This document shows, piece by piece, positions 1 through 64,000 of a stretch of DNA of 64,000 nucleotides (positions are counted from its first letter, which is position 1; each line of letters opens with the position of its first letter). This DNA comes from Epilithonimonas mollis (GTDB taxonomy: Bacteria; Bacteroidota; Bacteroidia; Flavobacteriales; Weeksellaceae). The notes below the pieces were generated by a model, which was given only the letters and a program-made list of their open reading frames with translations, was not told the DNA's origin and made no database searches. The translations under genes and the position numbers were made by a program. Location: NCBI RefSeq assembly GCF_900142325.1, contig NZ_FRAM01000004.1, positions 248,001 to 312,000 of the forward strand, given 5' to 3'.

Positions 1-98
1 ATGTGGATCAATCCCAATTTTTTTGCAATGATTTTAGAAATCGAACTTTTCCCTGTAGATGAAAATCCGTCGATGGCGATAACCGGTTTTTTTGTCAT
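1..98 (-). CDS. cmk: (d)CMP kinase, N-terminal fragment cut by window edge
   Basis: Reading leftward from an ATG at 98, the first 32 codons encode a start rich in Lys followed by a hydrophobic strand and a P-loop (G-F-S-S-T-G-K-S-S, about residues 11-19). This is the nucleotide-binding loop of cytidylate kinase, which phosphorylates CMP and dCMP. Only the N-terminus lies in the window, so the assignment rests on the P-loop flavour and the known neighbourhood cmk-porQ-pyrH in Flavobacteriia. It points the same way as porQ, 73 bases downstream of porQ's stop, so porQ and cmk may share a transcript. Confidence 0.75.
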   Translation of the reverse strand, partial: MTKKPVIAIDGFSSTGKSSISKIIAKKLGLIH

Positions 99-171
99 GA
101 TGCAAATGTAATGAGTATGACGAAAAAATAAAATTAAATGATTAATAAAATTGGCAGAAAATTAATGAATA

Positions 172-1188
172 TTATCTTCTGTTGCCGCCCAGCTCGATAA
201 GATCCATTGTGAGTCCCAGCATATTGACATTGGATGCACTGTGATACCTCATGTGAGAATAATCAAACCGGAAAGAAGAAATCTTGAGGCTAAAACCTGC
301 TGACAGACCCGCAAAACTTCTTTGATCCAAAACAGCTAGCTCTCCTCCCCTTTTAACATTATAACCAAACCTTATATTAAAAGCCTGTCCGGGAAATAAT
401 TCCGCACCTAGTGATAAGTGATCAAGCAGCTTTCTTCCGAATTTTGTCTCCTGTCCATTGATATCGGTAGCTGCAGAGATATTGAACTGCTGAAGATCAT
501 GAGCTGTAATTGTAATTGCAGCCGGAAACTGATCGAGAATCTTTGTATATCCGAGATCAACCCGGAACGGAAGTTTTTCTCTTACACCATTATAAGGCCT
601 GATCTGATAACCAAAATTCCTGAAGACTAAACCCAGGGTTTCATTGGATTTGTCAAAATAGTATGTTACACCAGCTGTTGCAGTAATTGCGGATGAAGTA
701 TAGGTATCAATTTTTGATGTTACATAATTGATATTAGCACCAATTGTCCAGTCGTCCTCGAACTGATAGGCATAGCCAAGTCCAGCGGATGCATCCATAG
801 CAGAGAAGTCTCCATTGATATTAGAGTTCTCATCGGTTCTCGGCATGCTTCCATAATCCATATATTTTGCATTGAAGGAAACCAGGTGACCATGTTCCAG
901 ATCTCTGACATAACTGATACTTCCGATTTTTGTCCCGGCAAGATAAGAGGCATAATTCACCGATAGCATTTTATCCATCTCCAGATTCATAAGGGCAGGA
1001 TTGGCAGCCGTAAAATTAACATCATAATCACGCACCGATACTGCATCACCCAGGACAGCCTGCCTGGGAGACATCGGAATATTCAGAAACTGGTAAACCG
1101 TGGTTCCCGTCTGAGAAAAAACCACGCTGGAAATTGTTACTAAAAACAGACTGTAAAACTTCTTCAACACTATCTTTTGGCTTTGCAA
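172..1188 (-). CDS. porQ: Type IX secretion system protein PorQ
   Basis: A 338-residue protein with an N-terminal signal peptide ending at about residue 25 (S-Q-T) and alternating amphipathic strands throughout, as in an outer-membrane beta-barrel of the PorV/PorP kind. The early stretch after the signal (F-L-N-I-P, then R-Q-A-V-L-G) and the length match PorQ, the T9SS outer-membrane protein that works with PorZ, PorU and PorV in releasing and anchoring cargo. The divergent neighbour pyrH fits the usual locus. The presence of T9SS cargo elsewhere in the window (endonucleases, delta-60 protein, phosphatase) supports a working T9SS. I am confident in the family, and fairly confident in PorQ rather than another PorV-like paralogue. 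Confidence 0.85.
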   Translation of the reverse strand: MQSQKIVLKKFYSLFLVTISSVVFSQTGTTVYQFLNIPMSPRQAVLGDAVSVRDYDVNFTAANPALMNLEMDKMLSVNYASYLAGTKIGSISYVRDLEHGHLVSFNAKYMDYGSMPRTDENSNINGDFSAMDASAGLGYAYQFEDDWTIGANINYVTSKIDTYTSSAITATAGVTYYFDKSNETLGLVFRNFGYQIRPYNGVREKLPFRVDLGYTKILDQFPAAITITAHDLQQFNISAATDINGQETKFGRKLLDHLSLGAELFPGQAFNIRFGYNVKRGGELAVLDQRSFAGLSAGFSLKISSFRFDYSHMRYHSASNVNMLGLTMDLIELGGNRR

Positions 1189-1262
1189 AAATAATCTATT
1201 TTGATGCTAATCAAAATTTTTGTACAACTATCTTTTTATTAACGTAATTCTTTTCCTTTCAT

Positions 1263-1270
1263 TATATTTG
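1263..1270 (+). promoter_or_regulatory. Bacteroidota -7 box upstream of pyrH
   Basis: TATATTTG matches TAnnTTTG, the -7 element of Bacteroidota primary-sigma promoters, and ends 34 bases before the pyrH ATG. The upstream T-rich stretch at about 1233-1237 could serve as a weak -33 element. The placement gives a short leader. Inferred from sequence only. Confidence 0.5.
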
Positions 1271-1304
1271 CACAGTTAAAAAAGAAATAAAAATAATAAG
1301 TTAG

Positions 1305-2012
1305 ATGAAATATAAAAGAATCCTACTGAAACTAAGCGGTGAAGCATTAATGGGAAATCGCCAGTATGGCATCGATAACGACAGACTAAAAGAATATGCT
1401 GTCGAGATCAAAAAAGCTGTAGACAAAGGATGTGAGATTGCCATCGTTATTGGTGGAGGCAACATCTTCAGAGGATTAGCGGGTGCTGCAAAAGGAATGG
1501 ACAGAGTGCAGGGAGATTATATGGGAATGCTTGCGACAGTTATCAACGGAATGGCTCTTCAAGGCGCTTTGGAAGATGCGGGCATCATGACAAGGTTACA
1601 GTCTGCCATCGAAATGGACAAAGTAGCAGAACCTTTCATCAAAAGAAAAGCCGTACGTCATCTGGAAAAAGGACGTGTTGTCATCTTCGGAGCAGGAACG
1701 GGTAATCCTTATTTCACTACTGATACTGCTGCAACTTTGAGAGCCATCGAGATCGATGCTGATGTTATCTTGAAAGGAACGAGAGTGGACGGAATATACG
1801 ACAGTGATCCTGAAAAAAATGCAGATGCAGTCAAATTCAACAGCCTATCTTTCGACGAGGTTTTCGAAAAGAATCTTAAAGTAATGGATATGACCGCCTT
1901 CACCCTCAGCCATGAAAATAAATTACCAATCATCGTTTTCGATATGAACAAAGAAGGTAATCTGGAAAAACTGATTGACGGCGAAAATATCGGAACATTA
2001 GTCAACTTTTAA
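1305..2012 (+). CDS. pyrH: UMP kinase
   Basis: A 235-residue cytoplasmic enzyme of the amino-acid-kinase fold that phosphorylates UMP to UDP in pyrimidine nucleotide synthesis. The N-terminal [12 protein letters not shown] block, the G-G-G-N-I-F-R-G nucleotide/phosphate loop (about residues 50-57) and a C-terminal D-M-T-A-F-T-L stretch are typical. Length matches bacterial PyrH (about 235-240). It is followed after 93 bases by frr in the same direction, a common pyrH-frr pairing in many bacteria. The ATG at 1305 is the first in-frame start after the promoter. Confidence 0.97.
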
Positions 2013-2105
2013 ATGGGGATATTTTTGATATTTGATTAAATCATTATCATTCATAATCCATCATTCATGTAAAATATGTGTCAATTATCAAATTTTAAAT
2101 ATACA

Positions 2106-2660
2106 ATGGAAGAATTAGAACTCATTGTAGCATCAGTAAAGCAAGAGATGGATGCTGCAATAAAGCATTTGGATCACGCTTTTCAAAAAATCAGAGCCGG
2201 ACGTGCTTCTACATCTATGGTGCAGGATGTAATGGTAGAATATTATGGATCTATGACACCGATCAATCAGGTAGCCAACGTCTCTGTACCTGATGCGATG
2301 ACTATTTCTATCCAGCCATGGGACCGATCCGCTATTGGCCCTATCGAAAAAGCCATTATTAATTCCAATCTTGGTTTTGCACCTTCTAATAACGGCGATG
2401 TCATTATCCTGAATGTTCCGCCTTTGACAGAAGAAAGAAGACGCGAACTTGCCAAACAGGCAAAAGCTGAAACTGAGCAGACAAAAGTTGTTATCCGAAA
2501 TGCAAGACAGGAAGGTAACAAAGAACTGAAAAGACTGGAAGGAATTGCAGAAGACCTTATAAAAGGGGTTGAAAAAGATATCCAGGAGCTGACCGATGCT
2601 TACGTTAAAAAAACTGATGACCACCTGAAAATTAAAGAAGCTGAAATTTTGAAAGTGTAA
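2106..2660 (+). CDS. frr: Ribosome recycling factor
   Basis: RRF splits post-termination ribosomes together with EF-G. The family fingerprint is present: an N-terminal helix, K-I-R-A-G-R-A-S near residue 30, and the C-terminal helical bundle with R-R-E-L-A-K and V-V-I-R-N-A-R. Starting at the ATG at 2106 gives 184 residues, the usual RRF length. An in-frame ATG at 2076 would add ten residues rich in polar and hydrophobic side chains that are not seen in the family, so I prefer 2106. A terminator follows 27 bases after the stop, closing a pyrH-frr unit. Confidence 0.97.
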   Translation: MEELELIVASVKQEMDAAIKHLDHAFQKIRAGRASTSMVQDVMVEYYGSMTPINQVANVSVPDAMTISIQPWDRSAIGPIEKAIINSNLGFAPSNNGDVIILNVPPLTEERRRELAKQAKAETEQTKVVIRNARQEGNKELKRLEGIAEDLIKGVEKDIQELTDAYVKKTDDHLKIKEAEILKV

Positions 2661-2687
2661 TTTTTTTCAAATTAAAAGAAACAACAA

Positions 2688-2719
2688 CCCGATTCCATCT
2701 GTGAATCGGGTTTTATTTT
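2688..2719 (+). terminator. Rho-independent terminator after frr
   Basis: An 8-bp perfect stem (CCCGATTC / GAATCGGG) with a 7-base loop is followed by TTTTATTTT. This ends the pyrH-frr transcript. Confidence 0.88.
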
Positions 2720-2798
2720 GATGACAGATATGAAATGTCCTTTGGTCATAAGCGTAAACGACGCTGTAAAAGCTTTCATCAAATCAAAACAAAATCAC

Positions 2799-2806
2799 TA
2801 AATTTG
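2799..2806 (+). promoter_or_regulatory. -7 box upstream of rbfA
   Basis: TAAATTTG fits TAnnTTTG and lies 8 bases before the rbfA ATG. If used, the transcript would be almost leaderless, which is common in Bacteroidota. It comes directly after the frr terminator, as expected for a new unit. Confidence 0.5.
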
Positions 2807-2814
2807 CAAAACTT

Positions 2815-3177
2815 ATGGAAAGCAACAGACAAAGAAAAGTAGCACAGATTATACAGGAAGATATAGCGGAGATTTTCCGTAAACAGGCTTCCGAAAGCAA
2901 ACAGAACAGTTTTTTGGTATCTGTTTCTGACGTGAAGGTAACGCCAGATCTGGGAATTGCAAAAATTTACCTCAGTATCTTCCCGGCAGAATTGCGAAAG
3001 CCTATCATGAAGGAAATTAATGAGAATAATGCATTCTACAGAAACTATCTCGGCCAGAAAATGGCTAAGCAGGTTAGAATAATCCCGCAACTGTCATTCT
3101 ATCTGGATACAACCCTGGACGATGTAGAGCGCATAGAAAGAGAGCTGAAAGGCGAAGGTGATAACCCAACTCTTTAA
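2815..3177 (+). CDS. rbfA: 30S ribosome-binding factor A
   Basis: A 120-residue small KH-like protein that matures the 5' end of 16S rRNA in the 30S subunit. The R-Q-R-K-V-A-Q-I-I-Q-E-D-I-A start, the D-V-K-V-T-P-D-L-G-I-A-K-I-Y strand and the R-I-I-P-Q-L-S-F-Y-L-D block are characteristic. Length agrees with the family. It is 12 bases ahead of the next gene, an FtsX-like permease, an arrangement frequent in Flavobacteriia, so the two are probably co-transcribed. Confidence 0.95.
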   Translation: MESNRQRKVAQIIQEDIAEIFRKQASESKQNSFLVSVSDVKVTPDLGIAKIYLSIFPAELRKPIMKEINENNAFYRNYLGQKMAKQVRIIPQLSFYLDTTLDDVERIERELKGEGDNPTL

Positions 3178-3189
3178 TCTGCTGGGAGT

Positions 3190-4392
3190 TTGAAAAACGC
3201 TTTTTACATAGCATCCCGTTACCTGATTTCCAAGAAGGGAAGCACAGCTGTAACCTTTATTACTTGGTTGGCAGCGTTTGCGATGGTTGCAGCTGTAGCA
3301 GCAATGTTTATTATCATCTCCGTATTTTCCGGTTTGGAAGAGATCAATAATCAGATGATTACCAATCTGCATGCAGATCTAACAATAAAAAGTAAGTCAG
3401 GAAAGATTTTACCGGAGATGAATAAAATCCAAAGTACACTCCGGAAAGACACTGACATTGTCAGTTTTTCAAAGATCATAGAAGAAAAAGTATATCTCGG
3501 ATATAAAGATAACGGAGAAATTGCATACTTGCGAGGTGTAGATTCTGCGTATACGAATGTCAATCCTATAGACAAAAATATCTTTTACGGAAAGTATCCG
3601 GACTTCCACTACAGTAATGAAGTAATCATGGAAAACGGCCTGGACAACAGGCTATCGCTTCCGGTGAACTCCAGTCAGGATTTTGCGACAGTTCTGATGC
3701 CTAAACCAGGAAAAGGAATCATTCAGCAGGAAAATGATATTTTCAATAAAAAAGAAATTTATGTAAGTGGTGTTTTCCCTGGGAATGATCAGCTAGACAA
3801 CTACATTATTGCACCTATTGAACTGGCTCAGGAACTGCTTGACCTTCCGAAAGATGCAGCCTATCAAATTGTTATCAAACTTAAAAATCCTGCAAATTCT
3901 GGGATTGTAAAATTATCACTCCTCAAAACACTTGGAGATCAGATTGTAATAAAAACCAAATCGGAAGAGAATGCGGCATTCTGGAAAATGATCAATACCG
4001 AAAAACTGATGATCTATCTGATTTTCGGACTTGTAATTTTCATTACAACATTCAATCTGGCTGGTGCAATAACAATCCTGCAGCTGGATAAAAAAGAGCA
4101 GGCCAAATCTCTGATCGCCCTTGGATTCAATATGAAAAATCTGCGGATGATTTACTTCTTTACAGGACTTCTTATTGTTTTACTGGGGATTCTTTGCGGA
4201 TTAATTTTAGGGTCATTGATTTGTTTTTTACAGATCTACACAGGCTGGATCAAAGCCAGCGAAACATTGGCATTTCCCGTAAGAATAGACATTATCAATT
4301 ATTTCATTGTATCAGGCATTGCTATATTTTTCGGACTATCTATCTCTTTTATCTTTTCTAAAGTGAATAAGAAATATATTTCTGATAATTAA
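3190..4392 (+). CDS. FtsX/LolC-like ABC transporter permease
   Basis: A 400-residue inner-membrane protein starting with TTG, 12 bases after rbfA. It has one N-terminal transmembrane helix (about residues 22-48), a large extracytoplasmic MacB-like domain (about 50-270) and three C-terminal helices, the plan of the LolC/LolE and MacB permeases. Members work with an ATPase to move lipoproteins or other substrates off the inner membrane; no ATPase gene is adjacent here, so the partner is encoded elsewhere. The sequence upstream of the TTG gives no ATG in frame without running into rbfA, and the Lys-Asn start fits other members. The exact substrate cannot be read from sequence. Confidence 0.85.
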   Translation: MKNAFYIASRYLISKKGSTAVTFITWLAAFAMVAAVAAMFIIISVFSGLEEINNQMITNLHADLTIKSKSGKILPEMNKIQSTLRKDTDIVSFSKIIEEKVYLGYKDNGEIAYLRGVDSAYTNVNPIDKNIFYGKYPDFHYSNEVIMENGLDNRLSLPVNSSQDFATVLMPKPGKGIIQQENDIFNKKEIYVSGVFPGNDQLDNYIIAPIELAQELLDLPKDAAYQIVIKLKNPANSGIVKLSLLKTLGDQIVIKTKSEENAAFWKMINTEKLMIYLIFGLVIFITTFNLAGAITILQLDKKEQAKSLIALGFNMKNLRMIYFFTGLLIVLLGILCGLILGSLICFLQIYTGWIKASETLAFPVRIDIINYFIVSGIAIFFGLSISFIFSKVNKKYISDN

Positions 4393-4581
4393 ACGCACCA
4401 ATTTCCGTATATAATTTTTAAGTTAATTTATATTCCAAAATTCAGATAAAACTATCTGTATTTTTCAATTCTACACACATATTATTATCATTTTATATAT
4501 AATTCAAAAAATTAATCTAAACAGTTAAAATTTCTTCTCTGTTGTTGATAATTTTTTTCATTTACTTATAAAGATATTTTA

Positions 4582-4589
4582 TACATTTA
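4582..4589 (+). promoter_or_regulatory. -7-like box before first endonuclease gene
   Basis: TACATTTA, 19 bases before the ATG at 4609, sits in a stretch resembling the region before the second endonuclease gene (TAACTTTA at 5810-5817, then A-C-G-C-C-C and a T run). The two promoters appear to have been duplicated with the genes. Confidence 0.4.
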
Positions 4590-4608
4590 CCGCCCTTAAT
4601 TTTTTGAA

Positions 4609-5685
4609 ATGAAAAAATGTATTTTTATTCTTTTTGTTGGGATGTTCGGCATTGCAAATGCGCAGGCACCAACAGGTTATTATGACAATGCAAGCGGACT
4701 TACAGGTTATGCATTGAAAACAAAACTCGGAGAAATCATTACTGCTGGTTATCAAACCAAAAGCTATGATGCTCTTTATGACATCTATCCTTCATCGGAC
4801 TCTGACAAATGGTATGAGAAAGATAATACTGTTTTGGATGTTTATTCTGAAAACCCGACAGGACCAGACCCTTACAATTTCACACACGGACAGAAAAAAT
4901 GTGGAAACTACAGTAATGAAGGTGATTGTTATAACCGTGAACATACAGTCCCACAAAGTCTTTTCAACTCTGCATCTCCAATGGTTTCTGATCTTTTACA
5001 TATCCTTCCGACTGATGGAAAAGTAAATGGTATGAGAAGCAATTACCCTTTTGGAAAAGTGTCTAATCCATCCTTTACATCCAAGAACGGATCAAAAGTG
5101 GGATCTAATACTTCTCCAGGTTATTCCGGAACTGTATTCGAGCCGATTAATGAATTCAAAGGAGATATTGCCAGATGCTTATTGTATTTTGTTACCAGAT
5201 ATCAGACAAAATTATCAAGTTTTTCCAGTGGAAACATTCTGAATACCTCTAATGTTAACCAGGGTTTACAGACTTGGGAACTAAATCTGCTATTGCTTTG
5301 GCATCAACAAGATCCTGTTTCCGAAAGAGAAATCACACGTAATAATGTGGCGTACACGCATCAAAAAAACAGAAACCCCTTTGTGGATCATCCGGAATGG
5401 GTTACAACAATCTGGGGCCCTTCTCCTTTGGCAGTAGATGATGCTTCATTTTCCAAAAACCTCACTATTGCTCCAAACCCTGTTAAAGGTAATGTGATCA
5501 GCGTGATCGGAGACAAGGATCTGAAGAAGTTTACAAAAGCTTTTATTTATAACATGGTCGGGCAAAATGTTCAGACAATTGAAAATCCTTTCCAGAACGG
5601 AAATACAATTCAGCTAAAAAATCTTCCAAAAGGCGTTTATATCCTTAAAACCGGAGAACTGAATACCAAATTCATCATAGAATAA
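4609..5685 (+). CDS. T9SS-secreted endonuclease I family nuclease (copy 1)
   Basis: A 358-residue exported nuclease. A signal peptide ends at N-A-Q (residues 17-19). The endonuclease I (EndA/NucM-like) core carries the N-R-E-H-T-V-P-Q-S motif with the catalytic His at about 112, plus downstream Asn/His positions of the H-N-N/His-Me fold. The last 75 residues (from about 280) form a T9SS type A sorting tail with A-P-N-P-V, L-P-K-G-V-Y-I-L-K-T and a final short strand. The protein is therefore expected to cut DNA outside the cell for nutrient use. It is followed by its own terminator and a close paralogue. The nuclease family and T9SS tail are clear; substrate preference is not. Confidence 0.92.
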   Translation: MKKCIFILFVGMFGIANAQAPTGYYDNASGLTGYALKTKLGEIITAGYQTKSYDALYDIYPSSDSDKWYEKDNTVLDVYSENPTGPDPYNFTHGQKKCGNYSNEGDCYNREHTVPQSLFNSASPMVSDLLHILPTDGKVNGMRSNYPFGKVSNPSFTSKNGSKVGSNTSPGYSGTVFEPINEFKGDIARCLLYFVTRYQTKLSSFSSGNILNTSNVNQGLQTWELNLLLLWHQQDPVSEREITRNNVAYTHQKNRNPFVDHPEWVTTIWGPSPLAVDDASFSKNLTIAPNPVKGNVISVIGDKDLKKFTKAFIYNMVGQNVQTIENPFQNGNTIQLKNLPKGVYILKTGELNTKFIIE

Positions 5686-5703
5686 AAACCAAAATTATAT
5701 TTC

Positions 5704-5733
5704 GAGACAGAGTAAAATCTGTCTCTTTTATTT
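5704..5733 (+). terminator. Rho-independent terminator after endonuclease copy 1
   Basis: Perfect 8-bp stem (GAGACAGA / TCTGTCTC), 6-base loop, then TTTTATTT. It separates the two endonuclease genes into independent transcripts. Confidence 0.88.
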
Positions 5734-5837
5734 CAAAATCAATAATGATTAGTTAATATAAAACAGAAATATAATTGAAAGTATTCCTGTATTTTTACAG
5801 AAATATTTATAACTTTAACGCCCTAATTTTTTTTAAA

Positions 5838-6899
5838 ATGAAAAAATATTTCTTTACATTATTCGTCGGATTATTTGGCATTATAAATGCGCAGATCCCG
5901 ACAGGCTATTATGATGGCACAACCGGGCTTAGCGGCGCTGCTCTAAAAACCAAATTGAGCCAGATCATTACAGCGGGCCATCAGGATAAAGGTTATAACT
6001 GGGCTGTATTTTCAAGTGCTGACAGGGATAAATATTATGAAAATGACAACAGTGTCCTAGACGTATATTCTGAAAACCCAGCCGGTCCGGATCCTTATAA
6101 ATATACAATCGATACTAATCAATGCGGTAGTTACAGTGGAGAAGGCTCTTGTTACAATAGAGAACACTCTATTCCGAAATCAACTTTCAATGACGCTACT
6201 CCGATGCATAATGATTATCATCACCTGTTGCCAACGGACGGCTATGTGAACGGAAAAAGAAGCAACTGGCCATATGGGGAGGTTGGAACTGCAAGCTGGA
6301 CTTCAAAAAATGGTTCAAAACTGGGATCAAGTAAGCTTAATGGATATTCAGGAACTGTTTTTGAGCCAATCAATGAGTTCAAAGGTGATATCGCCAGGAT
6401 CTATTTATATTTTGCTACAAGATATCAGTCTCAGATCACTACATTTACTTATGACATGTATGACGGATCTACATTCAAGGTTTTTGCGGAGCCTTTTCTG
6501 TCCATGCTTTTAAAATGGCATCAGCAGGATCCTGTTTCTCAGAAGGAAATTGACAGAAACAATGCCGTTTACAACTATCAGAAAAACAGAAACCCATATG
6601 TGGATCATCCGGAATATGTTGCGCAGATCTGGGGAACTGTAATGGCTGTTGATGACGCATCATTTTCCAAAAACCTGACTATTGCTCCTAATCCTGTTAA
6701 AGGTAATACAATCCAGGTAACCGGTGATAAGGATCTTAAGCAATTTAAAACTGCATTTATTTACAATACTGTCGGACAAAATATCCAGACGATTGAGAAT
6801 CCTTTCCAAAACGGAAATACCATTACAATTAAAAATCTTCCAAAAGGTATCTATATCCTTAAAACAGGAGAATTGAATACTAAATTTATCGTAGATTAA
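5838..6899 (+). CDS. T9SS-secreted endonuclease I family nuclease (copy 2)
   Basis: A 353-residue paralogue of the preceding gene. The ATG at 5838 opens a signal peptide closely matching copy 1 (M-K-K then F-V-G-L-F-G-I, ending N-A-Q), so I choose it over an in-frame ATG at 5775, which would put 21 odd residues in front. The core keeps N-R-E-H-S-I-P-K-S with His at about 110. The C-terminal T9SS tail is almost the same as copy 1 (S-F-S-K-N-L-T-I-A-P-N-P-V-K-G), while the catalytic domain has diverged more. This tail conservation suggests recent duplication or gene conversion of the tail. It carries its own promoter-like region and a downstream terminator. Confidence 0.92.
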   Translation: MKKYFFTLFVGLFGIINAQIPTGYYDGTTGLSGAALKTKLSQIITAGHQDKGYNWAVFSSADRDKYYENDNSVLDVYSENPAGPDPYKYTIDTNQCGSYSGEGSCYNREHSIPKSTFNDATPMHNDYHHLLPTDGYVNGKRSNWPYGEVGTASWTSKNGSKLGSSKLNGYSGTVFEPINEFKGDIARIYLYFATRYQSQITTFTYDMYDGSTFKVFAEPFLSMLLKWHQQDPVSQKEIDRNNAVYNYQKNRNPYVDHPEYVAQIWGTVMAVDDASFSKNLTIAPNPVKGNTIQVTGDKDLKQFKTAFIYNTVGQNIQTIENPFQNGNTITIKNLPKGIYILKTGELNTKFIVD

Positions 6900-6924
6900 T
6901 TTTATAATGAAATATTAAAACGGG

Positions 6925-6955
6925 AATCAGTTGCTTTTGCAGCTGATTTTTTTTA
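6925..6955 (+). terminator. Rho-independent terminator after endonuclease copy 2
   Basis: Nine-base stem ATCAGTTGC / GCAGCTGAT with one G-T pair, TTTT loop, followed by a run of T. Because an in-frame ATG for the next gene at 6931 lies inside this hairpin, the later start at 6982 is favoured for that gene. Confidence 0.85.
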
Positions 6956-6981
6956 TCTTAAATATTCAAAAAAAAGTAAGA

Positions 6982-7650
6982 ATGAAACACAGTAGATATT
7001 TTATCAAAATTATTTTTTCCTTTTCGCTAATCCTTACCTCTCTCCTGTTTCAAGCGCAGGAAAAACCGTTTTGGAAAGAGATTCAGGCGTTCAGGAAAAC
7101 AGATCAGACCAGCAGAATTCCCAAAAAAGCCATTCTCTTCCTAGGCAGTTCTTCTTTCACTTACTGGAATGATGTAAATGACTACTTCCCTACTAAAACC
7201 ATTGTGAACAGGGCTTTTGGCGGCTCCAGATTATTGGATCTCAATCGTTATTCAGATGAACTTCTCGATCCTTATAAGCCGAAACAGATTGTCATATACT
7301 GTGGGGAAAATGATATTGCTACTGATAATCCTGCTCCTGCCGAAGTTTTGGAAAGGTTCAAAACATTTTTCGGAAAGATCCGTCAGAAATATCCCAAAGT
7401 TCCGGTTGCTTATGTTTCTATCAAATATTCACCAAGCCGTGAGCAGTTCTGGCCACAGATGAAAGAGCTGAACCAAATGATAGAAGCCTATCTTAAAACC
7501 CAGAGAAAAGCAGAATATATAGATATTACAACTGTGATGAATGGTGAAAATGGTAAAGTTAGAACCGATATTTTCAAAGAGGATATGCTTCATATGAAGC
7601 CTGAAGGCTACCGGCTTTGGACAAAAGTAATGGCTAAGTATCTGAAATAA
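6982..7650 (+). CDS. Secreted SGNH/GDSL-type hydrolase
   Basis: A 222-residue exported esterase-like protein. Signal peptide to about residue 26 (Q-A-Q-E). Block I is L-F-L-G-S-S-S-F (residues 52-59), where the second Ser takes the place of the GDSL nucleophile; block III is the G-E-N-D of Y-C-G-E-N-D-I-A; block V is D-M-L-H-M-K-P-E-G-Y with the Asp/His pair. These place it in the SGNH superfamily, whose members cleave ester bonds in lipids, sugars or acylated polysaccharide. The start at 6982 is preferred because the earlier in-frame ATG falls in the terminator of the preceding gene. Substrate unknown. Confidence 0.85.
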   Translation: MKHSRYFIKIIFSFSLILTSLLFQAQEKPFWKEIQAFRKTDQTSRIPKKAILFLGSSSFTYWNDVNDYFPTKTIVNRAFGGSRLLDLNRYSDELLDPYKPKQIVIYCGENDIATDNPAPAEVLERFKTFFGKIRQKYPKVPVAYVSIKYSPSREQFWPQMKELNQMIEAYLKTQRKAEYIDITTVMNGENGKVRTDIFKEDMLHMKPEGYRLWTKVMAKYLK

Positions 7651-7742
7651 ATATCAAATCAGATATTTGAATTCATGATTTTTCCAAATAAATAAATTAA
7701 TATATAATTTGTATTTATTCTAAATTAATTTATATTTACATT

Positions 7743-7895
7743 ATGATTCAGCAGATTATACCTTTCAAAATCGCGCCATTGGCGCCAGCATTCAGGAATG
7801 ATGAGATGATGTATTGTGACAAGAAAAAATGTTGCAAAAAATTCAAAAAAGGAAAACGTTGCAAAAAATGTCCGGGAAGATTGAAAATCAGTTAA
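7743..7895 (+). CDS. Small Cys/Lys-rich protein, 50 residues
   Basis: An open frame of 50 codons not explained by any larger gene. The N-terminal half is hydrophobic (Q-Q-I-I-P-F-K-I-A-P-L-A-P-A-F), the C-terminal half is dense in Lys and Cys: Y-C-D-K-K-K-C-C-K-K-F then K-R-C-K-K-C-P-G-R-L. The five Cys residues in a C-x4-CC-x6-C-x2-C layout could bind metal or nucleic acid. It follows the SGNH hydrolase by 92 bases and its last 8 bases overlap the end of the convergent DnaJ gene. I think I recall similar small proteins in Chryseobacterium genomes, but cannot verify this. Function unknown. Confidence 0.6.
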   Translation: MIQQIIPFKIAPLAPAFRNDEMMYCDKKKCCKKFKKGKRCKKCPGRLKIS

Positions 7896-8529
7896 AAATC
7901 AGCCAGGCAATCAAAACCAATAATACTAAAAATATAATAACAGAAACCATCCCGGAAAGTTTGGTTTCTTTTTTTTGCGATTTTCCCAACGATTCTTTGG
8001 GTTTTTGTAAATTACTTTCTTCAGGTTGTAAATCCGTCTCCGATCGTTCACTGATCGTTATTCCCTGCACAACTGTTTTATGAAGAACCGTATTGGTAGC
8101 ATGAAGCAGGATCTGAAAATTACCTTGTGAATCGAATTCCTTTATCCTGATGGTTCTTTCGCCGTTCGGTTTTTCCAATCCGAAAGGAACAATCTTCACC
8201 AGGTCTGCATCGTAAGTGTTCCAATAAACAGTTATCTCTTCACCTTTAAGGGCGCGGATCTTACTTGCAGAAAAATTTTTGATCTTTGGCGGGAGGATGC
8301 TTTTTACATTTCTTTGCTGGCTGGAAAGATTCTGATCATACATACGTTTTCTTTCCGGATCCATAAGCGTTTCGTAGGCTTCCCGGATTTCTCTGAATCT
8401 GTCGGCAAAGAAATCATCATTCTCATTTTTATCCGGATGATATTTCAGCGAAAGTTTTCTGTAGGCTTTTTTGATGTCTTCAGGAGAAGCATTTTGAGGA
8501 ATTCCAAGAAAATAATAATAATCCTTCAC
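7888..8529 (-). CDS. DnaJ-domain protein with C-terminal membrane anchor
   Basis: A 213-residue protein with an N-terminal J domain (about residues 1-65), including the H-P-D tripeptide at 31-33 that triggers DnaK ATP hydrolysis. No G/F-rich or zinc-finger region follows, so it is a class III J protein. A middle beta-rich region (about 85-165) is of unknown fold, and the C-terminus is a single transmembrane helix (about 193-212), which would anchor the protein with its J domain in the cytoplasm. Role: local recruitment of DnaK to membrane-associated clients. Its 3' end overlaps the convergent small Cys-rich gene by 8 bases. Confidence 0.85.
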   Translation of the reverse strand: MKDYYYFLGIPQNASPEDIKKAYRKLSLKYHPDKNENDDFFADRFREIREAYETLMDPERKRMYDQNLSSQQRNVKSILPPKIKNFSASKIRALKGEEITVYWNTYDADLVKIVPFGLEKPNGERTIRIKEFDSQGNFQILLHATNTVLHKTVVQGITISERSETDLQPEESNLQKPKESLGKSQKKETKLSGMVSVIIFLVLLVLIAWLIFN

Positions 8530-8766
8530 AACGCAAATTTAATGATTTTTAAAATTTTATCTGAATATGGATAACAATACTATATTAAAGACTTGTAAAA
8601 TATTTGATTATCCGGATATTTTATTAATTCATGATCTTGTAAATCTCTTGTAAATTAAAATTAAACACTTGTCTTACAGATAATTATGCAATTACAAAAA
8701 GAATCAGAGCAATTTACAATTTATTATTTGTGTTGTTGAATAGTTTTACATCATAAAATTATTCCA

Positions 8767-9690
8767 ATGAAAAAAATATTTTTGAGTGCCATAATACTTG
8801 GTACATTAACCATGTGTAAAAAAGCTGATCTACAGGAATCAAACTCAACTATTTCAACTGCTGACTCCATTGCTGAGAAGGCGTCTGATATTATAGAAAA
8901 ATCAGATTCTGACATGACTGCTGTTATAGATTCGGTGAATCTGAAAACTAAAGATCTTATTAAAAATAAGGAAGATATCGAAAAGGCATTTGATAAAGAA
9001 AAAGAAAAAATCGATTCCATTTCTGAAGATATCAATCAATTTAAAAAAGATATTGAGGGCAAAAAAATTTCGGTTTCTATTGATTCCATAACGCGACAAA
9101 TCAAAAAAGAAATACCTAAGCAAAAGACTATTAAAAAAGTTATATACCGAAACAAAACCCAAAACAACCAACCGCCCGCTTCGGAAACTGCAACATTAGT
9201 TAAGAATGGTTCCGTTGAAATTACCGTTGAAAATTTAGCAGTTGCCAGACAAAATGTAAAGGATATTATTCGAAAATATGACGCTATTGTCAAAACTGAA
9301 AACCTGGTTACCAATGATGAATTCCAGACCTTTTACATCACCTCCAAAGTTCCGTATGAAAAGTTCGATTATCTGGTTGAAGATTTGGGAATATTAGGTA
9401 CGGTGAACAATAAAAACCTGGAATCTAAGGGTGAAACTTACAGACAGAACAAGCTATGTAATCTTGACATCACATTATATGAAAATCATCTGACAAAAAA
9501 AGAATCTGAAAAATATCAGACTTTTGGTGAAAAATCTATGGATGCTATTTCATCAGGTTGGCATGTTATAGGGAGTATTCTGTTATTTCTTCTTCCGTTC
9601 TGGCCTTTATTTCTGATATCTGGAATAGGGTATTACTTTTATAAAAAAAACAAAAAACAGAATAATTCTGAAAACAAAACAGAACAATAA
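8767..9690 (+). CDS. DUF4349-like lipoprotein
   Basis: A 307-residue envelope protein. The N-terminus is a lipoprotein signal with Cys at residue 17 (L-T-M-C-K). A Lys/Glu/Asp-rich helical segment (about 20-130) is likely coiled coil. The next part (about 145-235) matches the DUF4349 pattern: an edge strand, V-E-N-L-A-V-A-R, Y-D-A-I-V, and F-x-I-x-x-K-V-P-x-E-K-F-D. A transmembrane helix near 258-285 and a Lys-rich tail follow. Members are anchored in the membrane; function is unknown, though a ring- or channel-like periplasmic role has been suggested for relatives. It ends at a bidirectional terminator shared with the convergent TPR gene. Confidence 0.75.
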   Translation: MKKIFLSAIILGTLTMCKKADLQESNSTISTADSIAEKASDIIEKSDSDMTAVIDSVNLKTKDLIKNKEDIEKAFDKEKEKIDSISEDINQFKKDIEGKKISVSIDSITRQIKKEIPKQKTIKKVIYRNKTQNNQPPASETATLVKNGSVEITVENLAVARQNVKDIIRKYDAIVKTENLVTNDEFQTFYITSKVPYEKFDYLVEDLGILGTVNNKNLESKGETYRQNKLCNLDITLYENHLTKKESEKYQTFGEKSMDAISSGWHVIGSILLFLLPFWPLFLISGIGYYFYKKNKKQNNSENKTEQ

Positions 9691-9693
9691 TAG

Positions 9694-9722
9694 AAAAGAC
9701 GCTTAAATAAAGCGTCTTTTCA
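9694..9722. terminator. Bidirectional terminator
   Basis: Perfect 10-bp stem AAAAGACGCT / AGCGTCTTTT with a 7-base loop, and A/T runs on both sides. It lies between the convergent DUF4349-like and TPR genes and can stop transcription from either side. Confidence 0.88.
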
Positions 9723-9743
9723 TTTATAAACAAATCTGAATAT

Positions 9744-10307
9744 CTAGTTCATCAAGCTTTTACTCAGATTAAGAGCATCTTGATTTGAACTGTCATATTG
9801 CAGAGATTTTGCAATATATTGTTTCGCTTTTTCCGGGTTACTTTCCTTGTCAAGAAATGCAATAAAGAAATAAGCATAAGCTAAATTTTGTTTATTTGCA
9901 TCTACCTCTTCCGGTTTCACTTTGGCAATATATTGTTCATATGCCATTTTTGCACCATCATTATTTTTAGCTGATTGATTAGCATAGCCAATACTATAAT
10001 ATGCAGGTGCCCAATCCGGGATGATAGCAGTCACTTTATTCCAAGTAGCTATGGCAGAAGTCCAGTCACTCGCATTTTGATAAGCGGTAGCCAATCCAAC
10101 AAGCGATTGGGTATCATCCGGCTTCGCAGCAATTTTTTGTTTAAGACCTTCTATTTCAGGGTTGCTTACCCCAGAAGTTTGCGCTGTTGCTGCAGTTTGG
10201 TTGTTGATGGTATCATTTGAAGTTTGGTTTGTTTGTGCAGTCATATAATTTGCTGCAATAAATGATAAACCAAACAATAAGCTTTTAATTTTAAATTCCG
10301 TTTTCAT
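9744..10307 (-). CDS. Exported TPR-repeat protein
   Basis: A 187-residue protein with a signal peptide to about residue 25 (T-A-Q), a Thr/Asn/Gln-rich linker and about three tetratricopeptide units from residue 50 on (L-V-G-L-A-T-A-Y, A-P-A-Y-Y-S-I-G-Y-A, Y-A-Y-F-F-I-A-F-L). TPR solenoids mediate protein-protein contacts. It stands alone, convergent with the DUF4349-like gene and divergent from the MarR gene, so context gives no pathway. Periplasmic location is inferred from the signal peptide. Confidence 0.8.
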   Translation of the reverse strand: MKTEFKIKSLLFGLSFIAANYMTAQTNQTSNDTINNQTAATAQTSGVSNPEIEGLKQKIAAKPDDTQSLVGLATAYQNASDWTSAIATWNKVTAIIPDWAPAYYSIGYANQSAKNNDGAKMAYEQYIAKVKPEEVDANKQNLAYAYFFIAFLDKESNPEKAKQYIAKSLQYDSSNQDALNLSKSLMN

Positions 10308-10546
10308 AACTTTTCAATTTTGTTGTGTTTGATAATTCGCAATAACAATTCCATAAACAAATATTTTTTTAAGTTTTTAAACTTTTTATCATAATTTTAA
10401 GATTGTATGATTAAGTTTTAAGATATTTTAAACATTTGTTTATAAATACAATTTTACTGTTTAAATTATTTTTGGCTTTATTATTGATAGTATTTTTTTA
10501 TACCTTTATATATATTTTTTACAATATTTATACACTAATTACATCC

Positions 10547-11221
10547 ATGAATTTTAAATTAATTAATGACACTATAAAACTTTTGGAAACATTCGACTCC
10601 GAAAATATAAATAGTATCTACTCAAACGATATCAATGGTTTTAAAAACTGGATAGCAGAAAAAGAAATCTCCGAAAAACATATTGTCCCCGAAGAACCGG
10701 CTTGGGAAGGTAAAAACAACGGAAGATCTGCAGAAAGCGTTATCAGCACATTGCTTGTTCATCTAAACAGGTATGCAAAAACTTATTCCAAATCTGCGAT
10801 TGCCGGTTCGGATTTCAGCACGCAGGAAGAATTTATTTACCTGATTAACCTACAGGCTTTTGGCGAAATGACTAAAATAGAACTGATTAAAAAGAACATT
10901 CATGATAAATCTGCCGGTATACTTACTATAAACCGTCTTATAAAGCAAGGTTGGGTGGAACAAACCAATTCTGCCAAAGATAAAAGATCAAAAGTGCTGA
11001 AAATGACCCAGCAAGGCATTATAGCTCTGGATCAGCAAATGAATAAAATCCGGAATGCAAGCAAAATAGTAACCGGAAATCTTAATTATACAGAAAAAAT
11101 ACAACTTATAAAAATACTGGATAAACTAGACCGTTTTCACAATCCGATTTACAACAGGAATATCGACAGCAATCAACTTATAGAAACTGTTTTGAAGGAT
11201 TATTCATTCGGAGAAAATTAA
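10547..11221 (+). CDS. MarR-type winged-helix regulator preceding carotenoid operon
   Basis: A 224-residue DNA-binding protein. The middle to C-terminal region shows a MarR-type winged helix: recognition helix around S-A-G-I-L-T-I-N-R-L-I-K-Q-G-W-V, and a wing at N-S-A-K-D-K-R-S-K-V-L-K-M-T. Starting at the ATG at 10547 avoids 37 preceding codons that would encode a long Phe/Ile-rich stretch not expected in front of this domain; the upstream AT-rich bases are more likely promoter. It is separated by only 4 bases from crtI, so it is probably co-transcribed and a candidate local regulator of pigment synthesis. The inducer is unknown. Confidence 0.8.
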   Translation: MNFKLINDTIKLLETFDSENINSIYSNDINGFKNWIAEKEISEKHIVPEEPAWEGKNNGRSAESVISTLLVHLNRYAKTYSKSAIAGSDFSTQEEFIYLINLQAFGEMTKIELIKKNIHDKSAGILTINRLIKQGWVEQTNSAKDKRSKVLKMTQQGIIALDQQMNKIRNASKIVTGNLNYTEKIQLIKILDKLDRFHNPIYNRNIDSNQLIETVLKDYSFGEN

Positions 11222-11225
11222 AGAC

Positions 11226-12695
11226 ATGAAGAAAAAAACAGCAATTATAGGTTCCGGATTTTCTGGTTTGTCAGCAGCAGCATATTGTTCCGGACTTGGA
11301 AATGAAGTTCACGTTTTTGAAAGAAATGAAAGTCTGGGCGGGCGTGCAAGAAGTTTTCGGACAGACAATGGTTATACTTTCGATATGGGGCCAAGCTGGT
11401 ATTGGATGCCTGATATTATCGAAGGTTTTTTTAAAGATTTTGGATCATCTAGAGAGGATTTTTATGAATTAATTCCTCTCAATCCACAATTTGAAATGGT
11501 TTTTTCTGATGGCAAAATGGAGATTCCTCAGGATTATGAAGAGATGAAAAATCTTTTTGAATTCACGGAAAAAGGAGCCGGAAAAAGGCTTGATGACTTT
11601 ATGAAAGATGCACAGTATAAGTATGAAGTCGGGATGAAAGATTTTGTCAACAAGCCTTGTCATTCCTGGCTGGAATTTTTTTCTCCCACGATTGCTAAAA
11701 GCGCATTAAAACTTGATTTGCTGAGCGATTTTCATCACTTTGTCAGAAAATATTTTAAGCATCCCAAACTGATAACGCTTATGGAATTTCCTGTAATTTT
11801 TCTAGGTGCAGCGCCAAAGGATATTCCAGCTTTGTACAGTCTGATGAATTATGGAGGCTATAAACTCGGAACTTGGTATCCCATGGGCGGATTCATTAAG
11901 ATTATTGAAGCTATGGCAACCATTGGAAAACAAAAAGGCGTTCATTTTCACCTTAATTCCGATGTTCAAAAAATAATAATCGAAGATAAAAAGGTTGCCG
12001 GGATTATGGTAAATGGTGAAAAACTCAAATTTGACACTGTTATTGCTTCCTCCGATTATCATCATACTGAAGAAAAACTTTTGGAGAAAGAATACAGAAA
12101 TTATGACGAAAAATACTGGAAGAAAAAAACTTTTGCTCCATCTTGTTTGATTTTCTACTTAGGATTCAAAGAAAAAATACCTAATCTTAAACATCATACT
12201 TTGTTCTTCGAAAATGATCTTGATCTGCATACAAACGAAATCTATACTGACAAAAAATGGCCGACAAAGCCACTTTTCTATGTTTGTTGTCCTTCAAAAA
12301 CTGATGAAAATCTTGCTCCGGAAAATTGTGAAAATGTTTTCTTGCTAATGCCAATCGCTACAGGAATTGAAGATTCGGAAATGATGAGAGAAAAATATTT
12401 TTCTGAAATGATACAGAGAATCGAGAAACATACAAAAACCAAACATCTGATCTCTAAGCTGGATTATAAGAAAAGCTATTGTATCAACGATTTTATCAGC
12501 GATTATAATGCTTATGAAGGAAATGCATACGGACTGGCAAACACTCTTTCACAGACTGCAGTGCTGAAACCTTCTTTAAAAAACAAAAAAGTTAAAAACC
12601 TTTTTTACACAGGCCAATTAACCGTGCCCGGACCGGGTGTTCCGCCATCCATTATATCCGGAAAAATCGCAGCTACCGAATCCAATAAACCATAA
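11226..12695 (+). CDS. crtI: Phytoene desaturase
   Basis: A 489-residue FAD enzyme that introduces double bonds into phytoene to make lycopene. The N-terminal dinucleotide-binding motif G-S-G-F-S-G (residues 9-14) with Glu32 and the G-G-R-A-R-S-F block is typical, as is the C-terminal Y-T-G-Q-L-T-V-P-G-P-G-V-P motif that contacts FAD. Length matches bacterial CrtI (about 490). It is second in an operon with crtB 17 bases downstream, followed by crtZ and a lycopene cyclase, so the product is all-trans lycopene for zeaxanthin. I see no missing key residues. Confidence 0.96.
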   Translation: MKKKTAIIGSGFSGLSAAAYCSGLGNEVHVFERNESLGGRARSFRTDNGYTFDMGPSWYWMPDIIEGFFKDFGSSREDFYELIPLNPQFEMVFSDGKMEIPQDYEEMKNLFEFTEKGAGKRLDDFMKDAQYKYEVGMKDFVNKPCHSWLEFFSPTIAKSALKLDLLSDFHHFVRKYFKHPKLITLMEFPVIFLGAAPKDIPALYSLMNYGGYKLGTWYPMGGFIKIIEAMATIGKQKGVHFHLNSDVQKIIIEDKKVAGIMVNGEKLKFDTVIASSDYHHTEEKLLEKEYRNYDEKYWKKKTFAPSCLIFYLGFKEKIPNLKHHTLFFENDLDLHTNEIYTDKKWPTKPLFYVCCPSKTDENLAPENCENVFLLMPIATGIEDSEMMREKYFSEMIQRIEKHTKTKHLISKLDYKKSYCINDFISDYNAYEGNAYGLANTLSQTAVLKPSLKNKKVKNLFYTGQLTVPGPGVPPSIISGKIAATESNKP

Positions 12696-12712
12696 CCTGA
12701 ATACATCTAAAT

Positions 12713-13549
12713 ATGAAAAAATTATTCGACGAACTTTCTTATAAGATAAGCAAACAAACGACAAAACAATATAGTACAAGCTTCTCGCTTGGTATCCTTG
12801 CATTGTCACCAAAGATCAGAAATGCCATCTACGCGATCTATGGTTATGTGCGTCTGGCAGACGAAATCGTAGATAGCTTCCATGGTTATGACAAGCAAAA
12901 ATTATTGTCACGTTTCCGAGAAGAAACTACAGTTGCACTGGAAGAGAAAATTTCTTTAAATCCTATTCTGCATTCGTTTCAGGAAACAGTTCATCAATAT
13001 AAAATTGATTTTCAGCTCATTGATCAATTCCTGAGAAGTATGGAAATGGATCTCCATAAGATCGATTATAACTCTGAACTTTATAAAGAATATATCCTTG
13101 GTTCTGCAGAAGTTGTGGGACTAATGTGTCTTCAGGTTTTTGTGGAAGGCAACAAATCTGAATATGAAACGCTCAAACCCTATGCAATGATCCTGGGTTC
13201 CGCTTTCCAGAAAGTGAATTTCCTGCGCGATATGAAAGATGACTATTACGTTTTGGGAAGGACTTATTTCCCGAATGTGGATATAAAGGATTTTGATAAT
13301 AAGGTGAAAGAAGAGATCGAAAAAGAAATTCATGAAGAATTCCAAAAAGCGCTGGAAGGTATAAAATTGCTTCCGAATTCTTCCCGTTTTGGTGTTTACC
13401 TCGCTTACCGGTATTACATTTCATTATTCCGAAAGATCAGAAAAACATCTGCGGGAAAGATTATCAATCAAAGAATAAGAATCTCCAACAGAAGAAAAAT
13501 ATCTCTGATGATGGGCTGTTACCTGGAATATAAAATGTCCATGATATGA
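12713..13549 (+). CDS. crtB: Phytoene synthase
   Basis: A 278-residue cytoplasmic or membrane-associated prenyl synthase that joins two geranylgeranyl diphosphates into phytoene. The two Asp-rich motifs that bind Mg-diphosphate are present: D-E-I-V-D (residues 50-54) and D-M-K-D-D (173-177). The R-T-Y-F-P following the second motif is also typical. Squalene synthase-like enzymes share this fold, but the crtI/crtZ neighbours point to phytoene. The stop overlaps the start of the next gene by 4 bases (ATGA), indicating translational coupling. Confidence 0.95.
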   Translation: MKKLFDELSYKISKQTTKQYSTSFSLGILALSPKIRNAIYAIYGYVRLADEIVDSFHGYDKQKLLSRFREETTVALEEKISLNPILHSFQETVHQYKIDFQLIDQFLRSMEMDLHKIDYNSELYKEYILGSAEVVGLMCLQVFVEGNKSEYETLKPYAMILGSAFQKVNFLRDMKDDYYVLGRTYFPNVDIKDFDNKVKEEIEKEIHEEFQKALEGIKLLPNSSRFGVYLAYRYYISLFRKIRKTSAGKIINQRIRISNRRKISLMMGCYLEYKMSMI

Positions 13550-13995
13550 AAATGATATATTCCTTTTTATTAATTTTTTCTTTTTTGATGCTGTCGAGCC
13601 AGGATATTACTACAATCAGGAAGAATTATCAGAAAGCTGTTTCTGACAAACAGGCTTGCAGAGAAATGCTGGCTCAATTCGAAAATAAAAGAAACGAAGG
13701 TTTGGAACTGGCTTATCAGGGAGCGTTCCAGGCAATCTGGGCAAAACACACAAACAATCCTTTTGAAAAACTCAGTACTTTCAAAAAAGGAAAAAGCAAT
13801 ATCGAAAAAGCTCTGAAACAGAATCCGGATCAGATAGAATCCATATTTCTTCGCTACTCTATCCAGAAAGAAAGCCCCGGATTTTTGGGCTATAAATCGA
13901 ATATCAAGGAAGACAGAGCAATGCTTGATAAAAATGTTAAACATATCGATGACGCATTATTAAAACAAATGATCATCCAGATTCTTAAAAGCTAA
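13546..13995 (+). CDS. Unknown exported protein in carotenoid operon
   Basis: A 149-residue protein with an N-terminal signal peptide (hydrophobic to about residue 17, then S-S-Q-D) and a mostly helical mature part with an A-x-W-A-K-H pattern around residue 63 and a TPR-like helix pair at 75-105 (I-E-K-A-L-K-Q-N-P-D-Q-I-E-S-I-F). I do not recognise a named family. It starts within the crtB stop codon and is followed 2 bases later by the SRPBCC gene, so it is tightly embedded in the pigment operon. A supporting role in the envelope, for example pigment trafficking, is only a guess. Confidence 0.75.
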   Translation: MKMIYSFLLIFSFLMLSSQDITTIRKNYQKAVSDKQACREMLAQFENKRNEGLELAYQGAFQAIWAKHTNNPFEKLSTFKKGKSNIEKALKQNPDQIESIFLRYSIQKESPGFLGYKSNIKEDRAMLDKNVKHIDDALLKQMIIQILKS

Positions 13996-13997
13996 AA

Positions 13998-14471
13998 ATG
14001 AAACATCGTCTATACCGTGAGCAACAGCTGAATTGCAGTTTGCAGGAAGCATGGAAGTTCTTTTCATCCGCCAATAATCTTTCCAAGATTACACCAAAAG
14101 AGATGAATTTCGTCGTCATCACCGAACTTGCTGATGATAATATCTATAAAGGTATGATGATTGACTATTTTGTCTCCCCTTTTTGGGGAATCAAAATGCC
14201 ATGGAAAACGGAGATCACGGAAGTTGACTCCGGGAAAAGTTTTACGGATTTCCAAAAGTACGGACCGTACAGGCTTTGGAATCACAGACATGATTTTATC
14301 GAAAACCGTGACGGTGTACTGATGAAAGATACGATTGATTATGAACTTCCGTTTGGGATTTTTGGAGAATTAGCTCATACGTTATTCGTAAGAAAAAAGC
14401 TCATACATATTTTCAATTACCGACAAATGATTTTGGAAAAAATGTTCAATTCAAAAAAAAATAAAATATGA
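13998..14471 (+). CDS. SRPBCC (START-like) ligand-binding protein
   Basis: A 157-residue cytoplasmic protein of the SRPBCC/cyclase-dehydrase type: N-terminal strand (Y-R-E-Q-Q-L-N-C-S), helix with E-A-W-K-F-F-S, then Asn-Leu-S-K-I-T-P. This fold forms a hydrophobic cavity that binds lipids or polyketides. Placement between the unknown gene and crtZ (4-base overlap with crtZ) suggests it handles carotenoid or an apolar precursor; such genes recur in Flavobacteriia pigment loci as far as I recall. No catalytic residues can be assigned. Confidence 0.8.
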   Translation: MKHRLYREQQLNCSLQEAWKFFSSANNLSKITPKEMNFVVITELADDNIYKGMMIDYFVSPFWGIKMPWKTEITEVDSGKSFTDFQKYGPYRLWNHRHDFIENRDGVLMKDTIDYELPFGIFGELAHTLFVRKKLIHIFNYRQMILEKMFNSKKNKI

Positions 14472-14932
14472 ATTTTCTCATAATATTAATAACTTTTTTC
14501 CTTATGGAAGGCGCAACCTGGATAATTCATAAATATGTTATGCATGGTTTTCTATGGTCTCTGCACCGTGATCATCATGATCACAGTAATGATCCGCCTT
14601 TGGAAAAAAATGATTATTTTTTTATTATTTTTGCTATTCCGGCGATTATATTGATGTATTTTGGAAGTATCAACAGCTTTAATTACTTATTTTATATTGG
14701 GCTTGGTGTTACCATTTACGGAATGGCATATTTTTTTGTACATGATATATTTATTCACCAAAGGGTCAAGGTGCTGAAAAATACTAAGAATCCATATCTT
14801 TTGGCGATAAGAAGAGCACACAAGCAACATCATAAACATCTCGGGAAAGAACATGGAGAATGTTTCGGGTTTCTTTGGGTGCCTGTAAAATATTTTAGAA
14901 TGTACTTCAGTCAGAACAAAACACACACATAG
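14468..14932 (+). CDS. crtZ: Beta-carotene hydroxylase (fatty acid hydroxylase superfamily)
   Basis: A 154-residue integral membrane di-iron enzyme that hydroxylates the beta-rings of beta-carotene to give zeaxanthin. The His clusters of the family are visible: H-K-Y-V-M-H (21-26), H-R-D-H-H (33-37), a H-D-I-F-I-H pair near the middle and H-K-Q-H-H-K-H near the C-terminus. Three to four membrane helices lie between. Start overlaps the SRPBCC stop (ATGA), and the lycopene cyclase begins one codon after its stop, so all are coupled. Confidence 0.93.
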   Translation: MNFLIILITFFLMEGATWIIHKYVMHGFLWSLHRDHHDHSNDPPLEKNDYFFIIFAIPAIILMYFGSINSFNYLFYIGLGVTIYGMAYFFVHDIFIHQRVKVLKNTKNPYLLAIRRAHKQHHKHLGKEHGECFGFLWVPVKYFRMYFSQNKTHT

Positions 14933-15640
14933 ATGCAATTAACTTATTTGCTTATTGATTTTTTAACTGTTATTATCTGTTTCGTATTTTCTTTTCATCC
15001 GAAAATCAGATTCAACAGGTACTTCGGAGCATTTTTTCTGTCATCCTTCATCGTTGGCCTGGTCTTTATCGGCTGGGATATATGGTTTACAAAAACAGGT
15101 GTATGGTGGTTTAATGACAAATATATTACCGGTTTCAAAATTTTTGAACTTCCTATCGAGGAGATTCTGTTTTTCATCTGTATTCCATTTTCCTGCATTT
15201 TCACATATTTCTGTCTTGACAAATTCTTCGACCTTGACTGGAAAACTTCCCAGGAAAAAGTTTTCATTCCCGTTTCGATCATTATCTATCTTATAATTGC
15301 AATTTATTTTCGTGACAATATCTATACACTTGTTACATTTCTGAGCTTGTCCATCACATTATTTATTCTCTATTTCGTTATGAAATCCGGTTGGCTAGGT
15401 AAAGCAACTACAGTATATCTGCTTTTATTTCCGGGATTTCTTACCGTAAACGGAATACTTACAGGAACAGGTCTGGATACTCCTGTGGTCAATTATAATC
15501 CGGAAGATTATATCGGTTTAAGAATTTTCACCATCCCTATCGAAGATTTTTTCTATGGTTATGAAATGATACTCTGGAATCTATTCTTATTCAAAAAATT
15601 TTCCCGCAAAAATTCATTAGACTCAGCTGACATACTTTAA
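14933..15640 (+). CDS. Lycopene beta-cyclase, CrtYcd-like fused membrane type
   Basis: A 235-residue membrane protein with two copies of the lycopene cyclase domain: the first with L-P-I-E-E-I-L-F-F (about residues 74-82), the second with I-P-I-E-D-F-F-Y-G (about 199-207). In Gram-positives and archaea the two domains are separate (CrtYc/CrtYd) or fused; the fused form is standard in many Bacteroidota. It closes lycopene ends to beta-rings. It is the last gene of the operon, immediately after crtZ. No clear terminator follows. Confidence 0.92.
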   Translation: MQLTYLLIDFLTVIICFVFSFHPKIRFNRYFGAFFLSSFIVGLVFIGWDIWFTKTGVWWFNDKYITGFKIFELPIEEILFFICIPFSCIFTYFCLDKFFDLDWKTSQEKVFIPVSIIIYLIIAIYFRDNIYTLVTFLSLSITLFILYFVMKSGWLGKATTVYLLLFPGFLTVNGILTGTGLDTPVVNYNPEDYIGLRIFTIPIEDFFYGYEMILWNLFLFKKFSRKNSLDSADIL

Positions 15641-15863
15641 AATTAGTATTGAGTCTATATTTTCTTATTTAATTTCTTTTTTTAACTATCTGCAGAATTA
15701 ATTTGGATTCAGTATTTTCAAATATAATTTAAAGTAAATAATAAATTATATATCAATTAATAAACAATTGTTTGATAAAAATATAAAATAATTAAAATAA
15801 ATTTAATTATTAATTTATCAATATTCAATAATAATTATTAATTTTACCTTATACTAATCCTCA
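15641..15863. other. AT-rich gap
   Basis: About 220 bases of very AT-rich sequence between the carotenoid operon and the next small gene. I see no gene or terminator; the part after 15750 probably holds the promoter of the 84-residue gene. Confidence 0.5.
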
Positions 15864-16118
15864 ATGAAATACACATTAATCAAAAGAAACAAAAATTTTC
15901 GTACAACTTCGAATTCTGAATTCGTAGCCTGGATGAGAAAACATGACCTTCAGCAATGGGAAGATAATCTGGACTTCATGAAAGGTTATGCTTATAGGAA
16001 ATTAACGTTCGAAAAGATGGAAATACGGAGTGACAATGAAGATGCTTTTGTGGAAGATCTGCAAAAAAATAACCTTTTGAAAATCGAATCTTCAAAAGGT
16101 TTATTTGGGTTATTTTAA
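15864..16118 (+). CDS. Small uncharacterised protein, 84 residues
   Basis: An 84-residue soluble, charged protein without signal peptide or membrane helix. It has a Trp-rich helix (E-F-V-A-W-M-R-K-H-D-L-Q-Q-W-E) and ends with G-L-F-G-L-F. It lies between the carotenoid operon and the convergent E1 gene, whose stop is 5 bases away. Codon use and length are consistent with a real gene. I do not recognise a family; function unknown. Confidence 0.6.
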   Translation: MKYTLIKRNKNFRTTSNSEFVAWMRKHDLQQWEDNLDFMKGYAYRKLTFEKMEIRSDNEDAFVEDLQKNNLLKIESSKGLFGLF

Positions 16119-16123
16119 ATTGT

Positions 16124-18556
16124 TTAATAAATCGAGGGATATTTTCCAGGATTCAGTTCATTAAACAGTTTATAAATTTTCTCTACCATGTCATCTGCAG
16201 ATGGTTTACTGAAATAGTCACCGTCACTGGCATAAGCAGGCCTGTGATTTTCTGCCGAAATTGTCACTGGATCCGAATCCAGGTATCTGAACGCTTTTTG
16301 TTTTTCTAAAATCTGCTGCAAAATAAATGCAGAAGTTCCGCCTTCCACATCTTCATCTATTATTGCCAATCTGTTGGTTTTTTTCACACTTTCTGCAATT
16401 TCACCAGACAGATCAAAAGGAATCAATGACTGCACATCAATAACTTCTGCTGCAATACCCAGTTTTTCCAACTCCTGTGCAGCTTCAGTCACTATTCTCC
16501 ATGTAGATCCATAAGTTACCAGAGTAATGTCGGTACCTTGTTTTGTAACTTCGATTTTTCCAACCGGCACAGTAAATTCCCCAAGATTATCTGGTTGTTT
16601 TTCCTTTAATCGGTATCCGTTCAGACATTCCACAATCACAGCCGGCTCGTCACTTTGAAGCATGGTGTTATAGAAACCGGCAGCCTTAGTCAAACTCCTC
16701 GGAACCAATATATTAATCCCTTTGGAAAGGTTCAGAATGCCGGCCATTGGCGATCCGGAATGCCATACGCCCTCCAGCCTGTGACCTCTGGTTCTGATAA
16801 TGACAGGCGCCTTCTGGCCGCCTTTAGTTCTGTATTGCACCGTTGCAAGATCATCACTCATCCCTTGAAGACAATATAAAATATAGTCAAGATATTGGAT
16901 TTCTGCAATAGGTTTCAATCCTCTCATTGCCATTCCGATCCCTTGCCCGAGGATAGTCGCCTCGCGGATGCCGGTATCAGCAATTCTCAACTCGCCATAT
17001 TTTTCCTGCAAGCCTTCCAATCCCTGATTCACATCACCTATATTTCCGGCATCTTCACCAAAAACCAGTGCTTCAGGATATTTTTCAAAAATTCTGTCAA
17101 AATTATTTCTCACCACTACTCTTCCATCTACCTCTTCCGAAGATTCTGAAAATATCGGTTTTACTTCTTTTATATTGGTAGCCTTCCACTTGGATTCTGA
17201 ATACAGGTGGGAAGAATAATTATCCTTTTCAATCCTCAGAATCTCTTCATATTTTGATTTGAGACTGTCTCTTTCAGAGGAATTCTGGCCTCTTGTTATT
17301 AATAACGATTGCCTTACGAGATGGAATATATCTTTTTTGCTTTTGGAAATAATTTTATTAAAATTATCAATCAAAATACCAATCTCTGAATTTTGATTTC
17401 TCAGCATCTCAACCAAAGGTAAGATTTCTGATTTCAAGTCAGATATTGTTTTCTGATATGATTCCCATGCTTTTTTCTGACCTTCTTTTACAAGCTTTTT
17501 AGCTTCAGTATCAATCAAATCCAATTCTTCAGCACTCGCCAAAAATTCTTCATTGCCCTCTATTTCAATGCTGTAATCCAAAATCCATTCTCTGAATTTG
17601 ATCAAACCGTCAAATTCTGATTCCCAATTCAATCTGTCTTCAGACTTATAACGCTCGTGCGATCCAGAAGTGGAATGTCCTTGAGGCTGAGTAACTTCGG
17701 TTACGTGGATCACTACAGGAACGCTTTCGTATCGTGCAAAATGTTCTGCTTTTGCATAAGCTTCCATCAATGCAGGGTAATCCCAAGCTTTTACCTGAAT
17801 GATTTCGCATCCCTGGTTTTCACCTTCATTTCTCTGAAATCCCGAAAGCATTTCGGAAATATCAGCTTTAGCTCTTTGATTCTGAGTCGGAACCGAAATA
17901 CCATAACCATCATCCCAGATCGAAACAATCATAGGAACCTGCAAAGCACAGGCGGCATTCAGAGTTTCCCAGAAATGTCCTTCTGCAGTAGAAGCATCTC
18001 CAATCGTTCCGAAAGTAATTTCATTCCCGTTATTTGAAAATTTTTCGGAGCCATCAAATTTTACGGATTTATAAATTTTTGAAGCCTGAGCTAATCCTAA
18101 CAATCTTGGCATCTGTCCTGCTGTTGGCGAAATATCAGAAGAAATATTTTTCTGAGCCATCAGGTTTTTCCAGCTTCCATCCGGGTTCAGACTTCTTGTT
18201 GCATAATGCCCGTTCATTTGTCGGCCGGCAGAAGCAGGCTCTCTTTCTACACTCGTATCAGCATATAATTGTGCAAAAAAACTTTCCACAGAAACGGCAT
18301 CTATAGCCAATGCAAAGGTTTGATCACGATAATAACCGGAACGGAAATCCCCATCACGGAAAACTTTCGCCATTGCCAGCTGCGGCAATTCCTTACCATC
18401 ACCAAAAATTCCGAATTTGGCTTTCCCGGTCAGAACTTCTCTTCTGCCCAGATAAGACATCTCGCGGGAGATTCTGCCCAAGCGGTAGTCATTTTTAACA
18501 CTGTTTTTGAAGTCCTGAAAAGAGACCTGTTGTGTTTCTATGTAAGTTGATTGCAT
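16124..18556 (-). CDS. Fused alpha/beta 2-oxoacid dehydrogenase E1 (branched-chain type)
   Basis: An 810-residue enzyme joining E1-alpha (about 1-400) and E1-beta (about 465-800). The alpha part holds the thiamine diphosphate motif starting G-D-A-S-T (186-190) and ending at Asn200. The beta part begins with V-R-N-N-F-D-R-I-F-E and G-E-D-A-G, and includes the R-T-R-G-H loop and the E-D-V-E-G-G-T motif typical of transketolase-like beta chains. It decarboxylates branched-chain 2-oxoacids and passes acyl groups to an E2 encoded elsewhere, feeding iso-fatty acid synthesis, important in flavobacterial membranes. The fusion is common in Bacteroidota. Substrate class is inferred from family. Confidence 0.92.
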   Translation of the reverse strand: MQSTYIETQQVSFQDFKNSVKNDYRLGRISREMSYLGRREVLTGKAKFGIFGDGKELPQLAMAKVFRDGDFRSGYYRDQTFALAIDAVSVESFFAQLYADTSVEREPASAGRQMNGHYATRSLNPDGSWKNLMAQKNISSDISPTAGQMPRLLGLAQASKIYKSVKFDGSEKFSNNGNEITFGTIGDASTAEGHFWETLNAACALQVPMIVSIWDDGYGISVPTQNQRAKADISEMLSGFQRNEGENQGCEIIQVKAWDYPALMEAYAKAEHFARYESVPVVIHVTEVTQPQGHSTSGSHERYKSEDRLNWESEFDGLIKFREWILDYSIEIEGNEEFLASAEELDLIDTEAKKLVKEGQKKAWESYQKTISDLKSEILPLVEMLRNQNSEIGILIDNFNKIISKSKKDIFHLVRQSLLITRGQNSSERDSLKSKYEEILRIEKDNYSSHLYSESKWKATNIKEVKPIFSESSEEVDGRVVVRNNFDRIFEKYPEALVFGEDAGNIGDVNQGLEGLQEKYGELRIADTGIREATILGQGIGMAMRGLKPIAEIQYLDYILYCLQGMSDDLATVQYRTKGGQKAPVIIRTRGHRLEGVWHSGSPMAGILNLSKGINILVPRSLTKAAGFYNTMLQSDEPAVIVECLNGYRLKEKQPDNLGEFTVPVGKIEVTKQGTDITLVTYGSTWRIVTEAAQELEKLGIAAEVIDVQSLIPFDLSGEIAESVKKTNRLAIIDEDVEGGTSAFILQQILEKQKAFRYLDSDPVTISAENHRPAYASDGDYFSKPSADDMVEKIYKLFNELNPGKYPSIY

Positions 18557-18706
18557 TGCAATAGAGTTTTGACAAATATAAAATTTTTTCGCTAATTTTT
18601 ACGAAAATGATATTTTTAGATTTAAGATTTATTTAAGGAATTTTAAATTGATCTAAAATCAAAGGATATCGAATGAACAAAATGAGATAATTGTTACTTT
18701 TGAAAA

Positions 18707-19000
18707 ATGAAAAAAACAGCACCTCATATTCTCAATGCCTCTACCAATCTGTTGGGTTTTTGCCTGGTTATTATCACCTCTCTTAAAATAACCAAATTCA
18801 ATCATTATTCTTATCTGGACGAATGTGCTGTCGGTGCAATTTTTTGCCTTACCATCAGCTGTACACTTTCATTTCTCGCAATCAAAACAGAAAAAGACAA
18901 ACTATCGCTAAAAATGGAAAATATAGCTGACATTCTTTTTTTTGTTGCTTTGCTTTGCATTACTGTGGCAATTTGTATTGTAAGCATCGATGTAGTTTAA
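18707..19000 (+). CDS. Small three-helix membrane protein, unknown
   Basis: A 97-residue protein with three predicted membrane helices (about 12-28, 39-58 and 73-95) joined by short charged loops. No known motif. It is divergent from the E1 gene and convergent with RNase Z, whose stop lies 4 bases beyond its own. It is likely an inner-membrane protein of unknown role. Confidence 0.65.
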   Translation: MKKTAPHILNASTNLLGFCLVIITSLKITKFNHYSYLDECAVGAIFCLTISCTLSFLAIKTEKDKLSLKMENIADILFFVALLCITVAICIVSIDVV

Positions 19001-19004
19001 AAGA

Positions 19005-19925
19005 CTAATTTCCAATTTTTACCATTTCCAGAGCCTTTGGCAAAAATGAATTTGGAAAAATCTGTCTCGCTTCATCGGTCATAACGCTAAGATCGCTGTA
19101 GCGATTTGAAAAATGCCCTAAAATCAATTTTCCCGCCTGTGCTTTTTTAGCAATTGTTGCAGCTTCCAACGCTGTGGAATGACCGGTGTAATCCGCCATT
19201 TCTTTCAGGTTATGGAGAAAAGTTGATTCGTGGTAAAGTACATCCACACCTTCTATAATAGGAATGATATCTTCTTTATACTTGGTATCACTGCAAAAAG
19301 CGTATGAAACAGAAGGTTTCGGATCTGTTGTCAGCAATTGATTCGCAATTGCTGTTCCGTTTTCCATTACAAAATCTTTCCCAAGACGAAGATTCTGAAA
19401 ATCACAGATCTCAATTTCTTTATATTTTGAGATTTCCTTCATATTGAGATGACGTTCCTTTGGTTTTTCCCGGAAAAGATAACCATTACAGTAGATTCTG
19501 TGGTTCAAAGGAATGGTAAAGACTTCTACCCTTTTGTCCTCGTAGATTTTCACCGATTCTTTTCCTTCTAACTCATGATAAACGACCTCAAAACCTTTGT
19601 AAGTTTCTGTAATTTCAAAAATGGTTTCCAGCATCTTCCTGATACCTTTTGGCCCATAGATATGCAGAGGTGTCTTTCTTCCAAGAAGCCTGAAGGATGC
19701 CACCAACCCAGGCAATCCGAAACAATGATCACCATGAAGATGTGAGATAAAAATATGGTTGATTTTAGAAAACCGGACTTTTGCTTTTCTCATCTGTACT
19801 TGCGTTCCCTCGCCACAATCAATAAGAAAATGACGTTCTTCCATTTCCAGAAACTGGGACGTGGGCGAAGAATTAATTGTTGGAATCGCTGAATTAAATC
19901 CTAAAATCGTGAGATATGTACTCAA
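19005..19925 (-). CDS. rnz: Ribonuclease Z
   Basis: A 306-residue metallo-beta-lactamase-fold endonuclease that trims tRNA 3' ends. The zinc motif H-L-H-G-D-H is at 62-67, with later metal ligands in F-C-S-D-T-K-Y and H-S-T (near 209 and 248) and G-H-F near 272. Length is that of the short bacterial form. The upstream rdgB-like gene is 54 bases away in the same direction. The tRNA-Arg in this window lacks an encoded CCA, which fits a need for 3' processing by this enzyme. Confidence 0.95.
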   Translation of the reverse strand: MSTYLTILGFNSAIPTINSSPTSQFLEMEERHFLIDCGEGTQVQMRKAKVRFSKINHIFISHLHGDHCFGLPGLVASFRLLGRKTPLHIYGPKGIRKMLETIFEITETYKGFEVVYHELEGKESVKIYEDKRVEVFTIPLNHRIYCNGYLFREKPKERHLNMKEISKYKEIEICDFQNLRLGKDFVMENGTAIANQLLTTDPKPSVSYAFCSDTKYKEDIIPIIEGVDVLYHESTFLHNLKEMADYTGHSTALEAATIAKKAQAGKLILGHFSNRYSDLSVMTDEARQIFPNSFLPKALEMVKIGN

Positions 19926-19979
19926 TTTTTTTAAAGGGTATTGAAAATTACAAGGTAAATATACAAAAAGATAACAAAA

Positions 19980-20564
19980 TCATACAACCACCCCCTTAGA
20001 ATTCAAAAATTCCAGGAATTTTTTTAAAGCTTCACTTCTGTGGCTGATTCTATTTTTTTCTTCAGGTAACATCTCTGCGAATGTCTGATTATAGTCGTCC
20101 GGAATAAAAATCGGGTCGTATCCGAATCCGTCCTCTCCAAAAACTTCGTTTGTCAGGTTCCCGTAGACACGACCTTCGAAATAGTGCTCGCCATCGTTAT
20201 CTTTGTAGCAAAGAACCGTGATAAAATAAGCTCTTCTGTTTGGCTCATCTTTAATCTCATCCAGAACTTTTTCGATATTCTTTTTGAAGTTGTGATTTCC
20301 TGCATAACGTGCGGAGAAAATACCTGGTTTTCCTCCTAATGCTTCTACAACCAAACCGCTGTCATCGCCAACGCTTGGTTTTCCGGTTTTATCAAAGCAA
20401 TATTTTGCCTTTATGAATGCATTTTCCTCAAAAGTTTTTCCGTCTTCGATAATTTCTTCATTCAGGTCATAGTCGGAAAGGCTTGTTACGATGTAGTCGG
20501 TGCCGAGAATCTGCTGGATCTCTTCTTTCTTATGAAGATTATGCGTGGCTATGAGGATTTCCAT
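19980..20564 (-). CDS. rdgB: dITP/XTP pyrophosphatase (RdgB/HAM1 family)
   Basis: A 194-residue house-cleaning enzyme that hydrolyses non-canonical purine nucleoside triphosphates (dITP, XTP). Family blocks are clear: A-T-H-N-x-H-K near the N-terminus, F-x-E-N-A-x-x-K-A, the D-D-S-G-L-x-V-E-A-L-G-G-K-P-G-I-F-S-A-R-Y motif (about 67-87), G-F-G-Y-D-P-I-F and S-H-R-S-x-A. Length is normal. A dispersed repeat lies 74 bases upstream of its start. Confidence 0.94.
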   Translation of the reverse strand: MEILIATHNLHKKEEIQQILGTDYIVTSLSDYDLNEEIIEDGKTFEENAFIKAKYCFDKTGKPSVGDDSGLVVEALGGKPGIFSARYAGNHNFKKNIEKVLDEIKDEPNRRAYFITVLCYKDNDGEHYFEGRVYGNLTNEVFGEDGFGYDPIFIPDDYNQTFAEMLPEEKNRISHRSEALKKFLEFLNSKGVVV

Positions 20565-20637
20565 ATTTCAGTTAAATTATTATTTTTATTACTGGTGGTT
20601 GTATTCCGTTTTACAAATTTATAATTATTCCCAATCT

Positions 20638-20725
20638 GCAGCCCGACCTGAGTGGAGCTCTTTTTGTAAGCCAGGAAAAAAGCACAGGCACAAAAAAGCG
20701 GGAACGGAGGGCGGATAAAGCTGCC
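20638..20725. repeat. Dispersed structured repeat, copy 1
   Basis: Eighty-eight bases bounded by GCAGC and GCTGC. Next to the ends are CCCGACCTGAGTGGAGCTC on the left and GCGGGAACGGAGGGCGGATA on the right. Inside, GCTCTTTTTGT can pair with ACAAAAAAGC around a variable loop, so the element can fold into a branched hairpin. A second copy at 56009-56086 is almost identical outside the loop. It sits 6 bases past the stop of the CPBP protease gene and upstream of rdgB. It looks like a REP/MITE-like element and may act on mRNA 3' ends. Confidence 0.85.
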
Positions 20726-20731
20726 ATAAAA

Positions 20732-21547
20732 TTAATCTATATAAACAATATTTTTCCGGATCGCGAAAAAATAAAAAGGGATCGCAAAAATGACCAATCC
20801 GATTATCAATAATATTTCGCTCCTGATCTTGAACAAATCGGAAAAAGTTTCCGAATCCGAATACAACATCAACATTGCAGAAACAAGGTTATTGAAGGCG
20901 TGCAGCAAAACCGGCATCAGCAATGATTTGGTTTTGTAATACACCAAACCTAATACCAAACCAAGCAGGAATGCACCTGCGAACTGCCAGGGATTAAAAT
21001 GGACTACTCCAAAAATAAAAGCCGATAAGACAATGGCTGTAACTGGTCTGGTGCCGTTATTCAGTAGTCCTTTCATCAGAATGCCACGAAAAAGTATCTC
21101 CTCCAATATGGGCGCAAGGACAACCGTCATGATAATCAGCGCAAATGGATCTTTCATAAGCTTTGAAAACTCGTCCATATACATTTTGTAAAGCGGACCA
21201 AGCAAATCGCCTGTTGTCGGGATCAATTGGGTGATATAATCTGCCACCAGCATCATCCCAAACATCATCGGGAATATCAGAAGATAGATTCTGAAAGGTT
21301 TTGCAGAAAAGTCGAAACTGAGCTTTTTACCTTCTTTTCTTGCTATCAGAAAATCGAAAAACAACACAGGCGTAATAAACGTAATGACATAGGCCAAAGC
21401 CTGATACCAGCCTGTTTCCCGAATATCTTTTGCTAACAATGCAGATAAACCCTGTCCGGTTGCATAAGCTACTGAAGCACCAACAAAAAGCCCTATAACC
21501 AATAAAATACCGGCGAAAAAATCGACTTTGTAATTTTGTTCTTTCAT
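20732..21547 (-). CDS. CPBP family intramembrane glutamic protease
   Basis: A 271-residue membrane protein with about seven helices and the CPBP (CAAX/Rce1-like, Abi) motif set: L-E-E-x-x-x-R (Glu149, Glu150, Arg154), F-x-x-x-H in F-G-V-V-H-F (His183) and a later H-A-x-x-N (His217). These form the active site of Rce1-type proteases. It is directly upstream of the repeat and directly downstream of the binding-protein gene with zero-base spacing, so the two are co-transcribed. Substrate unknown. Confidence 0.9.
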   Translation of the reverse strand: MKEQNYKVDFFAGILLVIGLFVGASVAYATGQGLSALLAKDIRETGWYQALAYVITFITPVLFFDFLIARKEGKKLSFDFSAKPFRIYLLIFPMMFGMMLVADYITQLIPTTGDLLGPLYKMYMDEFSKLMKDPFALIIMTVVLAPILEEILFRGILMKGLLNNGTRPVTAIVLSAFIFGVVHFNPWQFAGAFLLGLVLGLVYYKTKSLLMPVLLHAFNNLVSAMLMLYSDSETFSDLFKIRSEILLIIGLVIFAIPFYFFAIRKNIVYID

Positions 21548-22600
21548 CTACTTAAGTTCTTTCATATAAATTAGAGGTTCTGAGCTGAAAATTTTATCTT
21601 CCGGATGAAAAATTTTAAAATAATCTCTCAACACCAAATCGCACCTTACAACGCCGGATTCGAAATAATCATTGGCATTGTCTTTTTCGCGATTGTTTAT
21701 CATATATAATTTTCCTGAATTGAAGGCCTTCATTTTTTTGTAATTTGGATTCAGCGTCAAAAGCTCTTTTTTGCTGCGATGCGGACTGATGTTGATCCAG
21801 TAACTTACATTTTCTGCCTTTATAAAGACCTCTTCAAAACTTAACGGAACCGAAACCAATTCCTTATTTTCCTTCAGGATATAGTTACCACCTGCATCAT
21901 TGATTAATCTTGAGACAAATGAATTCCCGCCAGGCAAAAACCATTGGCTTCCGTACATTTCATTGCAAAGGACATTTGGCCTATTATTATTTCCTGAAGC
22001 TAATTTTTTGATTTTGAAATAGTTTTTCTCAATAGTTTCAAATGCATTTTCAGACTTTTTTTCTGCTCCAAATAGCTTACCAAACAACAGCAGATATTTT
22101 GATTTTTCCAATGGATCCTGCTCCATAAATTCATCCAGGAAAATTATTTCGATCCCGCTATGCTTTAAAATCTCATAAGTATTTGCGAAATTAGGAACAT
22201 AATTGGTAAAAATCACTTCCGGCTTGGCAGAGAGTATTTTTTCGATATCATATTTCTGTTCGTTTCCAATGTTAAGGATTTTGTTTTCATTGATCAAATG
22301 ATGGATTTTTTCAGAAAAAATATATTCCGGACTGGAAACACCTGTGATTTTATTTTCTAAATCTAGTTCAGAAAAATATCCGATAAGACTTGAGTTAAGC
22401 AACATTGCTTTTTTAAAAGGTAATTTTTCTTTTGAAATAACATTTTTAAATTTTCCTGAATTAATTGTAATATCAGCCTCATTAATTGTATAACTAACTC
22501 TTTCAGAAATAGTTATTTTTTCCGTATTAATTTGAGATGCTTCTTTTTTACAGGAAATTGTAAATAAGAATAAAATGAAGAGTAAAAAAAAGCGTTTCAT
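21548..22600 (-). CDS. Iron-siderophore/cobalamin-type ABC substrate-binding lipoprotein
   Basis: A 350-residue lipoprotein (lipobox ending at Cys17, T-I-S-C-K) with the two-lobed BtuF/FhuD-like fold: the long helix linking lobes lies around residues 175-200, and N-terminal strand K-A-M-L-L-N-S-S with Y-I-F and K-P-E-V-I-F-T are typical. It would bind iron chelate or cobalamin in the periplasm. No permease or ATPase gene is adjacent; in Flavobacteriia these are often elsewhere. Its stop touches the start of the CPBP gene. Ligand is uncertain. Confidence 0.8.
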   Translation of the reverse strand: MKRFFLLFILFLFTISCKKEASQINTEKITISERVSYTINEADITINSGKFKNVISKEKLPFKKAMLLNSSLIGYFSELDLENKITGVSSPEYIFSEKIHHLINENKILNIGNEQKYDIEKILSAKPEVIFTNYVPNFANTYEILKHSGIEIIFLDEFMEQDPLEKSKYLLLFGKLFGAEKKSENAFETIEKNYFKIKKLASGNNNRPNVLCNEMYGSQWFLPGGNSFVSRLINDAGGNYILKENKELVSVPLSFEEVFIKAENVSYWINISPHRSKKELLTLNPNYKKMKAFNSGKLYMINNREKDNANDYFESGVVRCDLVLRDYFKIFHPEDKIFSSEPLIYMKELK

Positions 22601-22624
22601 CTTCCAAAGAACGTAAAAAAGTAC

Positions 22625-22632
22625 TATATTTG
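22625..22632 (+). promoter_or_regulatory. -7 box of tRNA-Arg
   Basis: TATATTTG, a perfect TAnnTTTG match, ends 15 bases before the tRNA. It lies divergently between the binding-protein gene and the tRNA. Confidence 0.65.
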
Positions 22633-22647
22633 CAAACCTTTAAAAAC

Positions 22648-22721
22648 GGCCTCGTGGCGCAACTGAATAGCGCATCTGATTACGGCTCAGAAGGTTACAG
22701 GTTTGAATCCTGTCGAGGTCA
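22648..22721 (+). tRNA. tRNA-Arg (anticodon ACG)
   Basis: A 74-base cloverleaf: acceptor GGCCTCG pairs with CGAGGTC (one G-T), D stem GCGC/GCGC, anticodon stem TCTGA/TCAGA enclosing the loop TTACGGC with anticodon ACG, T stem ACAGG/CCTGT with loop TTTGAAT. The discriminator is A and CCA is not encoded. It reads CGT/CGC Arg codons once A34 is deaminated to inosine. Confidence 0.96.
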
Positions 22722-22723
22722 CA

Positions 22724-22768
22724 AAACCGACATTTGAAGATTTTTCACTTCTTTGTCGGTTTTTTTTA
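22724..22768 (+). terminator. Terminator after tRNA-Arg
   Basis: AAACCGACA pairs with TGTCGGTTT around a 21-base loop, followed by a run of eight T. This ends the tRNA transcript. Confidence 0.7.
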
Positions 22769-22975
22769 TCTCCTAAATCGTTGTTATACTGGCAGATACA
22801 TTGAGCATCAATATCATTTTATATTTTTGAAACTTTCCGTCAAATTCGATTTTTAGGGGAAATATAGTTCTTCTTGTTATCACAACATCAAAATTTCAGT
22901 AACACAACAGGAAACTGTAGCGGAGTTTTTTTATTTATTATGTATCATTGTCACATTTTTTGGACATCCTGAAAG

Positions 22976-23017
<42 letters not shown>

Positions 23018-23155
23018 GAATTCTATCGGCTATTTTCGTCCGATCTCAGTTTAATTAAATATCAATAAATAGATTCACAATACTGTAACGTTATCTATTT
23101 TCATATATTTACAAATAATTACGTTTCTATATTATTATAAACCAACATCCTACGT

Positions 23156-24595
23156 ATGAGAAATTTTTTAATTTTAATTATATTCTTTAGTTTAGTAATA
23201 TTTACTGGCAGAGCTAAGGGTCAGACAGATGGAGCTCGTGACCCTTCTTTTGTAATAGGTACAGGATTCGTTAATTCTGTTCTAGCAACTGCCATACAAT
23301 CGGACGGTAAAATTCTTGTAGGAGGTTCGTTTACATTCTATAATGGTACACCTCAAAACCGGCTCGTACGATTGAATACGGACGGAAGCATTGATACATC
23401 ATTTAAAACGGGAACAGGATTTAATGCAGATGGGGATGCTTATGTTAAAGCTATCATTATACAGGCGGATGGAAAAATCCTTGTAGGAGGGTCATTTACC
23501 ACATATAACGGAACGGTACAAAACCGCATTGCTCGTCTAAATACTGATGGAAGTATAGATACATCATTTAATTCCGGTTCAGGTTTTGGCAGTCCTGGCG
23601 GCGGTTTCATTTTCATTAATACCATAGCCGTGCAGCCTGACGGTAAAATTTTAGCAGGTGGTCGATTTAATATCTATAATGGAAAACCCCAAAGCCATAT
23701 TACCCGCCTGAATGCGGACGGAAGTTTGGATACCTCTGCGGATTGGAGATGTAGTCAGGACGTTGATACGATCGTGATTCAATCGGATGGTAAAATTTTG
23801 GTAGGAGGCTCATTTACGTACACTGGTTACTTTTATAATCAAAAGCATATTGTCCGACTGCATCCGAATGGAACGCTTGATGAATCTTTTAAAATTGGTA
23901 CAGGTTTTTATGTCAGTGGTGTTGCAAGAATAGAGTCCATAGCAATACAACCGGATGGTAAGATTCTGGTCGGTGGATATTTTACAACATACAGGGATTT
24001 ACCACAAAATCATATAGCACGTCTCAATAATGACGGAACCTTGGATAATTCCTTTATGATAGGCACAGGTTTTAATTTTCCTGTGAATACAATCCGAATA
24101 TTAGGTGATGGTAAAATACTGATTGGAGGCGGTTTTTCTACATATAATGAAACAACGCAAAATCGTCTTGTACGGCTCCATACAAATGGTAATTTGGATA
24201 CAACCTTTGATATCGGAACTGGCTTCAGCGGTATTTTAGGTAATATTAGATCAATTTCGATCCAAGCAGATGGCAAATATATCATAGGTGGGTATTTTAC
24301 TTCTTTTAATAACAGTCCCCAAAACCGAATTATACGTATGAGTGCAAAAGCATTGTCTGTTACGGATCAGAGAAAAAAAGAACTGAATCTTTATCCAAAC
24401 CCGGTTGATGAAACACTTAATTTTTCAGAAGAAGTTAGTGATATTAAGATAATTGAACTCTCAGGAAGAATGGTAGCTCAAATTTTAGGTGTACGAAAAT
24501 CAGCGAATTTACCAAAACTACCAAAAGGTGTCTATCTTGTAAAAGCCACCTACATATCTGGAGAAATTGTAACGTATAGAATTGTCAAAAAATAA
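23156..24595 (+). CDS. T9SS-secreted delta-60 repeat beta-propeller protein
   Basis: A 479-residue secreted protein. Signal peptide ends near residue 23 (K-G-Q-T). From 30 to about 390 there are about seven delta-60 repeats, each near 50 residues with the pattern Q-x-D-G-K-I-L-V-G-G-x-F-T-x-Y-N-G and R-L-N-x-D-G-S-x-D-x-S-F. The last 75 residues are a T9SS type A sorting tail (L-Y-P-N-P-V near 416 and L-P-K-G-V-Y-L-V-K near the end). Delta-60 proteins form surface propellers of unknown ligand. A -7-like box (TATATTTA) lies at 23104-23111. The gene stands alone behind the TTA tract. Confidence 0.92.
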   Translation: MRNFLILIIFFSLVIFTGRAKGQTDGARDPSFVIGTGFVNSVLATAIQSDGKILVGGSFTFYNGTPQNRLVRLNTDGSIDTSFKTGTGFNADGDAYVKAIIIQADGKILVGGSFTTYNGTVQNRIARLNTDGSIDTSFNSGSGFGSPGGGFIFINTIAVQPDGKILAGGRFNIYNGKPQSHITRLNADGSLDTSADWRCSQDVDTIVIQSDGKILVGGSFTYTGYFYNQKHIVRLHPNGTLDESFKIGTGFYVSGVARIESIAIQPDGKILVGGYFTTYRDLPQNHIARLNNDGTLDNSFMIGTGFNFPVNTIRILGDGKILIGGGFSTYNETTQNRLVRLHTNGNLDTTFDIGTGFSGILGNIRSISIQADGKYIIGGYFTSFNNSPQNRIIRMSAKALSVTDQRKKELNLYPNPVDETLNFSEEVSDIKIIELSGRMVAQILGVRKSANLPKLPKGVYLVKATYISGEIVTYRIVKK

Positions 24596-24983
24596 AGTAA
24601 TATTATACTTTGTGTAAAATTATTCTTGTAAAATTCTTAAATTAATTGTTGATCAAATACAAATATGTGGTTACTTACTCTGAAATATTCAACAAGGCAT
24701 TTAGATGCATTTAGGTTAAATGACTACTTATTTGTAATTAAAACCCAACTTTCGAATACATGGAAAACAGTCAAAGGTTGACAGAACAAAGCTTTAATTT
24801 TTTTTGCATTGAAATACAATTCGTTATTAGTCCATCTTTTTGACTCAGCCAATCTTACTTTCTCAAGACAAATTCTAAGTTGATTGTTATCCAAGGTTTT
24901 AATAATACAGACTTAATCACACAAATTAAAAAACATATTATAGCATATAATTGTCTAATTTTATATTTACGAACAAAATTAAT
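24596..24983. other. Gap of 388 bases with a possible gene remnant
   Basis: No intact gene. On the minus strand, 24724-24912 holds about 62 uninterrupted codons without a normal start, with a plausible coding flavour (D-N-N-Q-L-R-I-C-L-E-K-V-R-L-A-E-S then K-R-W-T-N-N-E-L-Y-F-N). This may be the 3' remnant of a lost gene. The last 25 bases hold the LuxR-gene promoter (TATATTTA at 24962-24969). Confidence 0.3.
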
Positions 24984-25736
24984 ATGGAACAGGATATACA
25001 GCTACTTCATGAGGTTTGGAGTTCTAACAGGGCAGTTAAAGATACACGTAAAAAACAGATAACCTTTGAAAGCCTTGCCAATTCTATTATCAGTACAGGT
25101 CCTTTTTCATTTTATGTCATAGACTTTTTTGATATGTCGCTTTCTCAAATCAGTCCGTCTCTCTATGAGATGCACGATTTCGATCCGGAGACGATCACAT
25201 TCAATGATATTTTAGGTGCAATTCATCCGGATGACATTGACTTCGTAATAAAAGCCGAGGCGTTTTTGACACGTTTTTTTTCGGAGGAGATTGGCAGGGA
25301 AAAATTGCTGTCCTACAAAATAAGCTATTGCCACCGTGCCAAATTCAAAAACGGAGAATATGCCCTTGTCAATCATCAGGCAATTATGCTGACCATGGAT
25401 GGTAATGGCTACGGAAAATCTCTTAACATCCATACCCGGATAGATCATCTCAGCAATCAGAATACTTATAAAATCTCCCTGATTGGCCTGAACGGCGAGT
25501 GCTCTTATATGAATATCAGTCTTGAAGATGAAGGCAAGGACAAAGTTGAGTTTTCCAAACGGGAGATCGATATCATCAGGGCTATTGCCGAGGGTAAAAG
25601 CAATGAGATGATCAGCAAAGAACTTTTCATCAGCCCGCTTACGGTAAAAAAACACCGAAGCAATATTATGGAAAAATCACAGTGCAGTAATACGGCACAA
25701 CTAATTAAAAACTGTATTCAGCAGGGATTGCTATAG
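24984..25736 (+). CDS. LuxR-type (GerE HTH) transcriptional regulator
   Basis: A 250-residue regulator with a C-terminal LuxR helix-turn-helix in the last 65 residues: F-S-K-R-E-I-D-I-I-R-A-I-A-E-G-K-S-N, I-S-K-E-L-F-I-S-P-L-T-V-K-K-H-R-S-N-I. The N-terminal half resembles a PAS-like sensor domain (S-L-Y-E-M-H-D-F-D and I-H-P-D-D). I choose the ATG at 24984 because the alternative at 24951 lies upstream of the -7-like box at 24962-24969. It lies upstream of the PQQ-like/Sel1/secreted paralogue block, but a terminator separates them. Signal unknown. Confidence 0.85.
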   Translation: MEQDIQLLHEVWSSNRAVKDTRKKQITFESLANSIISTGPFSFYVIDFFDMSLSQISPSLYEMHDFDPETITFNDILGAIHPDDIDFVIKAEAFLTRFFSEEIGREKLLSYKISYCHRAKFKNGEYALVNHQAIMLTMDGNGYGKSLNIHTRIDHLSNQNTYKISLIGLNGECSYMNISLEDEGKDKVEFSKREIDIIRAIAEGKSNEMISKELFISPLTVKKHRSNIMEKSQCSNTAQLIKNCIQQGLL

Positions 25737-25833
25737 ATTTGTATTGAGATTCATTGGAATGAGAAACTTTCAGATAAGTTGATATTACAACTTATCTAAT
25801 GACCCGGTAATTTTTTAATGAAAATAATAAAAA

Positions 25834-25860
25834 AATACTCCTTTTGGAGTATTTTTTTTA
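25834..25860 (+). terminator. Terminator after LuxR-type gene
   Basis: Perfect 8-bp stem AATACTCC / GGAGTATT with a TTTT loop, followed by seven T. Confidence 0.88.
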
Positions 25861-25939
25861 TTTCGGAAAGAAATTAGATTTGTCGCAACAATACAATAAC
25901 TATGAAATCCAACTTCTTTTTTAAATAATATTATAGTAA

Positions 25940-27112
25940 ATGAACTCCAGATTGACCCTGTTCTGTTTTCTTTTCCAAGCAGGTTGTGTTTTTTCCCAAA
26001 CGCAGCTATACAGATCTGAGCAGGCCGGTCATAGTGAGACAGAGAAGAACGTTTATAATTCAATAACACTGGTGGGCAACGCAGTCATTGTCAACACTTC
26101 AAACTACAGACTGAAAGCTTTAAATAAAGACAATTATCAGGAGCTTTGGGATATTGATGTTGGGACAGCCTCCAATACATCTCCCTACTTCTACAATGAT
26201 TCTTTTTTCCATGCGACAAAAAAGGGAGAGCGGAACAGTATGGCGCTGTATGATCTTAAAACCGGTAAAATGATAAAAGAGCTGCCATTTGAAAGTATTT
26301 GGTCAAAGCCACATTTTTTAGGGAGTACGATGTACTTCATGGGAGCTATGGATGGAAGCAGGCTGCTGGCTTATGATATTGATAATAATGAAACCGTATG
26401 GGAAAGACAGATAGGTTTGGAAGGCGCGACGGTTTTTCTTAAAGATAAAATCATAGCAGAGGTAGATGAAAAGCAGTGGACAGAAATGGATTATAAAGGC
26501 AAACAGCTCACAAAGAAAACCAAAGAATTTGTCATCATTGACACAACAAAGTACAATATCAGCAATTATGAGTTTCCAACACACGACGGCAAAAAGATCA
26601 CAGGAAAATTTTTGAGCAGAAAGAAAATCAGCAACTGGGATTTTACAAAAGAAGTTACGGAAAAACATACGGTATTGTTGGGCGACAGGCGTCTTCTGAT
26701 TTTAGGCGACAGGCGTAGGGTCATTTTAAATCTCGACCTGGAAACAATAATCTCCCCGGATTTGGAAGATAATTATGCAGTAAGCAAGATGGTGAAGATG
26801 GATGATGAAACCATTTGGCTTGCCTGTGAAAACCACCTTGTCCATTATGATTTTAAAAAGAAAAAGCTCCTGCGTAATGTTAATTTAACCCATTGGCAAC
26901 CTTATCAATTAGTTTTAGATGGCAGAGATATCTGGCTGATCTCAAAGAATGACGGACAACTGTACCACCTGGATTTTGAACCCGATGAAGCTGTTGCGGA
27001 AAAAACAGCGAGAGAAAAAGCAATACAGAAACAGCTGCGATGCGACCCGCCAAATCCTGAAAAAATAAAAGCAGCGAAAGACGCGGAAGAAAGACTGAAA
27101 AATAATAATTAA
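25940..27112 (+). CDS. Exported PQQ-like beta-propeller protein
   Basis: A 390-residue protein with a signal peptide (to about residue 20, V-F-S-Q). The body has repeated W-D/W-E-R strands and aspartate turns (Y-Q-E-L-W-D-I-D-V-G, N-N-E-T-V-W-E-R-Q-I-G, D-D-E-T-I-W-L-A-C) resembling a PQQ/BamB-like propeller. The last 40 residues are charged and helical. A 12-base segment is repeated in frame 24 bases apart at 26681 and 26705, giving L-G-D-R-R twice. It is the first gene of a co-directional block with the Sel1 protein 13 bases downstream. Not recognised beyond the fold. Confidence 0.75.
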   Translation: MNSRLTLFCFLFQAGCVFSQTQLYRSEQAGHSETEKNVYNSITLVGNAVIVNTSNYRLKALNKDNYQELWDIDVGTASNTSPYFYNDSFFHATKKGERNSMALYDLKTGKMIKELPFESIWSKPHFLGSTMYFMGAMDGSRLLAYDIDNNETVWERQIGLEGATVFLKDKIIAEVDEKQWTEMDYKGKQLTKKTKEFVIIDTTKYNISNYEFPTHDGKKITGKFLSRKKISNWDFTKEVTEKHTVLLGDRRLLILGDRRRVILNLDLETIISPDLEDNYAVSKMVKMDDETIWLACENHLVHYDFKKKKLLRNVNLTHWQPYQLVLDGRDIWLISKNDGQLYHLDFEPDEAVAEKTAREKAIQKQLRCDPPNPEKIKAAKDAEERLKNNN

Positions 27113-27125
27113 AAATTTTACAATT

Positions 27126-27794
27126 ATGAGAAAATTAATTATGATTTGCTTAGTGATGGTACTCGGAGTTTTTGCAAATGCGCAGCAATTAAGTGCTTAC
27201 TATGATGCTGAATTACTTACTAAAATAAGCGAGAGTGGATATGAAGAAAATAGAGAACTTCTACACACGATGGCTGATTCAGGAAAAGTAGATGCTATGG
27301 TAATGCTTGGCTTGTGGTATAGCCAGAGACCGAATAGACCTAGCTATTTCTATAAAAGAAGTATTTATAGTACTACACACGGTTATATGAGAGGTGGTAG
27401 TAACCAGGAATTAGCCATAAAATATTTTACCGCTGCTGCAGAAAAAGGAAGCCCTAATGCAATGTATTATCTGGGATTAATCTATCTTGATGGTAAAATT
27501 TCTGAAATATATTATCCTCTAAAATTTAAAATAGAAAAAAATGATAAACTAGCTTTTGAATGGTTTTCAAAAAGTATTATCCCTGAATATAAAGAATCGC
27601 TCTATCAAGCACACCATATAACAAATAGCTTTTATGAAGGTTCTACATTTACCTATAATTCCTATTTTGTGTTAGCTAATATGTATGAAAAAGGAAAAGG
27701 TGTGTCGAAAGATGCTGCAAAAGCAGCAGAACTGAGAAGATTAGGTGAAGAAAGATATCAATATATACGTCAAATCCGAGGGTTTATAGAATAA
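27126..27794 (+). CDS. Exported Sel1-like repeat protein
   Basis: A 222-residue protein with signal peptide (M-R-K-L-I-M to about residue 20, N-A-Q-Q) and at least three Sel1-type repeats: V-D-A-M-V-M-L-G-L-W-Y, A-A-E-K-G-S-P-N-A-M-Y-Y-L-G-L-I-Y and a C-terminal A-N-M-Y-E-K-G-K-G-V-S-K-D. Sel1 repeats build solenoids for protein binding. It lies 13 bases after the propeller gene and before the small secreted paralogues. Confidence 0.8.
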   Translation: MRKLIMICLVMVLGVFANAQQLSAYYDAELLTKISESGYEENRELLHTMADSGKVDAMVMLGLWYSQRPNRPSYFYKRSIYSTTHGYMRGGSNQELAIKYFTAAAEKGSPNAMYYLGLIYLDGKISEIYYPLKFKIEKNDKLAFEWFSKSIIPEYKESLYQAHHITNSFYEGSTFTYNSYFVLANMYEKGKGVSKDAAKAAELRRLGEERYQYIRQIRGFIE

Positions 27795-27916
27795 TTTTTA
27801 AAACAATCAATACAAATCATACTAACAAAAAAATAAATATTATAAAAATATATAACATTCTACTATTGCCGATTTGGGGTTTGATATTATCACTAAACTT
27901 TAAAATTATTTTAAAT

Positions 27917-28324
27917 ATGAAAAACCTGATCACACTTATTATTTTATTCTCAGGTCTGGGATTAGCAACCGCACAAACTGAAGCCGAAACCATTGCGTGG
28001 ATAAAAGAAAAAATAGAAAAATATCCGGTAGATTATGACAAAAACGTTGTAAAGTCAATAAACGCCTGTGAAATAACAGTCGAAAACTATATGGATAATA
28101 AAGTGTCAACTTGGATTATGCCAACAGACATAACTGGCTGGATTGCATTTGGCCCCTCTTTTAAGGGAAATGTAGTTAAACATATTAATCATTTGGGAAA
28201 AGTTAAATATGTGGACTTTATTTCTCTCTTAGATGAGAAGCGTGAAGCGGATTTGGCTTCGCGAATGATGAAAGCGATCTTACATCTAAATACTTTTTGC
28301 CCACAGAAAAAAGAAGTATTTTAA
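27917..28324 (+). CDS. Small secreted paralogue 1 (unknown family)
   Basis: A 135-residue exported protein. The ATG at 27917 opens M-K-N-L-I-T-L with a signal peptide ending at T-A-Q, matching its two downstream relatives; an earlier in-frame ATG at 27866 would add 17 atypical residues. The mature protein begins with E-A-E-T-I-A-W-I-K-E-K-I, shared in pattern with the next two genes (E-E-x-I-x-x-I/L-x-x-K/R-I), and ends with a helix near M-M-K-A-I-L-H-L. Three tandem genes of this shape suggest duplication and divergence. Function unknown; Cys residues are few. Confidence 0.7.
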   Translation: MKNLITLIILFSGLGLATAQTEAETIAWIKEKIEKYPVDYDKNVVKSINACEITVENYMDNKVSTWIMPTDITGWIAFGPSFKGNVVKHINHLGKVKYVDFISLLDEKREADLASRMMKAILHLNTFCPQKKEVF

Positions 28325-28342
28325 CTTTTAAAATAGATATTC

Positions 28343-28843
28343 ATGAAAAACCTACTCACGATTTTTGTTTTATTTCTGGGATTGGGATTGGTGAATGCTC
28401 AAGAAAAAAAGCCAACAAAAGAAGAAACAATCAATTTTATTGAGCGGATATTAAATACTTCACATAATATGAATGGACCAGTCAGCGAATTTAAAATTAA
28501 TGATAATACATTATTGTATAGGGTTTTTGATGATTCGTTTCTAGATCAGAAAGTAGAATACTATGGAATATATTTTGAAAAAATAAATAGTGTGACTATA
28601 GATCCTATTAACTATAGTAATAATAATACCCGCATTAAAATAAATTTTGATTATAATGGTATTAGGAAATCTGTGAAAACGAAATGGTTTATAGAAGGTC
28701 TCGAAGATGCCAATCATAGTGAGGATAATTTGAACATTATTTCATTAGCAGTACCAAAGATCAAAGCTGAAAGTATTATAAAAGCTTTTGAAAGATTGAA
28801 AGAAATCGCAAAAGAAGAAAATAAAGATCCTTTTGCAGAATAG
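28343..28843 (+). CDS. Small secreted paralogue 2 (unknown family)
   Basis: A 166-residue protein with signal peptide M-K-N-L-L-T-I-F to N-A-Q. Mature start K-E-E-T-I-N-F-I-E-R-I parallels the neighbours. The middle is beta-rich with a Y-Y-G-I-Y-F-E-K-I-N-S-V-T-I-D strand and the C-terminus has the S-I-I-K-A-F-E-R-L helix corresponding to S-I-K-A-L-K-H-M in paralogue 3. The gap to the previous gene is 18 bases. Function unknown. Confidence 0.7.
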   Translation: MKNLLTIFVLFLGLGLVNAQEKKPTKEETINFIERILNTSHNMNGPVSEFKINDNTLLYRVFDDSFLDQKVEYYGIYFEKINSVTIDPINYSNNNTRIKINFDYNGIRKSVKTKWFIEGLEDANHSEDNLNIISLAVPKIKAESIIKAFERLKEIAKEENKDPFAE

Positions 28844-28865
28844 ATAATCAGAAAAATTAAAATTT

Positions 28866-29286
28866 ATGAAAAACCTATTTACACTTTTCGTCTTATTCAT
28901 GCCATTGGGAATGATGAACGCACAGACTTCGGAAGAAATATTGGATTGGCTTAAAACCAAAATAACCGAGCGTCCCTATTCCAAAACAAATGAATCAAAA
29001 AATGAGTTCCTCCACAAAATAGATTTTACGCTTGAGGGAAAAACCATCTGATTCCTATTCAGATAAAGGAGAATCTTTTCTTTACAGATGGGAAAACATC
29101 AAAGATGTTAGAAAGCTTGAATTATATACAAGAATTGAAATCGCAGGTGAGGAAAAATTCCCAAATAACAAATTTGTATTCAGTTTCCAGATTGTAAATG
29201 ATGAGTTAAGAGAAAAATCCATAAAGGCATTAAAACATATGGCAACATCTCAAGGAGCTAAACTGGTAAAGGACGACTTATTTTAA
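28866..29286 (+). pseudogene. Small secreted paralogue 3, frameshifted
   Basis: Two overlapping frames make up one gene of the family. 28866-29051 encodes the signal peptide (M-K-N-L-F-T-L-F-V-L-F to N-A-Q) and S-E-E-I-L-D-W-L-K-T-K-I, then ends at TGA. The rest continues in the +1 frame to 29286 with a F-L-Y-R-W-E-N-I-K strand and the C-terminal S-I-K-A-L-K-H-M helix. Removing one A from the five-A run near 29039-29043 rejoins the frames. Either a recent inactivating insertion, a phase-variable tract or a sequencing error; raw reads would tell. Confidence 0.75.
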
Positions 29287-29308
29287 AATAATTAAATAAA
29301 TTTTTATT

Positions 29309-29731
29309 ATGAAAACAACAAAAATAATTAATCTTATGATCTTTATGATCGTATTATTACCAGGATTCTTCTCTTTAATAAAAGCTCAGGATAAATATGC
29401 CTTTGCAACTTGGTCCAATGCAGGTGTTTCTTCTAACGATGATGCTTTTTATCTGGTAGTTTCAGATCCGGTAAAAAACTGGTATAATATGAGTGAAGAT
29501 CAACGCAAAGAATGGGAAACAAGTTTTAGAATATCCGCAAACAGGCAGATAGGAAAAGACATTATGGGAAATTATAAAATACCGGTGCCTGATGGCGGGA
29601 GTTATGAAAAATTCAACTCACTGTCAGCATGCAAAGAGAGGATACAGCAAGTAGCAGACAAATTTAAAAAAGATTATTCTCGGTATGACAAACCTGCCAA
29701 AGTTATTTATGTAAACCTCTATGAATATTAA
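29309..29731 (+). CDS. Secreted protein of unknown function, 140 residues
   Basis: A 140-residue protein with a signal peptide ending near residue 26 (K-A-Q-D). The mature part has Y-A-F-A-T-W-S-N-A-G, W-Y-N-M-S-E-D-Q-R-K-E-W and a V-I-Y-V-N-L-Y-E-Y end. It does not share the E-E-x-I pattern of the three preceding genes but sits in the same orientation 22 bases on, and shares the exported small-protein style. No family recognised. Confidence 0.65.
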   Translation: MKTTKIINLMIFMIVLLPGFFSLIKAQDKYAFATWSNAGVSSNDDAFYLVVSDPVKNWYNMSEDQRKEWETSFRISANRQIGKDIMGNYKIPVPDGGSYEKFNSLSACKERIQQVADKFKKDYSRYDKPAKVIYVNLYEY

Positions 29732-29765
29732 ATTTAGGCAATGATGATATATTAACATTTATGCA

Positions 29766-29793
29766 AGAAGACCGCTGACAGTGGTCTTTTTTA
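29766..29793 (+). terminator. Terminator after the secreted paralogue block
   Basis: Eight-bp stem AAGACCGC / GTGGTCTT with one G-T pair and a 5-base loop, then a T run. It closes the 25940-29731 block. Confidence 0.85.
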
Positions 29794-29959
29794 TGCATTT
29801 CTGCATTTCAATTTGTACTATTATCCTCTGCTTACAGATGTCCGTATATAATAATTTAAAAACCTATTTATTGTTTATTGCATATTTTCAATACAAGATG
29901 TCCTTTTATAAATCAATGAATATCAAGGCATTTTTTTGTAAATTCGTTTATCAAAATAA

Positions 29960-33097
<3,138 letters not shown>

Positions 33098-33148
33098 ATT
33101 AAAATAACTATATACTTGAATGTACAAAATTAAACTATTACCAATAAA

Positions 33149-33330
33149 CTAAAATAGCAGTTCGTCGATATAAAAGACTAATCTTTCATTGCTTCCCTGG
33201 GATTTTGCCATTGCATCAGAAACGTCGCCCATAGCAGTTATTAAAAATCTGCTTAATTTAATAACGTTTTTTTTTCTGTTCAATGATCGCTTTAATTGTT
33301 TTTAATTCAAAAGTAGCGTTGTTAAATTGG
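33149..33330 (-). pseudogene. Short gene remnant with broken frame
   Basis: Reading leftward, one frame from about 33330 encodes F-G-Q-F-N-N-A-T-F-E-L-K-T-I-K-A-I-I-E-Q and reaches a nine-A run, after which a second frame goes on as V-I-K-L-S-R-F-L-I-T-A-M-G-D-V-S-D-A-M-A-K to a stop at 33149-33151. Shifting the frame in the A run joins them into a plausible small protein, but no start is seen. I do not know the family. It could be a decayed gene beside the decayed BNR gene. Confidence 0.3.
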
Positions 33331-33800
33331 CCGAAGGAAATAAAAAGGACCCGGACAATTTATCTTGCTCCAGGTTTGACCGCCATTGACAGTTTTAAAA
33401 AATCCTGAAACGAACCCATATGTAAAACCGATGTTCTCATTTACAAATTGAATCTTTCCGTTTGCAGGAATGGCTACAACGGACCAGTCGGTTCCGCTGT
33501 TCTTTGATTTCAGCAATGTATTGGTAGTTGTAGATATAAATAAATATTTTCATCTACACAAGTTAAACCATTTAAACCAGTTGAATTAATATTAATAGCA
33601 ACCAACTGTCTCCGCCATCGACAGATTTTTAAAAAGGTGCCGAATCTCCAACAGCATATCCAACACTGGGTGTAGCGAACTTGACGTTTCTGATGTGCTG
33701 TGATATTCCTGTGACTTTTTTCTGCTAGGACATCCCACCATCCACCGATTTCAATATGGTTCCTTTGTCACCTACAACTAAATATCAAATATTTAAACTA
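33322..33800 (-). pseudogene. Decayed Ycf48/BNR-repeat protein gene
   Basis: Reading leftward from about 33800 the three frames hold pieces of the repeat typical of Ycf48/sialidase-type propellers: V-V-G-D-K-G-T-I-L-K-S-V-D-G-G near 33730-33780, V-G-Y-A-V-G-D-S-A-P-F followed by K-S-V-D-G-G-D-S-W near 33600-33670 with an in-frame stop between, and F-F-K-T-V-N-G-G-Q-T-W-S near 33340-33400. Stops and frame changes separate them, and no intact start or signal peptide remains. Relatives are usually secreted proteins with T9SS tails in this group. Confidence 0.7.
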
Positions 33801-33965
33801 CACCAATCGAACCGAATCATCTATTTAAATTGTTTATAGATAATCATTCTGTCTTTACACCAATAGTAAATGGCGTTACCTGATTTCAAGTAACACCATT
33901 TCTCTATAAATCTCTTATTAGAAGTATAATCTTGATTATTATAAATTATAACCTGAAAAAAGATT
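33801..33965. other. Short gap without recognisable gene
   Basis: About 165 AT-rich bases between the decayed propeller gene and the DUF3570 gene. I see no terminator or promoter of note. Confidence 0.4.
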
Positions 33966-35156
33966 TTATTTGAATCTCAAATTCAGGGAAATAATATCAG
34001 ATTTCATTCCCACGGATTTCGTGTAATGTCCGTATCTGATTTCCAGCATATTTAGCCTTTCGACACCAAATAAACCATTCTTCGGATTGATCCTGATTCC
34101 TGCCCCGTAAAAATGACTGTCGAATTTTGAAAGGTCATAGTTACTTGTATAAAAACCATCAAAAGCCGTGTGCTCTTGATAAGGCGCAAAATATTTAGCC
34201 GCAGTCTGAGAATAATATCTGTAAAACGGACTTACCGAAACAAAAGGCGAAATTTTCACCGGCGTTTCCAGGCTGAAAGTATTGGATCTCAAGCCCCAGT
34301 CATCGGTATAATAACGATAATACGCTCTCAGGATGACTTTGTCCCCAAGGAAATAATTCGCTCTTACTCCCAAAGGAATTTTAAACCGTTTATCTGGCAA
34401 AGCTTCCTGATGAACCGAATGATCATTGAAGTAAACTCTGTGGAAAGGCAAACTTAAATATCCCGTCTGCTGAACACCATCCGCCAAAAATTCAACCTGA
34501 AAATTTTGATTGATAATTTGCGAATAGGAAAGAGACAGCGCAAAAGTATTTCTTCCGCTGGTTCCATAACTTTCGTGTTCTCCTCCAGTGCTTCCGTTTG
34601 TTCTGAGCTCAATCGGAGCAATCAGTTTTACCTGATCCAGATAAGCCTGAAATTTTGCGGTAAACTCTCCCATTCTGTTCTTGGTCTTTTGTGAAAATCC
34701 AATGTTTGCTCCGTACGATGCATAATCGAACTCGAAGGAAGTAGAAACACCCGCCATTAAAGTCGTCCCTTTTTCGGTGTTCTCACGGCTCCAGCTTAAC
34801 GCAGGATAAATTCTGTTGTCTGCGTGGGAAGCTGATGAATTGGCTTTCAGATCGATCATATCCGAAGAAGCGGACGTATAATGATCGATCCCGACACTGA
34901 AATCGAATTTATTTTTCCGGTCTTTCTTATCGTATTTTACCATAGTTACGTCAATGGTATTGGAAATGTCGGTCAGTTTTTCCGTCCCGATTCCTCCCGT
35001 CACTGCTGAGTTGTTTCCGTTTTGTTTATAATAGCTTGAAACTAAATTAGCTTCATCAAAAGTCAGTTTTTTAGACTGTTCGTTGTTTGTGTTTTCCTGT
35101 GCTTTTACGTTGAAAATTCCGAAAAGAGCAATAACACTTACGATTATTTTTTTCAT
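33966..35156 (-). CDS. DUF3570 outer-membrane beta-barrel protein
   Basis: A 396-residue protein. From the ATG at 35156 a signal peptide (M-K-K-I-I-V-S-V to K-A-Q-E) is followed by alternating amphipathic strands with aromatic girdles and a C-terminal Phe-Lys strand (I-S-L-N-L-R-F-K), a beta-barrel pattern. The D-Y-A-S-Y-G-A-N and Y-Y-R-Y-Y-T-D-D-W-G motifs fit DUF3570. A longer frame back to 35315 overlaps the DUF4266 gene and lacks a signal, so I reject it. It comes last in the order thioredoxin, ApbE, DUF4266, DUF3570, suggesting an outer-membrane partner for a flavin- or metal-dependent redox step. Role unproven. Confidence 0.85.
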   Translation of the reverse strand: MKKIIVSVIALFGIFNVKAQENTNNEQSKKLTFDEANLVSSYYKQNGNNSAVTGGIGTEKLTDISNTIDVTMVKYDKKDRKNKFDFSVGIDHYTSASSDMIDLKANSSASHADNRIYPALSWSRENTEKGTTLMAGVSTSFEFDYASYGANIGFSQKTKNRMGEFTAKFQAYLDQVKLIAPIELRTNGSTGGEHESYGTSGRNTFALSLSYSQIINQNFQVEFLADGVQQTGYLSLPFHRVYFNDHSVHQEALPDKRFKIPLGVRANYFLGDKVILRAYYRYYTDDWGLRSNTFSLETPVKISPFVSVSPFYRYYSQTAAKYFAPYQEHTAFDGFYTSNYDLSKFDSHFYGAGIRINPKNGLFGVERLNMLEIRYGHYTKSVGMKSDIISLNLRFK

Positions 35157-35190
35157 TTTTGAATCACAATTAAATTTTACGATTACTCTT

Positions 35191-35412
35191 TTAGTTACAT
35201 CCGCAACCGCCACCCACTTTTCCGGCATTCGCTCCAGAAGATCCTTCTCTGTAGGACTGAAAGCTGAGCTCAGTTTTTTCAATCGTTCTGTTTCCGAGAA
35301 CCATTTCAGCGTCATTTAATTTATTTTTTTCGTACTCTTTTACGGTTGTGCAGGACTGTACCGAAGCAACTGTGATCAGTAAGCAAGCTAATATTTTTAT
35401 AAGGTTTTTCAT
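35191..35412 (-). CDS. DUF4266 small Cys-ended lipoprotein
   Basis: A 73-residue lipoprotein. Lipobox ends at Cys21 (V-Q-S-C). The mature peptide is about 53 residues with N-D-A-E-M-V-L near 33-39, R-E-G-S-S-G-A-N-A at 55-63 and an end G-G-G-C-G-C-N with Cys70 and Cys72. It overlaps apbE by 4 bases and precedes the DUF3570 barrel by 34 bases, so the three are co-expressed. The E-G-S-S-G-A-N segment resembles the ApbE target motif (D-x-x-S-G-A-T), but the acceptor Thr is Asn here, so flavin attachment at that site is doubtful. The two terminal Cys could bind metal or flavin, or form a disulfide with the nearby thioredoxin-like protein. Confidence 0.85.
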   Translation of the reverse strand: MKNLIKILACLLITVASVQSCTTVKEYEKNKLNDAEMVLGNRTIEKTELSFQSYREGSSGANAGKVGGGCGCN

Positions 35413-36335
35413 TTTAAATTAATGTTTTGAGATGAATAAATTTTGTCCTGGTCATCAATAATGATGCATTCCAGATGATTGATCTGGTTGATCATATTGA
35501 GCGCCGCATTGATTCCCATAATGCATACGGGAGTCGCCATTGCATCGGCAATTTCTGCGTTGGGACAAAAAATTGTAACACTTTTCACACCCGAAACAGG
35601 CATTCCTGTTTTGGGATTAATGGTATGAGAATATTTTTTACCGTTGATCACGACGAATTTTTCATAATTTCCCGAAGTTGCAATTGCCATATCGGTGATA
35701 TTCATATACGAAAACGGCTGTTTTGCGTTGTCGGGATCGGCAATTCCGACCGTCCAGGGTTTTCCGTCTGCCTGATTTCCCCAAGTCGTTAGATCGCCTG
35801 AAGCATTAACAATTCCGGAAGTAACACCTCTGTTTTGAAGCATCTGTTTTGTCATTTCTGCAGCGTAACCCTTCCCGATTCCTCCGAAACCGATCCGCAT
35901 TCCTTTTTCTTTGAGGAAAACGGTTTGCTTTTCACGGTCAAGAATAATATTCTGATAATTAACTAGTTTCAGATGTTCTTTAATCAGTTCAGGATTAGGA
36001 AGTTCTTTCATTTCACGGTCGAAGTTCCAGAAACTTTTATCGATTCCGCCATACGAGATATCGAAATATCCATCCGTTATTCTGCTGATCCTCAAACTTC
36101 TTTCAATCAAGTTAAAAATCTCCCAATCTACTTTTACAGGCTGGATTCCTGCATTTCTGTTGATAAGATTGGTCTGGCTTTCCTCACTGAATGTCGTCAG
36201 AAGTTTTTCAATTCTCCTGATTTCTTCAATAGCCGCATCAATATGACTGTAAGCGGATTTTTCTTCATTGCTAACAACGGTAATTTCAAAAGCGTTCCCC
36301 ATTAATTTCTGAGGTCTTTTGAATTCTCTTAACAT
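35409..36335 (-). CDS. apbE: FAD:protein FMN transferase
   Basis: A 308-residue ApbE-family enzyme that transfers FMN from FAD to Thr of target proteins outside the cytoplasm. Core motifs: G-N-A-F-E-I near the N-terminus, the I-G-F-G-G-I-G-K-G-Y-A-A-E block, N-A-S-G-D-L, and the H-T-I-N-P-K-T-G-M-P motif with the Mg site. From the ATG at 36335 it lies 4 bases after the thioredoxin gene; the longer frame to 36392 would overlap it and is unlikely. There is no clear signal peptide from this start, so it may act before or without export, or an unusual leader may be used. Its target is not obvious; DUF4266 is the best local candidate. Confidence 0.9.
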   Translation of the reverse strand: MLREFKRPQKLMGNAFEITVVSNEEKSAYSHIDAAIEEIRRIEKLLTTFSEESQTNLINRNAGIQPVKVDWEIFNLIERSLRISRITDGYFDISYGGIDKSFWNFDREMKELPNPELIKEHLKLVNYQNIILDREKQTVFLKEKGMRIGFGGIGKGYAAEMTKQMLQNRGVTSGIVNASGDLTTWGNQADGKPWTVGIADPDNAKQPFSYMNITDMAIATSGNYEKFVVINGKKYSHTINPKTGMPVSGVKSVTIFCPNAEIADAMATPVCIMGINAALNMINQINHLECIIIDDQDKIYSSQNINLK

Positions 36336-36339
36336 ACTT

Positions 36340-36783
36340 TTATTTTTGATTTTCTTTGATATCTCTAATCTCTTTACTGAAAGCTGAAGCATTTTCCGCA
36401 GGAAGACCTTCCCAGCTTTTCAGGATTTTGCCTTCCGGATTCAGCAATAATGTGTAAGGAAATAGTCCTTTTTTATTGTACTGATCAGCCAGTAAAGCAT
36501 TTTCTTTTTTCAGTTCCGGAGAAAGCTGATTCTTTTTGTTTCTTGGAAAATCTGCATTGATGTAAACCACGACATTTTCTGTTTCCAGCTTTTTAAATTC
36601 ATCACTTTCAATGATATTTTTATGAAGCTTGATGCATGGAATGCACCAGTCGGAACCGGAGAAATTCAAAAGTATAAGTTCTTTATTTTCTAAAGCTAGT
36701 TTTTGGGCATTTTCCAAACGGCTTTGCGCATGAATGCCAACAGCAAATACAACCATTAAAATGGCTGAAAATAGTTTTTTCAT
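36340..36783 (-). CDS. Exported thioredoxin-like protein
   Basis: A 147-residue protein with signal peptide (M-K-K-L-F-S-A-I to I-H-A-Q) and a thioredoxin fold with D-W-C-I-P-C (Cys47, Cys50), then a cis-Pro region at F-P-Y-T-L-L-L-N-P-E-G. It is suited to reducing or exchanging disulfides in the periplasm. I choose the ATG at 36783 because the longer frame to 36837 lacks a signal peptide. It sits between the 129-residue unknown gene and apbE, so it likely serves the cysteine pair of DUF4266 or a metal-binding protein of this block. Confidence 0.88.
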   Translation of the reverse strand: MKKLFSAILMVVFAVGIHAQSRLENAQKLALENKELILLNFSGSDWCIPCIKLHKNIIESDEFKKLETENVVVYINADFPRNKKNQLSPELKKENALLADQYNKKGLFPYTLLLNPEGKILKSWEGLPAENASAFSKEIRDIKENQK

Positions 36784-36854
36784 TATTATGAAATTAATGA
36801 TATGAAACAATTGATGATATTTGATCTGTGAATACAAACCAAATTAGGACTGAA

Positions 36855-37244
36855 TTATGAAAAAGAAAACCTTGGCGGTTCCCAAACGGAATTCAGAAAA
36901 CCTTTATAGCAAAGATCTTCGTCTTTTGAAGGGATTCTATGTATTTTTAAAGGACTGAAATGATATGTTACCGTTTCAAAACTGAATCCCGGATTAATTG
37001 TAAAAACCAATGACAAAGGTGCAGAATGAATGATAAACGGAAGTCTCTGATCTTTTCCGTAATCCCCATCTTTGACAGGATGATCATAATGTGTTCTCAG
37101 AAATGCCGTAAGCGTCATATCCGGATTCAAATCCTTATGCTCGACGTAATGCTCGATCAGTTCCGGGATTTTCAAAAGCTGATATAATTCGGTTGTGGAA
37201 ACCAAATATAAAAATAACAACAATATGGAAATCAATTTTTTCAC
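36855..37244 (-). CDS. Unknown exported protein, metal-block paralogue A
   Basis: A 129-residue protein starting with GTG. N-terminus K-K-L-I-S-I-L-L-L-F-L-Y-L-V-S-T-T-E-L-Y-Q is a signal or membrane segment. The mature part has L-I-E-H-Y-V-E-H-K and P-V-K-D-G-D-Y-G-K-D-Q-R-L-P-F. It is a close relative of the gene at 46159-46542, with the same start codon and N-terminus; the copies bracket the efflux genes. I do not know its function. His residues in the E-H-Y-x-E-H-K region could bind metal. Confidence 0.8.
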   Translation of the reverse strand: MKKLISILLLFLYLVSTTELYQLLKIPELIEHYVEHKDLNPDMTLTAFLRTHYDHPVKDGDYGKDQRLPFIIHSAPLSLVFTINPGFSFETVTYHFSPLKIHRIPSKDEDLCYKGFLNSVWEPPRFSFS

Positions 37245-37293
37245 CGATCAAAATTATTAAATAAAACGTTAGAATCTTAAAATTATTTTAATG

Positions 37294-39804
37294 TTAGCTA
37301 TTTCTATTAGTCATTCTTTTTATCAGTTTAAAAATTTCGAACCAAAGTACTGAGATAGCTGCTAACAGGAATGATGCTGACAATTCTTCCAAAGTCAGAG
37401 AGGAAACATCAAAAAATTCCGAGACCGGCCTTACATATAGAATCATTAGTAAAAGCAATAAGACTAATGCGGAAATTCCTAAAAGGAGATTATTGCGATT
37501 TTTTAAACTCTCGAAAACACTGTAGTAAAAAGAACGGTTGACGAAACTAAGTAGAATATTAGCAAAAATAAGCGTACTGAAAACCAAAGCTCTGGTCTTA
37601 GGCTCATCATTTCCCAGGTCTATAGAATATTGGTACATCCATAATATTCCTGCGGTAATTACCAATCCCTGAATAATACTTACCATAAGTTCCCGCCAGT
37701 TGAGGAATGTATCAGAAAGTGCCCTTGGAGGTTTTTTCATCGCATTTTTTTCAAGTGGTTCATTTTCATAGACTATAGAACAGGTTGGTCCCATTACCAG
37801 CTCAAGAAAAATAACATGAACAGGGGTAAAAATATGCGGAAAAATCCAACCCAGAAACAGTGGCAGAGAAACAGTAAGAATGATCGGAATATGAATGGAA
37901 ATGATGTATTGCACCGCTTTTTTTATGTTGGAATATATTCTTCTTCCGGCAGCAATTCCTGTCACCAGTTTTTCCAGATCATCGTTTGTAATCACGAGTG
38001 AAGCGGCGGATTTGGCAATTTCCGTTCCTTTGTTTCCCATGGCAACTCCGATGTGGGCGGCTTTGAGAGCAGGACCGTCATTGACTCCGTCACCAAGCAT
38101 TGCTACGACATTTCCCTGTTTTTTTAAAGCTGTAATGACTTCAAGTTTCGCTTCCGGGAACATTCTTGTAAACAGGGTTGTATTTTCAGTAAGTTTTAGC
38201 AGATTTTCTTCTGAAAGAGACAGGATTTCGCTTCCGTTCACTGCATCAGCATCATTGCGGATTCCTGCCTGCAGAGCAATGGCCTTTGTAGTATCGGCAT
38301 TGTCTCCGGTAATTACCTTTACTTTAATTCCGGCATCGTAAATATCCTGAAAAACGTTTTTAATTCCTTTTTTAGGAGGATCGTAAAAAACTGTCAAGCC
38401 TAAGAAAATAAACGAAAAATCCTGCTGCCTTTCCGGAAAATTACTTCCTTCAAAAAATGCTTTGCCAACTCCCAGAACACGGTATCCCTGTTCTCCGAAT
38501 TCCTTCACAATATTTCTGATTTTATCTTTTTCAGTTTCCGTAAGATCGGAAACGCTGATAATTGCTTCGGGAGCCCCTTTTGCAGCAATAATCCTCTGTT
38601 TCTGTGCGTTTTCGAAAAGATGGGTCATCATGGGAGGTTTCCCTTCCAGGGGATATTCATGAAAAAGCTGAAAATCCTTTCTCTGATCAGGGTTCTGGGT
38701 TTGCTCATAAACTTTGTGCAAGGTAATTTCCATGGGATCAAACGGAACAGGCTCACTGCTCCACATCGCATAATGAATGAGCTCGTCCAGATCGTTTACA
38801 TCAAATTTATCCTCACTGTATACGGTATTCGTTTTATAATCATAAAAATTTTTCAACTGCATGGAATTTTCTGTAATAGTCCCTGTTTTATCGGTACAGA
38901 TCACCGTGGTACTTCCAAGAGTTTCTACAATACTGCTTCTTTTGATGATGATTCCTTCACGCATAAGCTTCCACGCTCCCAATGCCATGAAAGTGGTAAA
39001 AGCAACAGGGATTTCTTCAGGAAGCACAGACATTGCCAACGTTAAGCCACTTAACAGACTCGTTACAAAATCACGGCTCTTGATGAAGCTGAAAATACAG
39101 ACTGCCAGAAAAATACAGATCCCTATAATCGCCATTCCTTTCACAAAATTCCGGATCTGAAGCTGCAGAGGAGATACTTCTTCCCGGATATTTAAGATAG
39201 ATTGTCCGATTTTTCCTACTTTCGTTTCCTTTCCAATTTTTTCAACTTCAAAAACAGCCAGCCCGGAAACTGTTATCGTTCCGCTGTACACATAATTGTC
39301 TTCCGATGTGCTGTCTTTAAAAACGGAAAAGCTTTCTCCTGTAAGAGAAGATTCATTAACAGAAAAATCATTACTTTGAACGATTCTTCCGTCTGCATTG
39401 ATTAAGCTGCCTTCCTCTGTTATACAAAGATCTCCCAGAACAATTTCGTGTGTGGGAATTTCCACCACCTCAGCATTCCGGATCACTTTACTCAAAGGTT
39501 CATTAAGTTTTTCCAGTTCTTCCAGTGCTTTTTTGCTACGGTTATCCTGATAGAAAGAGATTGCCGTAACAAAAATTATGGCCGCGAGCATAAAAGCGGC
39601 TTCCCCATAATCCGCGGTTAGGATATAAATAACGGAAACGCAAATGAGCAGAATAAGCATCGGCTCTTTAAGGGTATTAAACAGCATGCTCATCCATGTT
39701 TCTTTCCTGATGGCATCCATTCTGTTATAGCCGTGTTTTTCTCTGGAAACTTTAACTTCAGTTTCTGTAAGACCACGAAAATCTTTTGGTATATTATAAG
39801 TCAT
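37294..39804 (-). CDS. P-type cation-transporting ATPase (P2 type)
   Basis: An 836-residue membrane pump. N-terminal cation ATPase domain, then L-T-G-E-S (154-158), the membrane motif P-E-E-I-P-V (262-267), the phosphorylation motif with Asp305 in C-T-D-K-T-G-T, and the hinge L-G-D-G-V-N-D-G-P-A-L-K. Ten helices are expected. The P-E-E-I-P signature and lack of heavy-metal CPx or N-terminal metal domains indicate a P2-type (Ca2+/Mn2+/Mg2+-like) pump rather than a copper pump. It lies between the CusCBA-type genes and the second small paralogue. Its real ion is unclear. Confidence 0.88.
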   Translation of the reverse strand: MTYNIPKDFRGLTETEVKVSREKHGYNRMDAIRKETWMSMLFNTLKEPMLILLICVSVIYILTADYGEAAFMLAAIIFVTAISFYQDNRSKKALEELEKLNEPLSKVIRNAEVVEIPTHEIVLGDLCITEEGSLINADGRIVQSNDFSVNESSLTGESFSVFKDSTSEDNYVYSGTITVSGLAVFEVEKIGKETKVGKIGQSILNIREEVSPLQLQIRNFVKGMAIIGICIFLAVCIFSFIKSRDFVTSLLSGLTLAMSVLPEEIPVAFTTFMALGAWKLMREGIIIKRSSIVETLGSTTVICTDKTGTITENSMQLKNFYDYKTNTVYSEDKFDVNDLDELIHYAMWSSEPVPFDPMEITLHKVYEQTQNPDQRKDFQLFHEYPLEGKPPMMTHLFENAQKQRIIAAKGAPEAIISVSDLTETEKDKIRNIVKEFGEQGYRVLGVGKAFFEGSNFPERQQDFSFIFLGLTVFYDPPKKGIKNVFQDIYDAGIKVKVITGDNADTTKAIALQAGIRNDADAVNGSEILSLSEENLLKLTENTTLFTRMFPEAKLEVITALKKQGNVVAMLGDGVNDGPALKAAHIGVAMGNKGTEIAKSAASLVITNDDLEKLVTGIAAGRRIYSNIKKAVQYIISIHIPIILTVSLPLFLGWIFPHIFTPVHVIFLELVMGPTCSIVYENEPLEKNAMKKPPRALSDTFLNWRELMVSIIQGLVITAGILWMYQYSIDLGNDEPKTRALVFSTLIFANILLSFVNRSFYYSVFESLKNRNNLLLGISALVLLLLLMILYVRPVSEFFDVSSLTLEELSASFLLAAISVLWFEIFKLIKRMTNRNS

Positions 39805-39876
39805 ACGAAATCAATAGTTTATTAAAGTTACACATGTTTTCCACAAAATAAGAATTTATTTTTCCGGATAGAGACT

Positions 39877-40341
39877 CTAGCGGATCTGCTTTTTTACCGA
39901 AGCTGCCCATTGTACAATTTCAGACCTTTCCGATGCGGATAATCTCGCATTCTGATGTACAATCGTATAGGATTCAAGCGGCATTTCTCCATTTTGCACT
40001 GTTTCGGTAATTTCATCCAGTTTATCAAGCTTTTTTTCGTTTGAATATGCCGCAAACTCATCAAAATTCAAGTGTCTTTTTCCTGAGTCCACATGATCTG
40101 CAAGCCACCATTTTAAAGGCTGAATATTATTATACCACGGATAGGAAGTCGTATTGGAATGGCAGTCGTAACAGCTGTTTTTCAGCAGGCTCTGAACGCG
40201 GTCAGGAACTTCATAGTGTTTTTCTAAAGAATTTGCTGAAACGCTTACAGCAATATTTGTGTCTGCGTCAATAAACTGAATAACGATAAGAAGTAATATG
40301 ATGAACAATGCTAGTGTTTTTATTAGTGAATATTTTTTCAT
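39877..40341 (-). CDS. Exported heme-binding-domain protein
   Basis: A 154-residue protein with an N-terminal hydrophobic segment (about 8-23) and a c-haem attachment motif C-Y-D-C-H (Cys57, Cys60, His61), followed by S-N-T-T-S-Y-P-W-Y-N, typical of the Haem_bd family in Bacteroidota. It is probably anchored in the periplasm. It lies 26 bases after the CusB-like gene, in the order CusA, TolC, CusB, this gene, P-type ATPase. A redox or metal-sensing role next to efflux is inferred. Confidence 0.85.
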   Translation of the reverse strand: MKKYSLIKTLALFIILLLIVIQFIDADTNIAVSVSANSLEKHYEVPDRVQSLLKNSCYDCHSNTTSYPWYNNIQPLKWWLADHVDSGKRHLNFDEFAAYSNEKKLDKLDEITETVQNGEMPLESYTIVHQNARLSASERSEIVQWAASVKKQIR

Positions 40342-40367
40342 TTTTTTGTATTATATGGTACAACAGC

Positions 40368-41507
40368 CTACTCCTCTTCCTCCGTATTTTTAAGCTTCAT
40401 CAAAAGCGTGTAAGCATTTTTGGTCACGATCTTTTTATTCTTAAAATCATCAGAATTAAGAATCTGGATAAATCCGTTTTCCGTTTCTCCCAAAGTAACA
40501 GGAGTCAATCGGTATGTTTGTTTTTTAACCTCAACAAAAACAAAATCTTTGCCTTCAAAATTCACGATGCTTTCTTCCGGAACCGCATTGGAAAAAGAAG
40601 TACTGGTTTCAATTTCGGCATTCATATACATTCCCGGAACGAGACTGTGATCGTATTTATCGAAATGGCAGTGAACTTCTGCCAAACCGCCCTGACTGAT
40701 ATCTTTGCTGATGAGAAGGATTTCCCCATAATATTTTTTGCTCGGATCTGCATTCGTGTACGCTGCAAAACGCTGTCCTTTTTTCAGGTTTTCCAGATCT
40801 TTTTCGTACACTTTAAGATTCAGGTGAATGTCATCGGGATTGATGAGCTCAAAAAGCACATCCGAAGGATTTACATATTTCCCGATATTCACATTCACTT
40901 TGCTTACAAATCCGTTGATTGAGCTGTACACGGGAACGCTTTTCGTAATGCTTCCTGATTTTAAAGATTCAGGATTGACATTGATGAGTCTGAGCTGCTG
41001 CGCCAATGAATTCATTAAAATTCTCTGGCTGTTCATTTCAGACTGAGCGAGCTGCATGGCTTTGTCGCTACTTGCCTGACTTTGGTTCAGGGCTTTCTGA
41101 CGGTTGTAATCCAGTTCCGCAAAATGTGCTTTGGATCTTGCCATTAAATAATCCTGCTGAAGCTGAATGAACTGCGGATTTTCGATCACGGCAATGACCT
41201 GACCTCTGGAAACCGGCATTCCCGGAAGAAGATTGCTGGATTTCAGATAGCCGCCAAGCGGAATGCTTACTGAAACCAGATTTTGGGGCGGAACATCGAT
41301 CATTCCGTTTAATTTCAGGGTGGAAGCGATATTCTGCAACGAAAGCGTGGTTGTTTCTATCGGTGCATTTCTTAACTGTGCATCGGTTAAAGTCACTACA
41401 TTTTCGTCTTTCGGGAGGCTTTTTTCCTGTTTGGGAGCTTCTTCTTTTTTACATTGAATGAAGACAAAAAAGCTGATTAATAAGATATATATTGAAATTG
41501 ATTTCAT
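40368..41507 (-). CDS. RND efflux periplasmic adaptor, CusB-like lipoprotein
   Basis: A 379-residue membrane fusion protein. Lipobox ends at Cys19 (F-I-Q-C-K). The barrel-sandwich hybrid lies near 85-220 with a helical hairpin at 110-170 (Y-L-M-A-R-S-K-A-H-F-A-E-L-D-Y), then the beta-barrel and membrane-proximal domains. It bridges the CusA-like pump and the TolC-like channel. The stop of TolC lies 4 bases upstream, so the three are co-translated in order. Confidence 0.92.
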   Translation of the reverse strand: MKSISIYILLISFFVFIQCKKEEAPKQEKSLPKDENVVTLTDAQLRNAPIETTTLSLQNIASTLKLNGMIDVPPQNLVSVSIPLGGYLKSSNLLPGMPVSRGQVIAVIENPQFIQLQQDYLMARSKAHFAELDYNRQKALNQSQASSDKAMQLAQSEMNSQRILMNSLAQQLRLINVNPESLKSGSITKSVPVYSSINGFVSKVNVNIGKYVNPSDVLFELINPDDIHLNLKVYEKDLENLKKGQRFAAYTNADPSKKYYGEILLISKDISQGGLAEVHCHFDKYDHSLVPGMYMNAEIETSTSFSNAVPEESIVNFEGKDFVFVEVKKQTYRLTPVTLGETENGFIQILNSDDFKNKKIVTKNAYTLLMKLKNTEEEE

Positions 41508-41511
41508 TTTT

Positions 41512-42738
41512 TTATGGATTTAAAGTAAGATATTCCAGTTCAATGGCGCTTTGATTAAGTTTCCAGACTGCATCGGTGTAATTGTTTTTAAGCTGTACTG
41601 CCTGATTTACGAGGATCACAAATTCAAGGTAATTGATTTCTCCGCCGATAAACTGTCTTTTTGCCGTTTCGGTGATCACATCCGCATTTTTCAGGTCGGA
41701 ACTTTCATATTTTGAAACAATTTCCAGATTGGACTGATAGATTTCTCTGGCTTTTTTAAGCTGATTCTGAAGATTGAATTCAGCGTTTTTCAGTTCACTT
41801 TCTGCAACAGACTGCGCTACTTTTGCGGCTTCAATTCTCGCTTTCTGACCTCCTGAAAATATCGGAAGCGAAACACCGACCTGAGCCGAATGAAACTGAG
41901 GTGTTGCATTATACAATTTATCATCCGGACCTAATCCTTTAAAACTGTTAAGATTGTACGCCAATTGCAGACCGGGAAGCATTTTCGCTTTTTCCAGTGC
42001 GATCTGTTCTGTGGAAATATTTTTCTGCTGTTCCCAGATTTTCAGCAAAGGATGATCCGCCAGTTTTTCGTTTAAAGAATTGGCAAAAGATTTTGAATCT
42101 TCGGGAATGAAATCGGTTTCCGTATTCAAAAGCCACTGAAACTGGATCTTTAATACGGCTAATTCCTGCTGCAATTGTTTTAACTGAATTTCTATCGCCG
42201 ATTTCTGGCTTGAAGCGGTTGTTTTTTCGAGAATATTGCTCTCCCCTGCTTTCAGTCTGAGGTTCGCTTTATCTGAAAAGTCGGTGTACAGTTTCAGGAT
42301 TTCATTCAGCAGTTTTTCTTTTTCTTTCCAGTACAGAATGTTGTAAAAGGTAAGGCTGACTGCTTTTTTAAGTTCATATTCTTTCAGGGAAACATTCAGC
42401 AAAGATTTTTTCCATTCTTCGGTGTATACATTTTTCTGTTTTTTATACACTGTCGGAAAAGCAATGTTCTGGGAAACGCCAAATTTCATATCGTTGTACG
42501 CACTGTTGATCTGTCCGTAATCGAACGTTACACCAGTCTGCGGAATATCATTTGCCGATTTTATCAACGCTTTGGAATATTCCGATTTAAGTTTTTCGTT
42601 TTTAAGATTTCTGTTGTTTTCCAGTGCGGTATTGATCGCAGTATGAAGATTGATTGGCGTTTGCGCCTTCAGTCCAAATCCTGCAAAGCTGAACAGCAAA
42701 ATGAATACAGCCGTTATATTTTTGTGATTATTTTTCAT
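41512..42738 (-). CDS. TolC-family outer-membrane efflux channel
   Basis: A 408-residue protein with a signal peptide (to about residue 25, L-K-A-Q) and two OEP repeats rich in long amphipathic helices (about 35-210 and 225-405), the TolC plan. It gives the exit channel for the tripartite pump. Placed between the CusA- and CusB-like genes. Confidence 0.92.
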   Translation of the reverse strand: MKNNHKNITAVFILLFSFAGFGLKAQTPINLHTAINTALENNRNLKNEKLKSEYSKALIKSANDIPQTGVTFDYGQINSAYNDMKFGVSQNIAFPTVYKKQKNVYTEEWKKSLLNVSLKEYELKKAVSLTFYNILYWKEKEKLLNEILKLYTDFSDKANLRLKAGESNILEKTTASSQKSAIEIQLKQLQQELAVLKIQFQWLLNTETDFIPEDSKSFANSLNEKLADHPLLKIWEQQKNISTEQIALEKAKMLPGLQLAYNLNSFKGLGPDDKLYNATPQFHSAQVGVSLPIFSGGQKARIEAAKVAQSVAESELKNAEFNLQNQLKKAREIYQSNLEIVSKYESSDLKNADVITETAKRQFIGGEINYLEFVILVNQAVQLKNNYTDAVWKLNQSAIELEYLTLNP

Positions 42739-42786
42739 ATGTAGATATTTATTGTTTTTTAAAGGTCATATGTAATCGCGTTTTCT

Positions 42787-45700
42787 TCATAGGCGTTTGC
42801 GTTTTCCAAATGATGGCGATTTCATTTTAAATCCTTTTTCAATGGTTACATAAAGAAGCGGCAGTACAAAAAGCGTAAGGAAGGTTGCCACGAGAAGACC
42901 TCCGATCACCACGGTTGCCAACGGACGCTGAACTTCCGCTCCTGCTCCGTTGCTTAATGCCATCGGAATAAATCCTAAAGATGCCACGAAAGCCGTCATC
43001 AGAACCGGACGAAGTCTGGACTCTCCGCCATCAATTACAATTCTTACGATATTCCGGATTCCGCTTTTGTATAATCTGTTGAATTCTGAAATGAGAACGA
43101 TCCCGTTGAGAACTGCCACTCCGAAAAGGGCGATGAAACCTACTCCTGCACTGATGCTGAAAGGCATTCCTCTCAAAGCAAGAAGAAATACGCCGCCAAT
43201 AATTGAAAGTGGAATTGCGGTGTAAATCAGCAGACTTTCTTTCACCGAGCCGAATGCTAAGAACAACATCACGAAAATAAGCGCCAAAGCTACCGGAACA
43301 GCAATCATCAGACGCTGTTTTGCATTGTTCAGGTTTTCAAAAGAACCTCCGTAAGTCATATAATAACCTGTCGGAAGTTTTATCTCTTTGTTCACTTTAG
43401 TCTGAAGTTCCTCCACGATGCTCTGAACATCTCTTCCTTTGATGTTGAATCCAACGACAATTCTGCGTTGTGCATTTTCTCTCTGAATTTGATTGGGGCC
43501 GTTTTTCACCTCAACTCTTGCAAGCTGGGAAAGCGGAATCTGGTTTCCGAAAGGGGTCGGAACAAGCAGATTTTTAATATCATCCACATTTTTACGGACT
43601 TTGGAATCGAGACGAACAACCATATCGAAACGTTTTTCGCCTTCGAACACGAGACCTGTACTCTGCCCTGCAAATGCGGCATTCACAATCCGATTGATGT
43701 CGGAAATGGATAAATGATATTGTGCAATAACAGGACGGTTGTATTCTATGGTTACCTGTGGCATTCCTGCAATCGGCTCGATGTAAAGATTCTGGGCTCC
43801 GTCTACAGTTTCAATAATTTTCCCGAGTTTTTGAGCATTTTGGGAAAGAACGTCCAGATCATCACCGAAAATTTTCACCACGACATCCTGTCTTGCTCCT
43901 GTCATCAGTTCATTGAAACGCATCTGCACCGGAAACTGGAAACTTACGGTTACTCCGGGAACATCCTGCAGTTCTTTGCTCATTTTATCTGCCAGTTCAG
44001 GGAATGTAGAGGCAGAAGTCCATTCTTTTTTGTCTTTCAGGATCACCATTAAATCGGCAGCATCCATCGACATCGGATCTGTAGGAATTTCCCCGCTCCC
44101 GATTTTTGTCACGACTTTTTGTACTTCCGGAAATCTTGATTTCAGGATATGAGCTGCCTTCTGTGTACTTTCAATGGTTGTATTCAGATTGCTTCCCGGC
44201 AAAACTCTGGTTTCCACGGCAAAATCTCCTTCTTCAAGGGAAGGAATAAATTCTCCTCCCATTCTGCTGAGAATGAAAATTGCCAAGACAAAAAGTACAG
44301 CCACGATGGAGAATACCATTTTCGGAACTCTTAAGATTTTAAGCAGTGTTTTCAGATAGATTTTCTCCACTTTTTTCATCATCTGGTCAGATAAACTCGG
44401 TTTTGAACTTCTTTTTCTTAAGAGTAAAGAACTCATCATCGGAATGTAGGTTAACGACAATAAAAATGCTCCTAATAGAGCGAAAGCCACAGTCTGAGCC
44501 ATTGGTTTGAACATTTTCCCCTCAATTCCCTGTAAGGTAAGAATCGGAAGATAAACAATCAGGATGATAATCTGTCCGAAAACTGCACTGTTCATCATTT
44601 TTCCGGCAGAATCAGTAACAATGGTATCCATTTCTTCTTTTCCAACGGAGAATATTTTTTTGAATTTTGAATTATGGCTGAACTGATGCAGGACGGATTC
44701 TACAATAATGACTGCACCGTCGATTATAAGGCCAAAATCCAATGCACCGAGACTCATCAGGTTTCCGCTGACTCCGAAAAGATTCATCATACAAATGGCA
44801 AAAAGCATAGCGAGCGGAATTACAGAAGCAACGAGCAATCCGGCGCGTACATTTCCGAGAAACAGAACCAGTACAAAAACAACAATCAATGCGCCTTCTG
44901 TAAGGTTTTTCTCAACGGTTCCGATGGCGTTGTTTACCATTTTGGTACGATCGAGGAACGGTTCTATCACTACTCCTTTCGGAAGGGTCTTCTGAATCTG
45001 GGCAATTTTTTCTTTTACGTTTTTAATAACCTGATTGCTGTTTTCGCCTTTCAGCATCATCACCACTGCCCCGGAAACTTCTCCCTGATCGTTGAACGTC
45101 ATTGCACCGTATCTTGTGGCAAAGCTGGTTTTCACCTCTGCAACGTCTCTTACAAACAGCGGGATTTCATTGGTTTTGGAAGCAATCGCTATATTTTTAA
45201 TGTCTTCGATATTTCCGATGAGACCTTCGCTTCGGATGTATAAAACAGTGGGACCTTTTTCGATATAAGCTCCTCCTGTGTTCTGGTTATTGGTGTTTAA
45301 TGCATCGAAAACATCGTTAATGGTGATTCCGTAAGCATTTAATCTGTCGGGATTGACGGCAATTTCGTACTGTTTCAGTTTTCCTCCGAAACTGCTGACT
45401 TCAGCAACGCCTTTTACACCGAGAAGCTGTCTTCTGACAATCCAGTCCTGAATGGTGCGGAGTTCTGTAATATCGTATTTTTTCTCGTAGCCTTTTTCGG
45501 GACGGATCACGTACTGGAAAATTTCGCCTAACCCTGTAGAAATAGGACCTAATTCGGGAGTTCCTATTCCCTGTGGAATCTGGCTCTGAACCTGCTGCAG
45601 CCTTTCTGCAACCTGCTGTCTTGCCCAGTAAATATCTACATCATCCTCAAAGACGATGGTAACGAGAGATAACCCGAAACGGGAAAAACTTCGGATTTCT

Positions 45701-45939
45701 TTTAATCCTGAAATGTTATTGTTCGCCTGTTCTATGGGAAATGTCACGAGTCTTTCGATGTCTGTTGCTCCAAATGAAGGGGCAATGGTGATGACCTGAA
45801 CCTGATTGTTGGTGATATCGGGAACGGCATCTATCGGAAGTTTGGTGACCTGATAGGAACCCACGCCTATCAATCCCAAAATCAACAGCGCAATGATGAG
45901 TTTGTTCTTTACAGAAAACTCAATGATTTTTGTAAGCAT
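42787..45939 (-). CDS. CusA/CzcA-type heavy-metal RND efflux pump
   Basis: A 1050-residue inner-membrane RND transporter with 12 helices and two large periplasmic loops. The N-terminus (L-T-K-I-I-E-F-S-V-K-N-K) and the D-F-G-L-I-I-D-G-A-V-I-I-V-E motif in helix 4, carrying the proton-relay Asp residues, mark the heavy-metal efflux group. The export of Cu(I)/Ag(I) versus Zn/Co/Cd cannot be settled without inspecting the Met triad; an M-R-F-N-E-L-M-T-G-A-R stretch near residue 673 offers Met residues consistent with a Cus-like site. First of the efflux genes, after the 127-residue unknown. Confidence 0.93.
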   Translation of the reverse strand: MLTKIIEFSVKNKLIIALLILGLIGVGSYQVTKLPIDAVPDITNNQVQVITIAPSFGATDIERLVTFPIEQANNNISGLKEIRSFSRFGLSLVTIVFEDDVDIYWARQQVAERLQQVQSQIPQGIGTPELGPISTGLGEIFQYVIRPEKGYEKKYDITELRTIQDWIVRRQLLGVKGVAEVSSFGGKLKQYEIAVNPDRLNAYGITINDVFDALNTNNQNTGGAYIEKGPTVLYIRSEGLIGNIEDIKNIAIASKTNEIPLFVRDVAEVKTSFATRYGAMTFNDQGEVSGAVVMMLKGENSNQVIKNVKEKIAQIQKTLPKGVVIEPFLDRTKMVNNAIGTVEKNLTEGALIVVFVLVLFLGNVRAGLLVASVIPLAMLFAICMMNLFGVSGNLMSLGALDFGLIIDGAVIIVESVLHQFSHNSKFKKIFSVGKEEMDTIVTDSAGKMMNSAVFGQIIILIVYLPILTLQGIEGKMFKPMAQTVAFALLGAFLLSLTYIPMMSSLLLRKRSSKPSLSDQMMKKVEKIYLKTLLKILRVPKMVFSIVAVLFVLAIFILSRMGGEFIPSLEEGDFAVETRVLPGSNLNTTIESTQKAAHILKSRFPEVQKVVTKIGSGEIPTDPMSMDAADLMVILKDKKEWTSASTFPELADKMSKELQDVPGVTVSFQFPVQMRFNELMTGARQDVVVKIFGDDLDVLSQNAQKLGKIIETVDGAQNLYIEPIAGMPQVTIEYNRPVIAQYHLSISDINRIVNAAFAGQSTGLVFEGEKRFDMVVRLDSKVRKNVDDIKNLLVPTPFGNQIPLSQLARVEVKNGPNQIQRENAQRRIVVGFNIKGRDVQSIVEELQTKVNKEIKLPTGYYMTYGGSFENLNNAKQRLMIAVPVALALIFVMLFLAFGSVKESLLIYTAIPLSIIGGVFLLALRGMPFSISAGVGFIALFGVAVLNGIVLISEFNRLYKSGIRNIVRIVIDGGESRLRPVLMTAFVASLGFIPMALSNGAGAEVQRPLATVVIGGLLVATFLTLFVLPLLYVTIEKGFKMKSPSFGKRKRL

Positions 45940-46158
45940 AATGTTTTGTTGAGCTTATTAGCAGATGGTAGATAATTGATAATAGATGATAGATAGCTAT
46001 TTTACAGATAAATATCTCTATTTGAATGTACTAATTCCAGCAAATGCTTATGAATAAATAAGTTTGATCGCCTGATAAAAAATTAATGAACCTATCGTTG
46101 ATTAATTTAATACCAAAACGTTCTCAAAAATATTTTTGAGAGAAATTCAGAAAAAAAA

Positions 46159-46542
46159 TCAACAAGATTTCGGCGGCTGCCAGATAGAATTGAGAATATC
46201 TTTATTGTAAAAGATGCTTTTGTAAAAAGTCTGTTTGGATTTAATAATCGGGTTGGATTCTTTATCGAACAAATGAAACGTAAAAGGTGTTGCAGGTGTA
46301 CATACGATGATAAGATGAGCTGCGTGCGAAACAAACGGTAACTGCTGATCTTTGGTGTAATCTGAATCTTTTACCGGATTATCATAATGGATTTTAAAGA
46401 ATGAACCTATAGTAATATTCGGATCTTCCTCTTTGTGTTCCAGATAATGTTCAATAAGAACCGGAATTTTCAAAAACTGATACAGCTCGGTTGTAGAAAC
46501 CAAGTATAAACTAAGCAATAGTATTGAGATCAGTTTTTTCAC
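46159..46542 (-). CDS. Unknown exported protein, metal-block paralogue B
   Basis: A 127-residue protein starting with GTG, with N-terminus K-K-L-I-S-I-L-L-L-S-L-Y-L-V-S-T-T-E-L-Y-Q nearly identical to the gene at 36855-37244. Shared mature features: I-E-H-Y-L-E-H-K and P-V-K-D-S-D-Y-T-K-D-Q-Q-L-P-F, then a C-terminal W-Q-P-P or W-E-P-P. It is the first gene of the minus-strand metal block, 219 bases ahead of the CusA-like gene. Function unknown. Carriage of the same unknown gene at both ends of the efflux set implies a linked role in metal handling. Confidence 0.8.
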   Translation of the reverse strand: MKKLISILLLSLYLVSTTELYQFLKIPVLIEHYLEHKEEDPNITIGSFFKIHYDNPVKDSDYTKDQQLPFVSHAAHLIIVCTPATPFTFHLFDKESNPIIKSKQTFYKSIFYNKDILNSIWQPPKSC

Positions 46543-46902
46543 TTCTGCAAAATTATAAAATGTTTCGCTAAGAATGAGTCCATATTACTTAGAAAAAATA
46601 AAATCTTATTTTCCATATTTGCTTCGTACCTCTGAAATCTTCTGTTAGTTTCTATTAAGGAGTTGAATAGATCAGTGTTGAGAGAACAAAAGCCAATGAT
46701 GTCAATTATTTTTAGTTCCGTCTGCTGATATGATTTATAACACAAATACAGATAAAAAAAATAAAATAAGACAAACATATCTTATTTTAAATATCTTTGT
46801 TTTTATTAATGACTAAAGACAAATTATGCAAAAAATCCTGATCAATCTTTTATCCGAAAAACTGCTGTAAAAATATGGAATCAAAATAATTCTTAATCTT
46901 TT
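46543..46902. other. Divergent intergenic region
   Basis: Three hundred and sixty AT-rich bases between the metal block (leftward) and the nitrite/NO block (rightward). I see the promoter motif at 46781-46799 and a 14-codon leader frame at 46826-46870; a 79-codon frame on the minus strand at 46539-46778 overlaps the start of the small protein gene and looks like chance. Confidence 0.5.
46781..46799 (+). promoter_or_regulatory. Candidate promoter/operator of the porin gene
   Basis: The 13-mer CTTATTTTAAATA (46781-46793) overlaps the start of a perfect -7 box TATCTTTG (46792-46799). The same 13-mer is in the promoter of the rrf2 gene at 57690 (57721-57733). ATATCTT appears twice, 14 bases apart, across it. 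This is my candidate binding site for an Rrf2-family regulator. Confidence 0.5.
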
Positions 46903-48186
46903 ATGATAAAAAAAATAATCATCATATTCTTATTAATATTGATATCCGGAAATATCAGCGCTCAAGTGGACAGCCTGAAAATGAATCTGGATTTGCGAAC
47001 GCGTGCAGAACTTGATAATGGTGTAAGGACGCCTATTATTAAAGGAAAATCTGCAGAAACCACAATTGTTTCAAGGGCAAGATTCGGGATGGATTATTAT
47101 TACAAAAATTTAGAAATATACTTTTCAGCTCAAGACGTCAGAACCTGGGGAGAAACCAATACTACTGCCAGTAAAAATCAAAATTTTATATTAAATGAAG
47201 CTTGGGTAAAATATGAAGTTTCGGAAAAGTTTGCTTTAAAAACAGGTCGGCAAATACTTTCTTATGATAATGAAAGATTGATTGGAGCACTGGATTGGAC
47301 AATGCAGGGACGAAGCTTTGATGCTTTGAAAGGTATTTATAAACTGACTTCAAAATCCACCTTGGAAGCTGCAGTGACTTACAATAACGATGATAATGAT
47401 TTGAATGATCTGCCGGAAAAAGAGATATATAATATTTCAGAATCAGGAGAAGTTACCAAATCTTTACAGATAATTCATTATGATTATTCAGGTAATAAAT
47501 TTCAGTTGACTGCGATTGCAATGAATCAGGTTTTGCAAAATCCTTCAGGAACGCATTATGATATGCTGACGGTGGGAATTAACTCCAAAAAATATTTGGA
47601 AAATTTTGGTTTCTTTGGCTCAATTTATTATCAGACCGGAAAAAACACACTTGCACAGAGTAAAAATGCTTATCAACTTTCAGCAAATATTGATTTTCTT
47701 TTTCATCCGAAATTCAATACTGTTCTAGGTACAGAATGGCTTTCAGGAAGGAGTTACAACACTGCGTCCGATAAAAATAAATCTTTCAGCCCGATGTATG
47801 GAACCAATCATATGTATAATGGTTTTATGGATTTTTTTTATGTCGGAAACAGTCATTTTAACAGTTTCGGACTGAATGATTACTATTTAAAATCAAATCT
47901 GAAATTCAGTCCGAAATCTATCTTGCAAGTCAATTTACACATTTTTTCTTCTAATGGAAAAATGGGTTATTATAAATCAGGAGAAAGGATTTCCTCCTAT
48001 TTGGGTACAGAGCTGGATCTGGTTTGCACCTATAAAATAGGAAAAATAATTACCGCCAATATTGGTCATTCATTTATGTTCTCAGGGAAAAGCATGGAAT
48101 ATCTGAAGAATGTTACAGAACCTAAAAACCTGCAAACCTGGTCTTGGATCGCTATTAAAATTGCACCGAACTTCAGGATCAAATAA
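46903..48186 (+). CDS. Alginate-export-like outer-membrane porin
   Basis: A 427-residue protein with signal peptide (to about residue 20, I-S-A-Q) and a long beta-barrel. The signature G-R-Q-I-L-S-Y-D-N-E-R-L-I-G-A-L-D-W-T-M-Q-G-R-S-F-D-A (about 116-142) belongs to the alginate_exp barrel family found in denitrification loci. It is thought to pass small anions such as nitrate/nitrite or organic acids. The upstream promoter carries the motif shared with rrf2, and the leader is 97 bases long. Substrate is inferred. Confidence 0.8.
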   Translation: MIKKIIIIFLLILISGNISAQVDSLKMNLDLRTRAELDNGVRTPIIKGKSAETTIVSRARFGMDYYYKNLEIYFSAQDVRTWGETNTTASKNQNFILNEAWVKYEVSEKFALKTGRQILSYDNERLIGALDWTMQGRSFDALKGIYKLTSKSTLEAAVTYNNDDNDLNDLPEKEIYNISESGEVTKSLQIIHYDYSGNKFQLTAIAMNQVLQNPSGTHYDMLTVGINSKKYLENFGFFGSIYYQTGKNTLAQSKNAYQLSANIDFLFHPKFNTVLGTEWLSGRSYNTASDKNKSFSPMYGTNHMYNGFMDFFYVGNSHFNSFGLNDYYLKSNLKFSPKSILQVNLHIFSSNGKMGYYKSGERISSYLGTELDLVCTYKIGKIITANIGHSFMFSGKSMEYLKNVTEPKNLQTWSWIAIKIAPNFRIK

Positions 48187-48218
48187 TATTCAGCAATAAA
48201 TTAAAAAAATTAAACAAT

Positions 48219-48237
48219 ACAAAGTTGTTATCTTTGT
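48219..48237 (+). promoter_or_regulatory. -7 box and inverted repeat before rrf2 (48255)
   Basis: ACAAAG and CTTTGT form a perfect 6-bp inverted repeat with a 7-base spacer over the -7 box TATCTTTG (48229-48236). The TATCTTTGTTTT stretch matches that of the porin promoter. Autoregulation is plausible. Confidence 0.45.
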
Positions 48238-48254
48238 TTTACAATTTTTTATAA

Positions 48255-48701
48255 ATGCTGATATTTTCAAACACTTGTCAATACGCCATCAAAGCCTGCA
48301 TCGTACTTGCCAACGAAAGAAAGAGAATTGGAATCAAAGATATTTCTCAAAAAATCGGAACGCCTGTAGCCTTTACCTCCAAAATTTTGCAGCAATTGAC
48401 AAAAAAGCAACTTATCTCTTCCGGGAAGGGAAAAGGCGGCGGATTTTATCTCACCGACGGACAGTTTGAAAACCTTACTATCAAAGACATTTATGAAAAT
48501 TTTGAAGGGAAAGAAGTTTTTACATCATGTCTTTTGGGACTCAAGCAATGTAGTGCCGAGGATCCTTGCCCAATCCATCATTTCGCAGCTGCCATCAAAG
48601 AGAAGGTACTGATTATGTTTCAGTATAAAATCAAAGATCTGATAGATTTCGGAAGCGTGATGCAAGTGATAACAGCAATTTCTCCGCAGGACAATAATTA
48701 A
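48255..48701 (+). CDS. Rrf2-family Fe-S regulator (NsrR-like), copy 1
   Basis: A 148-residue winged-helix regulator. N-terminal winged helix (about 1-70) and Fe-S ligand Cys at 92, 99 and 105 (C-L-L-G-L-K-Q-C and D-P-C-P-I-H). Such spacing is seen in IscR/NsrR proteins that hold [2Fe-2S] or [4Fe-4S] and sense NO or Fe-S status. Both neighbours encode NO-metabolism functions, so NsrR-like is the best guess. It is likely to repress the block until NO damages its cluster. A second copy with identical Cys positions lies at 57259-57690. Confidence 0.9.
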   Translation: MLIFSNTCQYAIKACIVLANERKRIGIKDISQKIGTPVAFTSKILQQLTKKQLISSGKGKGGGFYLTDGQFENLTIKDIYENFEGKEVFTSCLLGLKQCSAEDPCPIHHFAAAIKEKVLIMFQYKIKDLIDFGSVMQVITAISPQDNN

Positions 48702-48718
48702 TCATTAAAAACAAAAAT

Positions 48719-49114
48719 ATGCCCGCAATTTTAATTGAAGTCAGAAAAGATTATAACGAACAGGATGGGATGAAAATTATTGAGGCTGTCCATTCTGCGA
48801 TGGTAAGCGCTTTCCAGATCCCGGCAGAAGATAAAACGATAAGACTTTTAGTTCATCCGCCACATAGATTCGCCGTTTCGCCGACCAAAACCAAACCTGA
48901 ATTATATACTTTAATAAGTATTGATGCATTTTCCGGACGTTCTATCGATGCAAAAAGAAAGCTATTCGGTGAAATTGTTAAAAATTTATCAGAATTAGGA
49001 ATTCCAAAAGACCATATTTTAATCGTCGTCAGAGATAGTAAAAAAGAAAGTTGGGGTGTCCAGGGCGGACAATCCGGATATGATGTGGATCTAGGTTTTA
49101 AAGTCGAAGTTTAA
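48719..49114 (+). CDS. Tautomerase-family protein
   Basis: A 131-residue protein with the tautomerase fold: Pro2 (after Met1 removal the catalytic base), then I-L-I-E-V-R. C-terminal half repeats a similar beta-alpha-beta unit. It belongs to the 4-oxalocrotonate tautomerase-like superfamily. It lies 17 bases after rrf2 and convergent with the membrane protein gene. Whether it takes part in NO defence is unknown. Confidence 0.85.
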   Translation: MPAILIEVRKDYNEQDGMKIIEAVHSAMVSAFQIPAEDKTIRLLVHPPHRFAVSPTKTKPELYTLISIDAFSGRSIDAKRKLFGEIVKNLSELGIPKDHILIVVRDSKKESWGVQGGQSGYDVDLGFKVEV

Positions 49115-49122
49115 AACTGTAT

Positions 49123-50325
49123 TCATTTTAATTTCAATATTTTAAAAAACATTCCTATGGATACCATAATTGCAATCGAAACAAAAAGTAACCAATATCT
49201 TGCACTTAAAAAAGGAATATAAAATACCGAAAAAAAACCTAATAAACCCAGGATCAGCTCATTACAGACAATTCCAAAAACCATTAGTATAATACTTATT
49301 TTCAATATTTTAGTTAAAATAATTTTTGTATGATGTAAAATCAGGCAGATCAAAAACAGGCTGACGCCCATTAATAAAACCAAGTGCAAATAAGCAATCA
49401 CAATATGAATGTTACTGAATGCAAAAGCAGCTAAAACCGGAATTGCCGATAAGCTCTGAAGTATAAATTTCAAAATAAAGGCGAAACCGAAAATGCTGAG
49501 AAGAATTTTCTGAATAGAATTTTGCTTTTTGAAGAGAGTTGTTGTTCTTATCCGGTTCAACAATAAAAATGCTCCAATCAATTGAATAGCAGAAATCAGA
49601 ACGAAAAATCCGTACAGAATCGGGTGCATTTCAATCCACAAAATCGACAAGCCGTAGCCGAAAAAACATGAGAAGAATAGAAGCCAAAAAATGGTTTTGT
49701 TAAATTTTTCCTGGATTTGAATTCCTGAATTTTTTAATAAAATCAAAAATAATCCAATACAGGTGAAAAGAAAAAATCCGTTGTATTGGTAATGCAGATA
49801 AAAATAAGTTGAAGCTTTGAAAAGAATTTCAAAATTGTCTTTTTTGGTTGAAAAGTAAGCTAATCCAAAAATTCCGATCGCTGAAAATGTGGCAAAAAAA
49901 GCACCAGATTTTAACCAGATAATTTCAGGATTTTTATTAGATTTTGTATCAACTAATAAAAAAACAAAGTAGGCAAAACCTGTAAACAACGCAACCGAAG
50001 AGAAAACAATCGATAACCAAAAATAGCCTCCGTAAAGAAATGATATCAGCATTCCGTACGAACATATCTGGTTGGAAATCATTAAATATTGATATTTTGC
50101 AAGGTCTATTTTTGGAAAATTTTCACTTAAATATTTGGTAACAAAAAGAAAAACCGTTGCTGACACCCACCCATAAAATGCGAAATGGGAATGCGATTCC
50201 TGCATAAATTTATGATTAAATCCCGGTAACGAAAAGGCCATGTTATAGCGCATCATCGCACCAATAACCGATACGAGGAAGAAATTGAAAACGCAGACTT
50301 TTACCCAAAATTTAAAGTTTTTCAT
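49123..50325 (-). CDS. Multipass membrane protein resembling heme-copper oxidase subunit I
   Basis: A 400-residue protein with about 12 membrane helices. Helix 2 carries Q-E-S-H-S-H-F-A-F-Y-G-W (His45, His47), helix 6 a Y-L-H-Y-Q-Y-N-G motif (His178), and another helix an I-H-I-V-I-A-Y-L-H pair, reminiscent of the His clusters in heme-copper oxidase subunit I and of NO reductase, but the protein is much shorter than NorB. It is the last of a minus-strand set (RIC, NorZ, hemerythrin, this). It could bind haem and help NO or respiratory chemistry. I do not recognise a precise family; NnrS-like is another possibility. Confidence 0.65.
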   Translation of the reverse strand: MKNFKFWVKVCVFNFFLVSVIGAMMRYNMAFSLPGFNHKFMQESHSHFAFYGWVSATVFLFVTKYLSENFPKIDLAKYQYLMISNQICSYGMLISFLYGGYFWLSIVFSSVALFTGFAYFVFLLVDTKSNKNPEIIWLKSGAFFATFSAIGIFGLAYFSTKKDNFEILFKASTYFYLHYQYNGFFLFTCIGLFLILLKNSGIQIQEKFNKTIFWLLFFSCFFGYGLSILWIEMHPILYGFFVLISAIQLIGAFLLLNRIRTTTLFKKQNSIQKILLSIFGFAFILKFILQSLSAIPVLAAFAFSNIHIVIAYLHLVLLMGVSLFLICLILHHTKIILTKILKISIILMVFGIVCNELILGLLGFFSVFYIPFLSARYWLLFVSIAIMVSIGMFFKILKLK

Positions 50326-50384
50326 ACTGAGAATTAGAATTGTTAATCATCAATTATGATTTCAAAATATTCTTGAACAGAATT

Positions 50385-50837
50385 TCATTTCCAAAATTCA
50401 TCGTGATAAGAATCGTCTTTCTTGTGGCGGATCCGTTCCAATTGATGTCCGATGTCATTCATTTTCTCACCAGAAAGAACTTCTTCCAGATGCGGAAAAT
50501 AATTTCGTTCTTCAAAGCGGATATGACTGCGCAACGCATCAGCAAATGCTTCCAAAACTTTAATATCCTGACTTTGATTTATTCTATTAATCAGCTTTCG
50601 GATTTCGGTATGTTCTTTTTCCATCTGGATCTGGAACATGTTATTTTCCGTTTCGGGAAGAACGATGTCTTCAATTTCGAAATGCCGGCTCAGGTTTTCT
50701 TTCCAGTAATAATTGATGTAATCTTTTATTCTCTCATAGGAAACATTTTTCTTAATTCCCTGATGAATCTTCCAACTGCAAAGTAATCCGAAATGATGAT
50801 CTCTGGACAGTGGGACAAGGTTTCCGTTTCTTTTCAT
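50385..50837 (-). CDS. Hemerythrin-domain protein
   Basis: A 150-residue four-helix protein with the hemerythrin metal ligand spread: H-H in D-H-H-F-G, H-F-E-I-E-D, H-T-E-I-R, and H-I-R-F-E-E-R-N-Y-F. It would hold a di-iron centre and bind O2 or NO. It lies 59 bases downstream of norZ and shares its direction. A NO-binding or iron-delivery job alongside RIC is likely. Its own short 5' gap suggests co-transcription. Confidence 0.9.
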   Translation of the reverse strand: MKRNGNLVPLSRDHHFGLLCSWKIHQGIKKNVSYERIKDYINYYWKENLSRHFEIEDIVLPETENNMFQIQMEKEHTEIRKLINRINQSQDIKVLEAFADALRSHIRFEERNYFPHLEEVLSGEKMNDIGHQLERIRHKKDDSYHDEFWK

Positions 50838-50896
50838 AAGTTAAAATTTAAAAAGAACCGCCACAACAAAAGAGTGGCAGTTCAGGATTAAATTGA

Positions 50897-53143
50897 TTAT
50901 CTTTTATCTTTTAAAGACCAACCGGTTTTGAGTCCGATAATGAAAACAACCAGCAGCATCTCTCCTACTGCCAATAGAATATCACCCGGAACACGCAACC
51001 AACGCAAAGTACTCATCATATCGGTTTGCATAAATTCGGCGGAACGTGCATACCAATAACCTTCTTTAATAGACGCCACAGACTGCATAATTCCTATAGG
51101 CAACAAACTGATGGTAACCATTACCAATAATCCGATATTTGTTAACCAAAACGCCCAACCGATCAGTTTGTCATTCCATTCTCTGTCAGGATACAGTCCT
51201 CTCAACATAAACATCATCAAGCCAATTCCCAGGATTCCGTACACTCCGAACAATGCTGCATGACCGTGAACTGCAGTAGTATTTAAACCTTGAATATAAT
51301 ACAATGCTATCGGTGGATTAATAGCAAATCCGAAAATACCTGCACCGAGGAAATTCCAGAAACACATTGCAATGAAGCAGTAGATCGGCCATTTGTACGC
51401 TTTAATCCATTTGGTAGATTTACTGATCTGATAATTTTGATAAGCTTCAAACCCTATTAAAACCAAAGGCACAATTTCCAGCGCACTGAATGTTGCTCCC
51501 AAAGCCAGAACTGCTGTTGGTGTCGCACTGAAATATAAGTGATGGAATGTCCCTAAAATACCTCCTGCCAGGAAAATAATGGTGGAGAAAAGTACAGCAT
51601 GCGTAGCCGACTTCAATCTTAACAGTCCTAACCTTGTGAATAAGAATGCAGCTACAACAGTTGCAAAAACTTCAAAGAATCCTTCTACCCAAAGATGCAC
51701 CACCCACCATCTCCAATATTCTGCTATGGCCATATGGGTTTGTCTTCCGTACATCAATCCGGCTCCATAAAATAAAGCAATGGCAACTGCAGAAAGGGTA
51801 AATAATAATAACAAATGCCGGTCACCATCTTTCTTTTTCAAGGCTGGAAGAAGCGCTCTTACCATTAAAACTAACCATAGAATTAATCCTACCAGAAGTA
51901 AAATCTGCCAGATTCTTCCCAATTCTACATATTCGTAACCAGAATGTCCCCATAGGAAATTATCTACATAACCTAATTTTTGCATCACACCCAGCCATTG
52001 CCCGGCTAAAGAACCAAAAACTACGATCAATAATGCTCCGAATAAAATATTGACTCCCAACACCTGATATCTCGGCTCGTGACCCGAAACAGCCGGAGCA
52101 ATGTATAATCCTGTTGCCAGCCAGGAAGTTGCGATCCAGAAAATTGCCAATTGTACATGCCAGCTTCGCGAAATAGATTGTGGTAAAAATTCATCCAACG
52201 GGAAACCATAGAATCCGCTTCCTTCGACGCCATAATGCGCCGTGATAACACCTGCAAACATTTGAACCAGGATCAACAACGCCACAACCCAGATGTATTT
52301 TAGAGTAGCACGCATAGAAGGTGTTGGTTTCATATTTCTGAGTGGATCTTCTAACGGAAGTATTTCGCTGATTTCTTCTTCCTTATTTTTAGCGTGATAG
52401 AAAACCAGCAACCCAACGCAACCCAGCAACATCAAGACACTGAAACCGGACCATAAATGCAATGATGGTGGCGGAATATTTCCTATCAATTCATCATGCG
52501 GCCAGTTATTGGTATATGTGATTCCGGTATCTCCGGGACGATCTGTGATACAGACCCAGGCCGCCCAGGAAAAGAAAGCATTCATTTTGGCCATTCTTTC
52601 GTTAGTTTTCACTGTGTTTTTCGGGATGGCATAATGATCCCGAAGCTGACTCATCTCAGCATCATTCATGAATATCTTAGCATAATATTTTGCCAGTTCT
52701 GTATGTACTTTTGCTCTTTCGGGAGAAATTACAATCGTATTGGTGGCATCGTCTAAAGTATTCTTGCGAATTTCTTTTTTCAGAAGAACTTTGTATCTAG
52801 CTTGCTCATCATCTGGAAGATTTTTATAAATTTTCCCGTCTTTTTTCGCCAGCTCATCCAAAAGAAGAAGTGATTCCCGGTGAAGATAATCTGCACTCCA
52901 ATCTGGAGCGATATAAGCGCCATGTCCCCAGATACTTCCAACAGTTTGCCCCCCAATGGATTGCCAGACATTTTGACCATCTTTGATATCTTGCCCGGTT
53001 GCTATAACTGTTCCATCCGTCGTAACCATTTTATCCGGAACAGGCGGAATTTTCCTGTAAATATCTACGCCATAATAAATCAAAACTGCAAATGAACCGA
53101 TAATCACAGCGGCGAGCCAGGTCCATAATTTTTTAGTTGTCAT
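50897..53143 (-). CDS. norZ: Quinol-dependent nitric oxide reductase (qNor)
   Basis: A 748-residue enzyme reducing NO to N2O with quinol. The N-terminal extension (about 1-210) is cytochrome-c-like but lacks a haem c motif, the qNor hallmark. The catalytic domain with 12 helices carries H-L-W-S-G, the H-V-Q-L-A helix (H binds haem), E-Y-W-R-W-W-V-V-H-L-W-V-E, G-T-F-H-H-L-Y-F and V-H-G-H-A-A-L-F-G-V-Y-G, which carry haem b, b3 and the FeB ligands. It lies in the plasma membrane, 14 bases after ric. Together with NirK this gives a nitrite-to-N2O pathway; no N2O reductase is in the window. Confidence 0.96.
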   Translation of the reverse strand: MTTKKLWTWLAAVIIGSFAVLIYYGVDIYRKIPPVPDKMVTTDGTVIATGQDIKDGQNVWQSIGGQTVGSIWGHGAYIAPDWSADYLHRESLLLLDELAKKDGKIYKNLPDDEQARYKVLLKKEIRKNTLDDATNTIVISPERAKVHTELAKYYAKIFMNDAEMSQLRDHYAIPKNTVKTNERMAKMNAFFSWAAWVCITDRPGDTGITYTNNWPHDELIGNIPPPSLHLWSGFSVLMLLGCVGLLVFYHAKNKEEEISEILPLEDPLRNMKPTPSMRATLKYIWVVALLILVQMFAGVITAHYGVEGSGFYGFPLDEFLPQSISRSWHVQLAIFWIATSWLATGLYIAPAVSGHEPRYQVLGVNILFGALLIVVFGSLAGQWLGVMQKLGYVDNFLWGHSGYEYVELGRIWQILLLVGLILWLVLMVRALLPALKKKDGDRHLLLLFTLSAVAIALFYGAGLMYGRQTHMAIAEYWRWWVVHLWVEGFFEVFATVVAAFLFTRLGLLRLKSATHAVLFSTIIFLAGGILGTFHHLYFSATPTAVLALGATFSALEIVPLVLIGFEAYQNYQISKSTKWIKAYKWPIYCFIAMCFWNFLGAGIFGFAINPPIALYYIQGLNTTAVHGHAALFGVYGILGIGLMMFMLRGLYPDREWNDKLIGWAFWLTNIGLLVMVTISLLPIGIMQSVASIKEGYWYARSAEFMQTDMMSTLRWLRVPGDILLAVGEMLLVVFIIGLKTGWSLKDKR

Positions 53144-53157
53144 AATCTTCTTAAATC

Positions 53158-53883
53158 TTAATATTCTGCAGAAAATTCTTTTTCGAGGTTAATGGCTTTA
53201 GGAAAAAGAATATTATTTTCTAAGTGAATGTGTTTGTGAAGATCATTTTCAAAATCCTGAAGCATTGCAAATGTAACCCTGTACGTATTACAGGCGTCTG
53301 CAGGCGGTGTATACTCGTTGGTAAGATCCGCAATTTTTCTTAAGCGCTCCCCTTCAACAGTATGTTCGTGCTTCATCATATTGACAGGATTTTCTACCGT
53401 TCCGAATTGAGGGTGCGGAATGGCTTCATTTGAAATCTTGGCCTTCACCATGTTTTTCACAAAAGGAAAAAGAATCAATTCTTCTTTTTTCATATGCGCT
53501 GCAAGATCGTGTGCCGAACCATCAAAAAGTTCTTTAATTTCAAATAATTCCGGATGACGTCCGCCGTGAACCTTGCATAATTTATCTAAAAACTGCTGGA
53601 GAATCGGCGTTTTTTCTTCTACGTAACGATGATGTGTTTTTTCTACATAATCTGCTAATAGATCCAAAGGCCAGCTGTTGAAATCGATAGAATTACCATC
53701 CGTTTTCGGGAGATTTTCAATATCTGAATAGATTTGATCTTTATCCAAATCCTTAGAACTGCAGGCTTCTTCTATTGTTCTTCCGCCTTTACAGCAAAAG
53801 TCAATACCATATTTTTTAAATATCGCTGCTGTTCTAAAATCTGCCGCTACGATGTCTCCTATAAAGTCTTTCTGTGAATTCAT
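53158..53883 (-). CDS. ric: RIC/ScdA di-iron iron-sulfur cluster repair protein
   Basis: A 241-residue protein that repairs Fe-S clusters after NO or oxidative damage. The N-terminal ScdA_N domain carries F-C-C-K-G-G (Cys30, Cys31); the C-terminal hemerythrin domain has H-H-R-Y-V-E-E, H-G-G-R-H-P-E, H-M-K-K-E-E and H-L-E-N-N-I-L-F. It is the first gene of the ric-norZ-hemerythrin set and starts 198 bases after the cytochrome gene. Its regulation is likely NO-dependent. Confidence 0.95.
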   Translation of the reverse strand: MNSQKDFIGDIVAADFRTAAIFKKYGIDFCCKGGRTIEEACSSKDLDKDQIYSDIENLPKTDGNSIDFNSWPLDLLADYVEKTHHRYVEEKTPILQQFLDKLCKVHGGRHPELFEIKELFDGSAHDLAAHMKKEELILFPFVKNMVKAKISNEAIPHPQFGTVENPVNMMKHEHTVEGERLRKIADLTNEYTPPADACNTYRVTFAMLQDFENDLHKHIHLENNILFPKAINLEKEFSAEY

Positions 53884-53974
53884 AATTTAATACTTTTTTA
53901 TCTTTTATTATTATAAATTTTTTTTCTAAATGTCAATTTCATTATTAAATCGATTTTAATGATGCTTTTTCTCA

Positions 53975-54028
53975 GCATTGCGAAAGGATAAACTACTAAA
54001 TACTAACTACAATGCAAATTCGCAATGC
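53975..54028. repeat. Ten-bp inverted repeat between cytochrome and ric genes
   Basis: GCATTGCGAA (53975-53984) and TTCGCAATGC (54019-54028) are perfect complements separated by a 34-base loop. It lies between the 3' end of the c-cytochrome gene and the ric gene. No T run follows, so a simple terminator is unlikely; it may be a regulatory or long-loop structure. Confidence 0.75.
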
Positions 54029-54081
54029 CCGAAAAAAATAAAGACAGGAATATTCAAATTCCTAATAGTTATTAACCCGAT

Positions 54082-54507
54082 TTATTTCTTTAATGACAAA
54101 ATATATTTCACCATTTTTTGCGCATTTTCTTTGCTCATTCCGGCATGGGCAGTCATTGGAACATCTCCCCAAACGCCTTTTCCACCATCAATGATCTTTT
54201 GAGCCAGATGATCAATATCTGCATCAGTATATTTTGCGGCAACGTCTTGATAGGCCGGCCCAACCAGTTTTGCATCAATTTTGTGACAGGCAAGACAGTC
54301 GGCGCCTTCCACAAGAGACTTACCCGCAGAAATATCGTCTGTCGCAACTGGCTGGTCGGTTGATGGTGGCGGAGACATCGGCGAAGCCTGAGGCTCGTAT
54401 GATGTATTATCCACAATCGGAGGTTTTTCTTTTGGTTCTTCCTCTTTTTTGGAACAGGAAATCTGGAATAAGGACAACATTAAAGTTGCTAAAAATAATC
54501 GTTTCAT
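54082..54507 (-). CDS. c-type cytochrome lipoprotein
   Basis: A 141-residue lipoprotein (lipobox Cys18, Q-I-S-C). Pro-rich linker to about 57, then a single haem c domain with C-L-A-C-H (Cys71, Cys74, His75) and a candidate axial Met in G-D-V-P-M-T-A-H near 120. It is a small class I cytochrome, likely the electron donor to NirK. It follows SCO by 12 bases in the order NirK, FGE-like, SCO, cytochrome. Confidence 0.93.
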   Translation of the reverse strand: MKRLFLATLMLSLFQISCSKKEEEPKEKPPIVDNTSYEPQASPMSPPPSTDQPVATDDISAGKSLVEGADCLACHKIDAKLVGPAYQDVAAKYTDADIDHLAQKIIDGGKGVWGDVPMTAHAGMSKENAQKMVKYILSLKK

Positions 54508-54519
54508 AATTTTCTGATT

Positions 54520-55083
54520 TTATAATTCTATTTGTTTCTTAATTTCTTCGGCAGTAACTTCAATGTTTTCATCCAATCCTTCTTTTTGGAAAGCCATAGT
54601 GCCATCTTTTGTGTAAACAGTAATGATGTTGGAGTGCGAAAACTCAATCGGGGAAATCTCTTTGTATTTGATCGCCATAACGTTAGCCAACTCTCTGGTA
54701 TCATTTTCATTGCTCCGGATGAAAGTCCATTCTTTCTCATCAAACTGATTGGTTTTGAGATAAGCTTTCATCACTTCCGGCGTATCAGTTTCGGGATCGA
54801 TGGAGATTAAAACATATTGGATTTCGTCTGGATTTACCTTCCCAACTTTCCTGGAAATATTTCGCATTTCTGCTGTCAGTTTTGGACAAGCAGTTTTGCA
54901 GGATGTAAAAATCATAGCCGTCACCACAACTTTTCCTTTGAAGTTGATCAACGAAAGCTTTTCTCCATTCTGATTTTCCCATTCAGAATCTACATTGTAT
55001 ATAGAATCCGGCTTTAGAGGTTCAGGGTTTTTACTGCAGGAAAATAAAACCAATGCAGTCAATAAATAAAATAATTTTTTCAT
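54520..55083 (-). CDS. SCO-family copper chaperone/thioredoxin-fold protein
   Basis: A 187-residue lipoprotein (Cys16 in L-F-S-C-S-K) with the SCO core F-T-S-C-K-T-A-C-P (Cys62, Cys66) and a distal His at 150 in E-F-S-H-S-N, together the copper-binding triad of SCO. SCO proteins deliver copper to cytochrome oxidase or nitrite/N2O reductases. In this context it probably supplies copper to NirK. Stop to next start distances are short in the set. Confidence 0.93.
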   Translation of the reverse strand: MKKLFYLLTALVLFSCSKNPEPLKPDSIYNVDSEWENQNGEKLSLINFKGKVVVTAMIFTSCKTACPKLTAEMRNISRKVGKVNPDEIQYVLISIDPETDTPEVMKAYLKTNQFDEKEWTFIRSNENDTRELANVMAIKYKEISPIEFSHSNIITVYTKDGTMAFQKEGLDENIEVTAEEIKKQIEL

Positions 55084-55098
55084 TTTTTCATTCTTAAA

Positions 55099-55920
55099 TT
55101 AATCTTTCGCACATCGGAAACCGAGATTATTAAGGCAGTAATTGGCCTGCAGGCTTCCGCGTAATGCATATCTGACAAATGCGGCATAATTCCGAAGATC
55201 GGCAGAGGTTACCGCTGCTCCGGCACAGAAAAGATTGTCATTTGTCGCATTGTCTTTTCTGGATTCTCCGCTCATCATCACCGAATTAAAATCGAAAGTC
55301 CATTCCCAAACCATTCCGTACATATTGTAGACACCGTAATAGTTCGGAGCTTCCTGTCTGATGATCTGTTTGTTTTTATTTTTTTTCTGATAGGCTTTCA
55401 GAATAAAATCTGTGAATTCTGGATTTTGTGAAGCATTTTTGGACTTCTGATCCGCTAATGCAACAAATTCCCATTCATCAATTGTCGGCAATCTTTTCCC
55501 CACACTTTTGGCGTATTCTTTGGCGGCAAACCAGGAAACATTCGTTACCGGTGCATCAGGATTCAGATTTTCCGGAATTTCAAAATCGCTTTTCCAGTTT
55601 TGAAGATATGTGCTGTCTGCATACAGCCTTTTTACTTTACTTTTGGCCCATTGAGGATTTATTTTGAGAAATTGGAGATACTCTGCATTGGTAACAGGAC
55701 TGTCATCCAGATAGAAAGATACTACTTTTACGATTCTTCCGGAATCCTTTCCTATGAAAGCTTCATAAGTCCCGGCTGCTATTTTCACCATTTTCTTTGA
55801 ACTGGAAACGGATTTCAAATGGTTTTGATTCTGGGATGCTTTTTCAGGCATTTCGGAATGTCCGGAACAGGAAAACAGTATTGCGACCATTGCAAAAAAC
55901 ACACTAACCACGACTCTCAT
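55099..55920 (-). CDS. Formylglycine-generating-enzyme-like (SUMF1) lipoprotein, NirV-like
   Basis: A 273-residue exported lipoprotein (Cys18, L-F-S-C-S) with an FGE-sulfatase domain: V-T-N-A-E-Y-L-Q-F, V-S-W-F-A-A-K-E-Y-A, R-L-P-T-I-D-E-W-E-F, V-W-E-W-T-F-D-F and a C-terminal L-N-N-L-G-F-R-C. Relatives next to nirK are called NirV and lack proven enzyme activity; they may assist NirK maturation. It lies 198 bases after nirK with the repeat copy in between. Confidence 0.85.
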   Translation of the reverse strand: MRVVVSVFFAMVAILFSCSGHSEMPEKASQNQNHLKSVSSSKKMVKIAAGTYEAFIGKDSGRIVKVVSFYLDDSPVTNAEYLQFLKINPQWAKSKVKRLYADSTYLQNWKSDFEIPENLNPDAPVTNVSWFAAKEYAKSVGKRLPTIDEWEFVALADQKSKNASQNPEFTDFILKAYQKKNKNKQIIRQEAPNYYGVYNMYGMVWEWTFDFNSVMMSGESRKDNATNDNLFCAGAAVTSADLRNYAAFVRYALRGSLQANYCLNNLGFRCAKD

Positions 55921-56008
55921 TATTTCTCAATTTTCAGATCCTCAATTGGACCTCAAGTAAAATTTTATTTTAAATTACCGATCTAATCTATATTGCGACA
56001 AATCTCTC

Positions 56009-56086
56009 GCAGCCCGACCTGAGTGGAGCTCTTTTTGTGCAGCGAAGCGGAACAAAAAAGCGGGAACGGAGGGCGGATAAGCTGCC
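56009..56086. repeat. Dispersed structured repeat, copy 2
   Basis: Seventy-eight bases with the same ends and arms as copy 1 (20638-20725), in the same orientation. Only the loop differs: here GCAGCGAAGCGG, whose ends can pair a little, versus a 22-base Gly/Ala-rich loop in copy 1. It lies in the gap between the stop of nirK and the start of the FGE-like gene, within a minus-strand transcript. Confidence 0.85.
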
Positions 56087-56118
56087 CAAATAAAATGGAC
56101 TTTATTTATTTTTGAATT

Positions 56119-57153
56119 CTAATTCTTTTTATAAACTGCAGGATTTTCGGCTCCTGTAATTTTAATTTTTCCTAACGCTCCTTTGTTGAATGCTCTGAAA
56201 ATTGCGTGATCCACAATCACATATTCGCCAGGAACCGTTGCTTTAAATTCCACAATGGATGCTCCACCAGGCGGAATAACTGTCGTTTGTACGTTTTCAT
56301 TGATTTTGCTGCCACCTTCCATATAGACTTTGTCAAAAATTTCGCCGATAACGTGGAACGAAGAAGTCAGGTTGGGACCACCATTTCCTACAAAGAATCT
56401 GACGGTTTCTCCTACTTTTGCCTGAAGCTCGTTGGCGCCTAATAAAGCACCTGTATTGCCGTTGAATACAACATAATCAGGATGCTCAGCTATGGCTTTG
56501 TCCATATCAAATTCCTGAAGGCCTTTGTCACCAAATTTACCTTTGGTGTAGAAATCGCCTTGCATAATGTAGAACTCTTTATCGACTTTTGGCAATCCGC
56601 CTTCGGGTTCTATGAGTATCAATCCGTACATGCCGTTGGCGATATGCATCCCGACTGGAGCTGTAGCACAGTGATAGACATAAAGCCCGGGATTAAGTGC
56701 TTTAAAATTGAATATTTTTTCTGTTCCTGGAGCTACAAAAGTTGCTTCTGCTCCACCTCCGGGTCCATTGACTGCATGGAGATCAATATTGTGTGGAAAA
56801 GTATTATTCTCATTATTCTTGAGATGTAACTCGATATCATCTCCCACTCTTGCCCGAATGAAACTTCCCGGAACTGTTCCGTTGAACGTCCAGAAATTAT
56901 ATTGAGTTCCATCTGCAAGTTCGCCGGCTTTTTCTATCGTTTCCAGTCTTACAATGATTTTTTTCGCTGACCGGGTTCCTATTGGTGCAGGGACATTAGG
57001 TGCTGTTACGAACTTATGTTCCTCGGTTGTTCCGTCGGTTTTTATCTGCGATGCATCCTGTTTATTTTCTGAAGCGGCAGATTCGTTTTGTTTGCAGGAA
57101 TCCAGACTGATGAAAGCAGACAAAACAGCTGTGAAAAGAAGTGATTTTCTCAT
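56119..57153 (-). CDS. nirK: Copper-containing nitrite reductase
   Basis: A 344-residue enzyme reducing nitrite to NO. The N-terminal signal includes a lipobox-like L-D-S-C (Cys20), so the enzyme is probably lipid-anchored. Type 1 Cu ligands are His121, Cys162, His170 and Met175; type 2 ligands are His126, His161 and His316; catalytic Asp124 and His267 are in place. Two cupredoxin domains (about 60-190 and 195-335). Upstream is the rrf2 copy 2 with a palindromic motif before nirK. Together with norZ it converts nitrite to N2O. Confidence 0.96.
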
Positions 57154-57190
57154 GTTAATAATTTTCGATTTTTTAATTGGTAATAAAATT

Positions 57191-57218
57191 AAAAGGATAT
57201 AAATACCTTTTAGTATTT
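57191..57218 (-). promoter_or_regulatory. Candidate operator upstream of nirK
   Basis: AAAAGGATATAAATACCTTTT (57191-57211) is a near-palindrome with AAAAGG/CCTTTT arms, overlapped by the perfect AAATAC-6-GTATTT palindrome (57201-57218). The adjacent TTTAGTATTTTATT recurs in the promoter of the rrf2 gene (about 57732-57745). Location is 38-65 bases ahead of the nirK start. Confidence 0.5.
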
Positions 57219-57258
57219 TATTTATAATGATTTTTTAAATTTTTTAAAGTTATTTGTT

Positions 57259-57690
57259 TTATTGTTTGAGAAACGTTAGTCTTAAATCGAGATTTTTGAC
57301 AAACATTTCGATTTTAGAATTTTCCAGCATATCTTTTATCTGCTGACGAATATGTTTAAAATCGTTATGAATGGGACAAGGATGATTTTCCGAACATTCT
57401 TTAAGACCCAGCCCGCAACCGGAGAAAAGTTTGTTTCCGTCTATCTCTTTCACGATATCTGCAACAGATTGCTCAAGGTCTTTCCCTTCCATAAAAAAAC
57501 CTCCGTTCGGTCCTTTTGCAGATTGTACAAATCCTTTTCTGCTGAGATCCTGCAATATTTTCGCAATGAAATACTCCGGGGAATCTATTCCTGATGAAAT
57601 ATCTTTTATCCCTACCCTGCTCCCGTCTTTAGACTTCTGCGCGATAAAGATCAAAGCACGAATGGCGTATTCACAGGTTTTAGAAAACAT
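57259..57690 (-). CDS. Rrf2-family Fe-S regulator (NsrR-like), copy 2
   Basis: A 143-residue winged-helix regulator with Fe-S ligand Cys at 92, 99 and 105, the same numbering as copy 1, and a similar N-terminus (F-S-K-T-C-E-Y-A-I-R-A-L). It lies directly upstream of nirK in the same direction. Its promoter has a perfect TACCTTTG -7 box (57708-57715) with the shared 13-mer motif just upstream. Likely a NO-sensing repressor of nirK/nor genes and of itself. Confidence 0.9.
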   Translation of the reverse strand: MFSKTCEYAIRALIFIAQKSKDGSRVGIKDISSGIDSPEYFIAKILQDLSRKGFVQSAKGPNGGFFMEGKDLEQSVADIVKEIDGNKLFSGCGLGLKECSENHPCPIHNDFKHIRQQIKDMLENSKIEMFVKNLDLRLTFLKQ

Positions 57691-57707
57691 TCTCTATTTT
57701 TATATGA

Positions 57708-57733
57708 CAAAGGTAAGATACTTATTTTAAATA
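57708..57733 (-). promoter_or_regulatory. Promoter and candidate operator of rrf2 copy 2
   Basis: On the minus strand the -7 box TACCTTTG (57715-57708) lies 5 bases downstream of TATTTAAAATAAG (57733-57721), the complement of the 13-mer found at the porin promoter. The placement between -33 and -7 is that of a repressor site. Confidence 0.55.
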
Positions 57734-57854
57734 AAAGACAGTTTAGTATTTTATTACACTGATATATATCAGTTCTGATAAGTTTACTAAATTTCTTCCG
57801 TATTTTTAATTGGATAATTATCATGTAACATGCGAAAAACACAGCAATAACTTA

Positions 57855-57900
57855 AAAACAATAACCCTGAACATGACAGCTGTCCAGGGTTGTAATTTTT
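57855..57900. terminator. Terminator after the phosphatase-like gene
   Basis: AACCCTG / CAGGGTT 7-bp stem with a 15-base loop and T-rich sequence on the minus side (ATTGTTTTT), A-rich on the other. It ends the minus-strand gene at 57917 and may act both ways. Confidence 0.7.
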
Positions 57901-57916
57901 GATTAAAGGTTTTATA

Positions 57917-60661
57917 TTATTTCACTATCATTTTGACGGTATATAGTTTATTTGAAAATATTTTCAGGACGTAAACCCCTTTTGGAAGGCTCTGATTGAT
58001 GATCGATGTTGCATTGTTATTGATGTTCTTCGAGGTGTAGAAAAGACTTCCCGTCATATCATAGACATCAATTTTCTCGATCGGATATTTTGCCTTGATA
58101 TAAGTTCTCTCGCCACTGTTAACTGGATTTGGATAAACCTGAATTCCTGATTCTGATGAGTTGCTGCTGGTACCAAGAGTTTCTCCAACCACCTCAAATT
58201 CGACTCTGTTAGAAACCTCATTATAAGAATCATTGGTAAACATGACAATGAAATAACTTCCCGGTTCAGTTGGTAATTTATCATCAGGAATCTCTACATT
58301 ACCATTTGCAATACCATTGAAATAAGTATAGCTAACCAGAGGATCGATGTTCGGGTTATCATTTTTATGGTAGATTCCCAGCCAGTCTTTCACAATACCG
58401 GGAGAATCTGTCCATGTTGCCATGATATTTTCATTCAGGTTATATATCGTTTTATTGATCATGAGTTGGGTGATGTCGTCTCCGATCTGGAAGAAGATTT
58501 TATTACCTACGGCTGTATAGCCGTCCTCGAGAAAATATTGTGCAAAATAGTAACCTTTCGGCAATCCGTTGAATGTATAAGTACCATTAGCAGAAGTCAC
58601 ATAAGCCCATTTCGGAGAAGTTACAGCAGACGACGGCGTTATCCCTACTTTATAAACACCTACCCAATCTTTGGACAAAGCAGGTGCATTAGTGTAACTT
58701 AGCTTTACTGTTCCGGTCACCGGATAATTATTCTGATCTGTAGACAAGGTTACGGGCGGACCAACGTAAAATGATTTTCTTGGTGCAATTTCCGTATAGC
58801 CATCGTTAGCCATTAGAGCAGCATAATATTGTCCTTTTGTAGCCAAACCACTAGTGAAAGTCATACTTCCACTGACCTGTCCATTGGTATATTTCCAGAT
58901 CTGGGAAGGATTGGCTGAACCGGGATTTTGCCCCTTTTTATAGATCCCAATCCAGTCCTTTGCATTTCCGGGTGTATCTGTAAAGCTGATCTTGATGGGT
59001 TTATTTTGCTCATATTCCGTAGCATCGGGAACGATCTGTGTGTTAAGCACGACACTGTTAATGATCTTAAAAGATTTTATATCGCTCCAAGGAGACCATT
59101 TCAGATTTCTGTCCCTGTATCTGACTTTAACATAATAAACTCCATTGGTTAATCCATTCTTTTCAATTGTAGCTTTTGTAATGTCAAGATTGGCATTGAC
59201 ATCCTTTGACTCGTCTGTTCTGTTGCCTGCTTTACCATAAAAGTTTTCAAAATCCCTGTAGATATCTTTTTCCACAATGCTGAAATCCTGAGTTTTGGAT
59301 AATAGGAACTCAGTCGTATTCAGCAATTCATCAGAAGTTGTCTCATAAGGAGAGCTTTCTATTGTGATCGGAAGTTCCAATTCCTGACCGTTGTAATTGT
59401 TCAGAATACCCGGTTTTTGCGGTGCAGGTTTATTTTTAGCATGATGAAATCTGTCCATCAGCACATTATCTTTCCATTCAAAAATACTGCCTATAGAATA
59501 AGCTTCGACATCAAATGTATTGTTAACAGTATCAACATCGATGATCTGATAGATCCAGTTTGGGAGCGTTTTCTGGACGTCATCAAAATCCTGTTCAGAC
59601 GACATTCCCCAATACTGATCCCAGGCTACACCACCGGAAATAATCTGATAGGTCGGAAAATTCTTAAGCTGACCTCTGTGATACAAGTGATGATGGGCTC
59701 CGATATGCAAAATATGTTTCGCACTTGTATTCATAATTGGCATCACGGTATTCCTGATCCATGTCGAGATATCGCCGACATATTGCTCAGCCTGGTAAGG
59801 TCTGTGTCCCAAAGATACAATCCATTGTACGGTATTATCCTGATCAGCCAATGGCAAAATTTTGTTCAGCCATGTGATCTGATCATTAGACGGATGTTCG
59901 GTATCAAACGCAATGAAAAGCGTATTCCCTGCCTGTCTTGCATAATAAGCCTCGGAACCCGAAGAAATACCTTTATAAGTGACATCATCAAGGATATAAT
60001 GATCATAATAAGCCTGCATTCCCAATGTACCGTATGTTTCGTGGTTACCAACAAGTGTCTGTATAGGAAGGAATCCCGACAATTTTTTGTTTTTGGAAAA
60101 ATGTACATTTTCATAATGATCCAATGTCCCGACATCCACCTGATCGCCTACCATAACTGTCATTGCGATATTATCAGACGGATCTTTGTCATAGCCCCAT
60201 TTTCTGGCTATCTGTCTTTTGGCAGCAGAAACCAAAGAATCATATCTCGGTACACCTTTCATCTGGTTGTCACCCATAATCAAAAAACGGATGTGGCCAT
60301 CCGCAGTCGAAGCCTGTCCTGGTAATGGCAGTGTTTTAAAAGAATAAACCTGGGAAATACGGTTTCCTGTTTTGATTCTGTAGTAGTATTTTGTATTAGC
60401 CGTAAGACCATCAATCTTGACAGAATGGTAATAATAGTTAGCAGGATAACCTGTATCCGAAAGGATCTTGTTGGTACCCGTTTTTGTTGACGCCAGCTGA
60501 TTTTGTGACAAACCATATTCAACGACGGTCTCTGCATTGTCCGTGGTTTTCCAGTTTACACAGATAGACGTCGGCGACGGCGCCTGGAGATAAGGAAATA
60601 ATTCCTGTGCTGAAGCTGTTCCGCAGATCAGCATCAAACAAATTAATAATAGTCTTTTCAT
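57917..60661 (-). CDS. T9SS-secreted purple acid phosphatase-like protein
   Basis: A 914-residue secreted protein. From the ATG at 60661: signal peptide (M-K-R-L-L-L-I to A-S-A-Q), an N-terminal FN3-type domain (about 25-115) as in purple acid phosphatases, and a metallophosphoesterase domain with G-D-N-Q, G-D-Q-V-D, G-N-H-E, L-G-H-R-P-Y and H-H-H-L-Y-H (about 125-370), giving the di-metal site. Then further Ig-like repeats with N-P-S/N-P-N turns and a T9SS type A tail (V-Y-P-N-P-V, L-P-K-G-V-Y-V-L-K). It probably frees phosphate from organic phosphate esters outside the cell. The 10-codon longer start at 60691 is less likely. Confidence 0.92.
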   Translation of the reverse strand: MKRLLLICLMLICGTASAQELFPYLQAPSPTSICVNWKTTDNAETVVEYGLSQNQLASTKTGTNKILSDTGYPANYYYHSVKIDGLTANTKYYYRIKTGNRISQVYSFKTLPLPGQASTADGHIRFLIMGDNQMKGVPRYDSLVSAAKRQIARKWGYDKDPSDNIAMTVMVGDQVDVGTLDHYENVHFSKNKKLSGFLPIQTLVGNHETYGTLGMQAYYDHYILDDVTYKGISSGSEAYYARQAGNTLFIAFDTEHPSNDQITWLNKILPLADQDNTVQWIVSLGHRPYQAEQYVGDISTWIRNTVMPIMNTSAKHILHIGAHHHLYHRGQLKNFPTYQIISGGVAWDQYWGMSSEQDFDDVQKTLPNWIYQIIDVDTVNNTFDVEAYSIGSIFEWKDNVLMDRFHHAKNKPAPQKPGILNNYNGQELELPITIESSPYETTSDELLNTTEFLLSKTQDFSIVEKDIYRDFENFYGKAGNRTDESKDVNANLDITKATIEKNGLTNGVYYVKVRYRDRNLKWSPWSDIKSFKIINSVVLNTQIVPDATEYEQNKPIKISFTDTPGNAKDWIGIYKKGQNPGSANPSQIWKYTNGQVSGSMTFTSGLATKGQYYAALMANDGYTEIAPRKSFYVGPPVTLSTDQNNYPVTGTVKLSYTNAPALSKDWVGVYKVGITPSSAVTSPKWAYVTSANGTYTFNGLPKGYYFAQYFLEDGYTAVGNKIFFQIGDDITQLMINKTIYNLNENIMATWTDSPGIVKDWLGIYHKNDNPNIDPLVSYTYFNGIANGNVEIPDDKLPTEPGSYFIVMFTNDSYNEVSNRVEFEVVGETLGTSSNSSESGIQVYPNPVNSGERTYIKAKYPIEKIDVYDMTGSLFYTSKNINNNATSIINQSLPKGVYVLKIFSNKLYTVKMIVK

Positions 60662-61063
60662 TTCTTTTATAGATTTGGGCAAAGCTATCATTGATCTATT
60701 ATCTTATCTGTAATTGAATTTTAAATATGAATTAATTTTTGCTGTGTTATTTTATCTTTATGGCTGAAAAATTTACAATCCGGTGATATAAAGATCATTG
60801 TTCATCACAAATAATTAACAATAAAACCTTAATTATTATTAATCAATAGATTAGACGCCAAAACTATTATTTAGCAGTAAATTCATCATTTATATGATTA
60901 ATTTGTTATTTTGTAAAAAGACCATTTGGTATTTTTACGCAAAAATCACAGAAAACCTTTTCTTACATTTCAAACTGCTTCCCCTGAGTTTTTCCGTTCA
61001 GGACATTTTTATTGACCGAAAAATTTTGAGTCAATTATAAAAATATAATATCGATTGCGGAAA
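60662..61063. other. Gap of about 400 bases without recognised gene
   Basis: AT-rich sequence between the phosphatase-like gene and the CinA-like gene, both leftward. I see only the probable promoter of the phosphatase gene and no convincing terminator. Confidence 0.4.
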
Positions 61064-61654
61064 TTAAGAAGCTTTATCATTATCTATGCCTGTATCAATT
61101 TGCTTATCCAGCTCAAGCTTGAAACATCCCAGTATGAATTCGCTATAATACAACTGGGCATTTACAGCTTTGGTTCTCGAGTGCAGATCCAACCTTTCTG
61201 ATAATATGATCTTTCCGCGGTGGCTTATTGAAAAGTAGGCGAACAGCTTTTTGCCAGATTCTTCTACAGGTGTGGCATAACCCGTTACAGCTATGGACCA
61301 GTTTGTTCTGTACATTTTTGCCACATTCAGAGCCATGGTTTCAGCAATATTGGAAGAAACACAATTGGTTTTTATGGCCTCCTCCAGGTCAACCTTTAGA
61401 ATTTCAACCTTTTCCTGAAGACTGTACGCGGTTATCCCACCCATGAAAAAAGTTGAGGCATCTCTCATCTGGGAAAAGGAAAACTGTAGAAAACCGGATG
61501 TCACACTTTCTGCAACTGCAATCGTTTCCTTACATTGCAACATTCGTTTGCCAATATAACTAAGCAAATTTTCGAGTTCAATAATAAAAAAAATAAGTGA
61601 CCTTACAGACAGTTCGTCTGAACTGACACCGATCTGAGATGGCTTTACAATCAT
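61064..61654 (-). CDS. CinA-like (C-terminal domain) protein
   Basis: A 196-residue protein of the CinA C-terminal domain alone, an NMN deamidase-type fold. Motifs: T-I-A-V-A-E-S-V-T-S-G (residues 44-54), a G-G-I-T-A-Y-S near 73-79, and A-V-T-G-Y-A-T-P near 123-130. In complete CinA the last motif reads A-x-T-G-x-A-G-P; here Thr replaces Gly. The expected Ser after the A-E-S is present. A start about 35 codons later would give the usual domain length; the true start is uncertain. Standalone forms help recycle NAD. Confidence 0.85.
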   Translation of the reverse strand: MIVKPSQIGVSSDELSVRSLIFFIIELENLLSYIGKRMLQCKETIAVAESVTSGFLQFSFSQMRDASTFFMGGITAYSLQEKVEILKVDLEEAIKTNCVSSNIAETMALNVAKMYRTNWSIAVTGYATPVEESGKKLFAYFSISHRGKIILSERLDLHSRTKAVNAQLYYSEFILGCFKLELDKQIDTGIDNDKAS

Positions 61655-61952
61655 AAATTAATTTGAATAAGACTACTGAAGCAAATGAGAATCTTCAATT
61701 GTTCGGACCGACGAAAATAGGAAAATCAGATTCTTTCATTTATGACCTGAATCATCAATAATTATTTCAAAATAAAATGAAACAGGGCTTTTATAGGAGT
61801 TAAAAAGGCATTTGAAAATCAAACTTTATTATTAATTACAAAAGACAGATAGACTTAATTCAAAAATAATTTAATATTTGACATAACTGTTTAAGCTTTT
61901 CCCCATAATGGCATTTGTATTGTTAGGAAACATTATTATTAATTCGTTTACC

Positions 61953-62375
61953 ATGAAAAAACTGATTCTAATAGCAATTTGTTTTGTCGGGTTATCATCG
62001 TGCGATAAACCAGCTAAAATGGCTGGCAACAATATCAAAGAAGAAAAGCCCGCAGTTGGATCTGAGAAAGATAGCCACGGATGTATTGCAACCGCAGGAC
62101 AGACCTGGAGCGAACTGAAAAAAGATTGCATTCAGATTTTTAATGAAGGATTACGGCTTAATCCTGTGGAAGCACAAAAAAATAATTCTGTTATCAGTAT
62201 CTTTGTACTATTAAATGACGACAGATCTAAACTTGAACTCTTTTTACCACATAATACCATCATGTTAACCAAATCTGATCAGGGTATCTATCAAAACGAT
62301 AATTATGAATATGATTCCGAAAAATCTGTTCTATATGTCAATGGTATAAAGAAATATGAAGGTAATGTTGAATAA
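61953..62375 (+). CDS. Small lipoprotein of unknown function
   Basis: A 140-residue lipoprotein from the ATG at 61953 (M-K-K-L-I-L-I), lipobox Cys at about 16 (L-S-S-C-D). The mature start has D-S-H-G-C-I-A-T-A-G-Q-T-W-S-E-L-K-K-D, with one Cys, and the rest is beta-rich (F-V-L-L-N-D-D, L-F-L-P-H-N-T). An earlier in-frame ATG at 61908 lacks a signal. Similar proteins seem to occur in related bacteria. Function unknown. Confidence 0.75.
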   Translation: MKKLILIAICFVGLSSCDKPAKMAGNNIKEEKPAVGSEKDSHGCIATAGQTWSELKKDCIQIFNEGLRLNPVEAQKNNSVISIFVLLNDDRSKLELFLPHNTIMLTKSDQGIYQNDNYEYDSEKSVLYVNGIKKYEGNVE

Positions 62376-62404
62376 TTTATGATTACTGTATCTAAAAATA
62401 TGAT

Positions 62405-62755
62405 ATGAATTTTACACTGGAGATCACGGCGCCCGAAAGAGGCTCAAACATTTTATTTAAAACCATTTATTTTAATGCTTTTAAAATTAATATTATTGAA
62501 AGATACTCCGGGAAGGGGCATAATAAATTTTACCATATCATTATAAAGCTCAGAACTATTGATGATGAGATCATACTTACTAAAAATGGTGCGGGAAGAA
62601 TGAAGATTAGCGAATCAGACTTCGAGAGCTATGGACGATTGTCTAAAGTATTGAATTCTTATGAATACCGAAACAAACTGATGGATCGAAAAACGGTTGA
62701 TGATAAGTTTGTTAACTTCATTCTGAGCAAGATGGTTAATAATTACCAGCTGTAG
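62405..62755 (+). CDS. Unknown cytoplasmic protein, 116 residues
   Basis: A 116-residue protein with no signal or membrane segment; a mixed beta-alpha pattern with Y-H-I-I-I-K-L-R-T-I-D-D-E-I and a final helix. It follows the lipoprotein gene by 29 bases in the same direction, so may be co-transcribed. No family recognised. Confidence 0.6.
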   Translation: MNFTLEITAPERGSNILFKTIYFNAFKINIIERYSGKGHNKFYHIIIKLRTIDDEIILTKNGAGRMKISESDFESYGRLSKVLNSYEYRNKLMDRKTVDDKFVNFILSKMVNNYQL

Positions 62756-62809
62756 TTATTTATAATTTAATTTGTTGAAAGCTATAGTGGATAATCAAAG
62801 AAAAGCTAA

Positions 62810-63208
62810 TTTATTTCCCCCGATGCAGAATATGTGAGCGTAAGAGAAGGGCAATGTCTCCCGATTCCTGACGGGCTGAGTTTTGCGGAAGCTGCAAGTT
62901 TACCAGAAACTGTATTTACCGTCTGGTCCAACATTTTTCAGAGAGGAAATCTTCAATCTGAAGAAACGCTTTTACTTCATGGCGGAAACAGCGGCATTGG
63001 AATTACCGGTATTCAGATTGCCCATGCATTAGGTTCAAAAGTGATTGTGACCGTTGGTTCTGACGAAAAAGGTAAAATTTGTCTTAAGTTGGGCGCTGAT
63101 TCATATATCAATTATAAACACAGAATTTTGAAGACGAATTACAAAAAGAAGGTGTAGATGTTATTCTGGAAGATTGGCGGCGCTTATTTAGCCAAAAAGA
63201 TACAATAA
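62810..63208 (+). pseudogene. Broken zinc-binding/quinone oxidoreductase gene
   Basis: Middle part of a medium-chain dehydrogenase/quinone oxidoreductase: V-R-E-G-Q-C-L-P-I-P-D-G-L-S-F-A-E-A-A-S-L-P-E-T, then a nucleotide-binding G-G-N-S-G-I-G-I-T-G-I-Q-I-A. The first 90 or so residues are missing (a stop precedes 62810). Downstream, two frame changes (near 63120 and 63174) are needed to read F-E-D-E-L-Q-K-E-G-V-D-V-I-L then I-G-G-A-Y-L-A-K. It ends at TAA 63206-63208. A dead remnant. Confidence 0.75.
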
Positions 63209-63517
63209 TAAAGGCGAGGAAATCACCAAGTATTTTATAGAAGAAAACAATTTTGTGTGGACATGGACAGTTTTGATAACAAAATTCCATCTTCAGGATA
63301 TGTGCAGACAGTTAGGAAAAATATCGTCAAAAAATCATTAATCCAAAAAGTAGAGAGAAGAAGTCCTTTGGTGTCGGAAGACGCACAACGCGATATCTTG
63401 CGTTTATGGAAAATTTGTATTAAAGTGTACTAAAGTCTTTAAAGTTATTTAAAAGTGACAACCAAAAAACCAAAAAAAATGGATTCTTTTTTAAAAATCC
63501 TTTCGAGGTACAACAAA

Positions 63518-63533
63518 GGTACAAATTTGTACC
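63518..63533. repeat. Perfect 16-bp palindrome
   Basis: GGTACAAATTTGTACC is fully self-complementary. Related GGTACAA blocks lie at 63507-63513 and 63718-63724. A dimeric DNA-binding protein or recombinase could use them. Confidence 0.85.
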
Positions 63534-63726
63534 GATTATCACAAATCAATGCAAAATAAACGTATATTAGCAAAATAGATAAAAGCCCTATAAATAAGGG
63601 TTTTATGTTTATTAATAAGGGTTTTTGATTGTTTGTTTTGCTGTGGTTACTTTCCGATACAGCATCTATAGAAGTCTTTATTGATGGTGGTTTATACCAT
63701 ACAAGGTGTACAAAAGTGGTACAAGA

Positions 63727-63752
63727 TTAAGATGCTGCAACATCTTTTTTTT
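63727..63752 (+). terminator. Terminator-like hairpin
   Basis: AAGATG / CATCTT stem with a 6-base loop, then a run of T. No annotated gene ends here, so it may close a small transcript. Confidence 0.6.
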
Positions 63753-64000
63753 CTACTTTTCCGCACGCATCTCATCACAGTAAATGATTGTAAACCAATA
63801 CTTTAAAATACTTCACGATAAATTTAAAAATACATTTGTACTACTTTTGTCCACCTCCAACCTTATAAAATATTGAAAATTAAATAATTAACAATTCCCG
63901 ACTGCAACGGTGATAATTATTACATTTCGCCTGTACACCTCAATTTTTTTCTATTTTTTGAATAAAGATAAATTTTCGAATGTAGCTTTAACATCTTAAA

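Follow-up and report, generated by a model that had tools for sequence, protein, structure and literature searches.

The four genes examined here form a real and conserved module of an already described kind, one more member of that kind with a testable feature in its ApbE. To judge from its sequence, this ApbE is apparently cytosolic and is paired with an outer-membrane target, a combination of which we found no report elsewhere. The module lies within a 64,000-nucleotide stretch of Epilithonimonas mollis DNA (the window). A sequence-only reading of the window had described four co-directional genes and proposed them as an undescribed redox system. The arrangement was confirmed, with all four genes on the minus strand from 36783 down to 33966. 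The novelty did not hold, since both the cluster and the flavinylation of a DUF3570 protein were reported in 2021 by Méheust et al. (PMC8238504). The features of the module are as follows.

36340-36783, minus strand: exported thioredoxin-like protein (Trx), 147 residues with a signal peptide; Pfam Thioredoxin_2 and Thioredoxin_7 (Thioredoxin_2, 1.2e-7)
36634-36645, minus strand: Trx active site WCIPC, residues C47 and C50
35409-36335, minus strand: ApbE, FAD:protein FMN transferase, 308 residues; Pfam 1.5e-81
35191-35412, minus strand: DUF4266 lipoprotein, 73 residues; Pfam 7.6e-18
35350-35352, minus strand: lipobox Cys21 of DUF4266
35197-35205, minus strand: C-terminal CGC of DUF4266
33966-35156, minus strand: DUF3570 outer-membrane beta-barrel, the probable flavin carrier, 396 residues; Pfam 1.1e-30

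Trx and ApbE are separated by a 4-base gap, ApbE and DUF4266 overlap by 4 bases, and a 34-base gap lies between DUF4266 and DUF3570. The Trx matched DsbH in NCBIfam below the cut-off, and its nearest solved chain was a thioredoxin disulfide isomerase (2ju5). The ApbE match spanned the entire Pfam profile at 274 bits, and the active-site stretches GGIGKG, NASGD, HTINPKTG and ADAMAT were all found in the sequence. Its nearest solved relatives were FAD:protein FMN transferases and its nearest homologue, from C. ureilyticum, was 94% identical; by such relatives the genome groups with Weeksellaceae of the Chryseobacterium group. The DUF3570 (PF12094) and DUF4266 (PF14086) profiles scored 107.3 bits against a cut-off of 25 and 65.6 bits against a cut-off of 27, respectively, the latter protein carrying the C-terminal CxC; sequence searches found no solved structure for either family. 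The length of 53 mature residues given earlier for the lipoprotein was reproduced with Cys21 as the lipobox cysteine, and the sequence ends GGGCGCN. A Bacteroidota-type promoter pattern gave 4 matches against 1.5 expected, which is uninformative since 10 of 100 shuffles gave as many.

According to the 2021 study by Méheust and co-workers (PMC8238504), in which DUF3570 was identified as an ApbE substrate, clusters of ApbE, DUF3570, Trx and DUF4266 occur in hundreds of genomes. In that work the DUF3570 of Chlorobium luteolum was flavinylated when co-expressed with its cognate ApbE in E. coli; it has two [S/T]GA[S/T] sites, and flavinylation was lost only when both motif serines were replaced. 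The same source noted the CxC of DUF4266 and proposed that DsbD feeds a system of hybrid thioredoxin/flavin type; it described the four families clustered with DsbD in some cases and without it in another 316. Our searches of the non-subscription, non-preprint literature returned nothing beyond this paper for DUF4266 or DUF3570, and nothing tied to the cluster for flavinylation together with thioredoxin, b561 or Rieske proteins.

Conservation of the four genes was well above chance expectation. It had been suggested that co-occurrence of ApbE, DUF4266 and DUF3570 be sought, and a conserved neighbourhood was indeed found: in 99 of 149 DUF4266-bearing loci the complete set was encoded on a single strand and spanned no more than 3.5 kb, many of the incomplete loci being short or end-of-contig pieces. 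The order Trx-ApbE-DUF4266-DUF3570 was kept in 87 of the 99 complete loci. Trx was absent from several loci of one family (f17, possibly Chlorobiaceae, as we assume) in the same phylum as the window. Among 118 Weeksellaceae genomes, DUF3570 was observed in 29, and 28 of these also carried ApbE (hypergeometric P 2.8e-6), with the two genes adjoining in all 28 by their listed coordinates; in the one remaining genome DUF3570 was a 128-residue fragment. ApbE itself was observed in 74 of the 118 genomes, 28 with DUF3570 and 7 with an FMN-binding domain, which by subtraction gives 39 genomes with ApbE and neither of these. Two loci (L057 and L060) held DUF4266-DUF3570 pairs with no ApbE or Trx within 3.5 kb, and their DUF3570 proteins have TGAT close to the acceptor region. 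At another locus (L066:6371-7933) an exported thioredoxin and ApbE were fused in one frame, adjoining DUF4266 and DUF3570.

The flavin carrier of the module is likely the DUF3570 barrel, the only DUF3570 encoded in the genome, in which two putative acceptor sites were located.

34866-34886, minus strand: putative flavinylation site 1, DHYTSAS, acceptor Ser97; Ala96 and Ser97 unchanged across all 72 aligned DUF3570 sequences
34827-34838, minus strand: putative flavinylation site 2, SSAS, acceptor Ser110; Ser in 59 of 72 sequences, Lys in 13 of 72

Two [S/T][G/S]A[S/T] motifs in the mature barrel compare with 0.11 expected (P 0.0046 by shuffling). The putative acceptor motif departs from the consensus in having Ser in the Gly position ([S/T]-S-A-S), which counts against the model; most Bacteroidota relatives have the same substitution, and TGAS or SGAS motifs were observed in DUF3570 of relatives outside the window's class. 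The 13 sequences with Lys at the second site, in L050 and similar loci, are natural single-site variants.

The sequence-only reading had offered either the lipoprotein or the barrel as flavin carrier. The barrel gained from its two motifs and from the experiment on its homologue (PMC8238504), while the lipoprotein was found to have no [S/T]GA[S/T]-type motif. DUF4266 adjoins ApbE and contains a Ser-Gly-Ala-Asn stretch, but the residue in its acceptor position is not a conserved Ser or Thr among relatives, and we regard it as highly improbable that the lipoprotein carries the flavin in place of the barrel. Its lipobox Cys and CGC were invariant in an alignment of 13 diverse members. With the CGC as the only invariant candidate and no acceptor motif, DUF4266 is better seen as a candidate thiol relay than as a flavin carrier.

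An AlphaFold2 model of DUF3570 built with 72 sequences (pLDDT 87.8, pTM 0.82) predicted 16 strands. The best VIA match to this model was BamA, a 16-strand barrel (Z 21.3), with other outer-membrane barrels next. Fold searches with Foldseek (TM about 0.4) and VIA (Z up to 21) returned generic barrels only, and neither named a specific structural relative. In the model, residues 95-112 form a loop that connects strands 3 and 4 and has the acceptor serines near its two ends; this loop follows an odd-numbered strand, as do the remaining long loops. If both ends of the barrel are periplasmic, as is usual, loop 95-112 and the other long loops would lie outside, and both acceptor serines would then sit on a single extracellular loop. 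We infer this position, since loop 95-112 is of low confidence in the model.

The second feature of the module concerns the location of ApbE. The earlier reading made no mention of a signal peptide on this protein, and none was found: whichever usable start was taken, the residues before the core included no hydrophobic stretch of the kind expected for an extracytosolic ApbE with a signal peptide or lipobox. Across the loci, ApbE was without a signal in 97 and with one in 20, where calls were made by an in-house hydrophobicity measure, not SignalP, and the split was judged by eye wherever the measure took in residues upstream of plausible starts. For 69 of the 97 signal-less proteins an in-frame upstream stop (or the contig start) was located 25 residues or fewer from the core. 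When ApbE cores were placed on a tree, the Bacteroidota rows without a signal fell into one clade of 83 (SH-aLRT 98), and the signal label needed three changes overall. Hydrophobic N-termini were kept by the partners in the signal-less loci, in 77 of 77 Trx, 97 of 97 DUF4266 and 95 of 97 DUF3570 proteins.

ApbE is present as a single copy in the genome, which has one DUF3570 and in which no FMN-binding-domain protein was found, so no other ApbE is available for the task. Since this sole ApbE is signal-less while Trx, the lipoprotein and the barrel are exported, attachment of FMN would need to take place in the cytosol and to precede export. ApbE could instead act in the periplasm as usual, if it were exported along some route not yet recognised or made as a frameshifted Trx-ApbE fusion, and the natural fusion with an N-terminal signal in L066 offers a precedent. 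We consider this unlikely, as the stops just upstream of the core close most signal-less frames, the sequence around the stop codon of the window's Trx showed no suitable slippage site, and the signal-less trait defines a well-supported clade. The frameshift fusion was rejected, with no supporting site and with upstream stops in most relatives.

Attachment in the cytosol also meets objections. We know of no covalently flavinylated Sec substrate, and this counts against the cytosolic step. For another ApbE, published work found a periplasmic location to be essential for function (reviewed in PMC12052999), which likewise counts against it. In the passages of that 2025 ApbE review that were found, cytosolic ApbEs are mentioned for cytosolic or eukaryotic targets only. 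The 2021 survey demanded a signal in at least one target gene per cluster, and no discussion of signal-less ApbE in DUF3570 clusters was found in the available parts of its text (PMC8238504). That a cytosolic ApbE flavinylates the barrel before export throughout the clade, with Sec and BAM carrying two covalent FMNs to an extracellular loop, is a tentative proposal to which we give somewhat less than even weight. If true, it would provide a cytochrome-free flavin conductor at the cell surface and make FAD export unnecessary. The signal-less ApbE raises the question of whether a covalently flavinylated protein can pass through export and still fold in the outer membrane, or whether ApbE itself leaves the cytosol by a route not yet described; either would be new.

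Genes around the module were examined in the window and in related loci. Those in the window were all on the minus strand.

36855-37244, minus strand: small exported protein of 129 residues with no Pfam match, directly upstream of the module
37294-39804, minus strand: P-type cation ATPase (Pfam)
39877-40341, minus strand: haem-binding CxxCH protein (Pfam)
40368-41507, minus strand: CusB-type protein (Pfam)
41512-42738, minus strand: TolC-type protein (Pfam)
42787-45939, minus strand: CusA-type RND protein (read from sequence)
46159-46542, minus strand: paralogue of the 129-residue protein, also small and exported, preceding the RND pump genes

The 129-residue protein was a same-strand neighbour of the module in every one of 26 occurrences, spread over 25 loci, and it is possibly a fifth module member in Weeksellaceae and some Chitinophaga. 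Among 108 loci, VIT1 adjoined the module in 25, on the same strand in 25 of 25, while cytochrome b561 was observed nearby in 13 and a Rieske protein in 8, with 7 of the latter directly upstream of Trx. Of the 108, 32 had response regulators and 27 had histidine kinases. Examples include L049, where response regulator, kinase, b561, VIT1 and Rieske genes (9251-13687) are followed on one strand by Trx-ApbE-DUF4266-DUF3570, and Pedobacter chitinilyticus (L106), where b561 immediately precedes Trx while the regulator, kinase and VIT1 genes follow DUF3570. The b561, Rieske and VIT1 neighbours suggest that electrons may enter by other means and that the module is connected with iron. No DsbD was found beside the module, and DsbD-type candidates in the genome were confined to contigs C4 and C5.

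The adjoining efflux genes had earlier been taken to hint at metal reduction or copper handling. A metal link is plausible, given the efflux genes co-linear with the module in several Chryseobacterium and VIT1 beside it in 25 loci, but nothing specific to copper was observed, and iron is, as a guess, better supported than copper. The flavinylated barrel might serve assimilation as a surface or periplasmic ferric reductase supplying Fe(II), for example for uptake by VIT1 and partners. The same-strand VIT1 and the b561 genes favour this, as do the 25 DUF3570 clusters with VIT1 counted in the published survey (PMC8238504). Against it, the single VIT1 of this genome sits on another contig, VIT-family proteins can also clear iron or manganese from the cytosol, and within the window the genes neighbouring the module encode efflux proteins; we hold assimilation to be possible and rather short of probable. 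An accessory role in metal stress, in which the module would aid the co-linear RND and P-type ATPase efflux by handling envelope redox damage or the metal redox state, draws on several Chryseobacterium in which efflux genes, the haem-binding protein and the module are co-directional. Strand agreement with each efflux neighbour gave a P of about 1e-4, a value that overstates independence since the loci and species are related by descent. The efflux link also recurred chiefly in Weeksellaceae, with a few cases elsewhere, whereas the four-gene core has a far broader distribution, and we find this role doubtful.

Our preferred reading, to which we give fairly good odds, is that the module is an envelope-to-surface electron relay joining thiol and flavin chemistry, with FMN attached by ApbE before export. 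Its most likely function would be to carry electrons outward from thiols in the periplasm to an acceptor at the surface, which may be iron. ApbE would transfer FMN onto Ser97 and Ser110 of DUF3570, in this lineage in the cytosol, followed by Sec export of the unfolded barrel. Reduction of the exported Trx would come from a DsbD-type protein whose gene lies elsewhere, from a quinol-linked partner or, among some relatives, from cytochrome b561/Rieske partners, and Trx would pass electrons to the two cysteines of the CGC in DUF4266. The CGC would in turn reduce the FMN on the barrel, and the flavins, on a presumed extracellular loop, would reduce an outside acceptor, perhaps Fe(III). We infer the electron path with its direction, the partner at each step and the acceptor, and likewise that the flavins are extracellular and where they are attached; the genes, their order and conservation, the acceptor motifs, the single signal-less ApbE and the barrel prediction were computed here, and covalent flavinylation was shown by others, for the Chlorobium luteolum homologue only. 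The relay model leaves the route from periplasmic-side thiols to outer-side flavins unexplained, and this counts against it, as does the lack of a DsbD gene next to the module. A surface-directed relay is nevertheless plausible, and would give a barrel whose function is not established a part in electron transfer at the surface of Bacteroidota that are very common in soil, in water and on hosts, as a cytochrome-free candidate for extracellular metal reduction by these bacteria.

Compared with the clusters of Méheust et al. (PMC8238504), the module has the same four families, the DUF3570 acceptor motifs and the DUF4266 CxC, and with no DsbD adjoining it fits the subset of 316 DsbD-less clusters. 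It differs in its ApbE without signal peptide, in motifs of the form [S/T]SAS and not [S/T]GA[S/T], and in the metal-efflux array and 129-residue protein alongside; its relatives also carry b561 and Rieske genes, which are unmentioned in the available text of PMC8238504. With DsbD-type reductive relays and DsbH-like thioredoxins it shares a thioredoxin that is exported, carries a WCxPC site and comes closest to DsbH, whereas the end acceptor proposed here is a covalent flavin on a barrel. The cytosolic ApbE of Klebsiella pneumoniae and its soluble fumarate reductase (PMC12052999) similarly combine a signal-less ApbE with a dedicated target, but that target is cytosolic, while the one here is an exported outer-membrane barrel.
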